Shown here: piece after piece, positions 1 through 64,000 of the stretch | How positions within the stretch are numbered: position 1 is the first letter of the stretch | Layout: every line of letters begins with the position of its first letter | Assembly: GCF_017309385.1 (NCBI RefSeq) | Contig: NZ_JAFJMJ010000002.1 | Location: 2,170,001-2,234,000, forward strand | Source: Amycolatopsis sp. 195334CR | Lineage (GTDB): Bacteria > Actinomycetota > Actinomycetes > Mycobacteriales > Pseudonocardiaceae | Reading direction: 5' to 3' | DNA: 64,000 nt | Notes under the pieces: generated by a model | Databases searched by the model: none | Told to the model about the DNA's origin: nothing | Seen by the model: the letters and a program-made list of their open reading frames with translations, nothing else | Program-made: the position numbers and the translations under genes

Positions 1-3000
1 GCGCGCAGCCAGGTCAGGTAGTTCCGGTAGCGCGGCGGCGCGGGGAGCACGCGGTCGTCGCCGTGCGGGTAGCAGGCGAAGAACTCGCGCAGCACGATCG
101 CCATGGACCAGCCGTCCCAGACGATGTGGTGCGCGGTGAGCACGAGCTGGTGGCGGTCCGGGCCGAGCCGGACCAGCTGGACCCGCAGCGGCGGTGGCTG
201 GTCCAGCCGGAACCGGGCGGCCCGGTCGGCGTCGGCCAGGTGCGCCGCGCGGAGGTCGCGCTCGCCGGGGTCGAGGTCCGAGAGGTCGTGCTCGGTCCAC
301 GGCACCGGCGGCGGGTCGGCGGGCACCAGCTGGACGGGCTCGGCCACGTCGTGGTCGAAGGCGGCGGCCAGCGCCGGGTGCCGCCGGACCACCGCCGCCA
401 GCGCGGCCCGCAGCCGGTCCGCGTCCAGCGGCCCTTCGAGGATCATCCGCAACTGCTCGTTGTAGACGTCGATGGTGTCCTTGGTGACCAGGTGGTGCAG
501 CAGGAGCGCCTCCTGCAGCGGGGTCAGCGGCAGGATGTCGGCGGTACCCGGCCGGTCCCGGGTGAGCTCGTCGATCTCCTCCTGGTCGAGGTCGACCAGC
601 GGCACGTCGGACGGGGTCATTCCGCCCGCGCCGGGTAGCGCGGCGTGCGCGGCCAGCCCGGTCAGCGCGTCCCGCAGGAGGCCGAGGAAGTCGATGACGT
701 CGGCTTCGTCCAGCACCCCCGACGGCCACATCGCCCGCACCGTGAGTTCCGTCCCCTGTGGACGGTCGTAGGCGAGGACGTTGATCTCCAGCTCGTGCGG
801 CATCACCATGCGCGGGTCGGCGGCGCCGTCGAACGGGTCGTCGCCGGTGAGCGCCCAGTCCGCGGCCTCGGAGACGGTGAGCCTGCCGAGGTAGTTGAAG
901 GCCAGCCGGGGCGAGCCGAGCGGGGCCAGCACCCGAGCGGTGTCGTCGTTGAGGTACCGCAGCAGCCCGAAACCGAGGCCGTGATCGGGGATCGCGCGCA
1001 GTTGCTCCTTGACCCGCTTGAGCACCGGGCCCAGCTCGGCGCCGCCGGAGACCACGGCGGGCCAGTCGAGCGCCCCGGGATCGACGGCCACCGGGTGGAT
1101 GCTGGTGAACCAGCCGACCGTGTTGTCCAGCGCGACCGGCTGCCCGGCGTCCTGGCGGCCGTGCCCTTCCAGGTCCACCAGCACGGCGGTGCCGCCGGGC
1201 AGCCACCGTTCGCGCCAGCGCCGGGCGGCGAGCGCGAACGCGGTCAGCAGCACGTCGTTCTGGGTGGCCCGGTACCGGTCGGGCAGCACGGTCAGCAGCG
1301 GTTCGGCGAGGCCGTCCGGCAGCGTGAGTTCGGTGGCGGCCGCGGTGTCGAAGGTGTCGGTGCCCGTGCGTTCCCGCTTGCCGATGGGCGGGTCGTCGGT
1401 GGTGAGGACGCGTTGCCACAGCGCGGCCTGCGCCGTCCAGCGGGGTTCGGCCGCCGCGGTGGCGAGCTGGTTCGCCCAGGTGCGCGGGGACGTGCCCGCC
1501 GGTGCCCACCGCGCGGTCCCGTCGGCGGCCACCACCTCCCACGCGTGCGCCAGGTCGTCGAGCAGGACGCGCCACGAGACCCCGTCCACGGCGAGGTGGT
1601 GCAGCACCAGGAGCAGCGTGCCGTGGTGGTCCTCGCCCGCGTTGCACCACACCGCGCGCACGAGGCTGCCGTCGGCCGGGCACAGCGCGGCGACGGCAGC
1701 CTCGCGCTGTTCCTCGACCACGGCGTCGAGATCGAGCCCTGTGACGTCCACAGTGGACAACACGTCCGCCGTGGCGGGTGCGTCGGCACGCAGCGAACGC
1801 ACGTCGGTGAGCCGCGTGCGCAGCGCCGGGTGGCGGTCGATCACCAGCTGCAGGACCTTGGCGAGCCGGTCGTGCCCGGCCCCGGCCGGGACGCGGACGC
1901 ACACCGACTGGTGGAACCGGTCGATCGGCCCCAGTTCCGTCGCCCAGCGCACGATCGGGGGAGCGGGGAACGCGCCGAGGCCGTCGTCGGCCTCCGCGGT
2001 CACGTCCCGCCCGACCACCTCGGCGAGTTCGGCGACGGTCGGGTGCTCGAACACCTGCCGCGGGGACAGCACCAGACCGGCCGCGCGGGCGGCGGAGACC
2101 AGGCGCAACGCCAGGATGCTGTCGCCGCCCTGGGCGAAGAACGAGTCGTGCACGCCGATCTCGGCCACCCCGAGCACTTCGGCGAACATCCCGCAGAGCG
2201 CCGCCTGCACCTTCGTCGCCGGGGGCTGGATGACCCTGGGCCCGGAACCCGCCGGGTCCGGCAGCGCGTCGCGGTTCACCTTTCCGTTGGGCAGCACGGG
2301 AAAGGAGTCGAGCACCAGGATCGAGGACGGCACCATGTGCTCGGGCAGCGCGTCGCGCAACCGGCGGCGCAGCCCGCCCGTGTCCACCGCCGCGCCCGGC
2401 GCCCGCAGCGCGTAACCCGCCAGCTGCTTCCCACCGGACCGTGTGCCCTTCACCAGCACGATGGCGTTCTCCACGCCGGGAGCCGAGCCGAGCGCGGCCT
2501 CGATCTCCCCGAGCTCCACCCGGAAACCGCGGATCTTGACCTGGTGGTCGGTGCGGCCGAGGAACTGCAGCCTGCCGTCGTCGCGCTGGAACACCCGGTC
2601 CCCGGTGCGGTACATCCGCGCGCCGGGCTCGGCGTAGGGGCAGGGGAGGAACCGGTCCGCGGTGAGCCCCGGCTGGTTGAGGTACCCGCGGGCGACGCCG
2701 TGCCCGGCGATGTACAGCTCGCCCGCGACCCCGGGCGCCACCGGCCGCAGGTCGCCGTCGAGGACGTACACCGCCACGTTGTCGGTCGGCCCGCCGATGG
2801 TCACCGGCTCACCGGGCAGCAGCCGGCCACCGGTGGCGCAGGAGGTTTCGGTGGGGCCGTACATGTTCATCATCCGGCGGTCGCGGGCCCACCGGCCGAC
2901 CAGGCGGTCGTCCGAGGGTTCGCCGCCGACCACCAGGTGCACGAGGTCCGGCAGGTCCCCGTCCGGCAGCTGGCGCAGCACGCTGGGCGGCACGGCGGCG

Positions 3001-5069
3001 TGGGTGATCCGCTCGGACTTCAGCGTGGTGATCAGCTCGGCGGGGGTGATGCTCGCGGGCTCGGGCGGCAGCACCAGCCGGGCCCCGGCGACCAGTGCAG
3101 GCCAGATGTCCTCGCCCGCGGCGTCGAAGGCGGGGGAGAGGTACTGCAGCACCCGGCTGTCCGGGGTGATGCCGAACCGGCCCACGTGGTCGAGCGCGAA
3201 GTTGACCAGGCCCTGGTGCTGTGCGACCACGCCCTTCGGCGAACCGGTGGACCCCGAGGTGTAGATGACGTTGGCCGCCGAAGCGGGGGCGAGCGCGACC
3301 GGCTCGGCGGGGTGCCCGCCGGACGGCAGTTCGCCGGCGTCGACCATGACCACGTCGGCGGGCAGCACGGCGGCCGCGGTGGCGCTGTCGGTGACCAGCA
3401 CGCACCGCGGCGCGCTGTCGGTCACCATGTACCGCAGGCGATCCGGCGGGTAGGCGAGGTCGAGCGGCAGGTAGGACGCGCCGGCGCGGAGCACGGCGAG
3501 CATCGCGACGATCAGCTCGGGGGAGCGCGGCATGGCGAGCCCGACGACGTCCTCCCGGTGCACACCGCGCTCGATCAGCCGGGCGGTGAGCAGGCCCGCC
3601 TTCGCCTCCAGCTCGCCGTAGGTCAACTGGCTCCCGGTGCCGCTGAGCGCGATCGCGTCGGGTTGCCGCCGGGCGACTTCGCGCACGAGGTCGACCACGG
3701 TGCGCCCGTCGCGGGCGCGGGCGGTGTCGTTGCGCCGGACGAGCACTTCGGCGCGTTCGGCTTGGGTGAGCAGCTCGATCGACCGGAACTCCTGGTCGGG
3801 CGCGGCGGTGGCGGCCAGCACGAAGGCGGTCCACCGGCGCAGCGCCCCCGCGAGCCCATCGGCCCGGTGCAGCGCGGGATCGGCGTCGACGGCCAGTGCC
3901 AGGCCCTGCTCGGCCGCGCCGGTCACGCCGAAGGTGAGGTCGATGCTCGGCCCCGACGCCAGGTTGACCGCGCTCGCCGTCGCGTCGGCGAAGCGGAACT
4001 CCCTGGCGTACGGCATGAAGTTGAGGATCGGGCCGAGCGGCCCGTCCTCGGCGAGCCGCGTGCCGAGCGCGTGGCACAGGTCGTCGTAGCGGAAGCGCTC
4101 GTGCCGCTGCACGGCGGCGGTCTCCTCGGCGACCAGCGGCACCAGTTGCCGCAGGGTCATCGACGGCGACACCTCCAGCCGGAGGGCGAGGGTGTTGGCG
4201 GCCATGCCCGGGGTGAGGCTCGCGCGCCCGCCGCGCCGCCCGTTGCCCGCCAGCCCGAGCACCACGTCCCGGCGGCCGGTGATCCGGTGCAGGTAGGCCG
4301 CGGTCGCCGCGACCACCGCCAGCTGCCAGGTGGTGCCGAGCCCGGCGGCGGCCTCGGCCAGCGGCGCGGATTCCCCGGCGGGCAGGTAGGACACCTGCCG
4401 CGCGCGGATCGTGCGCTCGTCCCGGTCACCCAGCACGGCGGGCACCCGCATTGGCTCGGGGGAGTCGGCGAAGCGCTTGGTCCAGTAGGCGCGGTCGGCC
4501 TCGAAGTCCGCGCTGGCCCGGTACTTCTCGTCCTTCGCGATCAGTGCGTCGAGCCCGCCGAGGCGGGCGGTGGTCCGGTCCTGCCCGCGCACCAGGGCGG
4601 TGTAGGTGTCGGCGAGCGCGTTCTGCATCAGGTGCATGCTGTGCCCGTCGGTGAACATGTGGTGCATGCGCAGGTAGAGCAGGTGCCGGTGGCCGGTGAT
4701 CCGCAGCAGCGCGGCCCGGGACACCGGTCCGGTCGCGAGATCGATCGGCTGGTCGAGGTCGTGGTGCATCCAGTCGAGCGCTGCGGTGTCGTCGGGCAGG
4801 TCCAGTTCGTGCAGCGGCGGGACGCACTCGGCGAGCACCTGGTTCAGCTCACCGTCGGCGGTTTCCTCGACGCGCAGCACCCGCAGCACGTCGGCTTCCG
4901 CACCGAGCGCGGCCCACGCCCGCCGGAACAGCGGCAGGTCGAGCGGTCCGGTGACGGTCAGGTATTCCGCGCAGGTGTACCGGCGTTCGGTCGGATCCTG
5001 CTGGTGGGCCAACCAGACGGCTCGCTGCGCACTGGACACCGGCAGTCGTCCGTGGTTCCCCGTGACCAT
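1..5069 (-). CDS. Non-ribosomal peptide synthetase, 5' part (C-A-T-E-C...), runs off left edge
   Basis: At least 1689 residues are visible. The start is the ATG at 5069, with AGGAG just upstream. Domain order: condensation (residues about 8-430, HHMFTDG near 140); adenylation (about 430-905, YTSGSTGSPKG near 600, YRTGD, NGKVNRDAL); carrier (GGDSIL near 981); epimerization (HHLAVDGVSWR near 1153, with DLEGHGR and FNYLGR); then a second condensation domain (HHIVWDGWS near 1646) that is cut by the window edge. T followed by E then C means the residue loaded here is probably converted to D and passed to a D-to-L condensation domain. My by-eye pocket reading is D-A-E-A-V-G-M-C-A; I do not assign a substrate. 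The protein begins with a C domain, so it should receive an acyl or peptidyl chain from another protein or act on a starter acid. It is divergent from the secreted protein gene at 5202 and about 11 kb from the main cluster, so its membership in that cluster is uncertain. Confidence 0.95.
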   Translation of the reverse strand, partial: MVTGNHGRLPVSSAQRAVWLAHQQDPTERRYTCAEYLTVTGPLDLPLFRRAWAALGAEADVLRVLRVEETADGELNQVLAECVPPLHELDLPDDTAALDWMHHDLDQPIDLATGPVSRAALLRITGHRHLLYLRMHHMFTDGHSMHLMQNALADTYTALVRGQDRTTARLGGLDALIAKDEKYRASADFEADRAYWTKRFADSPEPMRVPAVLGDRDERTIRARQVSYLPAGESAPLAEAAAGLGTTWQLAVVAATAAYLHRITGRRDVVLGLAGNGRRGGRASLTPGMAANTLALRLEVSPSMTLRQLVPLVAEETAAVQRHERFRYDDLCHALGTRLAEDGPLGPILNFMPYAREFRFADATASAVNLASGPSIDLTFGVTGAAEQGLALAVDADPALHRADGLAGALRRWTAFVLAATAAPDQEFRSIELLTQAERAEVLVRRNDTARARDGRTVVDLVREVARRQPDAIALSGTGSQLTYGELEAKAGLLTARLIERGVHREDVVGLAMPRSPELIVAMLAVLRAGASYLPLDLAYPPDRLRYMVTDSAPRCVLVTDSATAAAVLPADVVMVDAGELPSGGHPAEPVALAPASAANVIYTSGSTGSPKGVVAQHQGLVNFALDHVGRFGITPDSRVLQYLSPAFDAAGEDIWPALVAGARLVLPPEPASITPAELITTLKSERITHAAVPPSVLRQLPDGDLPDLVHLVVGGEPSDDRLVGRWARDRRMMNMYGPTETSCATGGRLLPGEPVTIGGPTDNVAVYVLDGDLRPVAPGVAGELYIAGHGVARGYLNQPGLTADRFLPCPYAEPGARMYRTGDRVFQRDDGRLQFLGRTDHQVKIRGFRVELGEIEAALGSAPGVENAIVLVKGTRSGGKQLAGYALRAPGAAVDTGGLRRRLRDALPEHMVPSSILVLDSFPVLPNGKVNRDALPDPAGSGPRVIQPPATKVQAALCGMFAEVLGVAEIGVHDSFFAQGGDSILALRLVSAARAAGLVLSPRQVFEHPTVAELAEVVGRDVTAEADDGLGAFPAPPIVRWATELGPIDRFHQSVCVRVPAGAGHDRLAKVLQLVIDRHPALRTRLTDVRSLRADAPATADVLSTVDVTGLDLDAVVEEQREAAVAALCPADGSLVRAVWCNAGEDHHGTLLLVLHHLAVDGVSWRVLLDDLAHAWEVVAADGTARWAPAGTSPRTWANQLATAAAEPRWTAQAALWQRVLTTDDPPIGKRERTGTDTFDTAAATELTLPDGLAEPLLTVLPDRYRATQNDVLLTAFALAARRWRERWLPGGTAVLVDLEGHGRQDAGQPVALDNTVGWFTSIHPVAVDPGALDWPAVVSGGAELGPVLKRVKEQLRAIPDHGLGFGLLRYLNDDTARVLAPLGSPRLAFNYLGRLTVSEAADWALTGDDPFDGAADPRMVMPHELEINVLAYDRPQGTELTVRAMWPSGVLDEADVIDFLGLLRDALTGLAAHAALPGAGGMTPSDVPLVDLDQEEIDELTRDRPGTADILPLTPLQEALLLHHLVTKDTIDVYNEQLRMILEGPLDADRLRAALAAVVRRHPALAAAFDHDVAEPVQLVPADPPPVPWTEHDLSDLDPGERDLRAAHLADADRAARFRLDQPPPLRVQLVRLGPDRHQLVLTAHHIVWDGWSMAIVLREFFACYPHGDDRVLPAPPRYRNYLTWLR

Positions 5070-5139
5070 TTCGCTCCTGTCGCGCGCTCACCGCAAAACC
5101 CCAACGTCTGTGATGGTGTTGGCGCCGACTATGCGCGAG

Positions 5140-5180
5140 CTATACCGGTCGCGGAGCGCGGAAGTATAGGGCCGGTATAG
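5140..5180. promoter_or_regulatory. Inverted repeat CTATACCGG / CCGGTATAG in divergent intergenic region
   Basis: CTATACCGG at 5140-5148 and CCGGTATAG at 5172-5180 form a perfect 9-bp inverted repeat with a 23-bp spacer. A further GTATAGGG lies at 5164-5171. On the minus strand, TATACT at 5168-5163 resembles a -10 hexamer pointing at the NRPS gene. It sits between the divergent starts at 5069 and 5202, so it may be an operator or overlapping promoters. This is inference from symmetry only. Confidence 0.45.
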
Positions 5181-5201
5181 GCCCTTGCTGATCATGGGAA
5201 T

Positions 5202-6260
5202 ATGAGACGTACGAACGGTGCCGCCCGCGTTCTGTGGCCGGCCGCGCTGCTCGCGCCGCTGGTGTTCGGCCTGGCCCCGGCCGCGGCCGCCGCCCCCGCG
5301 GCGTGCACGTGGAGCGAGAGCGTGCTGCCCATGCCCGCCGGCGCGCTGGCCGGTGACGTGGCCGCGACCGACAACAGCGGTGGGTACGCGGGCACCATTT
5401 CCTTCGGCGCGGATTCCGAACAGGGCGGGCCCGCCGTGTTGTGGAAGAACGGGCAATTCACCAATTACGGCTACCTGCCCGATCCGGCGTACGACAAGTT
5501 CGTTTCCGTCCAGGACGTGAACGGCGCCGGAACCGTCGTCGGCACGGCTTTCACCGCGGATTGGGGCATTCCGAGCGCCATTCGCTCACGTGACGGCAAA
5601 CTGGAGCGCCTCCCCGAACTGCCCGGCGGAACGGCCTCACAGGCCGAAGGCATCAACGAGCGCGGCGACATCGTCGGTGCCGTCGAAACGGAAGTCGACG
5701 GCGGGCCGTTCTGGCACCCGGTGCTCTGGCCCGCCGACCGGCCGGGTGAAGTGGTGGAACTGACCGGGCTGCCGGAAACCCAGGGCTACGCCACCGGTAT
5801 CGACCAGGACGGCACCGTGCTCGTCGAGGTCGACGACCCGGACCAGAACCGCGTGCCGTACCTGTGGAAGGACGGGGCGGCGAAGCCGCTTCCGTTGCCC
5901 GGCGGTGGTTATGACGTGATCACACGGGGCATCTCGAACGGCCGCGTGATCGGCCAGGTGTCCTACGAATCGGGTGACGCGGGCGGCGTGGTGTGGGACC
6001 GGAACGGCCGGCCCACCGCGGTGGCGCGGGGCGCCGATCTCCAGGACATCAACGGGAACGGGCGGATCGTCGGGCGGACCGACGCGCCCGACTGGGACGA
6101 GTACGGCGTCTGGAACCTGGCGGCCCTCGACTCCACCCTGGGCTACACCGCGGAGCGCGGGCTCGAACTGCGGGTTTCCAGCGACGACGGCACGATCGCC
6201 GGTCGCACCTGGAAGTTCCCCGGCGGCCGGGACGAGCCGACCGTCTGGAAGTGCGCCTGA
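5202..6260 (+). CDS. Secreted HAF-type repeat protein
   Basis: This encodes a 352-residue protein with a clear Sec signal peptide: an Arg-rich N-terminus, a hydrophobic core and an AAAAAPAA cleavage region near residue 30. The mature part has repeating blocks of about 45-50 residues carrying motifs such as GINERGDIVGA, GIDQDGTVLVEV, GISNGRVIGQV and DINGNGRIVGRT. Each pairs with a LWK/LWP/VW segment. This matches the HAF extracellular repeat family, which probably folds as a beta-propeller-like repeat; no enzymatic residues are recognisable. The start ATG has only a weak upstream GGGA. The gene ends 1 bp before the convergent DedA-like gene. Function is unknown. Confidence 0.8.
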   Translation: MRRTNGAARVLWPAALLAPLVFGLAPAAAAAPAACTWSESVLPMPAGALAGDVAATDNSGGYAGTISFGADSEQGGPAVLWKNGQFTNYGYLPDPAYDKFVSVQDVNGAGTVVGTAFTADWGIPSAIRSRDGKLERLPELPGGTASQAEGINERGDIVGAVETEVDGGPFWHPVLWPADRPGEVVELTGLPETQGYATGIDQDGTVLVEVDDPDQNRVPYLWKDGAAKPLPLPGGGYDVITRGISNGRVIGQVSYESGDAGGVVWDRNGRPTAVARGADLQDINGNGRIVGRTDAPDWDEYGVWNLAALDSTLGYTAERGLELRVSSDDGTIAGRTWKFPGGRDEPTVWKCA

Positions 6261-6261
6261 C

Positions 6262-6897
6262 TCACTGGTGAGCGCCGCGGTCCGGCGCCGGCTCGCGACG
6301 CGACAGCCGGCGCCGGATCAGCTCGGTCACCAGCGGCACCACCAGCGCGATGCCGAAGCCCACCAGCAGTCCCTTCACCGGGTCGTCGGCGAAACTGGCG
6401 CCGCCGAGGTAACCGACCGCGGTGCAGTACCCCGCCCACAGCGTCGTGCCGATCAGGTCCAGCACGAGAAAACGGCGCCAGGGATAGGAAATGCTGCCGG
6501 GCGCGATCGCCCCGGTGATCCGGCCGCCGGGCAGGTGGCGCCCGGCCACGATCAACGCGGGCGCGTGCCGGTGCGCGGCGCGCCTTGCCCGTTCGGACCA
6601 CCGGCGCGCGCGTTCCCCGCGTTGCAGCCGAGCCAGCACCCCGGGGCGCACGCGCCTGCCGATCCAGTATCCCGCGCAGTCACCGGCCAACGCGCCCGCC
6701 GCGGCCAGCACGGTGAGCAGCGCCAGGCGTTCCGGATGCGCGGCGACCAGCACGGCGACGGTGACCACCGCGGTTCTGCTGGGCAGGAACGGAATCAGCG
6801 CGTTCGCCGCGGAAAGCACGAACACGAGCACCCAGGGCCAGGGGGAATCGACCGCTTCACGCAGGCCGTCGACCACCGAATCCAGCATCTCGAACAT
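6262..6897 (-). CDS. DedA/SNARE-associated family membrane protein
   Basis: A 211-residue polytopic membrane protein. Hydrophobic segments lie at about residues 20-35, 40-75, 135-160 and 170-195. The family signature is visible: GDCAGYWIGRR in the first half, and GRHLPGGR followed by APGSISYPWRRFLVLDLIG in the second. DedA proteins are integral membrane proteins linked to phospholipid transport and envelope homeostasis; the specific substrate here is unknown. It is convergent with the HAF repeat gene and almost abuts it. The ATG start at 6897 is the first Met of the hydrophobic N-terminus. The very basic, Arg-rich C-terminus is likely cytoplasmic. Confidence 0.85.
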   Translation of the reverse strand: MFEMLDSVVDGLREAVDSPWPWVLVFVLSAANALIPFLPSRTAVVTVAVLVAAHPERLALLTVLAAAGALAGDCAGYWIGRRVRPGVLARLQRGERARRWSERARRAAHRHAPALIVAGRHLPGGRITGAIAPGSISYPWRRFLVLDLIGTTLWAGYCTAVGYLGGASFADDPVKGLLVGFGIALVVPLVTELIRRRLSRREPAPDRGAHQ

Positions 6898-6991
6898 GGC
6901 CGGTTCCGATTCACCTCGCCGTTTTCGGCCGTGGTTCCGGGAAACGCCCGCGGCTCGGCATGAACGACTCCGTTCGAAGGGGGTGAATTCG

Positions 6992-7069
6992 ATGCTGGCA
7001 CCAGGCCTTGCCGAAGGCTACCGGGACGGCGTCGATCTCGGGGTTGTTTCAGGGAATTCCCGCGTATAA
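6992..7069 (+). CDS. Possible small ORF, 25 residues
   Basis: ATG at 6992 is preceded by a strong AGGGGGTGA ribosome-binding sequence 5-6 bases upstream, and the frame ends at TAA 7067-7069. It would encode 25 residues beginning MLAPGLAEGYRDGV. The peptide has no hydrophobic segment or known motif. It lies in the otherwise gene-free stretch 6898-7160, upstream of the hydrolase gene, and could be a real small peptide or an upstream ORF. The evidence is only the ribosome-binding site. Confidence 0.25.
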   Translation: MLAPGLAEGYRDGVDLGVVSGNSRV

Positions 7070-7092
7070 CGCCCTATTCAGCTCCGCTGTGT

Positions 7093-7140
7093 GCGGCGCT
7101 TGCCGCAACATACCGCAAAAGCCTGCATAAGACGGCAGGC
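7093..7140. promoter_or_regulatory. Two small hairpins upstream of the hydrolase gene
   Basis: GCGGC at 7093-7097 pairs with GCCGC at 7102-7106, and GCCTGC at 7121-7126 pairs with GCAGGC at 7135-7140. The hexamer CCGCAA occurs twice between and beside them. They lie 20-70 bp upstream of the GTG at 7161 and could be part of a promoter, an operator or the 5' leader. No function can be assigned. Confidence 0.25.
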
Positions 7141-7160
7141 AGGGGTGTTAACGTAAGGTC

Positions 7161-8009
7161 GTGGCCAAGCAAGCCGTGATCTACAAGACCGAGGCGGGGG
7201 AGCGCGAGATCCTTCGCCGCTACGAGGAAATCCTCGCGGGCTGGCCGGTTCCGGCCGGACGCCACCACGTGCCGACCCGCGAGGGCGACACGTTCGTGCT
7301 GGTGAGCGGCCCCGAGGACGCGCCACCGCTGGTGCTGCTGCACGGTTCCGGCTCGAACGCGGCGATGTGGGCCGGGGACGTCGCGGCCTGGGCGCGGCAC
7401 TTCCGCGTGCACGCCGTCGACATGATCGGCGAGCCCGGGCTGTCCGCGCGCTCGCGCCCGCCGCTCGACTCCACGGCGTACGCCGACTGGCTTGATGACG
7501 TCCTGGATCACTTCGGCCTCGACAGCGCCGCGTTCACCGGCGCCTCACTCGGCGGCTGGCTCGCGCTCGACTATGCGATCCGGCGACCGAGGCGGGTGGA
7601 CCGGCTCGCGGTGCTGTGCCCCGGCGGGGTCGGCCGTCAGAAGTTCGGCTTCCTGTTCAAGGTCGCGCTGTACCGGCCGTTCGGCGCCTGGGGCCTGCGC
7701 CGGTCGATCAAGGCGGTCGCGGGCGTCGATCCCGGCGACACCCCCGAGGTCGCCGACTACCTCACGCTGATGTTCACGCACTTCCAGCCCCGCCGGGACC
7801 GGCTTCCCGTGTTCTCCGACGAAGCGCTGCGCGGGCTGGCCATGCCGGTGAAGGTGATCGTCGGCGCGCGCGACGCGATGTTCGACTCGGCGGAGACGGC
7901 CCGGCGCGTCGAGAACACCGTGCCGCACGCGGAAGTCACCGTGCTGCCGGACGTCGCGCACTCCATCATCGGCCAGACGCAGCCGATCATGGACTTCCTA
8001 ACGCGTTGA
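7161..8009 (+). CDS. Alpha/beta hydrolase
   Basis: A 282-residue alpha/beta-fold hydrolase without a signal peptide, so probably cytoplasmic. It shows the oxyanion motif LLHGSGSNAAMW near residue 58, the nucleophile elbow GASLGG with Ser129, an acid-region GARDAMFD near residue 236 and the catalytic His in DVAHS near residue 267. The substrate cannot be told from the sequence; the family includes esterases, C-C hydrolases and haloperoxidase-like enzymes. The start is GTG at 7161. The 3' end overlaps the convergent HAD gene by 23 bp. Confidence 0.85.
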   Translation: MAKQAVIYKTEAGEREILRRYEEILAGWPVPAGRHHVPTREGDTFVLVSGPEDAPPLVLLHGSGSNAAMWAGDVAAWARHFRVHAVDMIGEPGLSARSRPPLDSTAYADWLDDVLDHFGLDSAAFTGASLGGWLALDYAIRRPRRVDRLAVLCPGGVGRQKFGFLFKVALYRPFGAWGLRRSIKAVAGVDPGDTPEVADYLTLMFTHFQPRRDRLPVFSDEALRGLAMPVKVIVGARDAMFDSAETARRVENTVPHAEVTVLPDVAHSIIGQTQPIMDFLTR

Positions 8010-8628
8010 CCAGCTCGTCCAGTCCGCCGAACCGCCCATCGAAGGCGTCGGTCGCCGCCGGTGGGTCGCCGACCGGCCGTTCGACGTAGGCGGTCCGCAT
8101 GCCCGCCGCCTGGGCGCCACGCAGGTCCCAGGCGTGCGCCGCCACCATGAGCACGCTTTCCGGCGGACAGGCGGCGACATCGATGGCGAGCCGGTAGACC
8201 TCCGGCGACGGTTTGTACGCCCGCACGGTTTCGCCCGACAACGCGGTGTGCCAGCGAAGTCCGGCGTGCGCGCTGATCCGCAGCAGGGCCGTGCGGCTGG
8301 CGTTGGACAGGCCGATCACCGGGAACCGCTGCGCGAGCCGGTCGAGGCCGGCGACGGAATCGGGCCAGGGCGGCAGGTGCTGCGCCTGCCGTGCCACGGT
8401 CGCGGGATCGTCGCAGCCGGCCACTTCGGCGGCTTCCCGGTCGATCGCCTCGGAGTCGGCGTACGCGCGCTGCCCGGCCGCGATGCGCTGCTGTTCGGTC
8501 TCGACGTGCCGCTGCCACGAGGCGAGTGCCTCGTCGTCGGGCAGCGCGGCGCGAATGCCGCGCGGCTCGTCGACCAAAGTGCCGAGGACGTCGAAAACGA
8601 CCACCTGGATGCCGCGGATCTCGACCAT
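7987..8628 (-). CDS. HAD-superfamily hydrolase, haloacid dehalogenase type II-like
   Basis: A 213-residue HAD protein. Motif I is VFDVLGTLVD near the N-terminus, motif II is GLSNAS, the motif III Lys lies in RAYKPSPEVYRLA, and the last acidic/cap region is MVAAHAWDLRGAQAAGMRTAYVERP. That last string is typical of L-2-haloacid dehalogenase-like proteins. Physiological dehalogenation is not implied; many members act on unknown phosphate or acid substrates. I chose ATG 8628 because GGGAGCAGG precedes it; a GTG at 8643 is an alternative. The third-last codon region uses a TTA leucine codon (7998-8000), rare in such genomes. It is divergent from the CGNR gene. Confidence 0.85.
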   Translation of the reverse strand: MVEIRGIQVVVFDVLGTLVDEPRGIRAALPDDEALASWQRHVETEQQRIAAGQRAYADSEAIDREAAEVAGCDDPATVARQAQHLPPWPDSVAGLDRLAQRFPVIGLSNASRTALLRISAHAGLRWHTALSGETVRAYKPSPEVYRLAIDVAACPPESVLMVAAHAWDLRGAQAAGMRTAYVERPVGDPPAATDAFDGRFGGLDELVNALGSP

Positions 8629-8699
8629 GCCTGCTCCCGTCACCCCTTCGACTGGTGACGATGTTGCCAGCCGGGTCCGTCACCGGTCAAGATGGTGAC

Positions 8700-9239
8700 G
8701 TGGATTTCGCCTTCGTCAGCGGCAACCCGGCCCTCGACCTGGCCGGGACCGTGGGTTCCCGCCGGGACGCGCCGGTCGACACCCTGGCCACCCCCGCGGA
8801 CCTCGAACGCTGGGTGGCCGCCTGCGCCGAGCTGCCCAGCCAAGTCACCGCCGACGCGGTGACCTTCGAGCAGGCGCTGGAACTGCGCGAAGCGCTCTAC
8901 CGGCTCGCACTGGACCGCGTGCTCGACCAGCCCTTCGACCGGGCCGCTCTCAAGACCGTGAATCGCGCAGCCGCCGGACCGGTACCCGCGCTGGAACTCG
9001 GCGACGCGGGCGTCCGCATCTCCGGGGACCTGCGTGCCGTGCTCGCCCACCTGGCCCGGAGCGGGATCACCCTGTTCGCCGATCGGGAGGCGTGCCTCAA
9101 GGAGTGCGGTCGCGCGAGTTGCACCCGCATCTACGTCGACCGCTCGCGCGGCACCCGCCGCACCTGGTGCGGCATGGACGAATGCGGCAACCGCGTCAAG
9201 GCCGCCGCCTACCGCGCCCGGCAGCGGGCCACGCGCTGA
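8700..9239 (+). CDS. CGNR zinc-finger / ABATE-domain putative regulator
   Basis: A protein of 179 residues from GTG 8700 (an ATG at 8661 would add 13). The N-terminal FAFVSGNPALDLAGT matches the start of the ABATE (stress-induced RNA-binding-like) domain. The C-terminus carries the zinc-binding CGNR motif: a Cys pair in CLKECGRASC, then TWCGMDECGNRVKAAAYRARQ. Members of this family are predicted transcriptional regulators in actinobacteria. I favour GTG 8700 because homologous domains start close to this point. It is divergent from the HAD gene and followed 38 bp later by the LysR regulator. Confidence 0.8.
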   Translation: MDFAFVSGNPALDLAGTVGSRRDAPVDTLATPADLERWVAACAELPSQVTADAVTFEQALELREALYRLALDRVLDQPFDRAALKTVNRAAAGPVPALELGDAGVRISGDLRAVLAHLARSGITLFADREACLKECGRASCTRIYVDRSRGTRRTWCGMDECGNRVKAAAYRARQRATR

Positions 9240-9277
9240 CGCAACTTCGGCACGCCACCATTGCGTAGCATGCAACA

Positions 9278-10171
9278 ATGCCCGACCACCTGGATCTGAA
9301 CCTGCTGCGTGTGTTCGACGCCCTGCTCCAGGAAAGCAGCGTCACCGCGGCGGCCGAACGCCTCCACCTGTCCATCCCGGCGACCAGCCGGGCGCTGGGC
9401 AGGCTGCGGCGGGCGATGGGCGACCCGATCCTGGTGCGGGCCGGGCGGGGCATGGCCCCGACGCCGTTCGCGCTGCGGACCGCGCCGCGGGTGCGGTCCC
9501 TGCTCGACGAGGCGGTGGCCCTGATCAGCGCGGACCGCGAAATCACCCCCGCCGAGCTCGAACGTACTTTCACGATCCGGATCAACGACGGGGTGGCCGC
9601 GACGCTGGCCACCGCCGCCGTCGAAGCCACGGCGAGGCTGGCTCCCGGGGTGGTTCTGCGCTTTGTCACCGAGGGCAGCGAAAGCGCCGAGGCGCTGCGC
9701 GACGGTTCGGTGGACCTGGACATCGGCGCGGGGGAGCTGCCCGCGCCCGACATCAGGTCCGCGGCGCTGTACCGCGAACGCGTGGTCGGCATCGTCCGCG
9801 CAGACAGCGCGCTGGGCCGCCACCGCCGCCCGTCGCTGGCGCAGTTGTGCAAGCACCCCCACGTTTCGGCGTCCCGGCGAGGGCGGGCGCGGGGTCCGCT
9901 CGACGAGGTGCTGGCCGCGGCCGGTCTCCAGCGCCAGGTCGCCGCCGTGGTGCCGACCTCTGCGGTGGCGGCGTTCCTGGTGGCGTCGAGCGACTACGTC
10001 GGGCTCGTACCGCAGCGCCTCGCCGAGCAGTTCGGCGACGCGCTGGGCATTCGCTGGTTCCCGATCGCCGCCGAACTGCCGGAGATCGACGTGCGGCTGC
10101 TCTGGCACGCGCGGCTCGACGCCGACCCGGCCCACCGCTGGCTGCGCGGCACCCTCCGCGACGCGCTGTGA
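9278..10171 (+). CDS. LysR-family transcriptional regulator
   Basis: A 297-residue LysR-type regulator. The N-terminal winged helix-turn-helix is clear (DLNLLRVFDALLQESSVTAAAERLHLS, then PATSRALGRLRRAMGDPILVR). The rest is the periplasmic-binding-protein-like effector domain, including a DLDIGAGELPAPDI segment and the C-terminal LLWHARLDADPAHRWLR. The latter resembles NodD/LinR-type members that sense aromatic or small organic effectors. The ATG at 9278 follows the CGNR gene by 38 bp. The target is unknown; with no divergent partner gene immediately upstream, the regulated operon cannot be inferred. Confidence 0.9.
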   Translation: MPDHLDLNLLRVFDALLQESSVTAAAERLHLSIPATSRALGRLRRAMGDPILVRAGRGMAPTPFALRTAPRVRSLLDEAVALISADREITPAELERTFTIRINDGVAATLATAAVEATARLAPGVVLRFVTEGSESAEALRDGSVDLDIGAGELPAPDIRSAALYRERVVGIVRADSALGRHRRPSLAQLCKHPHVSASRRGRARGPLDEVLAAAGLQRQVAAVVPTSAVAAFLVASSDYVGLVPQRLAEQFGDALGIRWFPIAAELPEIDVRLLWHARLDADPAHRWLRGTLRDAL

Positions 10172-10254
10172 CCATCCACTGTGGACAGCATGAATAGTCA
10201 GAGAACGGACGATTGACTCGTCCGGGTGACTGTTATAGCTTTTCGAGGTCCGGG

Positions 10255-10270
10255 ATTGGACTAGACCAGT
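10255..10270. promoter_or_regulatory. DasR-responsive element (dre-like operator)
   Basis: ATTGGACTAGACCAGT matches 14 of 16 positions of the dre consensus ACTGGTCTAGACCAGT recognised by the GntR-family N-acetylglucosamine regulator DasR. It lies 55 bp upstream of the GH3 beta-N-acetylhexosaminidase-like gene, which fits that regulon functionally. Binding itself is inferred. Confidence 0.65.
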
Positions 10271-10324
10271 CCAGGTGGTGGGGGTCTACCGCCCGCCAGC
10301 CGCCTTCGACGGGAAGAGGTCATC

Positions 10325-12160
10325 GTGCCGAAAGGGCATGTGAACAGTCGTTCCAAGGGGATGAGAGCCCTCACGCTCTCCTGCGCCGGCCTGCTGGGGG
10401 CCACCATGCTCGCCGCGGCCGGGCCCGCGAGCGCGACCGGAGCGCAGAACGAAACCGGAGCGCAGAACGAGATCGCACAGGCGGAACAGGCCCTTCGCGG
10501 GCTGACGCTGGAGCAGAAGATCGGCCAGTTGTTCGTGGTCACCGTCTACGGCAAGTCGGCGACCGACGCGCACGCGATGAACCAGCAGATGTACGGGGTG
10601 GCCACGCCGGCCGAGGTCGTGCGCAAGCACCAGGTCGGCGGGGTCATCTACTTCAACAACGACGACGCCGACAACGTGGACGACCCGCTGCAGCTGGCCA
10701 GGTTCTCCAACGGCCTGCAGCGCGCGGCGCTGTCCTCCGGCGCGCGCATCCCGCTGATCACCTCGATCGACCAGGAAGGTGGCCAGACGACCAGGATCAG
10801 CGCGCCGGCCACCGAGTACCCGAGCAGCATGGCGCTCGGCTCGACCAGGTCGGCGGAGAACGCCGGGAAGATCGCCGCGATCAACGCCCGCGAACTGCGC
10901 GCGATGGGCATCAACCAGAACTTCGCCCCGGTCGCGGACGTCAACTCGAACCCGCTCAACCCGGTGATCGGCACCCGCTCGTTCTCCTCGGAGCCGGGGC
11001 TGGCCAGCGAGCTGGTGGCCGCCGAGGTGCGCGGTTACCAGGACTCGGGCAAGCGGACCGAAACCGTGTCCACCTCGGCCAAGCACTTCCCCGGCCACGG
11101 TGACGCGGCCACCGACAGCCACACCGGGCTGCCGATCATCGAGCGGTCCGAGGCCGACTGGCGCAAGATCGACCTGCCGCCGTTCCAGGCCGCGATGGCC
11201 GAGGGCGCGGACTCGATCATGAGCGCGCACATCTCGATGCCGAGCCTCGACCCGTCGGGCGCGCCGGCGACGCTGTCCAAGCCCATCATGACCGGGCTGC
11301 TGCGCGAGGAACTGGGCTACGACGGCGTGGTCGTCACCGACGCGCTTCGGATGGACGCGATCCAGAAGCTGTACCCGAACACCGAGGCGCCGGTGCTGGC
11401 GCTCGAGGCGGGCGTGGACCAGATGCTGCTGCCCGCGAACTTCGCCGACGCGGTCAAGGGCGTTTCGGACGCGGTGGCCAGCGGCAGGCTCACCGAGGAG
11501 CGCATCGACCAGAGCGTGCTGCGCGTGCTGAAGCTGAAGGCCAAGCGCGGCATCCTGGCCAAGCCGCTGGTGGACGAGCGGGCCGTGGGCAAGATCGTCG
11601 GCAGCAAGAAGCACCGCGACGCGGTCTCGAAGATCACCGACCGGGCGACCACGGTGCTGCGCAACGACGCGGGCCTGCTGCCGCTGAAGAAGCCGGGCAA
11701 GGTGCTGGTGGCCGGCTGGGACAAGGCCGACTTCCCCGGTTACCCGGCGGACCCGGTCACCTCGCTGGCGAAGGAACTGCGCGGCACCGCGCGCCCGACC
11801 GGGGAGAACCCGACCGAGGCCGACGTCGCCGGTGCGGTCGACGCGGCCAAGGGCGCGGACACGGTGGTGGTGCTGGCCAACGGCCTGCGGACCAGCCCGG
11901 CCCAGGTCTCGCTGCTGAAGGCGTTGCAGGCAACCGGGAAGCCGGTGGTCGCGGTGTCGCTGCAGGAGCCGTACGACCCGGCCTTCGCCGACGCGCCGAC
12001 CTGGGTGGCCACCTACGACTGGCGCGACGTGTCGATGTCGACGCTGGCGAAGGTGCTGCGGGGCAAGCTTTCCCCGGCGGGCAAGCTGCCGGTGGACATC
12101 CCGGCGGCGGACGACCCGGCGAAGATCCTGTTCCCCTTCGGGCACGGCCTGACCTGGTGA
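10325..12160 (+). CDS. Secreted glycoside hydrolase family 3, NagZ-like beta-N-acetylhexosaminidase
   Basis: A 611-residue GH3 protein with a Sec signal peptide (basic N-region, LTLSCAGLLGATMLAAAG core, cleavage near ASATG at residue 38). The catalytic TIM-barrel domain occupies about residues 55-390: IDQEGGQTTR, the family signature KHFPGHGDAATDSHTGLP containing the His-Asp general acid/base dyad of NagZ-type enzymes, and VVTDALRMDAI with the Asp nucleophile. A C-terminal alpha/beta domain follows (to FGHGLTW). It probably releases GlcNAc or MurNAc-linked GlcNAc from chitin or peptidoglycan fragments outside the cell. GTG 10325 has GAAGAGG upstream. The dre-like site at 10255 predicts GlcNAc-dependent control. 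Confidence 0.9.
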   Translation: MPKGHVNSRSKGMRALTLSCAGLLGATMLAAAGPASATGAQNETGAQNEIAQAEQALRGLTLEQKIGQLFVVTVYGKSATDAHAMNQQMYGVATPAEVVRKHQVGGVIYFNNDDADNVDDPLQLARFSNGLQRAALSSGARIPLITSIDQEGGQTTRISAPATEYPSSMALGSTRSAENAGKIAAINARELRAMGINQNFAPVADVNSNPLNPVIGTRSFSSEPGLASELVAAEVRGYQDSGKRTETVSTSAKHFPGHGDAATDSHTGLPIIERSEADWRKIDLPPFQAAMAEGADSIMSAHISMPSLDPSGAPATLSKPIMTGLLREELGYDGVVVTDALRMDAIQKLYPNTEAPVLALEAGVDQMLLPANFADAVKGVSDAVASGRLTEERIDQSVLRVLKLKAKRGILAKPLVDERAVGKIVGSKKHRDAVSKITDRATTVLRNDAGLLPLKKPGKVLVAGWDKADFPGYPADPVTSLAKELRGTARPTGENPTEADVAGAVDAAKGADTVVVLANGLRTSPAQVSLLKALQATGKPVVAVSLQEPYDPAFADAPTWVATYDWRDVSMSTLAKVLRGKLSPAGKLPVDIPAADDPAKILFPFGHGLTW

Positions 12161-12174
12161 GCTGAGCGCGATAG

Positions 12175-12207
12175 CCTCCAGGGAAATCCGAATCACTTCC
12201 CTGGAGG
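12175..12207 (+). promoter_or_regulatory. Perfect 11-bp stem-loop covering the ribosome-binding site of the beta-helix gene
   Basis: CCTCCAGGGAA at 12175-12185 is perfectly complementary to TTCCCTGGAGG at 12197-12207, with an 11-base loop. The 3' arm contains the GGAGG (12203-12207) that would serve the GTG at 12213. The hairpin also lies 15 bp after the GH3 stop, so it may terminate that transcript, mask translation of the next gene, or both. No U-tract follows it. Confidence 0.6.
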
Positions 12208-12212
12208 CGGTC

Positions 12213-13289
12213 GTGCGCCGGCTGACGCTCGTGCTGTGCCTTGCCCTGATCATGGTGGCCTTTCCCGCCGCGACCGGTTCGCCCGCGGTGGCCGAGCAAG
12301 TCGTGGTGGCGTGTGCGAACACCACCACCGACGACGACCGGCTCAACACCGCCATCGCTGCGACTTCTCCCGGCGACGAGGTGGTTTTCGAGGGTACGTG
12401 CCTGATCGACGGCACCATCAAGCTGCTCGGTGAGCGCGCCTACCGCGGGCGGTCCCGTGCGGGCACGGTGATCCGGCAGGCGGCCGGGGCGAACCTGCCC
12501 GCGATGCTCGCCAGCGATTCCTACCTGGACAACGTGCCGTACACCGGGCTGCCGGTCGCGGTCGAATCCGTTTCGCTGGACGGCAACCGGGCGGCCAACC
12601 CGGCCGCCGGGGACGCGCTGGTGCTGCGGTCCTGGCAGTCCACCGTCCAGGACGTGGAGATCTTCGGCGCCACGCGGCACGGCATCCGGCTGACCAATCT
12701 CTCGGCGAACGGCACCGCACTGCAGAACACCCAGGTGAACGGCCGGATCGTGGGCAACCACGTGGCCGAGTCCGGTGGCCGCGGCATTTTCGTCGAGGAC
12801 ACCGGGAACTCCGTCACCGACTGGCAACTGCTGGACAACTGGATCGCCGACTCCGGCTCCGACGGCATCGCGCTGGACAACACCGCGGGCTGGATGGTCC
12901 AGCGCAACCACGTCTACGGCGTCGGCGGCACGGCCATCGCCGCGCAGCGCCTGTTCGCCAGCACGGTTTCGGACAACTACATCGAGGACTTCGTCACCGC
13001 CGGGCTCCAAGCCTCCCTCCAGGGAGATGCCGCCTCGACGATCGCGAACAACCGGATCTTCCGGTTCAACGGCGGGGGCGGCACCTTCCTGTCGCTGGGG
13101 GTCAACTACGGCACCGGGAACGCGACGGTCACCGGCAACGCCATCCGCGGCGGCGGTACCGGCACCGGACTGGACTACCAGCTCGGTGGCGGCACCGCCT
13201 GCCTGGTGGCGTCCACCGGCAACCTGGTCACCGGCGTCACCACGCCCCGCCGGGTGGCCACCGGGGTCACCGTGACCGCGGGGCTCTGA
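12213..13289 (+). CDS. Secreted right-handed parallel beta-helix protein
   Basis: A 358-residue protein with a signal peptide (MRRLTLVLCLALIMVAF...; cleavage near SPAVAEQ). The body has repeated asparagine-ladder segments typical of pectate-lyase-like parallel beta-helices: GIRLTNLSANGT, GRIVGNHVAESGGRGIFVEDTGN, LLDNWIADSGSDGIALDNTAG, QRNHVYGVGGTAI and SDNYIEDF. No catalytic residues can be assigned. The N-terminal NTTTDDDRLNTAIAATSPGDEVVFEGTC resembles the entry cap of glycan-active beta-helix enzymes. The GTG start is set by GGAGG at 12203-12207, inside the hairpin described separately. It is convergent with the S33 hydrolase, with a 3-bp gap. Confidence 0.85.
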   Translation: MRRLTLVLCLALIMVAFPAATGSPAVAEQVVVACANTTTDDDRLNTAIAATSPGDEVVFEGTCLIDGTIKLLGERAYRGRSRAGTVIRQAAGANLPAMLASDSYLDNVPYTGLPVAVESVSLDGNRAANPAAGDALVLRSWQSTVQDVEIFGATRHGIRLTNLSANGTALQNTQVNGRIVGNHVAESGGRGIFVEDTGNSVTDWQLLDNWIADSGSDGIALDNTAGWMVQRNHVYGVGGTAIAAQRLFASTVSDNYIEDFVTAGLQASLQGDAASTIANNRIFRFNGGGGTFLSLGVNYGTGNATVTGNAIRGGGTGTGLDYQLGGGTACLVASTGNLVTGVTTPRRVATGVTVTAGL

Positions 13290-13292
13290 CGG

Positions 13293-14645
13293 TCAGCAGG
13301 AAGTGTCCACTTCGGGCAGTTCCGTCTCGCTGAAGTACTGGTGCACCAAGGTCTTCGTGCACTCGGACCGGGTGGCCGCGCCGTGACCCATGCCCTCGTG
13401 GGTGACCAGCACCGAACCGGGTAGTTGCGCGGCCACGTGCTGGGCGCCCTGGTGTGGCGTCGAGGCGTCGTACCGGGAGTTCAGCACCATGATCGGCGGC
13501 GCGTCACCGGCCCGGAGCGGGCGTTGCGGGTTGGTGGCGGGCACGGGCGGGTTGATGCACAACGCCGCGGTGTCGTAGGCGGAGGAGCGGACGTCGGGCG
13601 CCACCGCTCTGGTCCGCTCCGCCAGCCGCTGAATGTCCGAATAGGACCCGAGATCATTCCGGTTGTCCGCGCACTGCAGGAAGATCGGCAACGGGGTGGT
13701 TTCGGCGGCGGCCGTGGCGGGTGCCGGTGCGTCCAGGTTCGCGATCTCGGCGGCCACGGCGGGCAGGTCCGGGCGCGTCAGCGGCGACACGACCCGGCTG
13801 GTGAGCGTGGACGCGCTGATCGGCAATGTCCCGGCTTCGGCGCGGTCGAACAACGCGGCGAGCCGGGCGCGCACGTCGGTGCCGTGCAGGACGCACGCGG
13901 CGTCGGTGTCGCACCACGCGACGAACTGGTCGAACGACTCCTGCCCGGCCAGCGCCCCGGTCACGGCGAACTGGCCGGAATCCACGCTGTGGTCGTAGAC
14001 GCCGTCCAGGACCATGGTCCGGATCCGCTCGGGGAACTGCTCGGCGTACATCTGCCCGGCCACCGTGCCGTAGGACAACGCGTAGACGTGCAGCTGGTCC
14101 TCACCGAGGGCGGTGCGCAGCAGGTCGACGTCCCTGGCCACCTGCGTGCTGTCGAGGTGGTCGAACACCGGGCCGGTGCGTTCGCGGCAGTCCGCGCCGA
14201 CGGCTGCCTGCGCGGTCAGCAGCTCGTCGAACTCGGCCTGGTCGCGCGGTTCCGGACGGTCCAAAGTGGCCACCAGTGCCGAGTCGCAGAGGACCGGTGA
14301 ACTGCGGCGGACCCCGCGTGGGTCGAAGCTCACCACGTCGAAGTGCTCGACGACCTCGGGCGGCAGCAACAGCCCGAGGATGCGCTCGTCGGTGACCGCG
14401 TCGACGCCGGAACTACCCGGTCCGGCGGGCAGGTACACGATCGTGCCCCGCTTCTCCCCGGTGGCCGCGTGCCGGGCGGCGGCCATGCCGAACCGGGCGC
14501 CGTCGGGCTCGGCCCAGTCGACGGGGACCTGGAGCGTGGCGCACCAGGCGTTCTCGGCGCAGGAAGTCCATTCGGGAGCGGCCGAATCGGGCAGGACCAT
14601 CGACGCGGCCAAAGCGGTCGAGAGCAGGAGCAGGCGTAGGTTCAT
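13293..14645 (-). CDS. Secreted tripeptidyl-aminopeptidase-like alpha/beta hydrolase (peptidase S33)
   Basis: A 450-residue exported hydrolase. ATG 14645 (GGAG upstream) gives a signal peptide MNLRLLLLSTALAASMV. The sequence has YLPAGPGSSGVD (oxyanion region), FDPRGVRRSSPV, the nucleophile elbow ALSYGTVAG, the acid region LNSRYDASTP and the His in GMGHGAATRS. The C-terminal TAP-like domain ends in a Cys-rich stretch. Family members cleave N-terminal peptides in the extracellular space of actinomycetes. Several Cys residues suggest disulfides. Substrate specificity is not visible. Confidence 0.88.
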   Translation of the reverse strand: MNLRLLLLSTALAASMVLPDSAAPEWTSCAENAWCATLQVPVDWAEPDGARFGMAAARHAATGEKRGTIVYLPAGPGSSGVDAVTDERILGLLLPPEVVEHFDVVSFDPRGVRRSSPVLCDSALVATLDRPEPRDQAEFDELLTAQAAVGADCRERTGPVFDHLDSTQVARDVDLLRTALGEDQLHVYALSYGTVAGQMYAEQFPERIRTMVLDGVYDHSVDSGQFAVTGALAGQESFDQFVAWCDTDAACVLHGTDVRARLAALFDRAEAGTLPISASTLTSRVVSPLTRPDLPAVAAEIANLDAPAPATAAAETTPLPIFLQCADNRNDLGSYSDIQRLAERTRAVAPDVRSSAYDTAALCINPPVPATNPQRPLRAGDAPPIMVLNSRYDASTPHQGAQHVAAQLPGSVLVTHEGMGHGAATRSECTKTLVHQYFSETELPEVDTSC

Positions 14646-14753
14646 GGGCTCCACGGTGGCCGCGGGACCGGCCCGGCACCTCCGACCCGCGGCCACGGCC
14701 TTCTCCTACCGCGGGAGGAGGCGGGCCCGCCCGCGAGTTCCTAAGGTCGGGGC

Positions 14754-15869
14754 GTGACCACCTTGCGATGGCTGCCGATCCGCGTGCTGCCCGTGCTGGT
14801 GACGGCCGCCTACCTGGCCGCGCTGCACGGTCCGGTGCCGGTGACCGCGCTCGACTGGGTGCTCGGCCTCGCCGCGGCCGGGCTGACCGGCGCGGGCGCG
14901 TGGATCCCGCTGACCGCGTCCCTCGCCCAGGCGGGGCTGCTGCTCGCGGTGGACGGCGGTGGCGCGCAGGCGGTGATGCCGGTGCTCTTCGTGCTCGCCA
15001 TGATCACGCTCGGTGAGCTGTGGATGCGGCGTGACGGCTGGGCCTGCCTGGTGGGCACCGCGGTGTTCGCCGCCGCGCAGGTTTGGCTGTACGCGCCTCG
15101 CCTCGACCCGCTGCTGACCTCGGCGTCGGTGCTGCTGACCACCGCGCCGCCGGTGCTGCTCGGGGTGTACATCCGGTCGGTGCTGCGGGTCGCGCTGGAG
15201 GCGGACCGCCGTCGCGAGGAGGCGGTGGTGGCGGCGCGGGTGGCCGAGCGCACGGCCATCTCCCGCGAACTGCACGACCTGGTGGCGCACCACCTGGCCT
15301 CGATCGCGGTGCAGGTCGGCGCGGCCCGCCACGCGCTGCGCGGCACCGATCCCGGGGTGGACGAGGCACTCGCCCAGGCGCACACCACCACGCGGACCGG
15401 GCTGGCCGACCTCAAGCGGCTGATGACCGTGCTGCGGGATCCGGCGTCGATGACCGAGGCCGCCGGGGCCGCCATCGCCGGGGAGGACGGCCTGCCGACC
15501 GCGCTCGCCGCCGCGGTGGGCCGCACCCGCGCGAGCGGGGTGGTGCTCGACGCGGACGTCGATCCCGACGTGGTGGGCCTCGATTCGATCCACCGCCTCG
15601 CCGTGCTGAGAGTCGTCCAAGAAGGACTGACGAACGTGGTGAAGCACGCGGGCCCGCACCCGCGCGCCACGCTGACGGTAAGAGCCGGCGACGAGGCCGT
15701 GCGGATCGTGATCACCGATGACGGCACGGGGGCGCGACCCGGTTCGCCGGGTTTCGGGCTGGTCGGCATGCGGGAACGCGTCGAGCTGCTCGGCGGCCGG
15801 GTCACCGCGGGCGGCCGGGACGGCGGCTGGACGCTGGACGTGACGATCCCGTCCGGGGGAGAGCCGTGA
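14754..15869 (+). CDS. NarL-type sensor histidine kinase
   Basis: A 371-residue membrane histidine kinase. The first 150 residues hold about four to five hydrophobic segments with short loops, so sensing is likely within or near the membrane. The HisKA_3 dimerization box is AISRELHDLVAHHLASIAVQ with phospho-acceptor His174. The HATPase domain follows (RVVQEGLTNVVKHAG, then VRIVITDDGTGA and GFGLVGMRERVELLGG). GTG 14754 is the start. Its stop overlaps the response-regulator ATG by 4 bases (15866-15869), so the two are translationally coupled. The signal is unknown. Confidence 0.92.
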   Translation: MTTLRWLPIRVLPVLVTAAYLAALHGPVPVTALDWVLGLAAAGLTGAGAWIPLTASLAQAGLLLAVDGGGAQAVMPVLFVLAMITLGELWMRRDGWACLVGTAVFAAAQVWLYAPRLDPLLTSASVLLTTAPPVLLGVYIRSVLRVALEADRRREEAVVAARVAERTAISRELHDLVAHHLASIAVQVGAARHALRGTDPGVDEALAQAHTTTRTGLADLKRLMTVLRDPASMTEAAGAAIAGEDGLPTALAAAVGRTRASGVVLDADVDPDVVGLDSIHRLAVLRVVQEGLTNVVKHAGPHPRATLTVRAGDEAVRIVITDDGTGARPGSPGFGLVGMRERVELLGGRVTAGGRDGGWTLDVTIPSGGEP

Positions 15870-16507
15870 TCCGGGTATTGCTCGCCGACGACCAGCGGCT
15901 GGTCCGCGCCGGGCTGCGGATGCTGTGCGAGGGCAGCCCGGACCTCGAAGTGGCCGGTGAGGCCGGGAACGGCGACGAGGCGATCCGGCAGGTGGCCCGG
16001 CTGGACCCCGACGTGGTGCTGATGGACCTGCGGATGCCCGGCGTGGACGGCATCACCGCCACCGCGCGCATCGCCGCGGCACACCCGGAGGTGCGCATCC
16101 TGGTGCTGACCACCTTCGACGACGACGAGCACCTGTACCCGGTGCTTTCCGCCGGGGCACGCGGTTTCCTGACCAAGGACGCGCCGCCGGAAGAACTGCT
16201 CGACGCCATCCGCCGCACGGCCGCGGGGGAGTCGCCGTTCAGCCCGCAGGTGCTGCGCCGCCTGGTGCGCACGGCGGTCGGCGCGCACCGGGCTCCCGTG
16301 CGGGAACTGGGAACGCTCACCGACCGGGAACGCGAGGTGCTCGCGCTGGTCGGCGAAGGCCTGTCCAACGCCGAGATCGCCGACCGGCTGCACGTGGCCG
16401 TCAGCACGGTGAAAACGCACGTCACCGCGTTGATGACGAAGACCGGCGCGGACAACCGCGTCCGGCTCGCGGTGCTGGCCCACCGGGGCAGTTCGCCGAG
16501 GACTTAA
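15866..16507 (+). CDS. NarL/LuxR-type response regulator
   Basis: A 213-residue response regulator. The receiver domain occupies residues 1-120, with acidic pocket LADDQR, phospho-acceptor Asp54 in VLMDLRMPG, a conserved Thr in LTTFDDDEH and Lys in FLTKDAPP. The LuxR-type helix-turn-helix follows ([36 protein letters not shown]). It is the cognate partner of the upstream kinase by 4-bp overlap. It ends 67 bp before the MbtH-like gene, so it could control the exporter or cluster, but nothing in the sequence proves it. Confidence 0.93.
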
Positions 16508-16574
16508 GCGCGTTGCCGGTCGTGGCGGCCGTGGAAATACTTCGCGGTGGACGATCGTGGACGGAAGGAACAGC

Positions 16575-16793
16575 ATGAGCAATCCATTCGACGACGAGAA
16601 CGGCCGGTTCTACGTCCTGGTCAACCACGAGGACCAGCACTCGCTGTGGCCCACCTTCGCCGAGGTGCCCGGTGGCTGGCGCGTGGTCTTCGGTGAGGAC
16701 AGCAGGGCCGCGTGCCTGGACTACGTCGAGAAGAACTGGACCGACATGCGGCCGAAGAGCCTGATCGAGGCGATGGCGGCCGAGCAGAACTAG
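16575..16793 (+). CDS. MbtH-like protein
   Basis: A 72-residue MbtH-family protein. It matches the family end to end: [24 protein letters not shown], then [32 protein letters not shown], including the invariant Trp residues. MbtH proteins bind NRPS adenylation domains and are often needed for their solubility or activity. ATG 16575 with GGAAGGA 5-11 bases upstream fixes the start. It is followed 12 bp later by the ABC exporter genes and marks the likely left border of the main cluster. A single MbtH could serve all NRPS proteins here. Confidence 0.96.
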
Positions 16794-16805
16794 GCGGGGG
16801 ATCGC

Positions 16806-17762
16806 ATGTCGCTCGCTATCGAGGCCGACGGGCTGGTCAAGCGCTATCGCGGGACGACCGCACTGGACGGGGTGGACCTGGCCGTGCCGGCGGGCAGCGT
16901 GCTCGGCGTGCTCGGCCCGAACGGCGCGGGGAAGACCACCGCCGTGCGGATTCTGGCCACCCTGGTCCGGCCCGACGCCGGGCGCGCCGTGGTCGCCGGG
17001 CACGACGTGACCGGCGACCCGGTGTCGGTGCGCCGGTCCATCGGCCTCACCGGCCAGTACGCCGCGCTGGACGAGGAACTGTCCGCCACCGAGAACCTGG
17101 TGCTGATCGGGCGCCTGCTGGAACTGTCCCGGGCGCAGGCGAAGGCCAGGGCGAAGGAACTGCTCGACGGCTTCAGCCTCACCGAGGCCGCGGGCCGTGC
17201 CGTCCGGACGTACTCCGGTGGGATGCGCCGCCGCGCCGATCTGGCCGCGAGCCTGGTCGGCCGTCCCGAGGTGCTCTACCTCGACGAGCCGACCACCGGA
17301 CTGGACCCGCACAGCCGCAACGAGGTCTGGGACGCGGTCCGGGCGCTGGTGGCCGACGGGGTGACCGTGCTGTTGACCACCCAGTACCTGGAGGAAGCCG
17401 ATCAGCTGGCCGACCGGATCACCGTGTTCGACCGCGGCAAGGTGGTCGCGGGCGGGCGCCCCGACGAGCTCAAGCGGCGCGCGGGCGGGCAGACACTGGA
17501 GATCCGGCCCGCGCTGCCCGTGGACGGTGACCGGGTGAGCGCGCTGCTGGCCGAGCTGACCGGCCGTCCGTCCGAAATGGACGAAGACGGGCTGATCACC
17601 GCGCCGGTCGGCGATCCGATGGTGCTCTCGGCGCTGGTGCACCGGTTGCGCGAGGAACGGATCGACTACGCCGAACTGGGTCTCCGATCGCCCACTTTGG
17701 ACGAAGCCTTCCTGAGCATCACCCGGGGGCGGGCACTGGTCACCGAAGGCAGTGCCCGGTGA
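16806..17762 (+). CDS. ABC transporter ATP-binding protein (DrrA family)
   Basis: A 318-residue ATPase. Walker A is LGPNGAGKTT, the Q-loop lies in IGLTGQYAALDEEL, the signature is YSGGMRRRADLA and Walker B is VLYLDEPTTGLD. A DrrA-type C-terminal extension follows (residues 230-318). This subfamily energises export of antibiotics and lipids in actinomycetes. The stop overlaps the permease GTG at 17759, indicating coupling. Placed directly after mbtH, it most likely exports the product of the NRPS cluster and may give self-resistance. Confidence 0.94.
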   Translation: MSLAIEADGLVKRYRGTTALDGVDLAVPAGSVLGVLGPNGAGKTTAVRILATLVRPDAGRAVVAGHDVTGDPVSVRRSIGLTGQYAALDEELSATENLVLIGRLLELSRAQAKARAKELLDGFSLTEAAGRAVRTYSGGMRRRADLAASLVGRPEVLYLDEPTTGLDPHSRNEVWDAVRALVADGVTVLLTTQYLEEADQLADRITVFDRGKVVAGGRPDELKRRAGGQTLEIRPALPVDGDRVSALLAELTGRPSEMDEDGLITAPVGDPMVLSALVHRLREERIDYAELGLRSPTLDEAFLSITRGRALVTEGSAR

Positions 17763-18550
17763 CCGCCGCGGTGCGGATCGGCCCGGCGAGCGCGCTGCGG
17801 CAGAGCCTGGCGCTGGCCGGGCGCGGGGTGGTGCGGATCAGGAAGAACCCGGACACCCTGCTCGACGTCACCGTGCAGCCGATCCTGATGCTGTTGCTGT
17901 TCTCCTTCCTGTTCAGCGGCGCGATCGCGGACGGGGACCACGCGGGGTACCTGCAGCAGCTGGTGCCGGGGTTGATGGTGTTCGGCACGCTCTACGTCAG
18001 CGTCGGTACCGGGGTCGCGTTGTGCACGGATGTCGCGAAGGGCGTGTTCGACCGGTTCCGCAGCCTGCCGATCGCGCGCTCCGCTCCGTTGGCGGGGGCG
18101 GTGCTCGGTGACGTGGTGCGGTACCTGATCGCGGTGCTGGTGCTGCTGGTGGTCGGGGTGGTGCTCGGGTTCCGGGTGCAGACCGGGCCGCTGCCGGTGG
18201 TGGCGGCGATGGCGTTGATGGTGGCGTTCGGCTTGTGCCTGTGCTGGGTCTCGGTGCTGGTCGGGTTGCTGGTGCGCAGTCCCGCGGCGGTGCCGGGGTT
18301 GTTGTTCGCGGTGATCATGCCGTTGAGCTTCGGCAGCAGCGTTTTCGTGCCGGCCGCGACCATGCCGGACTGGCTGCGCGTGTGGGCCGAGGTGAATGTG
18401 GTGACGTTGCTGAGCGAGGTGAACCGGGGGTTGCTGGTCACCGGCACCGTGCCGGGTGGCGCGCTGCTCGGGGCGCTGATGTGGATGGCGGGTTTTGTAC
18501 TGGTGTTCTTCCCGTTGGCGGCGCGGGCTTATCGGCGGCGCCTTACCTGA
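17759..18550 (+). CDS. ABC-2 type transporter permease (DrrB family)
   Basis: A 263-residue permease with about six hydrophobic helices (for example LMLLLFSFLFSGAI, YLIAVLVLLVVGVVLGF, PLPVVAAMALMVAFGLCLCWVSVLVGLL and the C-terminal ALMWMAGFVLVFFPLA). The ABC-2 motif region with a conserved RFRSLPIARSAPL stretch resembles DrrB. It overlaps the ATPase gene by 4 bases. It is the last gene of the mbtH-exporter operon and is followed by the large dyad at 18690-18804. Confidence 0.92.
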   Translation: MTAAVRIGPASALRQSLALAGRGVVRIRKNPDTLLDVTVQPILMLLLFSFLFSGAIADGDHAGYLQQLVPGLMVFGTLYVSVGTGVALCTDVAKGVFDRFRSLPIARSAPLAGAVLGDVVRYLIAVLVLLVVGVVLGFRVQTGPLPVVAAMALMVAFGLCLCWVSVLVGLLVRSPAAVPGLLFAVIMPLSFGSSVFVPAATMPDWLRVWAEVNVVTLLSEVNRGLLVTGTVPGGALLGALMWMAGFVLVFFPLAARAYRRRLT

Positions 18551-18689
18551 GTTGTTTGGCGGGATGGGGGAGGTGAGGATGGCTGGTTGGTTGCTGTCCC
18601 GTTGCCGGCCGCCGGTTTGTCAGCCTTCCCTGCAGCGGGGTGCGAAACGTTAGCCGGGGGCCTGACTGGAGCCACAACCAGACTCCCCC

Positions 18690-18804
18690 TTCCCCAACCC
18701 GGTCCGCAGCCAAAAACACGGTGAGGATCTGCTTGTCAAGGCATCTTTCCCGCCTTGACAAGCAGATCCTCACCGTAGTCACAATCAGCTGCCGGGTTGG
18801 GGAA
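18690..18804. terminator. Large nested dyad, likely bidirectional terminator
   Basis: The inner stem is a perfect 25-bp inverted repeat (18718-18742 and 18752-18776) with a 9-base loop. The outer stem is a perfect 13-bp inverted repeat (TTCCCCAACCCGG at 18690-18702 and its complement at 18792-18804). It lies between the ends of two convergent operons (exporter, plus; trp/DAHP synthase, minus). This fits a bidirectional terminator, without a U-tract as is common in actinomycetes. The rest of 18551-18824 shows nothing else. Confidence 0.8.
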
Positions 18805-18824
18805 CCACCACCCCCGGCCGCGAA

Positions 18825-20219
18825 TCAAGCATGATGCTCCCGCAGCAACTGAGCGATCTGGAACGCCAACTCGATCGACTGGCTCGCGTTCAACCGCGGA
18901 TCACAGGCGGTTTCGTACCGGGTACCCAGATGGGTGTCGAGCACCTCGTCGGCACCGCCGAGGCATTCGGTCACGTCGTCCCCGGTCAATTCCAGGTGGA
19001 CCCCACCCGGGTGCACACCTTCCGCGCGGTGCGCCGAGAAGAAGCCGGCGATCTCCGCGGTGATGTCCGAGAGGCGCCGCGTCTTGTAACCGCTCTGGGA
19101 AACAAAAGTATTGCCGTGCATGGGGTCGCACGCCCACACCGGCGAATGCCCGGTCGACCGCACGGCCCGCAGCAGCGGCGGCAGCAGATCCCCCACGCGC
19201 TCGGCGCCGAGGCGGGCGATGAGCACCAGCCTGCCCGGCACGAAGTCCGGGTCGAGCCGGTCGCACAGCGCGCGCAGGTCGTCCGCGGTGGTCGACGGGC
19301 CCACCTTGAGCCCGATCGGGTTGGCCACCCCGGACAGGAACTCCACGTGCGCACCATCGAGCTGCCGGGTGCGGTCGCCGATCCAGAGCAGGTGCGCGCT
19401 GGTGTCGAACCAGCTGCCGGTCGCCTGGTCGAACCGGGTCAGCGACTGCTCGTACTCCGGCAGCAGCGCCTCGTGCGAGGTGAACAGCTGGACCTGGTGC
19501 AGCGCCTGCATCCCGCCGGTGTCGACCCCGCAGGCGGACATGAACCGCAGCGCCCAGGTGATCGCGTCGGCCGCCGCCTCGTAGTGCCGTCCGGCCGGGC
19601 TGGCCAGCACGAACTCCTGGTTCCAGGCGTGCACCTGGTCCAGGTCGGCGAACCCGCCCTGGGTCAGCGCCCGCAGCACGTTCAGCGTGGCCGAGGCGTG
19701 GTGGTAGGCCCGCCGCATCCGGTCGGCGTCCGGGACCCGCGCTTCGGGTGTGGGTTCCGGGCTGTTCACGATGTCCCCGCGGAACACCGGCAGCTCCACC
19801 CCGTCGACCACCTCGGTGGGCTTGCTGCGGGGTTTGGCGAACTGGCCGCCGATGCGCCCCACCTTGACCACCGGCAGCCCGGAGCCGTAGGTGAGCAGGA
19901 TGGCCAGCTGCAGGATCACCCGCAGCTTGCTCCGCACCCCCTGTTCGGTGCAGGAGCGGAAGGTTTCCGCGCAGTCACCGGCCTGCAGCAGGAACGACTG
20001 TCCACTCGCGACGGACGCGAGCTGCCGCTGGAGCGAGGTGATCTCGGCGGGCAGCACCAGCGGTGGCTGCAGCGCCAGTTCGTCGGCCACCGCCCGCACG
20101 GCCAGCGGATCCGGCCAGTCGGGTTGCTGGTGGATGGGCAGCCCGCGCCACGAACCGGGCTGCCAGTCCACCGGGGCGCGGTGCGCGGCGGCGAGTTCGG
20201 GTACCAGGGTCATCTGCAT
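18825..20219 (-). CDS. Class II 3-deoxy-7-phosphoheptulonate (DAHP) synthase
   Basis: A 464-residue class II (plant-type) DAHP synthase that condenses PEP and erythrose-4-phosphate in the first step of the shikimate pathway. Family motifs run in order: LLQAGDCAETF (metal-binding Cys), KVGRIGGQFAKPRS, GEL-type VFRGDIVNSPEP, TSHEALLPEYEQSLTR, GLKVGPSTTADDL, VWACDPMHGNTF and GVHLELTGDDVTECLGG. It is the seventh and last gene of the trp operon; its ATG at 20219 (or 20213) overlaps the trpA stop. A dedicated DAHP synthase at the end of a trp operon implies extra flux to tryptophan for the cluster. In Streptomyces coelicolor the calcium-dependent antibiotic cluster likewise carries trp genes and a DAHP synthase. 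Confidence 0.95.
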   Translation of the reverse strand: MQMTLVPELAAAHRAPVDWQPGSWRGLPIHQQPDWPDPLAVRAVADELALQPPLVLPAEITSLQRQLASVASGQSFLLQAGDCAETFRSCTEQGVRSKLRVILQLAILLTYGSGLPVVKVGRIGGQFAKPRSKPTEVVDGVELPVFRGDIVNSPEPTPEARVPDADRMRRAYHHASATLNVLRALTQGGFADLDQVHAWNQEFVLASPAGRHYEAAADAITWALRFMSACGVDTGGMQALHQVQLFTSHEALLPEYEQSLTRFDQATGSWFDTSAHLLWIGDRTRQLDGAHVEFLSGVANPIGLKVGPSTTADDLRALCDRLDPDFVPGRLVLIARLGAERVGDLLPPLLRAVRSTGHSPVWACDPMHGNTFVSQSGYKTRRLSDITAEIAGFFSAHRAEGVHPGGVHLELTGDDVTECLGGADEVLDTHLGTRYETACDPRLNASQSIELAFQIAQLLREHHA

Positions 20220-20992
20220 GCTGAAAGCAGCTCCTTCACCAGTGCCGAGGGGTCGTCCCCCTGTTCGATCCGGCCGACGATGGCGCTGCCGACGACGGCG
20301 GCGTCGGCGTGCCCGCGCAACGCGGTCAGCTGGTCCGGCCGCGAGATGCCGAACCCGGCGGCGACCGGCAGCGCGGTGGCGGCCCGGACGCGGTCGAGCA
20401 GGCCGGTCACGTCGGCGGGCAGGGCGGACCGGCTGCCGGTGATGCCGGTGACGGTCACGCAGTAGACGAATCCGGTGGAGGCCGCGCAGGCCGCCGCCAC
20501 CCGGGGCGCGGAACTCGTCGGCGCCACCAGGAACACCGTGTCCAGTCCGGCCGCGCGCAACGCCGGGGCCACCGGCGCGGCCTCCTCCACGGGCAGGTCC
20601 GGCACGATCACCCCGGCCACCCCCGCCTGCGCGGCGTCGGCGGCGAACCGCTCGGGGCCGTAGTGCAGCACGGGGTTGACGTAGGTCATCAGCACCACTG
20701 GCGCGCCCTGCTCGGCGGCGATGTCGGCGGCCGTCTCCAGGCAGGTCTCGACGGTGGCGCCGGCGTCCAGCGCGCGGCGGCCCGCCCGCTGGATCACCGG
20801 GCCGTCGGCCAGCGGGTCGCTGTAGGGCACGCCCAGTTCGATCGCGCCCACCCCGGCCGCGGCGAACCGCTTGCCGAGCTCGCGGGTGGTCCGGTCGTCC
20901 GGATCGCCCGCCATCAGGTACGGCACCAGCGCGATGCCGCCGTCAGGTCGCCGCAAGCGCGCCGATAGCCGGGTTGCCGTTGGTGTGCTCAT
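20210..20992 (-). CDS. trpA: Tryptophan synthase alpha subunit
   Basis: A 260-residue TrpA, cleaving indole-3-glycerol phosphate to indole and G3P. The catalytic Glu is in [22 protein letters not shown] and the catalytic Asp in [44 protein letters not shown] and [11 protein letters not shown] complete the phosphate-binding elements. ATG 20992 overlaps trpB by 50 bp, so the pair is tightly coupled. Its product indole is channelled to TrpB in the alpha2beta2 complex. Confidence 0.97.
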
Positions 20993-22157
20993 CCACCGCC
21001 CCTGTCACCGTGTCCATGTCCTTGTCACCCCGGCCCGAAAGGCAGACCAGGATCCGCCCGCCGGGGCCGAGTTCGGCGGCCAGCGTGCCCGCGTGCCGCA
21101 GCGCGTGCGAGGTCTCCAGCGCCGGGAGAATGCCTTCGAGCCGGGTGCACAGGCGGTACGCCGCCAGCGCCCCGTCGTCGTCGACGGCCACGTACGAGGC
21201 GCGGCCCTGTTCGGCGAGCATCGCGTGCTCGGGACCGACGCCCGGGTAGTCCAGCCCCGCCGAGATCGAGTGGGTGGGCCGGATCTGCCCGTCGTCGTCC
21301 TGGAGCACGTAGCTGAAACTGCCGTGCAGCACGCCGGGCGTGCCCCTGGCCGCGGCCGCGGCGTGCTCGCCGATGCCGGTGCCCGTCCCGCCGCCTTCGA
21401 CGCCGATCAGCCGCACGCCGGTGTCGTCGAGGAAACCGCTGAACATGCCGATCGAATTGGACCCGCCGCCGACGCACGCCAGCACCACGTCCGGGAGCAC
21501 GCCCTCGGCGGCGAGGTACTGCTCGCGCGCCTCGTCGCCGATCACCCGCTGGAACTCGCGGACCATGGCGGGGTACGGGGCCGGGCCCACCGCGGACCCG
21601 ATGATGTAGTGCGTGTCGCGCACGTTGGTCACCCAGTCGCGGATGGCCTCGGAGGTGGCGTCGGTGAGCGTGCCGGTGCCGGAGGTGACCGGCCGGACCT
21701 CGGCGCCGAGCAGGCGCATCCGGCGGACGTTGACCTCCTGGCGCCGCATGTCCAGCGCACCCATGTAGATCGTGCAGGACAGCCCGAAGCGCGCGCAGAC
21801 GGTGGCCGTGGCCACCCCGTGCTGCCCGGCGCCGGTCTCGGCGATGATCCGCCGCTTGCCCATGTGCCGGGCCAGCACGGCCTGCCCGAGCGCGTTGTTG
21901 AGCTTGTGCGCGCCGGTGTGGCACAGGTCCTCGCGCTTGAAGTGGATCTTGGCTCCGCCGTGGTGCTCGGTCAGCCGTTCCGCCTCGTAGAGCGGGGTCG
22001 GCCGGCCGACGAAGGTGGCCGAGCGCTGCCGCAGCTCGGCCAGGAAGGCCTCGTCGGTGCGCAGGTGCTGCCAGGTCTCGCGCAGTTCGTCCAGCGCGAC
22101 CATCAGGGTTTCGGGAACGTAGCGGCCGCCGAACCGGCCGAAGCGGCCCTCACTCAC
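20943..22157 (-). CDS. trpB: Tryptophan synthase beta subunit
   Basis: A 404-residue TrpB that condenses indole with serine using PLP. The PLP lysine is Lys85 in [12 protein letters not shown]. The alpha-carboxylate site is AETGAGQHG, and the phosphate loop [10 protein letters not shown] and [10 protein letters not shown] start are typical of the TrpB1 class that pairs with TrpA. The start ATG 22157 overlaps the trpC end by 8 bp. It is a complete, undamaged gene, unlike some cluster-borne trp sets that lack trpB/trpA. Confidence 0.97.
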
Positions 22158-22944
22158 CGTCGCTCAACTCCTCGATCGTGGTCGCCGGATCGGCCGACCG
22201 CATCAGCAGTTCGCCGACGAGCACCGCGTCGGCGCCGTCCTTCCGCATCCGGCGGGCGTCGCCCGCGCCACCGATCCCGCTCTCGGCCACCAGCAGCGGC
22301 TCTCCGCCGACGTGACGGCGGATCCGCCCGGACAGGGTCAGGTCGATGCTGAAGTCGCGGAGGTCGCGGTGGTTCACCCCGAGCACCCGCGTTCCGGCGG
22401 CCAGCGCCCGGTCGGCTTCCGCGGTGTCGTGCACCTCGACCAGCGCCTCCATGCCGAGTTCGCGGGTGAGCGCGAGCAACTCGGCCAGTTGCCCACCGGG
22501 CAGGGCCGCCACGATCAGCAGCAACGCGTCGGCGCCGAAGGCCCTGGCTTCGTAGACCTGGTACTCGTCGGTGATGAAGTCCTTGCGCAGCACCGGAACC
22601 CGCGCCTCGGTACGGGCGATCGGCAGGTCGTCGACGGACCCGCCGAAGCCCTCTTCGTGGGTCAGCACGGAAATCGCGGCGGCCCCGCCCGCGCGGTAGG
22701 CCGCGGCCAGCCCGGCCGGGCGGTAGTCGTCGGTGAGCGGACCCTTCGACGGGCTGCGTGGTTTCAGTTCGGCGATCACCCCGAGACCGGGACGGCCCAG
22801 CGCCGCGGCGAAATCGCGGGGTGCGGGCGCGACCGCGGCTCGTTCGCGCAGTTCGGCGAGCGGGGTGGTGGTGCGGTGCTTCTCGGTCTGCCGGTCCGCC
22901 GCGTCGAGCAGCTTCCCGAGGATCCCGGAACGGGCGGCGATCAC
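22150..22944 (-). CDS. trpC: Indole-3-glycerol phosphate synthase
   Basis: A 264-residue IGPS. Motifs: [15 protein letters not shown] (catalytic Lys in [10 protein letters not shown]), [54 protein letters not shown] and [17 protein letters not shown] chose GTG 22944 because its GTGA overlaps the trpD stop, the usual coupled arrangement; a longer frame to 22974 exists. No trpF is present; in actinobacteria the HisA homologue PriA usually supplies that isomerase step. Confidence 0.96.
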
Positions 22945-23961
22945 GCGGGCACCTCTTCGGTTTCCGCGTGCCACGAGGTCACGGTCCAGTTCTCCAGCAG
23001 TTCGCCGGCCGCGCCGCTGTCGAGCGCCCGCGCGGCGAGGTCCAAGCCCTCAGCCCAGTGGGCCGCGCGTTCGGCGGCCTTCAGCGCGGCCGCGGCGTTG
23101 AGCAGGACCACGTCCCGCGCCGGGCCGGTCTCACCCCCGAGCACGCGGCGGATGATCTCGGCGTTGACCTGCTTGTCCCCACCGGTCAGCGCACCGGGCC
23201 CGGCGGGGGCCAGGCCGAGCTCGGCCGGGTCCAGCCGGGACACCTGGTACCCGTCGCCGGTCACCTCGGCCACCACCGCGGGCGCGGCGGTGCTCAGCTC
23301 GTCCATGCCGTCCTCGGAGTGGAACACCAGCGCGTGCCGCACGCCGAGGCGGCCGAGCACCTCGGCCATCGGCGCGACCAGGTCCTGGCTCGGCACGCCG
23401 ACCGTGCGGAACTCCGCGTTGGCCGGATTGCACAACGGGCCCAGCAGGTTGAACACGGTGCGGACACCGAGTTCACGCCGGGGCCCGGCGGCGTGGCGGA
23501 AGGCGGGGTGGAACACCGGCGCGTACAGGAAGGTGATCCCCGCGGTCCTCAGGCAGTGGGCCGCGCCGGCCGGTCCGAGGTCGACGCGCACGCCCAGTTC
23601 CTCCAGCACGTCGGCGCTGCCGCAGGCCGAGGAGACGCTGCGGTTGCCGTGCTTGGCCACCGGCACCCCGCACGCCGCGGCCACGATCGCCGCGGTGGTG
23701 GAGATGTTGAAGGTGTCCAGCCCGTCCCCGCCGGTGCCGCAGGTGTCCAGCACCCCGGGATCGATCGCCAGCGGGGTGGCGAATTCGCGGGCCGCCAGCG
23801 CCATCCCGGTGATCTCGTCCACGGTCTCACCGCGGGCGGCCAGCGCCATCGCGAAGCCGGCGATCCGGGCCTGGCCCGCCTCCCCGGACATGATCACCCG
23901 CATCGCGTCGGCGGCCTGTTCCGTGCTCAGCGCCTGCCCTCTGGCCAGCGGTCCCAGCTGT

Positions 23962-23969
<8 letters not shown>
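22941..23969 (-). CDS. trpD: Anthranilate phosphoribosyltransferase
   Basis: A 342-residue TrpD that transfers phosphoribose from PRPP to anthranilate. Motifs: the PRPP site DTCGTGGDGLDTFNIST, KHGNRSVSSACGSADVLEELG, the anthranilate region FLYAPVFHPAFRHAAGPRRELGVRTVFNLLGPLCNP and GMDELS. The start ATG 23969 overlaps the trpG stop by 8 bases. All catalytic motifs are intact. Confidence 0.97.
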
Positions 23970-25994
<2,025 letters not shown>

Positions 25995-26060
25995 GGGCAC
26001 TCCAATCGGCGGAGCTACCCGCCGTCCAGGCTGTCGGGTCCGGAGGAAATCGTGCGCGGA

Positions 26061-26144
26061 AAAAACGTGCGGAGAGCTGACCCGCGGAGCGTAGGTTCGG
26101 GCGCGGTGGCCGCGCCAGTGGGTTAAGCGGCCGGTAAAACGGCC
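26061..26144 (-). promoter_or_regulatory. Putative trp attenuator region (hairpins between leader and trpE)
   Basis: Read on the minus strand after the leader stop, three structures occur. There is a 5-bp stem with a 6-base loop (26144-26140 with 26133-26129), a 7-bp GC stem with a 3-base loop (26116-26110 with 26106-26100), and a 4-bp stem (26085-26082 with 26072-26069) followed by six Ts at 26065-26060. The GGTGG of the Trp codons can pair with CCACC in the second hairpin, which would allow alternative folding. The exact terminator and antiterminator are not determined. Confidence 0.5.
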
Positions 26145-26148
26145 TGCG

Positions 26149-26187
26149 TCAGGTGTACCACCAACCGCGCTGAACTGCGATATTCAT
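26149..26187 (-). CDS. trpL: trp operon leader peptide
   Basis: A 12-residue ORF, MNIAVQRGWWYT, ends in TGA 155 bp upstream of trpE and has tandem Trp codons at 26163-26158. This is the hallmark of transcription-attenuation leaders (actinomycete trp leaders usually have two or three Trp in a row). GGAG lies only one base before the ATG, so translation may start on a nearly leaderless mRNA; TATAAG at 26205-26200 is a plausible -10 about 13 bases before the ATG. When Trp-tRNA is scarce, ribosomes would stall at WW and allow trpE transcription. Confidence 0.75.
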   Translation of the reverse strand: MNIAVQRGWWYT

Positions 26188-26269
26188 TCTCCGCGCGCGC
26201 TTATAGCCGTTGTAGAGGACGGGCTGCGAAGCTGGCGGTCTTCGACCAGTCGGGGAGAACGGGGGGCGG

Positions 26270-29200
26270 ATGCGCAGCTCGGCCGTGCTCGAATTGTTCG
26301 GGTCGCGGGTTTCCCGCTCCCCGGACGCGATCGCCGTGCGTTCCGGGCGGGAGGCCGTGAGCTACGGCCAGCTGGACCTCGCCTCGGCACGGCTCGCCTT
26401 CCGCCTGGCCGCAGGCGGCGCCGGGCCGGGAAAAGTGGTGGCACTGCACCTGGACCGCGGTCCGGAGCTGGTGATCGGGCTGCTCGCCGTGCTCCGGACC
26501 GGTGCCGCGTTCGTACCGCTGGACGCCGCTCATCCGGCCGGGCGGCTGCGGTGGCTGCTGGAGGATTCGGGTGCCGATCAGGTCGTTTCGAATTCACCGC
26601 TGCCCGGCGGTTTCGGGAATTGCGCGGTGGTTCCGGTGGTCGGCCCCGGCACGGAGTTGTTGCCGGAACGGCCGATCGATCCGGCGGCCGCCGCCTACCT
26701 CATGTACACCTCCGGATCCACCGGTCCACCCAAGGGCGTGGTGGTCGAACACCGCCAATTGGCCTCTGTGTGCGCGGTGTGGGAAGAACTGTACCGGTTG
26801 CGTGAACGTCCGCTGGAATTCGTTTCCGTGACCGGTTTCGCCACCGATCTGTTCTTCGCCGATTTCGCCCGTTCGGTGCTGTACGGCGGGACGCTGATCC
26901 TCGCCCCTCGTGAAGCCATCACCGACCCCGCGCGACTGCTCGACCTCATCGAGCACACGGGTGGCACCGCGCTCGAACTGCTGCCGTCGCTCGCGAAGGC
27001 ACTGGGCCAGGAAGCGGCACGGCGTGGTGGCATGCCACCGCTGGACCTGGTGTCGGTGGGATCCGAGGCGTGGCCGAGTGGGGACGGCCGTGCCTTCCGC
27101 GCCCTGCTGAGCCCGGAAACCCTGCTGTTCAACGCGTACGGCACCACGGAGACCACAGTGGACTCCTGCGTGTACCGCGTGGCGTCACCGGATGATTGGC
27201 CGGGCTCGGTGCCGATCGGCCGCCCGGTGCCCGGAACCACCGCCTACGTGCTCGACGAGGACCTGGCCGATGCCGAGACCGGTGAGCTGTACCTCGGCGG
27301 CGAAGGCGTGGCGCGGGGATACCACCGGCGCCCCGGGCTCACCGCCTCCCGCTTCCTGCCCGACCCGTTCCGCCCCGGCAAGACCATGTACCGCACCGGC
27401 GACCTGGTCAGGCGCCAGGAGAACGGGGTGCTCGAACACCTGGGCCGGGTCGACGACCAGCTCAAGATCCGCGGTTTCCGCGTCGAACCGGGAGAAATCG
27501 AGAACGTCCTGGTCCGGCACCCCGCGGTGGACCGGGCGGTGGTCGCGTCACCGGACGAGCCGGGGCGCCGAAGACTCGTCGCCTACTTCGTGCCCGTCGA
27601 AGCGGAACCGCCGGCGACGGCGCACCTTCGCGAGTTCCTGGCGGCCAGGCTGCCGGAACACCTGGTGCCGACCGCGTTCGTCGCGCTGGAGCGCTTCCCG
27701 GTACTGCCCGGCGGGAAGGTCGATCGCCGCGCGCTGCCCGCTCCGCCGCGCACGGTCGAGGGCGCGGAACCGCGCACCGAGTCGGAACGCGTTCTCGCCG
27801 GGATCTGGCGTGAGGTGCTCGAACTCGACCACGTCGGTATCGACGACAACTTCTTCGATCTGGGCGGGGATTCGATCCTCGGCATCCAGGTCGGCGCGCT
27901 CGCCAGGGCACGGCTCGGGGTGGTCTGGCCCTATCGCGCGTTGTTCGACCGGCCGACCGTCGCGGAACTGGCGGCGCTGCCCGGTGAACCGGCGACGGAG
28001 GTGCGCGTCGCGGAAGCGGGGGACCGGTTCCCCGTGTCGTTCGCGCAGCGGCGGCTCTGGTTCCTGCACACGCACTCACCCGGCGCGGAGTACAACCTCC
28101 CGAAAGCGCTGCGGTTGCGCGGCGAACTGGACGTCGACGCCCTGCGATCGGCCTTGACCGCGCTGGTGGAACGGCACGAGATCCTGCGCACGAGCTTCCC
28201 GGTCGAGCGCGACGTGCCCTGGCAACGGATACACCCACCGGCCCCGGCCGACCTCGAACTGGTCGACCTCGACGGGGAGCAGGGCCTGGACGATCTCCTG
28301 CACGCCGAGGCGGAGGTGGTCTTCGACCTGGCCGAGCGCCCGCCGGTACGGCTGGTGCTGGCGAAGCTCGGTCCCCGGGACCACGTCCTGGTGCTGAACC
28401 TGCACCACCTGCTGACCGACGACTGGACCAGCCAGATCCTGCTCGCCGAACTGGCGGAGCACTACCGCGCGGCGGTTACGGGCGAGGCGTCGCGCCTGCC
28501 GCCGCTACCCGCCCGATACGCGGATTTCGCACGCTGGCAGGCCGAACACCTCACCCCTGAACTCGCCGACCGGCAGTTGTCCTTCTGGCGCACCCAGCTA
28601 GCTGGGCTGCGCCCCTTCGAACTCCCACCGGACCGGCCGCGACCGGCCCGCCGCTCGGCCGAGGGGGCGGCACACCGGACCGAGTTGTCCCCGGAACTGA
28701 CCGCCCGGCTGGCCGAGTTCGCCAGGACCCGCCGGGTCACCCTCTTCACCACCCTGCTCGCCGCGGTCAAGCTGGTGTTCGCCCGGCTGGCCGGCGAGCC
28801 CGACGTGGCGGTCGCGACGGTGGAGTCCGGGCGGGAGCGGGCCGAGTTCGCCGACGTGGCCGGCTTCTTCGTCGGCACCGTGGTGCTCAGATCCACAGTG
28901 GACGAGGAACAAAGCTTCGACGGCCTGCTCGCGCGGGTGCGCGAAACCGTGCTGGCCGCGATGGACAACGCCGACGTGCCGTTCGACCGCGTGGTCTCGG
29001 CGCTGGCCCCGAAACGGGACCTGGCCGCCCTGCCGCTGGTCCGCACCGCGGTGGTGATGCAGAACGCGCCGGTGCGCCACGGCGTCTTCCCCGGGTTGTC
29101 CGCCGACGAGGTGGACCTGCCGATGACCGCCGCGAACATCGACCTCAACACCGAGTTCCGGCTCGTCGGCGACCGGCTCCACCTCGTCGTCAGCTACCGC

Positions 29201-32200
29201 ACGGACCTCTACGACCGGCGCACGATCGAACGCCTCACCGCACAGCTGACCGAAGTGCTCGCGGCGGTGGTCGAGGAACCGGACCGTCCCCTGTGGACGA
29301 TGCCGCTGACCACGGCGCCCCTCGCGAAGCCCGTGTTCGGGCTCTCGCTGCCGGCGACCCCGATCCTGTTCGCCGACCTCGCCCGCCGGTACCCCGACGA
29401 GGTCGCCGTGGTCGCCGGTGTGGTTGAACTGACCTACCGCGAACTGGCCGAACGGGCCGAGGCACTGGCCGATCGCCTCGCCGAAATCGGCGCCGGGCCG
29501 GAGGTCCCGGTGGCCGTCTGCCTGCGGCGCGGGATCGACCTGGTGGTGAGCGTGTTCGCGGTGTTCCAGGCCGGCGCGGTGCTGGTACCGGTCGACCCGG
29601 GGCACCCGCCCGACCGGATCGCCTTCGTACTGGCCGACTCCCACGCGCTGGTCGTGCTCACCGACGAGGCGGGCGCGGACCGGCTGCCCGGCGGCGCGCC
29701 GGTGCTGCGGGTCGACGGTGCCCAGCCGGTCGCGCCGAAGCGCCGTCAAGTCGTTCCCCAGCCGGACAACCTGGCCTACGTCGAGTACACCTCCGGCTCC
29801 ACCGGGGTGCCGAAGGCGGTGATGGTCGAACACCGGTCGCTGGTCAACAGCGCGGCGGACGCGCGTGTCCAGCTCGGCCTCGGGCCCGGCACGCGGATGC
29901 TGCTGCACTCACCGATCACCTTCGACTTCGGCCTCTGGCAGCTGCTGATGCCGCTGCTGTCCGGCGCGGCGGTCTGCCTGAGCGAGGCGGGGGAGCGGGA
30001 CGGCACATTGACCCTGGCCGAGCAGATTCGCCGCGACCGGATCACCGTGGCCTCGCTGACCCCGGCCCTGCTGTCCACAGTGGATCCCACCGCGGTGCCC
30101 GGGCTGGAACTGGTGACCGTCGGCGGCGAGCAGTGCCCGGCCGAACTGGCCAGGAAGTGGCTGGCGCACACCGCGTTCGGCAACTTCTACGGCCCGACCG
30201 AGGCCACCCTGGCCTCCACCGGCCTGATGCTGGCCAGGGGCGCCGATCCGGGCCCGGGTGCGGCGATGCCGATCGGCCCGCCCATCCAGGGCAACACCGG
30301 CTACGTGCTCGACCGGTACCTGCGCCCGGTGCCGCCGGGCGTCGACGGTGAGCTGTACATCGGCGGCATCGGGGTGAGCCGGGGTTACTTCGGCCGGCCC
30401 GGCCTGACCGCCGACCGCTTCCTGCCGGACCCGTTCGGCCCGCCCGGTTCGCGGGTGTACCGCACCGGTGATCTGGTCCGCCGCCTCGATGACGGCTCCC
30501 TGGAGTTCCGCGGCCGGATCGACCGGCAGGTCAAGGCCCGCGGGTTCAGGGTGGAGCCCGCCGAGATCGAGGCGATGCTGACCGGGCTGCCCGAGGTCAG
30601 CGAGGCGGCGGTGATCGCCGACGACGGTGGCCGCCTGCTCGCCTACGTGGTCGCGGAAACCCCGCTGGACGACGAACTGCTGCGGGCGGAAACCGCACGG
30701 GTGCTCCCGGCGTACATGGTCCCGGCCGCCTTCGTCACCCTCCCCGAACTTCCCCTGACGGTGAACGGAAAGCTCGACCGGGCGGCGCTCCCGGTGCCGG
30801 AGGCACGCTCCCGGTGCAGCTACCGCGCGCCCGGAACCGAAGCCGAGGCGCGTCTCGCGGAGATCTTCCGTGAGGTGCTCGACGTGGAACGCGTCGGCGT
30901 CGACGACAACTTCTTCGAACTCGGCGGCGACTCGATCCTGAGCATCCGGGTGGCCGCGGGCGCGAACCGCGCGGGTCTCCGGCTGACCTCGCGAGAGGTG
31001 TTCGAACGGCAGACTGTCGCCGAGTTGGCGGCCGGGCTGCCCGCCGAACCGAGCCCGGTGGTGCGCGACGACACGGCCGTGTCGGGTGCGGTGGAACTCA
31101 CCCCCATCCAGCGGTGGTTCCTCGATACCTTCACCGTCCACCCCGGACAGTTCACCATGTCCCGCTTCCTCGAACTCGCGCCGCGAGTCGACCGGGAGAC
31201 CGTGCGGACAGCCGTGCTCGCTCTCGTCGCCCACCACGACGCTCTGCGCCTCCGGTTCAGCCGGGAGCACGGGCAGTGGCTCCTCGCGACCGAACCCGGG
31301 GAGGTCTTCCGCGCCCATGATCTGTCCGAAGTGGATGACGCCGGTCAAGCGATGGACCGCCGGATGGCGGAGGCCCGCGCGGAACTCGACCTCGCCACCG
31401 GTCCGCCGTTCCTGGCCGATCACTTCGACCTGGGGGAGGGGCGGCCACCCCGGCTGCTCCTGACCGTGCACCACTTCGTCGTCGACGGGGTCTCCTGGCG
31501 CATCCTGCTGGAAGACCTCCGCACCGCGTGCGCGCGGCGGGACCTCGGCCCCAAGACGACCTCGTTCCAGCAGTGGTCGCGAATGCTCCGCGAGCAGGTG
31601 GAAGCGGGCGCGCTGGACGGCGAACTGCCCTACTGGACCCGGGTCCACGAGCGCACCGCACCGCCGCTCCCGCTGGACGGCCCCGGCGGGCAAGGGCGCA
31701 CCGAGACGATCACCGTCCGGCTGACCGCCGAGGAGACCGCGGCGCTGCTCCGCGAGGTGCCCGGCGTCTACCGCACGCAGGTCAACGACGTGCTGCTCAG
31801 CGCGCTGTCGGTGGCCGTGTCCGGCTGGACCGGCCACGATCGCGTGCTGCTGAACCTGGAGACCCACGGCCGGGAGCAACTGCCCGGCCAGGCCGATCCG
31901 TCCCGCACGGTCGGCTGGTTCACCAGCCAGTTCCCCCTGGTGCTCGACCTGCCGCGGGACCGGGACTGGCGCACCGTGCTGCGCTCGGTCAAGGAGCAGG
32001 TGCGCGAGGTCCCCGGCCGCGGGCAGAACTACGACGCGCTGCGGTACCTGTCCGGGGTGCTCGACGGCGGGCACCCCGCGGAGATCAACTTCAACTACCT
32101 CGGCCGGTTCGCCGACGCGGCCAACGAGCTGTACCTCCGCGAGTTGCCGGTCGTCGACGGCCCGCATCCCGAAGAAGCACGCCCGTTCCCGCTGGAAGTC

Positions 32201-35200
32201 ACCGGCGTCGTCGAGGCCGGGGAACTGGTGCTGCGCTGGGACCATTCACCCGCGACACTGGCCGGCGCGACCGTGCGTGGCCTGGCCGAACACACCACCG
32301 ACGCGCTGCGGGCGATCATCGCGCACTGCCGCGCCGACGGCGCCGGTGGTCGCACCCCGTCGGACTTCCCGCTGGCCGGGCTCGACCAGGCCGCGGTGGA
32401 CCGGCTGGCCGGTGACGGACGGTCGGTGGAGGACGTCTACCGGCTCACCCCGATGCAGGCCGGGATGCTGTTCCACACCCTGGCCGGCGGCGACGAGGTC
32501 TACACCTGCCGGACGAGCGTGACCTTCGACCGCGTGACCGATCCGGCCGCGTTCGCCGAAGCCTGGCAACTGGTGGCCGGTGCGGCCCCGGCGTTGCGCA
32601 GCACCGTGCACTGGGCCGGGCTGCCCGAACCCGTCCAGGTGGTGCACCGGCCCGCGCCACTGCCGGTGACCTGGCACGACTGGCGCGAACTCCCCGACGA
32701 GCGGGACCTCGTGCGACGCCTGCGTGAGGACGACCAAGCCGCCGGACTGGACCTCACCGGCGCACCGCCGACCCGGCTGGCGTTCGCCCGGCTGGCCGGC
32801 GACCGGGTGCACGTGCTGATGACCACGCACCACCTGTTCATCGACGGCTGGAGCCTGGCCAGGCTGCTCTCCGACGTGACCGCCGCGACGGAAGCGCTGA
32901 GCCGGGGAGAACAGCCGGACCTGCCACCGCAACGCCCGCTCCGGGACTACTGCGAATGGCTGGCGGCCCAGGACCACGATGCCGTCGCGGCCTACTGGGG
33001 CAAGGTGCTCGACGGTTTCCGCGAGCCGACCCCGTTGCCGTTCGACCGCCCGCCCGCGCCCGGACACCGCACCCGCCGGACCGGGACCAGGACGTTGCGG
33101 TGGAGCGAAGAGCGCACCACCGGACTCCACGACTTCGCCCGCCGCCACCGGCTCACCGCGCACACCGTGGTCCAGGCGGCGTGGGGCTTGCTGCTGTCCC
33201 GGCACGGTGGCACCGGCGAGGTGCTGTTCGGCACCACGGTCTCGGTGCGCCCGCCCGAACTCCCCGGCGCGGAGACGATCATCGGCCCGCTGATCAACAC
33301 GCTGCCGGTCCGCCTCACCGCGGATCCGGGGACGACCGTGCTGGACTGGCTCGCCGAGATCCAGGCCGGGCAGGCCGAGGCCCGTGAACACGCCTTCTAC
33401 CCGTTCTCCCGGCAGCAGGAGCTGACCGAGGTGCCGCCGGGCGTGAACCTGTTCGACAGCACCATCGCCTTCGAGAACCACGCGGAGAACCCGTTCGAGG
33501 TGGATTTCGACGGCGATGACGTGACCAACTTCGCGCTCGGGCTGGTCGTGTTGCCCGGTTCCTCGCTCCACTTCGAACTGTCCTACGACGAGGACCTGTT
33601 CGACGACGCCACCGCGGAACGGCTGGTCGCCCGCCTGGACACCGCACTGCGCTCGCTGACCAGCGCGCCGGAGCAGCCGCTGGCGGCCGTCCGGATCCTG
33701 CCCGACGCGGAACTGGACCTGCTCGGCCGCTGGGGCGCGCCACTGCCGCCCGCTCGGCAGCGAACCGCGGCCGAACTCTTCGCCAAGCAGGTGCGCCGCG
33801 ACCCGGACGCCGTGGCGGTTTCCGGCGGCACCGACCTCACCTACCGAGAGCTGGACGAGCGGGCGGGCAGGCTGGCGCACCGGCTCGGCGTGGGCCGCGA
33901 GTCCGTGGTCGGGGTTTGCCTCGACCGCGGTGCCGACGCGCTCACCGGCATGCTCGCGGTGGCCAAGGCCGGGGCCACCTGGCTGCCGATGGACCCGGCC
34001 CAGCCACCGGACCGGTTGCGGTGGCTGGCCGAGGACGCCGGTGCGGCCGTGGTGCTGACCGACCGGAATTCGGCGGGACGGTTCCCCCGCGAACTCCGGG
34101 TGGACGAGGTGCGGTGGGATCGCGGGCCGGTGCTAGACCGGCCGTCCCGGCTCGACGACGCCGCCTACGTCAGCTACACCTCGGGCACCACCGGGCGGCC
34201 GAAGGGCGTGGTGGTGCCGCACCGGGGACTGGCCGCACAGGTGTCGGCGCTGTCGAGATCTATCGGTACCGGGCCGGGAAGCCGGGTGCTGCAGTGGCTT
34301 TCCCCCGCCTTCGACGCGTCCATCCTCGAAGTGCTCGCCGCGTTGTTCACCGGCGCGACGCAGGTACCGGCGCCACCGGGCACCCCGGTGACCGGGCTCG
34401 CGGAGGTGGCGCGGGCGCACGGCGTGACCCACGCGATGATGCCGCCGTCGGTGCTGGCGGTGCTGCCGGAAACCGACTGGCCCGCCGAGGTCACCGTGCT
34501 GACCGGCGGCGAGGCGGTCCCGGCCGCGCTGGCCGCCCGGTGGTCGAAGGGGCGGCGGCTGGTCAATTCCTACGGCCCGACAGAGGTGACCATCAGCCCG
34601 ACGTTCGGCCGCCCACTGTCCGGAGTGGACGCCCCGCCGATCGGCCTGCCGATCGAGGGCGCCGTGGTCCACCTGCTGGACCCGGCCCTGCGCCCGGTCC
34701 CGGTGGGCGTGGTCGGCGAGATCTTCCTCGGTGGCGACGGCGTCGCCCGCGGGTACCACCGCGCGCCGGGCGCGACCGCGGCGAGCTTCGTGGCCGATCC
34801 GTTCGGTGAGCCGGGCGCCAGGATGTACCGCACCGGTGACCTGGCGCGGTGGTCCTCCGACGGCGAGCTGTACTTCGCCGGTCGCGTGGACGCGCAGGTG
34901 AAGGTGCGCGGGGCACGCGTCGAGCCGGGTGAGGTCGAAGCCGCGCTGCTGCGGCACCCCGAAGTGCGCGAGGCCGCGGTGACGGCGGCGGGCACCGGCG
35001 CCGAACGGCGGCTGGTGGCCTGGATCGTGCCGCGGCACCGGCCGGGGCCGACGGCGGGCGAACTCCGCGAGCACCTCGCGGCCATCCTGCCCGAGCAACT
35101 GCTGCCCGCCGAGTTCGGCGTGCTCGACCGGATGCCGCTGACCTCGCGAGGCAAGCTCGACCGGGCGAAGCTGGCCGGTACCGCGGTGGCACCCGGCGCT

Positions 35201-35461
35201 GACTACCTGGCGCCCCGCACGGACAGCGAACGGCTGGTGGCGCGGGCCTGGGCGACCGTGCTCGGCCGCGAGGAGATCGGCGTCCGGGAGAAGTTCTTCG
35301 AGGCGGGCGGGTCCTCGCTGACGCTGGTCCGGCTGGCCGGGGAGTTCGCCCGGCTTGGGCGCACCGAACTGCCGGTCGCGGTGCTGCTGGAGCACCCGAC
35401 CATCGAAGCCATGGCGAAGCGCGTCGGCCAGGCACGACCGGCCGCGGACCACGAACTGTGA
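26270..35461 (+). CDS. Non-ribosomal peptide synthetase, A-T-C-A-T-E-C-A-T
   Basis: A 3063-residue NRPS. Order: A1 (residues 1-500, YTSGSTGPPKG), T1 (GGDSIL near 530), C1 (about 587-1010; HHLLTDD near 712, the last Gly of HHxxxDG replaced by Asp), A2 (about 1035-1500; YTSGSTGVPKA), T2 (near 1549), E (about 1607-2045; HHFVVDGVSWR, LETHGRE, NFNYLGR), C2 (about 2057-2490; HHLFIDG), A3 (about 2499-2950; YTSGTTGRPKG) and T3 (GGSSL near 3012). It begins with A-T and no C, so it is an initiating protein or loads in trans. A1 lacks the usual pocket Asp235 (FATDLFF in place of FDxxxx), as in domains that activate acids without an alpha-amino group. My pocket readings are D-F-W-S-V-V-F-L-A for A2 and D-A-L-M-L-G-S-I-S for A3; I assign no substrates. 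E makes residue 2 D-configured. ATG 26270 has a GGGGGG-rich ribosome-binding site. There is no thioesterase. It heads the operon ending at 44888. Confidence 0.96.
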   Translation: MRSSAVLELFGSRVSRSPDAIAVRSGREAVSYGQLDLASARLAFRLAAGGAGPGKVVALHLDRGPELVIGLLAVLRTGAAFVPLDAAHPAGRLRWLLEDSGADQVVSNSPLPGGFGNCAVVPVVGPGTELLPERPIDPAAAAYLMYTSGSTGPPKGVVVEHRQLASVCAVWEELYRLRERPLEFVSVTGFATDLFFADFARSVLYGGTLILAPREAITDPARLLDLIEHTGGTALELLPSLAKALGQEAARRGGMPPLDLVSVGSEAWPSGDGRAFRALLSPETLLFNAYGTTETTVDSCVYRVASPDDWPGSVPIGRPVPGTTAYVLDEDLADAETGELYLGGEGVARGYHRRPGLTASRFLPDPFRPGKTMYRTGDLVRRQENGVLEHLGRVDDQLKIRGFRVEPGEIENVLVRHPAVDRAVVASPDEPGRRRLVAYFVPVEAEPPATAHLREFLAARLPEHLVPTAFVALERFPVLPGGKVDRRALPAPPRTVEGAEPRTESERVLAGIWREVLELDHVGIDDNFFDLGGDSILGIQVGALARARLGVVWPYRALFDRPTVAELAALPGEPATEVRVAEAGDRFPVSFAQRRLWFLHTHSPGAEYNLPKALRLRGELDVDALRSALTALVERHEILRTSFPVERDVPWQRIHPPAPADLELVDLDGEQGLDDLLHAEAEVVFDLAERPPVRLVLAKLGPRDHVLVLNLHHLLTDDWTSQILLAELAEHYRAAVTGEASRLPPLPARYADFARWQAEHLTPELADRQLSFWRTQLAGLRPFELPPDRPRPARRSAEGAAHRTELSPELTARLAEFARTRRVTLFTTLLAAVKLVFARLAGEPDVAVATVESGRERAEFADVAGFFVGTVVLRSTVDEEQSFDGLLARVRETVLAAMDNADVPFDRVVSALAPKRDLAALPLVRTAVVMQNAPVRHGVFPGLSADEVDLPMTAANIDLNTEFRLVGDRLHLVVSYRTDLYDRRTIERLTAQLTEVLAAVVEEPDRPLWTMPLTTAPLAKPVFGLSLPATPILFADLARRYPDEVAVVAGVVELTYRELAERAEALADRLAEIGAGPEVPVAVCLRRGIDLVVSVFAVFQAGAVLVPVDPGHPPDRIAFVLADSHALVVLTDEAGADRLPGGAPVLRVDGAQPVAPKRRQVVPQPDNLAYVEYTSGSTGVPKAVMVEHRSLVNSAADARVQLGLGPGTRMLLHSPITFDFGLWQLLMPLLSGAAVCLSEAGERDGTLTLAEQIRRDRITVASLTPALLSTVDPTAVPGLELVTVGGEQCPAELARKWLAHTAFGNFYGPTEATLASTGLMLARGADPGPGAAMPIGPPIQGNTGYVLDRYLRPVPPGVDGELYIGGIGVSRGYFGRPGLTADRFLPDPFGPPGSRVYRTGDLVRRLDDGSLEFRGRIDRQVKARGFRVEPAEIEAMLTGLPEVSEAAVIADDGGRLLAYVVAETPLDDELLRAETARVLPAYMVPAAFVTLPELPLTVNGKLDRAALPVPEARSRCSYRAPGTEAEARLAEIFREVLDVERVGVDDNFFELGGDSILSIRVAAGANRAGLRLTSREVFERQTVAELAAGLPAEPSPVVRDDTAVSGAVELTPIQRWFLDTFTVHPGQFTMSRFLELAPRVDRETVRTAVLALVAHHDALRLRFSREHGQWLLATEPGEVFRAHDLSEVDDAGQAMDRRMAEARAELDLATGPPFLADHFDLGEGRPPRLLLTVHHFVVDGVSWRILLEDLRTACARRDLGPKTTSFQQWSRMLREQVEAGALDGELPYWTRVHERTAPPLPLDGPGGQGRTETITVRLTAEETAALLREVPGVYRTQVNDVLLSALSVAVSGWTGHDRVLLNLETHGREQLPGQADPSRTVGWFTSQFPLVLDLPRDRDWRTVLRSVKEQVREVPGRGQNYDALRYLSGVLDGGHPAEINFNYLGRFADAANELYLRELPVVDGPHPEEARPFPLEVTGVVEAGELVLRWDHSPATLAGATVRGLAEHTTDALRAIIAHCRADGAGGRTPSDFPLAGLDQAAVDRLAGDGRSVEDVYRLTPMQAGMLFHTLAGGDEVYTCRTSVTFDRVTDPAAFAEAWQLVAGAAPALRSTVHWAGLPEPVQVVHRPAPLPVTWHDWRELPDERDLVRRLREDDQAAGLDLTGAPPTRLAFARLAGDRVHVLMTTHHLFIDGWSLARLLSDVTAATEALSRGEQPDLPPQRPLRDYCEWLAAQDHDAVAAYWGKVLDGFREPTPLPFDRPPAPGHRTRRTGTRTLRWSEERTTGLHDFARRHRLTAHTVVQAAWGLLLSRHGGTGEVLFGTTVSVRPPELPGAETIIGPLINTLPVRLTADPGTTVLDWLAEIQAGQAEAREHAFYPFSRQQELTEVPPGVNLFDSTIAFENHAENPFEVDFDGDDVTNFALGLVVLPGSSLHFELSYDEDLFDDATAERLVARLDTALRSLTSAPEQPLAAVRILPDAELDLLGRWGAPLPPARQRTAAELFAKQVRRDPDAVAVSGGTDLTYRELDERAGRLAHRLGVGRESVVGVCLDRGADALTGMLAVAKAGATWLPMDPAQPPDRLRWLAEDAGAAVVLTDRNSAGRFPRELRVDEVRWDRGPVLDRPSRLDDAAYVSYTSGTTGRPKGVVVPHRGLAAQVSALSRSIGTGPGSRVLQWLSPAFDASILEVLAALFTGATQVPAPPGTPVTGLAEVARAHGVTHAMMPPSVLAVLPETDWPAEVTVLTGGEAVPAALAARWSKGRRLVNSYGPTEVTISPTFGRPLSGVDAPPIGLPIEGAVVHLLDPALRPVPVGVVGEIFLGGDGVARGYHRAPGATAASFVADPFGEPGARMYRTGDLARWSSDGELYFAGRVDAQVKVRGARVEPGEVEAALLRHPEVREAAVTAAGTGAERRLVAWIVPRHRPGPTAGELREHLAAILPEQLLPAEFGVLDRMPLTSRGKLDRAKLAGTAVAPGADYLAPRTDSERLVARAWATVLGREEIGVREKFFEAGGSSLTLVRLAGEFARLGRTELPVAVLLEHPTIEAMAKRVGQARPAADHEL

Positions 35462-35469
35462 GGCAGGGG

Positions 35470-38400
35470 ATGAACGCGGAACCGATAGCGGTGATCGGCG
35501 CGGCCTTCGCGCTACCGGGTGGGCTGCGCACCTTCGACGCGTTGCACACCGCGCTGTCCGACGGCCTGGACGCGGTCCGCGCGCCGGGTGCCGACCGTGT
35601 GGTGCACGCCGGTGGCGAGTCCGATGTGGACTACCTGCGGCAGGGCTACCTGGACCGGGTGGACGTGTTCGACCACGGCTTCTTCGGCCTCTCCCTCGGC
35701 GAGAGCGAGCTGATGGACCCGCACCAGCGGCTGAGCCTGCAACTGGTGCACGAGGCGCTGGAGCACGCCGGGTACGCGCCGTCGGGACTGCGTGGTTCGG
35801 ACACCGCGGTGATCGTCAGCGCGCCCGACCCGGCCTACGCCCGGCTGTACCAGGGCGAGGACTCCCGGCAGGTGCTGGGCTCGCTCCCGGCGGCCGTCGC
35901 GGCCAGGATCGCCTACCTCCTCGACCTCACCGGACCGGCGCTGGTGGTGGACACCGCGTGCAGCGGCAGCCTGAACGCGGTCGCGCTGGCGGTGGCGCAC
36001 CTGCGGGCCGGCCGGACGGAACTGGCGGTCTGCGGTGGGCTCAGCGTCGATTCGGTACTCACCCCCGCACGTGGTCACGAGCCCTTGCCGGGTGTCGGGT
36101 CCGGCGCCGGGGTGTGCCGTCCGTTCGACGCGGGTGCCGACGGCACGGTCGGCGGCGAGGGCGGCGGTTTTGTCGTGCTGAAGCGGCTTTCCGCGGCACT
36201 GTCCGATCAGGACAACGTGCTCGCCGTGCTCCGCGGGGTGGCGGTCAACCACAACGGCGCCCGCGCGGTCGGCATGAGCGCGCCGAGCCCGTCCGCCCAG
36301 GCCGAGGTGATCCGCGCGGCACGGCACGAAGCGGGCATCGCCGCCGAGACGATCGGTTACGTCGAAGCCCACGGCTCGGCCACGCCGCTCGGTGACGTGA
36401 TCGAGGTGACCGGGCTGGCCGAGGCGTTTCCCGGCGGGTCGCCGCCGATCGGCTCGGTGAAGAGCAACTTCGGCCACCTCGACCACGCGGCGGGTATCGC
36501 CGGGCTGCTCAAGGTGATCTGCGCGCTGCGGTACGGGACGCGGTATCCGACCGTCCACTTCGAACGGTCGAACCCGGCGTTCCCGGCACCGATCGTGGTG
36601 GAGACCGAACCGGTGGCCTGGACGGAGGAGCCGAGGCGGGCGGGGCTCAGCTCGTTCGGCATCACCGGGACGAACGTGCACGTGGTGGTGGAGCAGGCTC
36701 CGACGGCCACGGCCGTGCCGGACGACGGTGAACCGCGGCTGGTGACCGTGTCGGCGAAAACCCCGGCAGCGCTGACCGAGTACCTGCGGTCGCTGGCGGA
36801 GTTCACCGAGAACACCTCGCACTCGCTGGCGCAGATCGCGTCGGTGCTGAACGCGGGCCGCGATGACCACCCGTACCGGCGGGCCTTCGTGGCGCGGGAC
36901 GTCGGCGAACTCGCCGGGGCACTGAGACAAGCTGTTCCGCCGGAGCGGCCGTCCGCCGAGGTGCCGGTGGTGCTGCTGTTCTCCGGTGACGGGGAGGACT
37001 GGGCGCGGCAGTTCGAGCTGTACCAGCTGGTGCGCTCGCTCGGCCTGGACGACACGAGAATGGTCGGCAGCGGCACCGGGAACCTGGCGGTCCGGCTGGC
37101 GCGGGGCCGCATCACCCCGGCCGAGGCCGAAGCGGCCGCCGCGGACCTGACCCCGGGCGTCGACCCCGACGGCCTGCGGCGAGCCGTGCGCGGGTTCGTC
37201 TCCGACGGCGCGGTGCTGCTGGAGATGGGGAAGGACGGGATCCTCGCCCGGGAGATCGCCGAACTGGAACCGGACCTGCCGATCGTCCGGCTGCTCGCCG
37301 ACGGCGGCCCGCTCGCGGCGCTGGCCGAACTGTACGAACTCGGGGTGGACCTCGCCTGGCCTGCCGGGGACCGGCCGCCACGGATCGAGGTGCCGACCTA
37401 CCCGTTCGAACCGGTGTCGTGCTGGGTTCCTCGGCCTCAACCCACCGTCCCCGCACCACCACCCGTCGCCGTGGTCCAGCCGCCGCCCGCCGACGACCTC
37501 GAGCAAGCCGTCGCGGCGGTGTGGGCGCGCGTGCTCAAGGCGGAGGGCATCGGCCCCGACTCGGACTACTTCGAACTCGGCGGCACCTCGATCGCCGGGA
37601 TCAGCCTGATCCGGGAGTTCGAGAACGAACTGCAGGCCCGGCTGAGCTTCACCGAGTTGTACGAGCACCGCACGGTTCGCGCCCTCGCCGCCCTCATCGC
37701 GCAGCGCCGGACGGACGGGCCGGTGGACTGGTCCATCCCGGTCCTGCCCCGCGGCGGCCCGCTGCCGATCTCCATCGGCCAGGCGCAGCTGTGGTACCTC
37801 GACGTCCTGGACCCGGGCACCCCGCTCTACAACATCCCGCTCGACCTCCGCTACCGCGGCCCGCTGGACCGGGAGGCGATGCGCGGTGCCTTCGCCGACC
37901 TGTCGGCCAGGCACGAGATCATGCGCACCCGGATCGTGGCCGACGAGAACGGCCGTCCCCACGCGCTGGCCGACCTCCCGGGCGTGGACCTCCGGATCGT
38001 CGAACTGCCCTCGGAGGCGGCGCTCGCCGAAGCAGCACACCGGGAAGGCGCCCGGCCGTTCGACCTGGCCGCCGGGCCGCTGGTGCGGGCCGTGCTCTTC
38101 GCCATCGGCGAGCACGACCACCAACTGCTGTGCACCTGGCACCACATCGCCTTCGACGGCTGGTCGCCCCGGATCTTCCTGCGCGACCTGAGCGAGTTCT
38201 ACACCGCGCGGGTGACCGGCGCCGAACCCGTGCTCCCCGAACTCCCCGTGCAGTACCCGGACTTCGCCGGCTGGCAGCGCACCTGGCTCGACGACGAACG
38301 CCGCGAGCGCGCGCTGGTGTTCTGGCGGCGGCAACTGGCGGACCTGCCCCGCACCGAACTGCCGCTCGACCACCCCCGGCCACCGGTCGAAACCCACGCG

Positions 38401-40629
38401 GGCAAGCTCCTGGGCTTCACGCTGGAGTACGACGTGGCCGAGCGCCTGCGCGAGCTGAGCGCGTCGGCGGGGGTGACCACCTTCGTCACCATGCTCGCGG
38501 TGTTCGACGTCCTGCTCTACCGGTGGGCCGGGCACGAGGACGTGGTGGTCGGCGCGGCCACCTCCGGCCGGATCAACCCGGCCACCCACGAACTCATCGG
38601 CTACTTCAACAACGTGGTGCCCTTCCGCACCCGCCTGGACGGCAACCCCGGTTTCCGCGACCTCCTGCTCCGCGTGGCCGGCACGGTGGCCGGTGTGCTC
38701 GACCACGAAGAGCTGCCGTTCGCCGACATCGTGGCCGATCTGCGCCCGGAGCGGGATCCGTCCCGCCACCCGCTGTTCACCGTGTCCTACACCCACCAGA
38801 ACACCGAAACCCACCCGGCCGAGGTCCCCGGCATGGTGGTCAGCACCCCGGAGGAACGCGGGTACGGCATCGTCGACGGCACGTCGAAGCTCGACCTGAC
38901 CCTCGGCCTCGCCGACCAGGACGGCGGCCCGATGGGCTGCTACCTCGAGTACGCCACCGCTCTGTTCGACGAAGCCACCATGGTGCGGCTCGCCGCGTTG
39001 TTCCGGCAGATCGTGGCCGAGGTGCTGGACCACCCGGACCGGCCGATCGGCGAACTGGGCCGCGGTGCCGAGAACGACGAACCCCGAGGAGATTCGATGA
39101 GCACGCCCACCGACACCGAGCGGGTGCTCCACGGCATCTGGACCGAGCTGCTCGGCCGGGACTCCATCGGCCCGGACGAGGACTTCTTCCTGATCGGCGG
39201 TGACTCGATCCTGAGCGTCGGCGTCGCCGCGCGGGCGGCGCGAGCCGGGATCACCGTCACCGCGCAGGACATGCTGAAGTACCCGACCCTGCGGAAACTG
39301 GCTGAGATCGCCGCACCGGCACCGGCCCCCGAACCGGCCACCGCCGACAGCGGGCCGATCCCGCTCACCCCGCTCATGCTCGACATGCTGGAAGCGGGCG
39401 GGCAGCCGGGGGCCTCCGACTTCGTCGTCTCGGAACTGCTGGAGGTCGCCCCGGGCACCGGGCTCGACCGGCTGCGTGGCGCGCTGGCCGAGCTGGTCCG
39501 GTGGCACGAGCCACTGCGGTACCGGTACCGCCGGAACCGCCTCGGCTGGCGGATCGAACCGGCCCCGGCGGTGTCCACTTCGGACATCCTGGACAGCAAG
39601 GTGCTCCCGCCGCTGGACGAGGCCGCGGAGCTGGCGCTGCTGACCACCGACGCCGCCGAACTCAGCGCCGAGCTCGACATCACGGCCGGGCGGATGGTGC
39701 GGGGCCGCTTCTACGACCGGGGCGCCAGCCGCCCCGGGCTGATGTTGCTGGTGCTGCACCACTTCGCCCACGACGAGATCTCCACCGTCCCGTTGCTCGA
39801 CGACCTGAACGGCGCGCTGACCGGGAAGAACGACGCCACCGCACCGCGCCCGCCAGCGCTGCGGAACTGGTCCTGCCTGCTCACCGGGCTGGCGCAGAGC
39901 GACGAACTGGCCGGCGAACTCGACTACTGGACGAGCGTGCTGCGCCAGGGCGCGGGCGAGGTGCTGCCCGAGAGTTCCGGCAACGCCCCGGGTGTGCTCA
40001 AGCGAGTGGTGGAGGGCGAACGGCTCGCCAAGCTGCTCTACGAACCGGGGCCGACCAGCCGCGAGGCGTCGTTGTGCGCGGTGGCCTGCGGCTGGTCGCG
40101 CTGGCGCGGTGAGCCGGGTGCGTTCCTGTCCACCATCGGCCACGGCTACCCGAACCCGTTCCGCCCGGAGGACCGCTCGCGCTCGCTGGGCTGGTTCACC
40201 AACGGCTTCCCGATGTACCTGCCGGTCGACCCGGCGGCCGACGCCGCGGCCGCGCTGCCCGAGATCGCCGACGTGCGGCGCTCGGTGCCCAACGACGGCG
40301 TCGGCTACGGCGTGCTGCGGCGGCTCAGCCCGGCCACCCCGGACGTGCGCGAATTCCGTTCGCTGGCCGAGCCGACGGTGATGGTGGAGCACCGGACCAG
40401 CGGGGTGAACCCGATCCGGCTCGGCGGCCCGCTGTCGATCCGGTCGGTGCCGATCCCGCTGCCGATGCCCTCCCTGCTGGCGTTGCGGCCGATCCTGTTC
40501 TCCACCTCGGTGCGCGACGGGCGGGCCGAGATCGAACTCGTGCACAGCGAGCGGTTCGGCACGAAGGAGATGGAGGTGCTCGCCGACCGGGTGGCCGAGG
40601 CGTTCGCCGAACTGGACGCCGTCCGGTGA
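35470..40629 (+). CDS. Hybrid PKS/NRPS: KS-[degenerate AT]-T-C-T-[E-like]
   Basis: A 1719-residue protein (ATG 35470 with GAGG upstream; a GTG at 35458 overlapping the previous stop is possible). KS: residues 5-410, complete, with Cys164 in DTACSGS, His in VEAHGSATPLGD and His in KSNFGHLDHAAG. Residues 420-650 replace an AT: VVLLFSGDGEDW and a terminal YPFEPVSCWV linker remain, but the GHSxGE elbow reads GSGTGN (Ser lost) and about half the domain is missing. T1: FELGGTSI near 705. C: WHHIAFDGWSP near 890. T2: FLIGGDSIL near 1243. The C-terminal 420 residues are epimerase-like (GWFTNGFPMYL), but HHxxxDG reads HHFAHDE and EGHGRE reads IGHGYP, so the catalytic Glu is missing. There is no A, AT, KR or TE. 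Both T domains must be loaded in trans or by chain transfer. The KAS III-like gene overlaps the stop by 4 bases. Confidence 0.93.
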   Translation: MNAEPIAVIGAAFALPGGLRTFDALHTALSDGLDAVRAPGADRVVHAGGESDVDYLRQGYLDRVDVFDHGFFGLSLGESELMDPHQRLSLQLVHEALEHAGYAPSGLRGSDTAVIVSAPDPAYARLYQGEDSRQVLGSLPAAVAARIAYLLDLTGPALVVDTACSGSLNAVALAVAHLRAGRTELAVCGGLSVDSVLTPARGHEPLPGVGSGAGVCRPFDAGADGTVGGEGGGFVVLKRLSAALSDQDNVLAVLRGVAVNHNGARAVGMSAPSPSAQAEVIRAARHEAGIAAETIGYVEAHGSATPLGDVIEVTGLAEAFPGGSPPIGSVKSNFGHLDHAAGIAGLLKVICALRYGTRYPTVHFERSNPAFPAPIVVETEPVAWTEEPRRAGLSSFGITGTNVHVVVEQAPTATAVPDDGEPRLVTVSAKTPAALTEYLRSLAEFTENTSHSLAQIASVLNAGRDDHPYRRAFVARDVGELAGALRQAVPPERPSAEVPVVLLFSGDGEDWARQFELYQLVRSLGLDDTRMVGSGTGNLAVRLARGRITPAEAEAAAADLTPGVDPDGLRRAVRGFVSDGAVLLEMGKDGILAREIAELEPDLPIVRLLADGGPLAALAELYELGVDLAWPAGDRPPRIEVPTYPFEPVSCWVPRPQPTVPAPPPVAVVQPPPADDLEQAVAAVWARVLKAEGIGPDSDYFELGGTSIAGISLIREFENELQARLSFTELYEHRTVRALAALIAQRRTDGPVDWSIPVLPRGGPLPISIGQAQLWYLDVLDPGTPLYNIPLDLRYRGPLDREAMRGAFADLSARHEIMRTRIVADENGRPHALADLPGVDLRIVELPSEAALAEAAHREGARPFDLAAGPLVRAVLFAIGEHDHQLLCTWHHIAFDGWSPRIFLRDLSEFYTARVTGAEPVLPELPVQYPDFAGWQRTWLDDERRERALVFWRRQLADLPRTELPLDHPRPPVETHAGKLLGFTLEYDVAERLRELSASAGVTTFVTMLAVFDVLLYRWAGHEDVVVGAATSGRINPATHELIGYFNNVVPFRTRLDGNPGFRDLLLRVAGTVAGVLDHEELPFADIVADLRPERDPSRHPLFTVSYTHQNTETHPAEVPGMVVSTPEERGYGIVDGTSKLDLTLGLADQDGGPMGCYLEYATALFDEATMVRLAALFRQIVAEVLDHPDRPIGELGRGAENDEPRGDSMSTPTDTERVLHGIWTELLGRDSIGPDEDFFLIGGDSILSVGVAARAARAGITVTAQDMLKYPTLRKLAEIAAPAPAPEPATADSGPIPLTPLMLDMLEAGGQPGASDFVVSELLEVAPGTGLDRLRGALAELVRWHEPLRYRYRRNRLGWRIEPAPAVSTSDILDSKVLPPLDEAAELALLTTDAAELSAELDITAGRMVRGRFYDRGASRPGLMLLVLHHFAHDEISTVPLLDDLNGALTGKNDATAPRPPALRNWSCLLTGLAQSDELAGELDYWTSVLRQGAGEVLPESSGNAPGVLKRVVEGERLAKLLYEPGPTSREASLCAVACGWSRWRGEPGAFLSTIGHGYPNPFRPEDRSRSLGWFTNGFPMYLPVDPAADAAAALPEIADVRRSVPNDGVGYGVLRRLSPATPDVREFRSLAEPTVMVEHRTSGVNPIRLGGPLSIRSVPIPLPMPSLLALRPILFSTSVRDGRAEIELVHSERFGTKEMEVLADRVAEAFAELDAVR

Positions 40630-41624
40630 CCGCCCCGCTGGCGGTCCGCTCGATCGCGGACTTCCGGCCGGAGCGGGTGGTGAAGGTCCCCGACCTGCCG
40701 GAGCTGGCCGAGCTGACCGACGCCGAACGACAGGCATGCCTGGCCCTGGGCATCGAGCGGGTCCACGCGGACCCGGACCACGACGCGGTGGACCTGGCCG
40801 CGGGCGCGGCGCGGAAGCTGCTCGCCGAAACCGGAGCTTCACCCGGCGCGCTGCTGGTGATCGGCTCCCGTGCGCCGGGGCGGCTGATGAGTTCGGAGGC
40901 CACGCGGTTGCAGGAACTGCTGGGCCTGCCCGACGCGCTCACCTTCTCCGTCGGCGGGCTCGGCTGCGTGTCGATCACCCCGGCGCTGCTCACCGCGCGC
41001 GGACTGCTGGCCGCCGACCCCGGTCTGGGGGAGGTCCTCGTGGTGCACGGCAGCAAGCCACCGACCCCGCGGCGGTACCGGCACCCGGTCACCGTCAGCG
41101 GTGACGGCGGGCAGGCGGTGCTGCTCGCCAGGACGGGCCCGGTGCGCGTGCTCGACATCGCGCAGGCCACCAACGGCGCCTACTGGGATCTGTACACAGT
41201 GGACTTCCGGGACCGGCCCACGGCGGACTGGCGCGAGGAGTGCGCCGACACGCGGCGGTATTCGTTCACGCTGGCGATGGAGGGCCGGGCGCGGTTGCGC
41301 GAGCTGTACCGCGAACTGCTCGCCAGGAACGGCATGACCACCGGCGACGTGACCTGCCACCTGAGTCAGAACCTGTCGGCCGGGGCGTTCCGGTTCACCG
41401 AAGAAGCCCTCGGCGTCCGGCTCGCGGCCGCGTGTGCCGGGAACCTCGCGGTCAACGGGCACCTTGGGCCGAACGACGTCCTGTTCAACCTGTCCGGCGC
41501 CATCGCGGGCGGTGAGCTGCCGCCGGGTTCGCGCGCGGTGGTGTTCAACGCCAGCCCGGTCGCGGCGTGGAGCCTGCTGCTGGTCGAACACGCCGGTGGC
41601 GAAGCGGAAACGCACTACCTGTAG
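40626..41624 (+). CDS. 3-oxoacyl-ACP synthase III-like protein, possible transacylase
   Basis: A 332-residue thiolase-fold protein of the KAS III type. The probable active Cys is in VGGLGCVSITPAL near residue 118. His is in CHLSQNLS (equivalent to the FabH HQAN region), and NGHLGPNDVLFNLSGAI replaces the FabH GNTSAASIP motif, so the decarboxylation machinery is altered. KAS III-like proteins with such changes (ChlB3 and CerJ, established cases) move acyl groups between carriers instead of elongating. Its GTG overlaps the stop of the AT-deficient PKS, and the free ACP follows 10 bp later. I infer that it may deliver the ACP-bound acyl unit to the PKS carrier. A tetronate-type ligation role, known for KAS III partners of FkbH proteins, is the main alternative. 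Confidence 0.8.
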   Translation: MTAPLAVRSIADFRPERVVKVPDLPELAELTDAERQACLALGIERVHADPDHDAVDLAAGAARKLLAETGASPGALLVIGSRAPGRLMSSEATRLQELLGLPDALTFSVGGLGCVSITPALLTARGLLAADPGLGEVLVVHGSKPPTPRRYRHPVTVSGDGGQAVLLARTGPVRVLDIAQATNGAYWDLYTVDFRDRPTADWREECADTRRYSFTLAMEGRARLRELYRELLARNGMTTGDVTCHLSQNLSAGAFRFTEEALGVRLAAACAGNLAVNGHLGPNDVLFNLSGAIAGGELPPGSRAVVFNASPVAAWSLLLVEHAGGEAETHYL

Positions 41625-41634
41625 GAGGGAACGG

Positions 41635-41889
41635 ATGCGGACCGAGGTGACCGACGCGGAGGTGCGCGCCCCGCTGCTGGAGTTCGTCACGTCGCTGGTC
41701 GGCGTGGCGCTGGGGCCGGACGAGGACTACTTCGAGCAGGGACTGGTCAGCTCGCTCGTGGCGCTGGAACTGGTGACCTTCGTGGAGCACCGGTTCGGGC
41801 TCACCGTCGACGTGGAAGACCTGGACCTCGACCACTTCCGCACGGTGAACCGGCTGACCGCGTTCGTGCTCGCGAAGCTGGCGGGCTGA
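41635..41889 (+). CDS. Free-standing acyl carrier protein (FkbJ-type)
   Basis: An 84-residue ACP. The 4'-phosphopantetheine Ser lies in FEQGLVSSLVALELVTFVEHRFG. The GLVxSL pattern in place of DSL is characteristic of ACPs partnered with FkbH proteins. ATG 41635 follows GGAGGGA. It sits between the KAS III-like gene and the acyl-CoA dehydrogenase, 1 bp from the latter's GTG. Predicted role: it carries glyceryl, then oxidised to hydroxymalonyl, as a thioester. Confidence 0.92.
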   Translation: MRTEVTDAEVRAPLLEFVTSLVGVALGPDEDYFEQGLVSSLVALELVTFVEHRFGLTVDVEDLDLDHFRTVNRLTAFVLAKLAG

Positions 41890-41890
41890 G

Positions 41891-43048
41891 GTGGATCCGG
41901 CCGAATTCGACGCCGCGAGCTGGGACGCGCAGGGCGAACTGCCCGCCGAGGTGCGCCGGGCGGTGGCCGGTTCCGGCTGGTTCGGCACGGACCTCCCGGC
42001 CGAGTACGGCGGCCGCGGCGGTACGCAAGCGGAGCTGGGGGAGTTGTGCGCCGAGGTCGGAGGCGCGTGTGGTTCGGTGCGGGCGCTGATCACCGTGCAG
42101 GGCATGGTCGCCGCGGCCATCCACCGCTGGGGTACCGCGGCGCAGCGGGCGGACTGGCTGCCCGCACTGGTCTCGGGTGACCAGCTCGCCGGGTTCGCCG
42201 CGACCGAACCGGGAGCGGGAACCGAACTGTCCGCTGTGGACACCCGCGTCGAGCGGTCCGGGAGCGGGTTCACCGTGACGGGTGAGAAGCGCTGGATCAC
42301 CTTCGGCCGGGCGGCGACGGTGTTCCTGGTGCTGGGCAGGCTCGACGGCAAGCCGGTGACCGTGCTGGTCGGGGCCGACCGCGCCGGGGTCAGCGTGGAG
42401 CCGGTGCACGGGCAGCTCGGCCTGCGGGCCGCGATGATCGCGCACGTGCGCTTCGACGGTGTCCGCGTACCGCAGCGGAACCTGGTGGCACCGCCCGGAT
42501 TCGGACTGTCCCATGTGGTCGCCACCGCACTGGACCACGGCCGGTTCACCGTCGCCTGGGGCTGTGCCGGGATGGCCGCGGCCTGCGTGGCCGACGCCGC
42601 CGGGCACACCGCGCAGCGGCGGCAGGGCGGGGTGCCGCTCGCCGAGCACCAGCTCGTGCGGTCGATGCTGGCCCGGATGTCGGTGGCCACCACCGCCGCG
42701 CGCGAACTGTGCCGGAGCGCGGCGAACGCCCGTGACGCCCGGGAGCCGGGCGCGGTCGCGGCCACGGTGATGGCGAAGTACGCCGCCGCGCGGGCCGCCG
42801 CCTCGGCGAGCCAGGACGCCGTGCAACTGCTCGGGTCCGCCGGGTGCGCGCCGGACAGCCGCGCCGGCCGGTTCTTCCGCGACGCCAAGGTCATGCAGAT
42901 CATCGAGGGCTCGGACCAGGTCGCCGAGCTGCACATCGCCGAACACCTGCTGCGGCAGCACAGAACGGGGGAAAATGGGCACGCCGGTGAAATGCCTGGT
43001 CTGGGATCTCGACGACACGCTGTGGCGGGGAGTGGTGCTGGAGGGTGA
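41891..43048 (+). CDS. Acyl-CoA dehydrogenase-like flavoprotein (FkbI-type)
   Basis: A 385-residue acyl-CoA dehydrogenase. Motifs: LPAEYGGRGGTQAELGELCAEVGG, the FAATEPGAGTELSAVDTRVE substrate/FAD signature, GEKRWITFGRAA, and the C-terminal LLGSAGCAPDSRAGRFFRDAKVMQIIEGSDQVAELHIAEHLL. In methoxymalonyl-ACP pathways the FkbI-type member performs a second oxidation step on the ACP-bound three-carbon unit, and the same is predicted here. GTG 41891 lies 1 bp after the ACP stop. Its 3' end overlaps the FkbH-like gene by 74 bp, so the last 24 residues share sequence with the next gene's start. Confidence 0.9.
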   Translation: MDPAEFDAASWDAQGELPAEVRRAVAGSGWFGTDLPAEYGGRGGTQAELGELCAEVGGACGSVRALITVQGMVAAAIHRWGTAAQRADWLPALVSGDQLAGFAATEPGAGTELSAVDTRVERSGSGFTVTGEKRWITFGRAATVFLVLGRLDGKPVTVLVGADRAGVSVEPVHGQLGLRAAMIAHVRFDGVRVPQRNLVAPPGFGLSHVVATALDHGRFTVAWGCAGMAAACVADAAGHTAQRRQGGVPLAEHQLVRSMLARMSVATTAARELCRSAANARDAREPGAVAATVMAKYAAARAAASASQDAVQLLGSAGCAPDSRAGRFFRDAKVMQIIEGSDQVAELHIAEHLLRQHRTGENGHAGEMPGLGSRRHAVAGSGAGG

Positions 43049-44003
43049 CCGCGCGGAACCGGTCCCCGAAGCCGTGCGCACGCTGCGGGAGCTGGACGAA
43101 CGCGGGATCCTGCACGCCACCGCCAGCCGCGGTGATCACGCCACCGCGGTCGCGCACCTGGAGCGGCTGGGCCTGAAAGACCTGTTCACCGTGGTGGAAG
43201 TGGGGTGGGGCGCCAAATCCGGCGCGGTCCGGCGGGTGGCGGAACTGCTCAACCTCGGCCTGGACAGCTTCGCCTTCATCGACAACGACCCGGTCGAACG
43301 CGCCGAGGTGGTCGCGGCCCTGCCCCAGGTCCGCGCCTACGCCGCCGAGGACGCGGGGAAGCTCCCCGGGCTGACGGAGTTCCAGCCGGTGACCCGGACC
43401 GCGGAATCGGCCCAGCGCCGCCGGTTGTACCAGGTGGAAGCCGGGCGGCGGGCGGCGGAGGAAGCACACGACGGCACCGCGCCGGAGTTCCTCGCTTCGC
43501 TGGGGCTGACCATGACCATCCGCCGCGCCACCGCCGGTGACCTGGCCAGGGCGCACGAACTCACCGTGCGCACCCACCAGCTCAACACCACCGGGCTGAC
43601 CTTCGACGAGCGCGAACTGGGGCGGCTGGCCGAGTCCCCGGACCACGAGGTGCTGGTCGCCGAGCTGACCGACCGGTTCGGCCCGTACGGGGTGATCGGG
43701 CTGGCCCTGACCGAGAGCGACCCCGCGAACACCACGATCAAACTGCTGCTCACCTCGTGCCGGGTGGCTTCCCGCGGCGCGGGCGCGGCGCTGATCGAGC
43801 AGGTGGTGCGGCGGTCGCTGGCCGCCGGGCGGCGGCCGCGGGCGGAGTTCGTGCCCACCGAGGTCAACCGGATCATGCTGGTCACCCTGCGGTTCAGCGG
43901 GTTCGAGGTGGAGCACGACGCGGGCGACCGGCTGCTGCTGGCGCACCGCGGTGAACCGGTCTCGCGGTCCGGGCACATTCGCGTACTGGCCGAGACCCAC
44001 TGA
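42975..44003 (+). CDS. FkbH-like glyceryl-ACP synthase (HAD-superfamily)
   Basis: A 342-residue FkbH-family protein. The N-terminal HAD domain has motif I VWDLDDTLWRGVVLEGD and motif IV FIDNDPVERAEV. A C-terminal acyltransferase-like domain begins at about residue 180 (TIRRATAGDLARAHELTVRTHQLNTTG, then GVIGLAL and SCRVASRGAGAALIEQ). FkbH proteins dephosphorylate 1,3-bisphosphoglycerate and load D-glycerate onto an ACP. ATG 42975 with GGGGGAAA upstream lies inside the end of the dehydrogenase gene. Together with the ACP and two dehydrogenases it defines the hydroxymalonyl-ACP cassette. Confidence 0.95.
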   Translation: MGTPVKCLVWDLDDTLWRGVVLEGDRAEPVPEAVRTLRELDERGILHATASRGDHATAVAHLERLGLKDLFTVVEVGWGAKSGAVRRVAELLNLGLDSFAFIDNDPVERAEVVAALPQVRAYAAEDAGKLPGLTEFQPVTRTAESAQRRRLYQVEAGRRAAEEAHDGTAPEFLASLGLTMTIRRATAGDLARAHELTVRTHQLNTTGLTFDERELGRLAESPDHEVLVAELTDRFGPYGVIGLALTESDPANTTIKLLLTSCRVASRGAGAALIEQVVRRSLAAGRRPRAEFVPTEVNRIMLVTLRFSGFEVEHDAGDRLLLAHRGEPVSRSGHIRVLAETH

Positions 44004-44021
44004 CGACGGAGGAGCGGGGAC

Positions 44022-44888
44022 ATGGGGAACTACGCGGTGCTCGGCGGCGGCACCATGGGCTGCGGGGTCGCGCAGTGCCTGGCCGCGGTGGGGCAGGTGG
44101 TGGTGTACGAACCGGCGGCCGCCGCGCGCGGCGCCGGACCGGGCCGGGTGCGCGACGGCGTGCGCCTGGCCCGGATGCTGCGCCGCACCGGCCCCGCACC
44201 GGACGAGGTGCTCGACCGCATCCGCTGGACCGATCGCTGGGAACAGCTGGACGCGCCCGAGTTCGTCGTCGAATGCGTGCCGGAACGCCTGCCGCTGAAG
44301 GAAAAGGTGCTGCGCGCGGCCGAGGAGCACAGCGCGCCGGGCGCGGTGTTCGCCTCGTGCACCTCGGCCATCCCGGTCGACCACCTGGCCGGCTGGCTGG
44401 GCGATCCCGGCCGGATGATCGGCACCCACTTCATGAACCCGGCCCCGCTGAAGGACGCGGTGGAGGTGGCACGCGGTCCGCGCACCACCGAGGAAACCCT
44501 GCGCCGCACCACGGAACTGCTCACGCGCATCGGCAAGAAGGCCATCGTGGTCGGGGACGCGCCGGGTTTCGTGTCCAACCGGGTGCTGATGCTCACCGTC
44601 AACGAAGCGGCCACCGTGCTGCACGAGGGCACCGCCGACGCGGCCACCGTGGACGAGGTGTTCCGCGAGTGCTTCGGGCACCGCATGGGCCCGCTGCGCA
44701 CCGCCGACCTGATCGGCCTGGACACCATCGTGGACACCCTGCTGGTGCTGCTGGAGTTCACCGGGGACCCGCGCTTCCGGCCGAGCCCGCTGCTCGCGGA
44801 GCTGGTCGCGGCCGGTCACCTCGGCGAGAAAACCGGCCGCGGATTCCACCGGCCCCGGGTTCATGAGGGGGATTCGGCGCCAGCTTAA
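44022..44888 (+). CDS. 3-hydroxyacyl-CoA dehydrogenase-like protein (FkbK-type)
   Basis: A 288-residue NAD-dependent dehydrogenase. The Rossmann motif is LGGGTMGCGVAQCLA at the N-terminus, then EFVVECVPERLPLKEKVLR, ASCTSAIPVDHLAG, the catalytic region RMIGTHFMNPAPL and VGDAPGFVSNRVLMLTVNEA. The C-terminal helical domain ends LGEKTGRGFHRP. In the glycerate-to-hydroxymalonyl route this class oxidises the ACP-bound primary alcohol. It starts 18 bp after the FkbH-like gene. No SAM-dependent O-methyltransferase follows it, unlike methoxymalonyl loci. Confidence 0.93.
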   Translation: MGNYAVLGGGTMGCGVAQCLAAVGQVVVYEPAAAARGAGPGRVRDGVRLARMLRRTGPAPDEVLDRIRWTDRWEQLDAPEFVVECVPERLPLKEKVLRAAEEHSAPGAVFASCTSAIPVDHLAGWLGDPGRMIGTHFMNPAPLKDAVEVARGPRTTEETLRRTTELLTRIGKKAIVVGDAPGFVSNRVLMLTVNEAATVLHEGTADAATVDEVFRECFGHRMGPLRTADLIGLDTIVDTLLVLLEFTGDPRFRPSPLLAELVAAGHLGEKTGRGFHRPRVHEGDSAPA

Positions 44889-44968
44889 TGCCTTGGACGG
44901 GACCGGAATCGGTCGGCAAGCTGATTGCCGGTGATTGTTTGGTGCCCGCCACTGGCGCTGGTGGCTGA

Positions 44969-46567
<1,599 letters not shown>

Positions 46568-46610
46568 AAAGTGTTTTTGCCGGTTTGCGTGGCGGTGCGG
46601 GTGGCGGAAC

Positions 46611-46695
46611 CTCAGGCGTCTTCTCGCTCCGGGATCTTCACCTCATGAATGCCGATTCACCACGGTGAAGCTGTCCTCGCGAGAAGCCGCCTGAG
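46611..46695. terminator. Nested dyad after the halogenase gene
   Basis: The 17-base arms at 46611-46627 and 46679-46695 match at 16 of 17 positions, and an inner 7-bp stem CTTCACC/GGTGAAG (46636-46642 and 46664-46670) lies within. It begins 44 bp after the halogenase stop and ends 101 bp before the flavin reductase start. It could be a terminator, an mRNA-stabilising structure or an operator. The rest of 46568-46795 shows only a small GGGGC/GCCCC hairpin at 46761-46775. Confidence 0.55.
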
Positions 46696-46795
46696 AACCC
46701 GCTGCGGTGCGAGTTGGTGGCTCACGGCAAGCGGCTCCGCCGCTTGGTGAAACACCACCCGGGGCACCGCGCCCCATGAGTACGGAGGTGTGCGG

Positions 46796-47329
46796 ATGAC
46801 CGAATCGATGACCGCGCCCGGGGTGACGGCCGACGCCGTCACCGTCGGGGCGGGGGAGTTCCGGGCGCTGATGTCCGGGTTCCCCACCGGCGTGAGCATC
46901 GTGACCACCCGGGATCTCGACGACCGGCCGTGGGGCATGACCTGCTCGGCGATCTGCAGCGTCTCGGTGGACCCGCCGACCCTGCTGGTCTGCCTCCGCC
47001 GGGAGAGCCCGACGCTGGCGGCGCTGCTGCGCCGGGCCACCTTCACGGTGAACCTGGTCCACGAGCACGGCCGCCCGGCGGCGGAACTGTTCGCCTCGGG
47101 GGCCGCCGACCGGTTCGACCGGGTCCGCTGGACCGCCGAGCCGGGCGCCGGCGGGCCCCACCTGGTCGACGACGCGCACGCGATCGCCGACTGCGCGGTC
47201 ACCCGGCACGAGGTCGTCGGCGACCACAGCGTCGTGTTCGGCCAGGTCTTCCGGCTCAGTCCCCAGGCACCGGTGCCGCCGCGCCCGCTGCTCTACGGCA
47301 GACGCCAGTTCGCCAGCTGGCCCGGCTGA
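46796..47329 (+). CDS. Flavin reductase (FMN-binding split barrel)
   Basis: A 177-residue reductase supplying reduced flavin. Motifs: [63 protein letters not shown] and the [10 protein letters not shown] dimer strand. Family members use NAD(P)H to make free FADH2 or FMNH2 for two-component halogenases and monooxygenases. ATG 46796 is selected because GGAGG (46784-46788) is ideally placed. Its position next to the tryptophan halogenase makes it the probable partner. Confidence 0.93.
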
Positions 47330-47345
47330 AGCCGGAACCCTTCTT

Positions 47346-47382
47346 CGGCGGCCCCGGCGCCGGTTCGGTGCCGGGGCCGCCG
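47346..47382 (+). terminator. Strong GC hairpin between flavin reductase and NRPS
   Basis: CGGCGGCCCCGGC at 47346-47358 pairs perfectly with GCCGGGGCCGCCG at 47370-47382, followed by CTTTTCC. It starts 17 bp after the flavin reductase stop and ends 34 bp before the NRPS GTG, so it is a terminator or an attenuating 5' leader structure. Confidence 0.75.
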
Positions 47383-47415
47383 CTTTTCCGCGAGTCCGAA
47401 TGTTGGGGGAACGCA

Positions 47416-50400
47416 GTGACTGAATCGACCGACCAGCGCACGCTCACCGGCGTGTTCGCCGAGCGCGTCGCCGAGCGGCCCGGCGCCACGGCGGTGGTCT
47501 CCGACCGGCTCACGCTGACCTACCGGGAACTCGACGCGCGCGCGGGCAGGCTCGCGGCCCGGCTGGCCGCGGCGGGCGCGGGTCCCGGCTCGGCGGTGGC
47601 CGTGCTGATGGAGCGGTCCGCCGAGGTGATCGTCACCTTTCTCGCGATCCTCAAGGCGGGCGCGCACGTCGTGCCGGTGCACGCGGGCTCCGGTGCCGAG
47701 CGGACCCGGTTCTTCCTGGAGACCACCGGCGCGAACCTGGTGGTCACCGACGAGGCACTGGCCGGGCAGGTCCCGGACGGCGTCCCCACCCTTCGAACAG
47801 CCGACGAACCCGGCCCGGAGCTGTCCCGGCGCGTGCTGCCGGACCAGCTGGTCGCGGTCATGTTCACCTCGGGATCGCAGGGACGGCCGAAGGGTTCCGC
47901 GCTCAGCCACCGCGACGTGGTGTGGCTGGCCGGGGACGAGCACTGGCGGCCCGGCGGTGTCGGCCGGTTCCTCGCTCATTCACCGCACGCCTTCGACGCC
48001 ACCACGCTGGAGATCTGGGTACCGCTGCTCACCGGCCGCACGGTGGTGGTCGCCCCGCCCGGCGAGGTGGACGCGCCGGTGCTGCGCCGGATGGTGGCCG
48101 AGCACGGGGTGACCGATCTGTGGCTGACCGCCGGGCTGTTCCGCCTGCTCGCCGAGGAGGACCCGGGCTGCCTCGACGGCGTGCGCGAGGTCTGGACCGG
48201 TGGTGACGTGGTCTCACCCGCCGCCGTGGCCCAGGTGCGGGCGGCCTGCCCGGGCTTGGCCGTGGTCAACGGCTACGGCCCCACGGAGACCACCACCTTC
48301 GCGCTCAGCCACCGGATCACCGGGCGGACCCCGGCCGGGCACGTGCCGATCGGCCGGGCCCTGCGCGGCAAGCGCGCCCACGTCCTCGACGACCGGCTGC
48401 AACCGGTCACGCCCGGCGGCACCGGCGAGCTGTACATCGGCGGCGACGGCGTCTCCCAGGGTTACCTCGGCAGGCCGGACCTGACCGCCACCCGGTTCCT
48501 GCCGGACGTCTCGGGCGCGGGCCGCATGTACCGCACCGGCGACCTGGTGCGGCTGGGCACCGACGGGGTGATGGTATTCGCCGGTCGCGCCGACGACCAG
48601 GTGAAGGTGCGTGGCTTCCGCGTCGAACTCGGCGAGGTCGAGGCCGCGCTGGACGCCCATCCGTCGGTCGCCCAGTCCATTGTGGTCGCCAGGGAGGACC
48701 GGCCGGGGGTGAAGCGGCTGGTCGCCTACGTGCTGCCCGCCGGGGACACCACCGGCCTGCTCGCCGACCTGCCACTGCCCGAATACCTGGTGCCCGCCGC
48801 ACTGGTCACCGTGGACGCGTTCCCGCTCACCGCGAACGGCAAAGTGGACCGGCAGGCGCTTCCCGCGCCGGAGTTCCACGCCGGTTCGGCCGAAGCCGGG
48901 ACCGAGACCGAGGAACTGGTCGCCGGGATCTGGGCCGAGGTGCTGGGGACCGGCCCGGTCGGGGTGCACGACAACTTCTTCGACCTGGGCGGGGACTCCC
49001 TGCTCGGCCTGCGTGTCGTCGCGCGCCTGCGGGCGAACGGGCTGAACCTGCCCGCCCGCGCGCTGTTCGACCGGCCGACGGTGGCGGGGCTCGCCGAGGT
49101 GGTCACCGCGGCCGCCCCGGACGAGCTGGTCCCGGTCCCGCGCCCGATCGAGGGCGTGCCGTTGTCCCCCGCGCAGGAACGGATGTGGTTCGTCCGGGAG
49201 TTCAGCCCGGACAGCCGCGAGTACCACACGGGCGCGGCGGTGCGGTTGACCGGCGTGCTCGACCGGGCGGCGCTGGAGGTCGCCTGGGCCGCGCTGGTGC
49301 GGCGGCACGAATCTCTGCGGACGACATTCTCCACTGTGGACGGCCGTGCCGTGCAGTCGGTCCTTGAGCCCGGCCCAGTGACGCCCATCCCGGTCGTGGA
49401 CGACGTGCGCGCCGCGCTGGAACCGTGGTTCGACCTGGCCGCCGGCGAGGTGGTGCGCCCCCGGCTCGTGCTGGACGGCGCCGAACCGGTGCTGGTGCTG
49501 GCGATGCACCACATCGTCACCGACGGATGGTCCATGGGCGTGCTCACCCGGGATCTCGGCGCGCTGTACCGCGCCGCGCTGGAGACCGCCGAGACCGACC
49601 CGGCCGTCCTGCTCGACCGCGCGGACCTGCCCGCGCTTCCCGTGCAGTACGCGGATTACGCGGTGTGGCAGCGGAAGCAGCGCGGCGATCTCGACTACTT
49701 GCGCCGTGAGCTGGCCGGGGTCCCGGCCCTGGAACTGCCGACCGACCGTCCGCGCCCGGCGAACCGAACCGCCGCGGGTGCTACCACGACGTTCACCGTC
49801 CCCGCCGAACTACTGGACGAGTTGCGCGCGCTCGGCCGTCGCGAGGGCTTGAGCTTGTTGATGACCGCCGTGGCCGCGGTGCAGTTGGTGCTGTCGCGGT
49901 ACTCGGGGCAGGCGGACTTCGCACTGGGCACGGTGACCTCCGGCCGGGACCGGGCCGAGGTCGAGCCGATCGTCGGCCTTTTTGCCAACACGCTGGCAAT
50001 TCGGGCTCGGGTGGAGGGGACCGAGCCGCTGCCGGGGTTCCTGGCGCGCGTGCGGGAGGCCACGCTGGCCGCCCTCGCCCACGACGTGCCGTTCGAGCAG
50101 GTGGTGGACGCGGTGGTAACCGACCGGGACACCAGTCGCACGCCGGTGGTGCAGGCGTTGGTGACCCTCCAGCAGCTCGGCTGGGACGAGGTCACCGCCG
50201 GCGAGCTGACCCTGCGGACCGAGGCCGTGCCCCGGCTCGGGTCGCAAATGGACCTGGCGTGGGAGTTCTGGGAGGCGGGGGCGGAACTTCGCGGGGAACT
50301 GACCTACAACAGCGACCTGTTCGACGCCACCACCGCCGACCGCCTGGCGGCGCAGACCGTCGCGGTGCTGGAAGTGCTGGCGTCCGGTGTGGACTCGCCA

Positions 50401-53400
50401 CTGTCCGCTGTGGACCTGTTGCCCGCTCCGGAGTTCGACGAGGTGGTGCACGGGTGGAACGACACCGCCGGTGAAGCGGTGCCGGGTACCTTGCCCGGGC
50501 TGTTCGCCGAGGCCGTGGCGCGGACTCCGGACGCGGTCGCGGTGATCGCGGGGGAAGAGGCGGTGTCGTACGCCGAACTCTCCGCCCGCGTCGACGAGCT
50601 GGCTCGGTACCTGGTCTCGGCTGGCTTGCGGCCGGAATCGCGGGTCGGGGTGTGCGTGCCGCGTGGGGTGTCCCTGGTGGTGGCCTTGCTGGCGGTGGTG
50701 CGGGCTGGCGGCGCGTATGTGCCGATCGACCCGGACTACCCGGCGGACCGCCTCGCGTTCATGGTGGCCGACTCGGGCGCGGTGGCCGTGCTGGCCGACG
50801 GTGAGCTGCCGTTCGAGGCCGAGGTGCCGGTGATCGACGTGACCGCGGTGCCGGAGGCGTCGGATGCGCTTCCGGTGGTGGCAGCCGACCAGGCGGCTTA
50901 TGTGATCTATACGTCGGGGTCGACGGGGCGGCCGAAGGGTGTGGTGGTCTCGCACCGGTCGATCGTGAATCGTCTGCAGTGGATGCAGGATGAGTATGGG
51001 CTGACTGGTGCGGATCGGGTGTTGCAGAAGACTCCGTCTAGCTTCGATGTGTCGGTTTGGGAATTCTTCTGGCCCTTGATGGTGGGGGCCGGTCTGGTGA
51101 TGGCTCGCCCCGGCGGTCATCGTGACCCGGCTTACTTGGCCGAGGTGATTCGGCGGTATGGGGTGACGACTATCCACTTTGTGCCGTCGATGTTGCAGGC
51201 TTTTGTGCTGGAGGCATCCGGGTGTGTGGGGTTGCGGCGGGTGATTTGCAGTGGTGAGGCGTTGCCCGTGAGTCTGCGGGATGAGTTCGTGCGGGTGTTG
51301 CCGGGGGTGGGGCTGCATAATTTGTATGGGCCGACGGAGGCTGCGGTTGATGTGACGGCGGCGGAGGTCACGCGCGGACCGGTGACCATTGGTGGGCCGA
51401 TTCTGAATACCCGGGTGTATGTGCTGGATGGGTGGTTGCGGCCGGTGCCGGTTGGGGCGCCGGGTGAGTTGTATCTGGCGGGGGTGCAGTTGGCGCGGGG
51501 GTATCTCGGTCGGCCGGGGTTGACTTCGGAGCGGTTTGTGGCGGATCCCTTTGGTGAGGGGCGGTTGTACCGCACGGGGGATGTGGTGCGGTGGACTGAC
51601 GCTGGGCAGCTCGACTATCTCGGTCGTTCCGATGATCAGGTGAAGATTCGGGGGTTCCGGATCGAGCTGGGGGAGATCGAGGCGGTGCTGGATCAGCACC
51701 CCGATGTCACCCGGTCGGTGGTGGTGGCGCGGGAGGATCAGCCCGGCGTGAAGAGGCTGGTGGCATATGTGGTGGGCACGGTCCCCGAGGCTTATCTCGC
51801 GGAGAGGTTGCCGGAGCACATGGTTCCGGCGGCGATCGTGGAGCTGGACGAGATTCCGCTCGGGCCCAGTGGCAAGGTGGATCGGAAGCAACTGCCCGAG
51901 CCTGAGTTCACCAGCAGCGGGTTCGTCGCGCCGCGGACCGAACTGGAGTCGGTGATCGCGGGCGTCTGGGCCGACGTGCTGGGTGTGGAACGGGTCGGCA
52001 CCGGCGACAACTTCTTCCGGCTGGGCGGCGATTCGATCCTGAGCCTGCGGGTGGTGGCGCGGCTGCGGGCACTCGACCTGGAGGTCTCCCCGCGAGCGCT
52101 GTTCGACCGGCCGACGGTGGCCGGGCTCGCCGGGCTGGTGGCCGCCGGAACCTCCGCCGCCCCGGTGGTTGCCCGGCCGCACGAGCCGACGGGTGACGAG
52201 CTTTCCTCCGGCCAGGAGCGCATGTGGTTCGTGCAGGAGTTCGACCCGTCGAGCACCGAGTACAACTCGGGCGTCGCGGTCCGGTTCGCCGGTGACCTCG
52301 ACGAGGCTGCCTTGGCCGTCGCCTGGCGGGCGCTCGTGCAGCGGCACGAGTCCCTGCGCACCACCTTCGCGGCCGTGGACGGACGAGCGGTGCAGCTCGT
52401 GTGGGCGACCGGGCACGTCGAGATCGAGACGATCGACCTGGCGCCGGGCGAGACCGTCGCCGAGTTCGTCCGCGGCGAGCTCAGCCGCGGGTTCGACCTG
52501 CGGTCGGGACCCGTCGTCCGGCCGGCGTTGCTGCGCCTCGCCGCGGACGAAGCGGTGCTGGTGGTGGGGCTGCACCACATCCTCACCGATGGCTGGTCGC
52601 TGAAGGTGCTCGTCGATGACCTGGGCGCGTTGTACCGGATCGCGGTGGAGGAAGGGCTTCAGGAGCCGGAAGCGGTGCTGGCTCGCTCGGGGCTGCCCGA
52701 GTTGCCGGTGACCTACGCGGACTTCGCCGCCTGGCAGCGGGAACGCGTCTGGGACGTGGAGTTCTGGCGGCAGGAGCTGGACGGGGTCCCGGCACTGGAA
52801 CTCCCGACGGACCGCCCGCGCCCGGCCGTGCGGACCACGGCCGGGGCGACGGTCGGCATTGCCGTGCCCGAAGACCTGGCCGCCGAGCTTCGGCGGATGT
52901 GCCTGGGCCGCGGGGTCACGCCGTTCATGGCGCTGGTCGCGGCGGTGCAGCTGGTGCTCGCCCGGTACTCGGGGCAGGACGACTTCGCGGTCGGCACGGT
53001 CACCGCCGGGCGTGACCGCCCCGAGGTGGAGAACCTGGTCGGGCTGTTCGTGAACACGCTGGCCCTGCGCACCCGCGTCGACCACGGCGCGTCGCTGGGT
53101 GAACTGCTGGGGCGGGCTCGGGAGACGGTGCTGCGGGCGTTCGCGCACGCGGACGTGCCGTTCGACCGGGTGGTAGACGCGGTGGTGACCGGGCGCGACA
53201 CCAGCCGGACGCCGATCGTGCAGGCGGTGGTGCTGTACCAGGACGGTGATGGTTCCACTGTGGAGCTTCCCGGCGTGCGGATGGAGGAACTGACGCTCGC
53301 CCGCGAGACGGCGCAGTTCGAGCTGACCTTCGAATTCACCAGCACGCTGTCAGGTGTGCTCAACTACAACCGGGATCTGTTCGACGCGAGCACTGCGGAA

Positions 53401-56400
53401 CGCCTCTCGGCCCAGGTGGTGGCGGTGCTGTCCGCCATGGTCGACGACCTGGACGCCCGGTTCGTGAACACGTTGCCACCGGCCGAGTTCGCCCAGGTCG
53501 TTTCGGGTTGGAACGCGACGGCTGGTCGGTCGGTGCCGGGTACCCTCCCGGGTCTGTGTTCCCACTCCTCCGATGCGGTGGCGGTGATCGCCGAGGACGA
53601 GTCGGTGTCGTATGCGGAGTTGTCGGCGCGGGTGGATCGTCTGGCGCGGCACCTTGTTTCAGTGGGTGTGGAGCCGGAATCGCGGGTCGGAGTCTGCGTG
53701 CCGCGTGGGGTCTCCTTGGTCGTGGCCTTGCTGGCGGTGATGCGAGCGGGTGGCGCTTATGTGCCGATTGATCCGGACTACCCGGTGGATCGCCTTGAGT
53801 TCATGCTCGCGGATTCGGGTGCGGTCGCGGTGGTGGCCGATGAGTTGCCGTTCTCGGCTGATGTTCCGGTGATCGGTGTGGACGCTCCGGATGCGGAGGC
53901 CACTCTCCCGGTGGTGGTGCCGGATCAGGCTGCTTATGTGATCTATACGTCGGGGTCGACGGGGCGGCCGAAGGGTGTGGTGGTCTCGCACCGGTCGATC
54001 GTGAATCGTCTGCAGTGGATGCAGGATGAGTATGGGTTGAGCGTCGGGGATCGGGTGCTGCAGAAGACTCCGTCTAGCTTCGATGTGTCGGTGTGGGAGT
54101 TCTTCTGGCCGTTGATGGTGGGGGCTGGGTTGGTGATGGCTCGCCCCGGTGGGCACCGTGACCCGGCTTATCTGGCCGAGGTCATTCGGCGGAATGACGT
54201 GACGACTGTCCACTTTGTGCCTTCGATGCTGCAGGCATTTGTGCCGGAAGCCGCCGGGTGCGGTGGGTTGCGGCGGGTGATTTGCAGTGGTGAGGCGTTG
54301 TCGGCGGCCCTGCGGGATGAGTTCGTGCGGGTGTTGCCGGGGGTGGGGCTGCATAATCTGTATGGGCCGACGGAGGCCGCGGTGGATGTCACCGCTGCCG
54401 ACGTGACCATGGGGCCGGTGACTATCGGTGGGCCGATACTGAACACTCGGGTGTATGTGCTCGACAACTGGCTGCGGCCGGTGCCGATCGGGGCGCCCGG
54501 TGAGCTCTACCTCGCGGGGGTGCAGCTTGCGCGGGGATATCTCGGTCGGCCGGGGTTGACTTCGGAGCGGTTTGTGGCGGATCCCTTCAATCAAGGGCGT
54601 CTTTACCGCACCGGGGATGTGGTGCGGTGGACCGCGACCGGTCAGCTCGACTACCTCGGTCGTTCCGACGACCAGGTGAAGATCCGGGGGTTCCGGATCG
54701 AGCTGGGGGAGATCGAGGCGGTTCTCGATCAGCACCCCGACGTCTCCCGTTCCGTGGTGGTGGCGCGGGAAGATCAGCCTGGGGTCAAGAGGCTGGTGGC
54801 GTATGTGGTGGGCTCCGCGAGCCAGGCGTACCTCTCCGAGAGGCTGCCGGAGCATATGGTTCCCGCGGCGATCGTGGAGCTCGACGAGATTCCGCTCAAC
54901 CCGAGCGGCAAGGTCGACCGGAAGCAACTGCCCGTGCCCGAGTTCACCAGCGAGGGCTCCATCGCCCCGCGGACCGAGCTCGAAACAACGATCGCCGGGG
55001 TGTGGGCCGAAGTGCTCGGCCTCGACCGTGTGGGCGTCTTCGACAACTTCTTCGACGTCGGCGGCGACTCGATCCTCAGCCTCCGCGTGGTCTCCCGCCT
55101 CCGTGCGCTCGGGCTCGCGGTCACCTCACGCGACGTCTTCGTCCGGCAGACGGTGGCCGGGCTGGCCGTGATCGCGGAACCCGCCGCGGAGACCACTGTG
55201 GACACCGCGCCGGTGGGCGTGGTCGGCCTGTCCCCGATCCAGCGCTGGTTCCTCGACACGCACCCACTGGCGCCCGACCACTTCACCATGACCATCCAGG
55301 TGGAACTCCGCCCGGCCGTGGACACGGCACTGCTGGTCCAGGCCTGGCAGGCCGTCGTCGCCGCGCATCCCGGGTTGAACCTCCGGTTCGGTAACGGAAC
55401 CCAGGAGGTGGCCGAGTCCCCGTCCGAGGTGTGGTGGCGGACCGACCAGGACTTCGACCCCGCCCTCCAAACCGGACTCTCGTTGACCGCGGGACCGGTC
55501 ACCCGCTGCGTCGTCCTGCGGGGCAACCGGGTCGCCTTCGTCGTGCACCACATGGTGGTCGACGCGGTGTCGTGGCGGATCCTGCTGGAGGACGTCGGCG
55601 CCACCTACGAACGCCTCCGCGCCGGTGAACCAGCCGCCATCGAACCCACCGGCACCGCCTTCGACCGCTGGACCGCGGGTGTGCTGGCCGCCGCCGAACT
55701 GGGCCGGTTCGACGACCAGGCCGGTTACTGGACCGAGCTGGGCCGGGACGCCACCTGGGAACTGCCCGGCGACCCGAGCGCCACCGACACGGTGGCCGGG
55801 CAGCGCGTGGTGCACGCCGAGCTGTCCGCCGACGAGACCGAGGCCCTGCTCCACCAGGTGCCCCCGGTCTACCGGACCCGCATCAACGACGTCCTGCTCG
55901 CGGCACTCGGCGTGGCGCTGACGGACTGGCTCGGCTCCACCCGGGTCATGATCGCGATGGAGGGCCACGGCCGCGAGGAGGAACTGCTGCCCGGCACCGA
56001 CCTGGGCCGCTCGGTGGGCTGGTTCACCACCCTGTTCCCGGTCGAACTGCACACGGAATCCACAGTGGACTGGGCACGGGCGATCACCAGCACGAAGGAG
56101 AACCTCCGCCGCATGCCGGACCACGGCTTCGGCTACGGCGTGCTGCGATACCTGCGGGAACGCCCCGAACTTTCCCGCGACCCGGAAATCGGGTTCAACT
56201 ACATCGGCCAGTTCGACGTGGACGCCGACAGCCCGGTCTTCGACCGCTTCCTGCCGGTCACCGGCGACCACCACCCGGAGGAAGCGCGGCCCTTCCCGCT
56301 CGACATCACCGCCGAGATCAGCGAAGGCCGGTTGCGCGTCGCCTGGGCCTACGCCGGAGCGCGGTTCGACGACGCCGAGATGGCCCGCGTGGCCGAGGCC

Positions 56401-59400
56401 TTCACCGGCGCGCTGCGGGACCTGATCGCGCACTGCGCCGAGCCGGGCACCGGCGGGGCCACCCCCGGCGACTTCCCGCTCGTGCGCCTCGATCAGACCA
56501 CTGTGGACACCCTGCTCGACGGCGGCCGCGACGTCGCCGACGTCTATCCGCTGACTCCGATGCAGCAGGGCATGGTCTTCCACACCGTGCGGGAGCCGGA
56601 AAGCCCCGCCTACCTCGAACAATTGGTGTTCACCCTGGACGGCGTCGCGGATGCGAACCGGGTGGCCGAGGCCTTCCGGCAGGTGGTGGCCGAGTCGGAC
56701 GCACTCCGCACCAGGGTCGTCTGGGACGGGGTGGAGGTGCCGCTCGGCGTGGTGCAGCGGACCGCCGAACTGCCGGTGACCACCGTCGATCTGTCCGGAA
56801 TGGACGAAGCCGCGTTCGACGGCCTGATCGCCGCCGACCGCGCCGCCGGGATCGACCTGAGCACCGCACCGCTGACCAGGGTGACCCTCGCCCGCCTGGC
56901 CGGGAACCGGGTGCGCGTGCTGTGGACCTTCCACCACGCCCTGCTCGACGGCTGGAGCACCGCCATCGTGCTCGACGAGGTGCTCGCCGCCTGCGCGGGC
57001 CGCCAGGAAGCCGTGGCCCGCCGCCCGTTCCGCGACTACGTGGACTGGCTCGGCACGAGGGACACGCAGGCGGGCCTGGCCTACTGGCGTGGCCTGCTCG
57101 ACGGCTTCGGCGAGGCCGTGGCCCTGCCGTGGGACCGCACCCCGGCGCCGGGCATCCAGTCCTGGGCCGCCAGCAGGGTGGACCTCACCCCGCCGGACGG
57201 GCTGACCGAGCGGGTGGTGGACTTCGCCCGCCGGCACCGGCTCACCGTCAACGCGCTGGTCCAGGGCGCGTGGGCGCTGCTGCTGTCCGGCCACTCCGGC
57301 GCCACCGACGTGGTGTTCGGGGCGACCACCAGCGGCCGTCCCGCCGAACTGGCCGGTGCCGAGTCGATGATCGGGCTGTTCATCAACACCGTGCCGGTGC
57401 GCGCCCGCCTCGATCCGGAGACCGAGCTGATCGCCTGGCTTCGCGCACTGCAGGACATCCAGCTCGAATCCCGCCGCCACGAACACGTCCCGCTGGCGCG
57501 CATCCAGGCCTCGGTCACCGACGGGCAGACACCGCTGTTCCACAGCATGGTGTTGTTCCAGAACTACCCGATGAGCGAGCGCAGCGCCGACGGCGCGATC
57601 ACCGTCACCGGGCTCGAAGCGCTGGAGGCGACGAACTACCCGCTGACGCTGATCTCCTTCCTCCAGGACCGGCTCGGGTTTGTGCTCGGCTACGACCAGG
57701 ACCTGTTCGACGAGGACACCGTCCTGGTGCTCGGCAACCGGCTCATCGCCCTGCTGGACCGGATGACCGCCGCCGCCGGACAGCCGCTCAGCGCGCTGAG
57801 CGTGCTCACCGGCGCCGACCACGACCTGGTGGTGCGCGGCTGGAACGGCGGCGGGACCGGGGTCCCGGCGCTCACCCTGCCCGAGGTCTACGCGCGCGGT
57901 CGTTCACTCGCGGCCGGGGAACCGGCGGTCGTCGACGGCCCCGATTCGTTGACCTACCAGGAACTCGACACGAGGTCGGACCGGCTCGCGCGGCAGCTCG
58001 CCGGAGCGGGCGTCGGCCCGGACGTGGTGGTCGCGCTGTGCCTCGACCGCGGCATCCCGTGGCTGGTGGCGATGCTGGCGGTGAGCAAGGCCGGTGGCGC
58101 GTTCGTCCGGCTCGACCCCGACCACCCCGCCGACCGCCTCGAGTTCATGCTCGCCGACTCCGGGGCGGCGCTCGTCGTGACCGCCGGTGGGGTTCGCGCG
58201 CCCGGCTCGCTGCCGGTCGTCGATCTCGACCAGGAGTACGCGGACGTGTCCGCCGAACCGGTTCCGGCGCACCCGGACCACCTCGCCTACATCATGTACA
58301 CCTCGGGTTCGACGGGACGGCCGAAGGGCGTGGCGGTGTCGCATCGCGGGGTCGCCGGTTTGGCGGCGGCGCACGAAAAGGCGCTCGATCTGGGCGTGGG
58401 TTCGCGGGTGTTGCAGGTGGTGTCGCCGAACTTCGACGCGGCGGTCGCGGACGTGGTGATGACCTGGTACGCGGGCGCCACGCTGGTGCTTTCCGGCCGT
58501 GCGCAGGTCACCGGTGAAGAGCTGACCGAACTGCTCGGCACCGCCGAAGCCTCGCACGTGATGGTGCCGCCGGGTGTGCTGGCGACCGTGCCTGCCGGGG
58601 AGTTCCCGGCGTTGCGGCGGGTGATGACCGGTGGCGAGGCGATGAGCGCGGAGGTGGTGGCTCGCTGGGGCCGGTATGGGCTGATCAACGCCTATGGGCC
58701 CAGCGAAATCTCGGTGACGGCCACGCTCAGCGGACCGCTGACCGACGCGCGCGCGGACTCGTGGCCGATCGGTGGTCCGATCGACGGCCTGCGGGTCTAC
58801 GTGCTGGACGGCTGGCTGCGCCCAGCCCCGGTCGGGGTCGCGGGTGAGCTTTATGTGGCAGGTAACGGTCTCGCCCGGGGTTACGTGGAACGGCCCGGGC
58901 TGACGGCCGAGCGCTTCGTCGCGGACCCGTTCGACCCGAGGGGCGGGCGACTCTATCGCACCGGGGACCTGGTGCGGTGGCTGCCGGACGGGCAGCTGGT
59001 GTTCGTCGGCCGGTCCGACCACCAGGTGAAGATCCGCGGCGTCCGGATCGAACTCGGCGAGATCGAGGTGGTGCTCGACCAGCACCCTGCGGTGGCGAAG
59101 GCGGTGGTGGTCGCGCGCGAGGACACGCCGGGCGTCAAACGGCTCGCGGCCTACGTGCTCGCCGCCGACGGGCAGCGGGTGGACACCGGCGAGCTGCGCC
59201 GGTTCGCCGGCGAACGGCTGCCGGAGACGATGGTCCCGGCCGCGGTGGTCGCGCTCGACACCATTCCGCTGACCGCCAACAGCAAGATCGACCGGGCGGC
59301 CCTGCCCGCGCCCGAGTTCACCGGCGAGGACGCCGTCGCCCCGCGCACCGAACTGGAAGCGGTGCTCGCCGGGGTGTGGGCCGAGGTGCTGGGCACCGGC

Positions 59401-62400
59401 GAACTCGGGGTGTCCGACAACTTCTTCGACGTGGGCGGCGATTCGATCCTCAGCCTGCGGGTGATCTCCCGGCTGCGCGCACTCGGCTTCGGCGTCTCGG
59501 CGCGAGCGCTGTTCGACCGGCCGACCATCGCCGGGCTGGCCGAGCTGATCTCGGCCGACCTGGACGGCGAACCGCGGGCGGCCGAGGCGATCACCCGGAC
59601 GGTCAGCGGCGCCGCCGGGCTTTCCCCGGCCCAGGACCGCCTCTGGTTCGCGCAGGAATTCGAGCCGGGCAGCATCGAGTACAACTCGGGCTTCGCCGTC
59701 CGCCTCTCCGGCGCGGTGGACGTGGACGCCCTCCGCACGGCTTGGGACGCCGTGGTCCAGCGGCACGACGCCCTCCGGACCACCTTCGACGCGGTCGACG
59801 GCCAGAGCACCCAGCTGGTCGGTTCAACGGGACCGGCGCTCGAAGTGCTTGACGTGCCCGCCGGCGAAGTCGACGCCGTCGTGCACGCGGTGCTGGAGGA
59901 GCCCTACGACCTCGGAACCGGGCCCGTCGTGCGGCCTCGGCTGGTGCGGGGTTCGCCCGAGGAAGCCGTGCTGGTGGTCGGCATGCACCACATCGTCACC
60001 GACGGCTGGTCCACCGGGATCGTGCTGCGCGAACTGGGCGTGCTGTACGGCGAACCGGACGCGGTACTGCCCGCGCCGCCGGTGCGCTACGTGGACTTCG
60101 CGGCGTGGCAACGAGATCGGGACTGGGACGAGCGGCTGGAGTTCTGGCGGGGCGAACTCGCCGGGCTGCCGGTGCTGGAGCTGCCCGCCGACCGGGAACG
60201 CCCGGCCGTGCGCACCACGGCCGGCGCGGTGACCGAATTCGCGCTGTCGGCGGAGACCGTGGCCGAGCTGAAGGTCCTGTGCCGCCGCGAAGGGGTCACG
60301 GTGTTCATGGCGCTGGTGGCCGCCGTCCAGCTGACGCTCTCGCGGTACTCCGGTCAGGACGACTTCGCGCTGGGCACGGTCACCTCCGGCCGCGACCGCG
60401 CGGAGATCGAAGGCGTGGTCGGCCTGTTCGTGAACACCCTGGCGCTGCGGGTGAAGGTGGACCACTCGGCCACGCTCGGCGAGTTGCTGACCGGGGTTCG
60501 CGAGACCGTGCTGCGCGCGTTCGCCCACGCCGACGTGCCGTTCGACCGGGTGGTCGACGCGGTCAGCACCGACCGGGACACCAGCCGTCCGCCGGTGGCG
60601 CAGGCGATGGTGATCCACCAGAACACCCCGCGCGAACCAGCCGGGTTCGCGGGCCTGGTCACCGGCGAGTTCCCGGTCGAACTGGCCGAGGCGAAGGCGG
60701 ACCTGTCGGTGGAGTTCGAGGAACGCGCCGACGGTGGCCTGCGAGCGAGCGTGCTCCACCGCACCGATCTGTTCGAGCGAACCACCGCGGACCGCATGGC
60801 GGACGCGTTGCGGCGTGCCATCGAGGCGTTCACCGGTGGCGCGGACACCCCGCTGGCCGTGCTCGGCGCACTGTCGGACACCGAACACGAGCAGGTCGTG
60901 CGCACCTGGAACGAGTCGGGAACGGTGACGCCCCGGACCCTGCCCGAGTTGTTCGGACTGGGCCTGCTCAAGGCCGCGGCCGAACCGGCGGTGGTCGACG
61001 GCGACCGCACGGTGACCTACGCCGAGCTGGACGCCATGGCCACCGGCCTGGCGCGGCGGCTGGCCGGGCGCGGTGTCGGCCCGGACGTGGTGGTCGGCAT
61101 CTGCGCCGGTCGTGGCGTGGACTGGCTGGTCGCGCTGCTCGGCGTGGCCAAGGCCGGTGGCGCGTTCGTCCGGCTGGACCCCGCGCACCCGGCGGATCGG
61201 CTGGCCTTCGCGCTGGCCGACTCGGGCGCGGCGCTGGTGCTCGCCGAACCCGGTGCCGAGCTGCCGGACACCGGCGTGCCCGTGCTCGACCTCGACCCGG
61301 CCGGACCGGAGGCCGAACCGGTGCCGCCGCACCTGGACCAGTTGGCGTACGTGGTCTACACCTCGGGTTCCACCGGCCGCCCGAAGGGAGTGGCGGTCCC
61401 GCACCGCGGGCTGGCGGCACTGGCCGAAGCACACGTGCGCGCGCTGGGACTGACCGTGGGTTCGCGGGTGCTGCAGGTGGTCTCGCCGAACTTCGACGTG
61501 TCCGTGGCGGACCTGGTGATGACCTGGTCCGCCGGGGCCACCCTGGTGCTGTCCGGCCGGGACCAGGCCACCGGGCACGAACTGGCCGACCGGCTCACCG
61601 ACGGGCGGATCACCCACGCGATGATCCCGACCGGACTGCTCGGCGCGCTGCCCACGGGCCACTACCCGGACCTGCGGCGGCTGGTCGCCGGCGGCGAGGC
61701 GATGAACGCCGAGGTGGTGCGCACCTGGGGCGCGTACGGCCTGGTCAACGCCTACGGGCCGAGCGAGGTCACGGTGGCGGCGACGCTGAGCGGGCCGCTG
61801 ACCGACGGCGCCCACTGGCCGATCGGCAAGCCGGTGCCCGGCACGCGGGCCTACGTGCTCGACCGGGCGCTGCGCCCGGTCCCGGCCGGTACGCCCGGCG
61901 AGCTGTACCTCGCCGGGGACGGGGTGGCGCGGGGTTACGCGGGCCGCCCGGCGCTGACCGCGGAACGGTTCGTCGCCGAACCGGCGCGGCCCGGCGGCCG
62001 TGTCTACCGCACCGGCGACGTGGTGCGCTGGCGGTCCGGTGGGGACCTGGAGTTCCTCGGCCGTTCGGACGACCAGCTCAAGATCCGCGGGTTCCGGGTG
62101 GAGCCGGGGGAGGTGGAGGCGGTGCTCGACACCCATCCCGGGGTCGCGCGTTCCGCGGTGGTCGCCAGGACCGACACCGCCGGGACGCGACGGCTGGTCG
62201 CCTACGTCGTCGCCACCGAAGAGTCCGATGTGGAGGGTGCGCGGGCGTTCCTGCGCGAACGGCTGCCGGAGCACCTGGTGCCGTCGGTGGTGGTGCCGCT
62301 GGCGGAGTTCCCGCTGACCGGCAACGGCAAGGTGGACCGCGCCGCGCTGCCGGTGCCCGCGTTCGACCGGCCGGACACCGAGTACGTGCCGCCGCGCACC

Positions 62401-64000
62401 GAGCTGGAGGCGTCCATCGCCGAGGTCTGGGCCGAGGTGCTCAAGATCGACCGGATCGGCGTGCACGACAACTTCTTCGAGATCGGCGGCGACTCGCTGC
62501 TGAGCATCCAGGTGGTCTCGCGCCTGCGCGGCCTCGGGCTGGTCATCTCGCCGCGCGCGTTGTTCGACCGGCCGACGATCGCCGGTTCGGCCGCGCTGGT
62601 GGTGGCCGACGCGGGCGCCGGGACCGCGGTGGTCCCGGTCGCGCGCGGAACCGGCGGGCTGCCGATGTCGGCCGCCCAGCAGCGGTTGTGGTTCGTGCAG
62701 GAGTTCGAACCGGACAGCACCGAGTACAACTCGGGGCTGGCCGTGCGCCTGATCGGTGAGCTGGACCTGCCCGCGCTGCGGGCCGCGTGGGCCGCGCTGG
62801 GCTGGCGCCACGAAGCACTGCGGACCCGGTTCGGCACCGAGGACGGGCAGGGTGTGCAACTGGTCCAGCCGCCCGAAGCGGTGCCGGAGCTGATGGCCGA
62901 GGAAGTGGCCGCCGCCGAGGTCGGCGCGCGGGTCCGGGCCGAGCTGAACCGCGGCTTCGACCTCCGCACCGGACCGGTGGTGCGCCCGCACCTGTTCCGC
63001 GTCTCGGACCGGGAAGCCGTGCTGGTGCTGGCGATGCACCACATCGTCACCGACGGCTGGTCGATGGGGATCGTCACGCGGGAACTGGGCGCGCTGTACG
63101 AAGCCGCGCTCGACGGGACCCACCGGGCGCCGGAGGAGCTGGTGGCCGCGGCCGGGCTGGCCCCGCTGCCGGTGCAGTACGCGGACTTCGCGGTGTGGCA
63201 ACGAGCCCTGCCGTGGGACGAGCGGCTGGAGTTCTGGCGCGGCGAACTGGCCGGGGTCCCGGTGCTGGAGCTGCCGACCGACCACCCCCGCCCGGCCGTG
63301 CGGACCTCCTCGGGCGCAGGGGTGGAGTTCGAGGTACCGGACACCGCGGCCGTCCGGCGGATGTGTCGCCAGGAGAACGTGACCGTGTTCATGGCCCTGG
63401 TGGCCGCGGTCGAGCTGGTCCTTTCGCGGTTCTCCGGGCAGGACGACTTCGCGCTCGGCACGGTGACATCCGGTCGTGACCGGGAAGAACTGGAAGGCGT
63501 GGTCGGGTTCTTCGTGAACACCCTGGCGCTCCGGGCGAAGGTGGACGAGTCGCTGGAGATCGGCGAGTTCCTCGGCGGCGTTCGGGAGACCGTGCTGCGG
63601 GCCTTCGCGCACGCCGAGGTGCCGTTCGACCGGGTGGTGGACGCGGTGGCGGACACCAGGGACACCAGTCGCACCCCGGTGGTGCAGGCCGTGGTGGCAC
63701 TGGAGAACGTGCCCCGCGGCGGGTCGGCGATGGCCGGGCTGGCCGTGGAGGAACTCGCGCTGGGCCGGGAAACCGCGCAGTTCGATCTGTCCTTTGTGTT
63801 CGGTGAGCGGGACGGCCTGCTCCGCGGTTCGCTGACCTACAACAGCGATCTGTTCACCGCGGCCACGGCCGAACTGCTCACCGGCTGGGTGGTGGCGGTG
63901 CTCGGCGGCCTGGCCGCCGGTGGCGCGGTGGCCGAGGCCGGCGTGCTGCCACCGGGTGAGCGGGATCGGGTCACCGGTTTCGCGGGCACGCCCGGCGAGG
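47416..64000 (+). CDS. Giant non-ribosomal peptide synthetase (A-T, C-A-T, C-A-T-E, C-A-T, C-A-T, C...), runs off right edge
   Basis: More than 5528 residues; the 3' end is missing. Start: GTG 47416 after GGGGGA. Module 1: A1-T1 ([11 protein letters not shown] near 151, a Thr-to-Gln change in the A3 core; GGDSL near 525). Module 2: C (HHIVTDG near 698)-A2-T2 (GGDSI near 1537). Module 3: C (HHILTDG near 1721)-A3-T3 (near 2549)-E ([11 protein letters not shown] near 2712, MEGHGREE and FNYIGQ retained). Module 4: C (HHALLDG near 3174)-A4-T4 (near 4010). Module 5: C (HHIVTDG near 4192)-A5-T5 (near 5025). Module 6 begins with C (HHIVTDG near 5209). My pocket readings: A1 D-A-L-W-W-G-G-T-F (nearest to valine-type codes); A2 and A3 both D-V-W-H-I-S-L-V-D (serine code, strong); A4 D-A-A-M-M-G-A-V-T; A5 D-V-A-M-V-G-A-V-A (weakly Trp-like). 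Predicted segment: X-Ser-D-Ser-X-X. Like the 26270 protein it starts without a C domain. Confidence 0.96.
50896..51000 (+). repeat. Direct repeat, copy 1 (105 bp, A2 domain)
   Basis: These 105 bp are identical to 53932-54036, exactly 3036 bp downstream. They cover the A3 core of the first serine-type adenylation domain. A further 50-bp identical block is at 51502-51551 and 54538-54587, with the same 3036-bp offset. The surrounding 1 kb is also nearly identical and relatively rich in TTG, TAT and ATT codons. Confidence 0.95.
53932..54036 (+). repeat. Direct repeat, copy 2 (105 bp, A3 domain)
   Basis: This is the second copy of the 105-bp block, in the adenylation domain of the next module. 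The unchanged 3036-bp offset across the whole domain indicates duplication or gene conversion without indels. Confidence 0.95.

Follow-up and report, generated by a model that had tools for sequence, protein, structure and literature searches.

The window analyzed here, a 64,000-nt stretch of the Amycolatopsis sp. 195334CR genome, holds a gene for a hybrid PKS-NRPS protein in which a ketosynthase (KS) is followed by a strongly shortened acyltransferase (AT) region, written here as ψAT (Table 1). The first-pass annotation had placed a KAS III-like protein, a free acyl carrier protein (ACP) and a hydroxymalonyl cassette directly behind this module, and all are indeed there, on the same strand. 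The PKS module sits mid-way in a large peptide line, with an NRPS gene upstream and a second NRPS frame downstream (46930-64000, plus strand; 5690 aa from its first start) that overlaps the flavin reductase gene and leaves the window, showing six C, four A and four T stretches in 49201-63999. Tryptophan-pathway genes, recognized by family, occupy 18825-26000 on the minus strand (class II DAHP synthase and TrpA, B, C, D, G and E, with no TrpF match seen in this set), and a Trp-halogenase-family gene (44990-46567) and the flavin reductase gene (46790-47329) lie near them; judging from these families, a product containing halotryptophan is possible.

Table 1. Features of the ψAT module and its neighboring genes (positions in the window).
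Feature	Position	Strand	Basis or remark
Upstream NRPS, proposed KS feeder	26270..35461	+	3 A, 3 T and 3 C-type stretches (Pfam)
Hybrid PKS-NRPS protein, KS-LD-ψAT-T-C-T-E-like	35458..40629	+	1723 aa
Ketosynthase (KS), Cys-His-His intact	35479..36696	+	motifs read in ORF; alignment of relatives
KS-AT linker domain (LD)	36739..36960	+	PF22621/PF22336, residues 428-492; structure model
ψAT: AT α/β core without nucleophile Ser, Arg/His region or ferredoxin-like subdomain	36961..37359	+	model, alignment
Post-AT linker, last residues YPFEPVSCWV	37360..37428	+	alignment with same-genome ATs
Carrier (T) domain, proposed hydroxymalonyl acceptor	37504..37698	+	PF00550, residues 683-747
Condensation domain (C)	37774..39057	+	PF00668, residues 773-1200
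T2 and C-terminal condensation/epimerization-like domain	39109..40626	+	second PF00550 and PF00668 stretches
KAS III-like acyltransferase (predicted), Cys114-His279-Asp284	40626..41624	+	alignments, structure model
Free-standing ACP	41635..41889	+	PF00550
Acyl-CoA dehydrogenase-like protein, hydroxymalonyl cassette	41891..43048	+	family match
FkbH domain protein	42975..44003	+	TIGR01686, 252.3 bits (cut-off 146.65)
3-Hydroxyacyl-CoA dehydrogenase-like protein	44022..44888	+	family match

The KS had been called complete, and its triad is intact within a single stop-free ORF, the translated motifs reading DTACSGS (35950), VEAHGS (36361) and SNFGHLD (36463); the catalytic C, H and H are unchanged in all 72 relatives aligned (72 of 86 KSs). 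The motif around the first catalytic His is mostly ECHG rather than EAHG (Cys in 62 of the 72, Ala in 7, Gly in 3), the window protein having Ala. A frameshift or assembly error behind the short AT was ruled out, the ORF being uninterrupted and the relatives arranged alike. Toward the C-terminus, T2 (residues 1218-1283) precedes an E-like domain that matches TIGR01720 weakly. Pfam detects no A domain between C and T2 (39057-39109) in the window protein, so that T2 would need charging in trans; such a domain is present in P0002, the nearest relative of the window protein among the matches listed (83% identity across the searched region), and absent in P0035 and P0051.

Landmarks of an AT had been noted at both ends of the short region, and both were found, FSGDGEDW at nt 36979 and YPFEPVSCWV at 37399; the GHSxGE elbow reads GSGTGN (37066), again as first proposed. 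PF00698 (AT) has zero matches across the 1723-aa module protein, and the position of the nucleophile Ser is taken by Gly in 38 of 39 aligned rows and by Ala in one. Alignment with 12 ATs from the same genome places two deletions in the ψAT, one between the F-S-G-x-G start and the helix preceding the elbow, the other from the post-elbow helix to the last α/β unit, the latter removing the RSR arginine and the ASHS/AFHS histidine. By the same alignment, FVSDGAVLLEMGKDGILAREIAELEPDLPIVRLL...LYELGVDLAW is the last AT α/β unit, continuing into the post-AT linker, and the structure model shows the α/β core kept between the linker domains. The earlier statement that the middle and C-terminal halves of the AT had gone, catalytic His included, thus stands for the deleted Arg/His region and falls for the C-terminal half, which is kept. 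A complete AT with another nucleophile was ruled out, the small subdomain being missing in both model and alignment. Judged from its residues, the ψAT is catalytically dead and the module therefore needs trans loading, which supports the original proposal of a lost AT and a trans-loaded module; what persists is a shrunken, conserved shell from which the active site has been lost.

This shell is widespread. A homologue search scored at least 7989 candidates and matched 791, ordinary PKSs included because the query contained LD and T; the best 120 of the 791 were listed. From the first 100 among the matches listed, a remnant of like length could be excised and aligned in 87 proteins, the other 13 falling below the length or motif cut; in these 87 the remnant measures 225-294 residues from LD to linker, and 67 carry GSGxGN exactly. 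Named sources among the matches listed are Amycolatopsis, Umezawaea, Kutzneria, Saccharothrix, Actinokineospora, Nonomuraea, Plantactinospora and Streptomyces. Over 13 hand-chosen close pairs, dN/dS was 0.16-0.49 for the AT part, 0.13-0.38 for the KS and 0.12-0.33 for the KAS III-like protein. Such values in the AT part, together with a remnant found lineage-wide, are unlike those of a region in free decay and rule out a one-off loss; 'decayed', the word first used for this AT, is misleading for a remnant that is common to a lineage, under purifying selection and in possession of its last α/β unit.

Ancestry was approached through KS trees, with trans-AT KSs sampled from 480 (60 in the first tree, 20 in a quick and a careful tree). 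The KS lies outside the sampled trans-AT clades in the quick and careful trees, in agreement with the suggestion that the module stands apart from classical trans-AT lineages. The quick tree, rooted with two FabF-type outgroups (one of them a 254-residue piece), grouped the AT-less KSs with 12 of cis-AT type (support 96), at least six of which belong to NRPS-PKS hybrids; the careful tree, with one outgroup and after removal of five long or partial rows, recovered the AT-less KSs as a separate clade (98/88) without fixing what it is sister to. An AT profile weakly matched three family members labelled cis (P0033, P0035, P0048), all of which fell in the family clade; these were omitted from the quick and careful trees. 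P0300, a protein with an AT match, was left out as well. The AU test rejected joining the window's KS family alone to the trans-AT KSs (p 1.2e-5) and did not reject joining the whole AT-less group to them (p 0.127). Cis-AT ancestry is likely, on the basis of the AT remnant itself and not of these trees.

The KAS III-like protein had been suggested as what replaced the AT, and it proves to be a conserved partner of the ψAT. Among 38 loci collected by ψAT alone (up to 10 kb per side, some ended by the contig), 35 have a KAS III-like match, which begins 0-87 nt past the ψAT stop codon in 27, overlaps in 5 and lies elsewhere in the locus in 3 (L023, L025, L047). The gene is missing in three loci, all at contig ends (L013, L022, L030), one of which (L013) has 1.2 kb readable past the ψAT ORF. 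A second collection, of 297 genomes from the window's family, overlaps the first and possibly shares strains with it: ψAT was found at E ≤ 1e-25 in 22 genomes and at E ≤ 1e-50 in 19 of these, and each of the 19 has a KAS III-like gene within ~6 kb of the ψAT. At an identity cut-off of 51%, KAS III-like proteins occur in 21 genomes, namely the same 19, G067 (full cassette beside a divergent ψAT, 34.6%) and G102 (ψAT and cassette absent in 20 kb). The Fisher p of 5e-28 overstates this association, since the cut-offs were picked after viewing the lists and the genomes are related. Three genomes have a ψAT between the two thresholds: G098, with the ψAT at a contig end and a KAS III-like protein (48%) on a different contig, and G180 and G209, with no KAS III-like gene and no cassette in 14 kb. 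G103 has a KAS III-like protein (47%) and no ψAT match.

In L061 and L062 the open frames of two KS proteins, 1400 and 1256 aa long, include AT remnants, and neither a KAS III-like gene nor a match to the cassette is seen in 14 kb; L057 holds a KAS III-like gene (9969-10937, 57% identity), and its 20 kb show neither ψAT nor cassette. FkbH cassettes at L059 (8867-9817) and L060 (8797-9753) contain members (about 41% identity) of a second KAS III subfamily (38-42% identity, GHLGAMD motif). The L060 member has as its neighbor an AT-less KS-T-reductase protein whose remnant is shorter still and lacks the elbow motif, which suggests that the loader is more general than the window's module family.

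Behind the KAS III-like gene, FkbH, ACP, hydroxyacyl-CoA dehydrogenase and acyl-CoA dehydrogenase occur together, the combination taken to mark a hydroxymalonyl-ACP cassette. No O-methyltransferase is found among the called genes from 40626 to 47329, so that by its families this looks like a hydroxymalonyl-ACP rather than a methoxymalonyl set. Across the 38 ψAT loci the ACP is found in 28, the acyl-CoA dehydrogenase in 28, FkbH in 20 and the hydroxyacyl-CoA dehydrogenase in 17, and the KAS III-like gene is joined by all four in only 15.

The condensing KAS III enzymes (FabH) use a Cys-His-Asn catalytic set. In the KAS III-like protein Cys114, His279 and Asp284 are invariant in 120 of 120 relatives (the best 120 of 368) and align, counted residue by residue from phmmer, to Cys113/His296/Asp301 of ChlB3 (7EQI), a triad that the excerpted text of PMC9573744 reports for ChlB3 and also for CerJ. 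Alignment with two FabH-type proteins of the same genome (two more were left out) puts His279 at the Asn of SGNTS and gives the PHQAN His of FabH no counterpart. The protein thus has the Cys-His-Asp set of KSIII-like acyltransferases (CerJ/ChlB3 type) and lacks the Cys-His-Asn set. Its structure model (pLDDT 93) scored 34.5 with NatS, which we take to be an acyltransferase, 33.6 with ChlB3 and 33.5 with DpsC in VIA-align, and Foldseek ranked FabH (2x3e) first and ChlB3 sixth; with FabH on top in one comparison and DpsC tied with ChlB3 in the other, fold cannot tell a loader from a condensing enzyme. The predicted acyltransferase rather than condensing type is decided by the residues, the fold being insufficient.

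We consider it probable that this locus carries out hydroxymalonyl extension without an AT, with the KAS III-like protein as loader and the ψAT as a conserved pseudo-enzyme. Going by their families, FkbH would put a glycerate unit onto the free ACP, where oxidation by both dehydrogenases would yield hydroxymalonyl-ACP. Cys114 would then accept the hydroxymalonyl group, activated by His279-Asp284 (a triad taken from alignment), and the KAS III-like protein would pass it to the T domain behind the ψAT. The intact KS would condense it with the peptide from the upstream NRPS, the module adding one hydroxymalonyl (glycolate-type) unit to an NRPS-bound peptide with no AT. ψAT, LD and post-AT linker would hold the KS-to-T geometry, and the ψAT may be where the KAS III-like protein docks, or its ACP. 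The wider proposal is of a separate answer to AT loss among modular PKSs: in one actinobacterial line of NRPS-PKS modules, a dedicated acyltransferase of KAS III fold with a Cys-His-Asp triad would have taken over from the AT superfamily the loading of an ACP-bound extender, the gutted AT staying on as a pseudo-enzyme to which it docks. This we advance tentatively, judging it slightly easier to doubt than to accept.

One alternative is compatible with a KAS III-like loader and concerns only the shell: the ψAT may be a plain spacer without partner-specific role, the KAS III-like protein seeing the T domain only. We regard this as a genuine possibility, if not the expected one; the L060 cassette, beside an AT-less protein whose remnant lacks the elbow motif, speaks for it, whereas the exact GSGxGN in 67 of the 87 aligned remnants, of no use for AT catalysis, speaks against it.

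It is unlikely, in our judgment, that a FabD-type AT encoded outside this locus, be it the fatty-acid FabD or one belonging to another cluster, loads malonyl or hydroxymalonyl onto the T domain with the ψAT as its dock, as in classical trans-AT systems. The genome does have 44 AT matches elsewhere, and in leinamycin biosynthesis an AT-docking domain has been postulated C-terminal to the KS, according to the part of the review PMC6164871 consulted. Set against this, an ACP-bound extender requires additional protein-protein contact (excerpts of PMC4207774), the KAS III-like gene is adjacent in most ψAT loci, and the KS is outside the trans-AT sample. Moreover, no PF00698 match of the genome-wide set falls within the window coordinates, and an AT profile of our own, which recovers ATs including proteins outside its training set, found none in the window, in the 38 ψAT loci or in six further loci (44 loci together).

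Still less likely is a condensing or releasing role, instead of loading, for the KAS III-like protein. FabH-like proteins do condense or release in tetronate pathways, whose clusters contain the same trio of FkbH, ACP and FabH-like protein, and the KAS III/thiolase fold with FabH on top in Foldseek would fit, but the FabH His/Asn are not conserved here while the acyltransferase-type His-Asp is, the KS retains its own Cys-His-His, and a C-T-E-like unit with another NRPS gene downstream leaves the module no obvious release point.

The enzymes closest to the proposed loader are the KSIII-like acyltransferases ChlB3 (7EQI; 24% identity to the window protein), CerJ (3T5Y/3S3L) and NatS (7VYU). As far as the excerpts of PMC9573744 go, ChlB3 moves 6-methylsalicylate from ACP to ACP and CerJ transfers malonyl onto a sugar, whereas the cargo proposed here is a modular-PKS extender unit. 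SfaN (sanglifehrin) appears in portions of PMC12186527 as an acyltransferase that stores and shuttles thioesters and resembles the KAS III-like AfcL. Its likeness to the window protein is one of described role. The SfaN study reportedly concerns a starter unit, going by a title that we assume to be that of the paper. Three candidate parallels were dropped on the sections of the sources consulted: AfcL, a KAS III-like peptide-transfer enzyme and no extender loader (PMC12186527); MypJ of mycoplanecin, a proposed condensing enzyme (PMC10817943); and foxicin, where the FkbH-like domain is part of a PKS that has cis-ATs (PMC5318452). In zwittermicin, according to the excerpts of PMC4207774, hydroxymalonyl-ACP is used with a complete, catalytic cis AT (ZmaA-AT), unlike the dead ψAT of the window module. 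Classical trans-AT PKSs likewise have AT-less KS modules loaded in trans; the window differs in that no discrete AT was found in it, its KS is outside the sampled trans-AT clades and the α/β core is kept. KSIII-like acyltransferases and AT-less modules each have precedent, and their combination appears new: the open-access papers searched, which leave most subscription papers outside and are thus weak evidence, yielded no KAS III-like hydroxymalonyl loader with a conserved pseudo-AT.

To our knowledge, extender units are loaded by members of the AT superfamily, acting in cis or in trans. If the proposed reading is true, a thiolase-fold loader with a conserved dead AT would constitute a second, independent trans-loading route and a compact means of placing a hydroxyl-bearing unit, and would offer a natural test of the roles of the AT scaffold beyond catalysis. 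The ψAT and the KAS III-like gene together may serve as a two-gene signature by which clusters of this kind can be recognized; their AT-less modules would be easily mislabelled.
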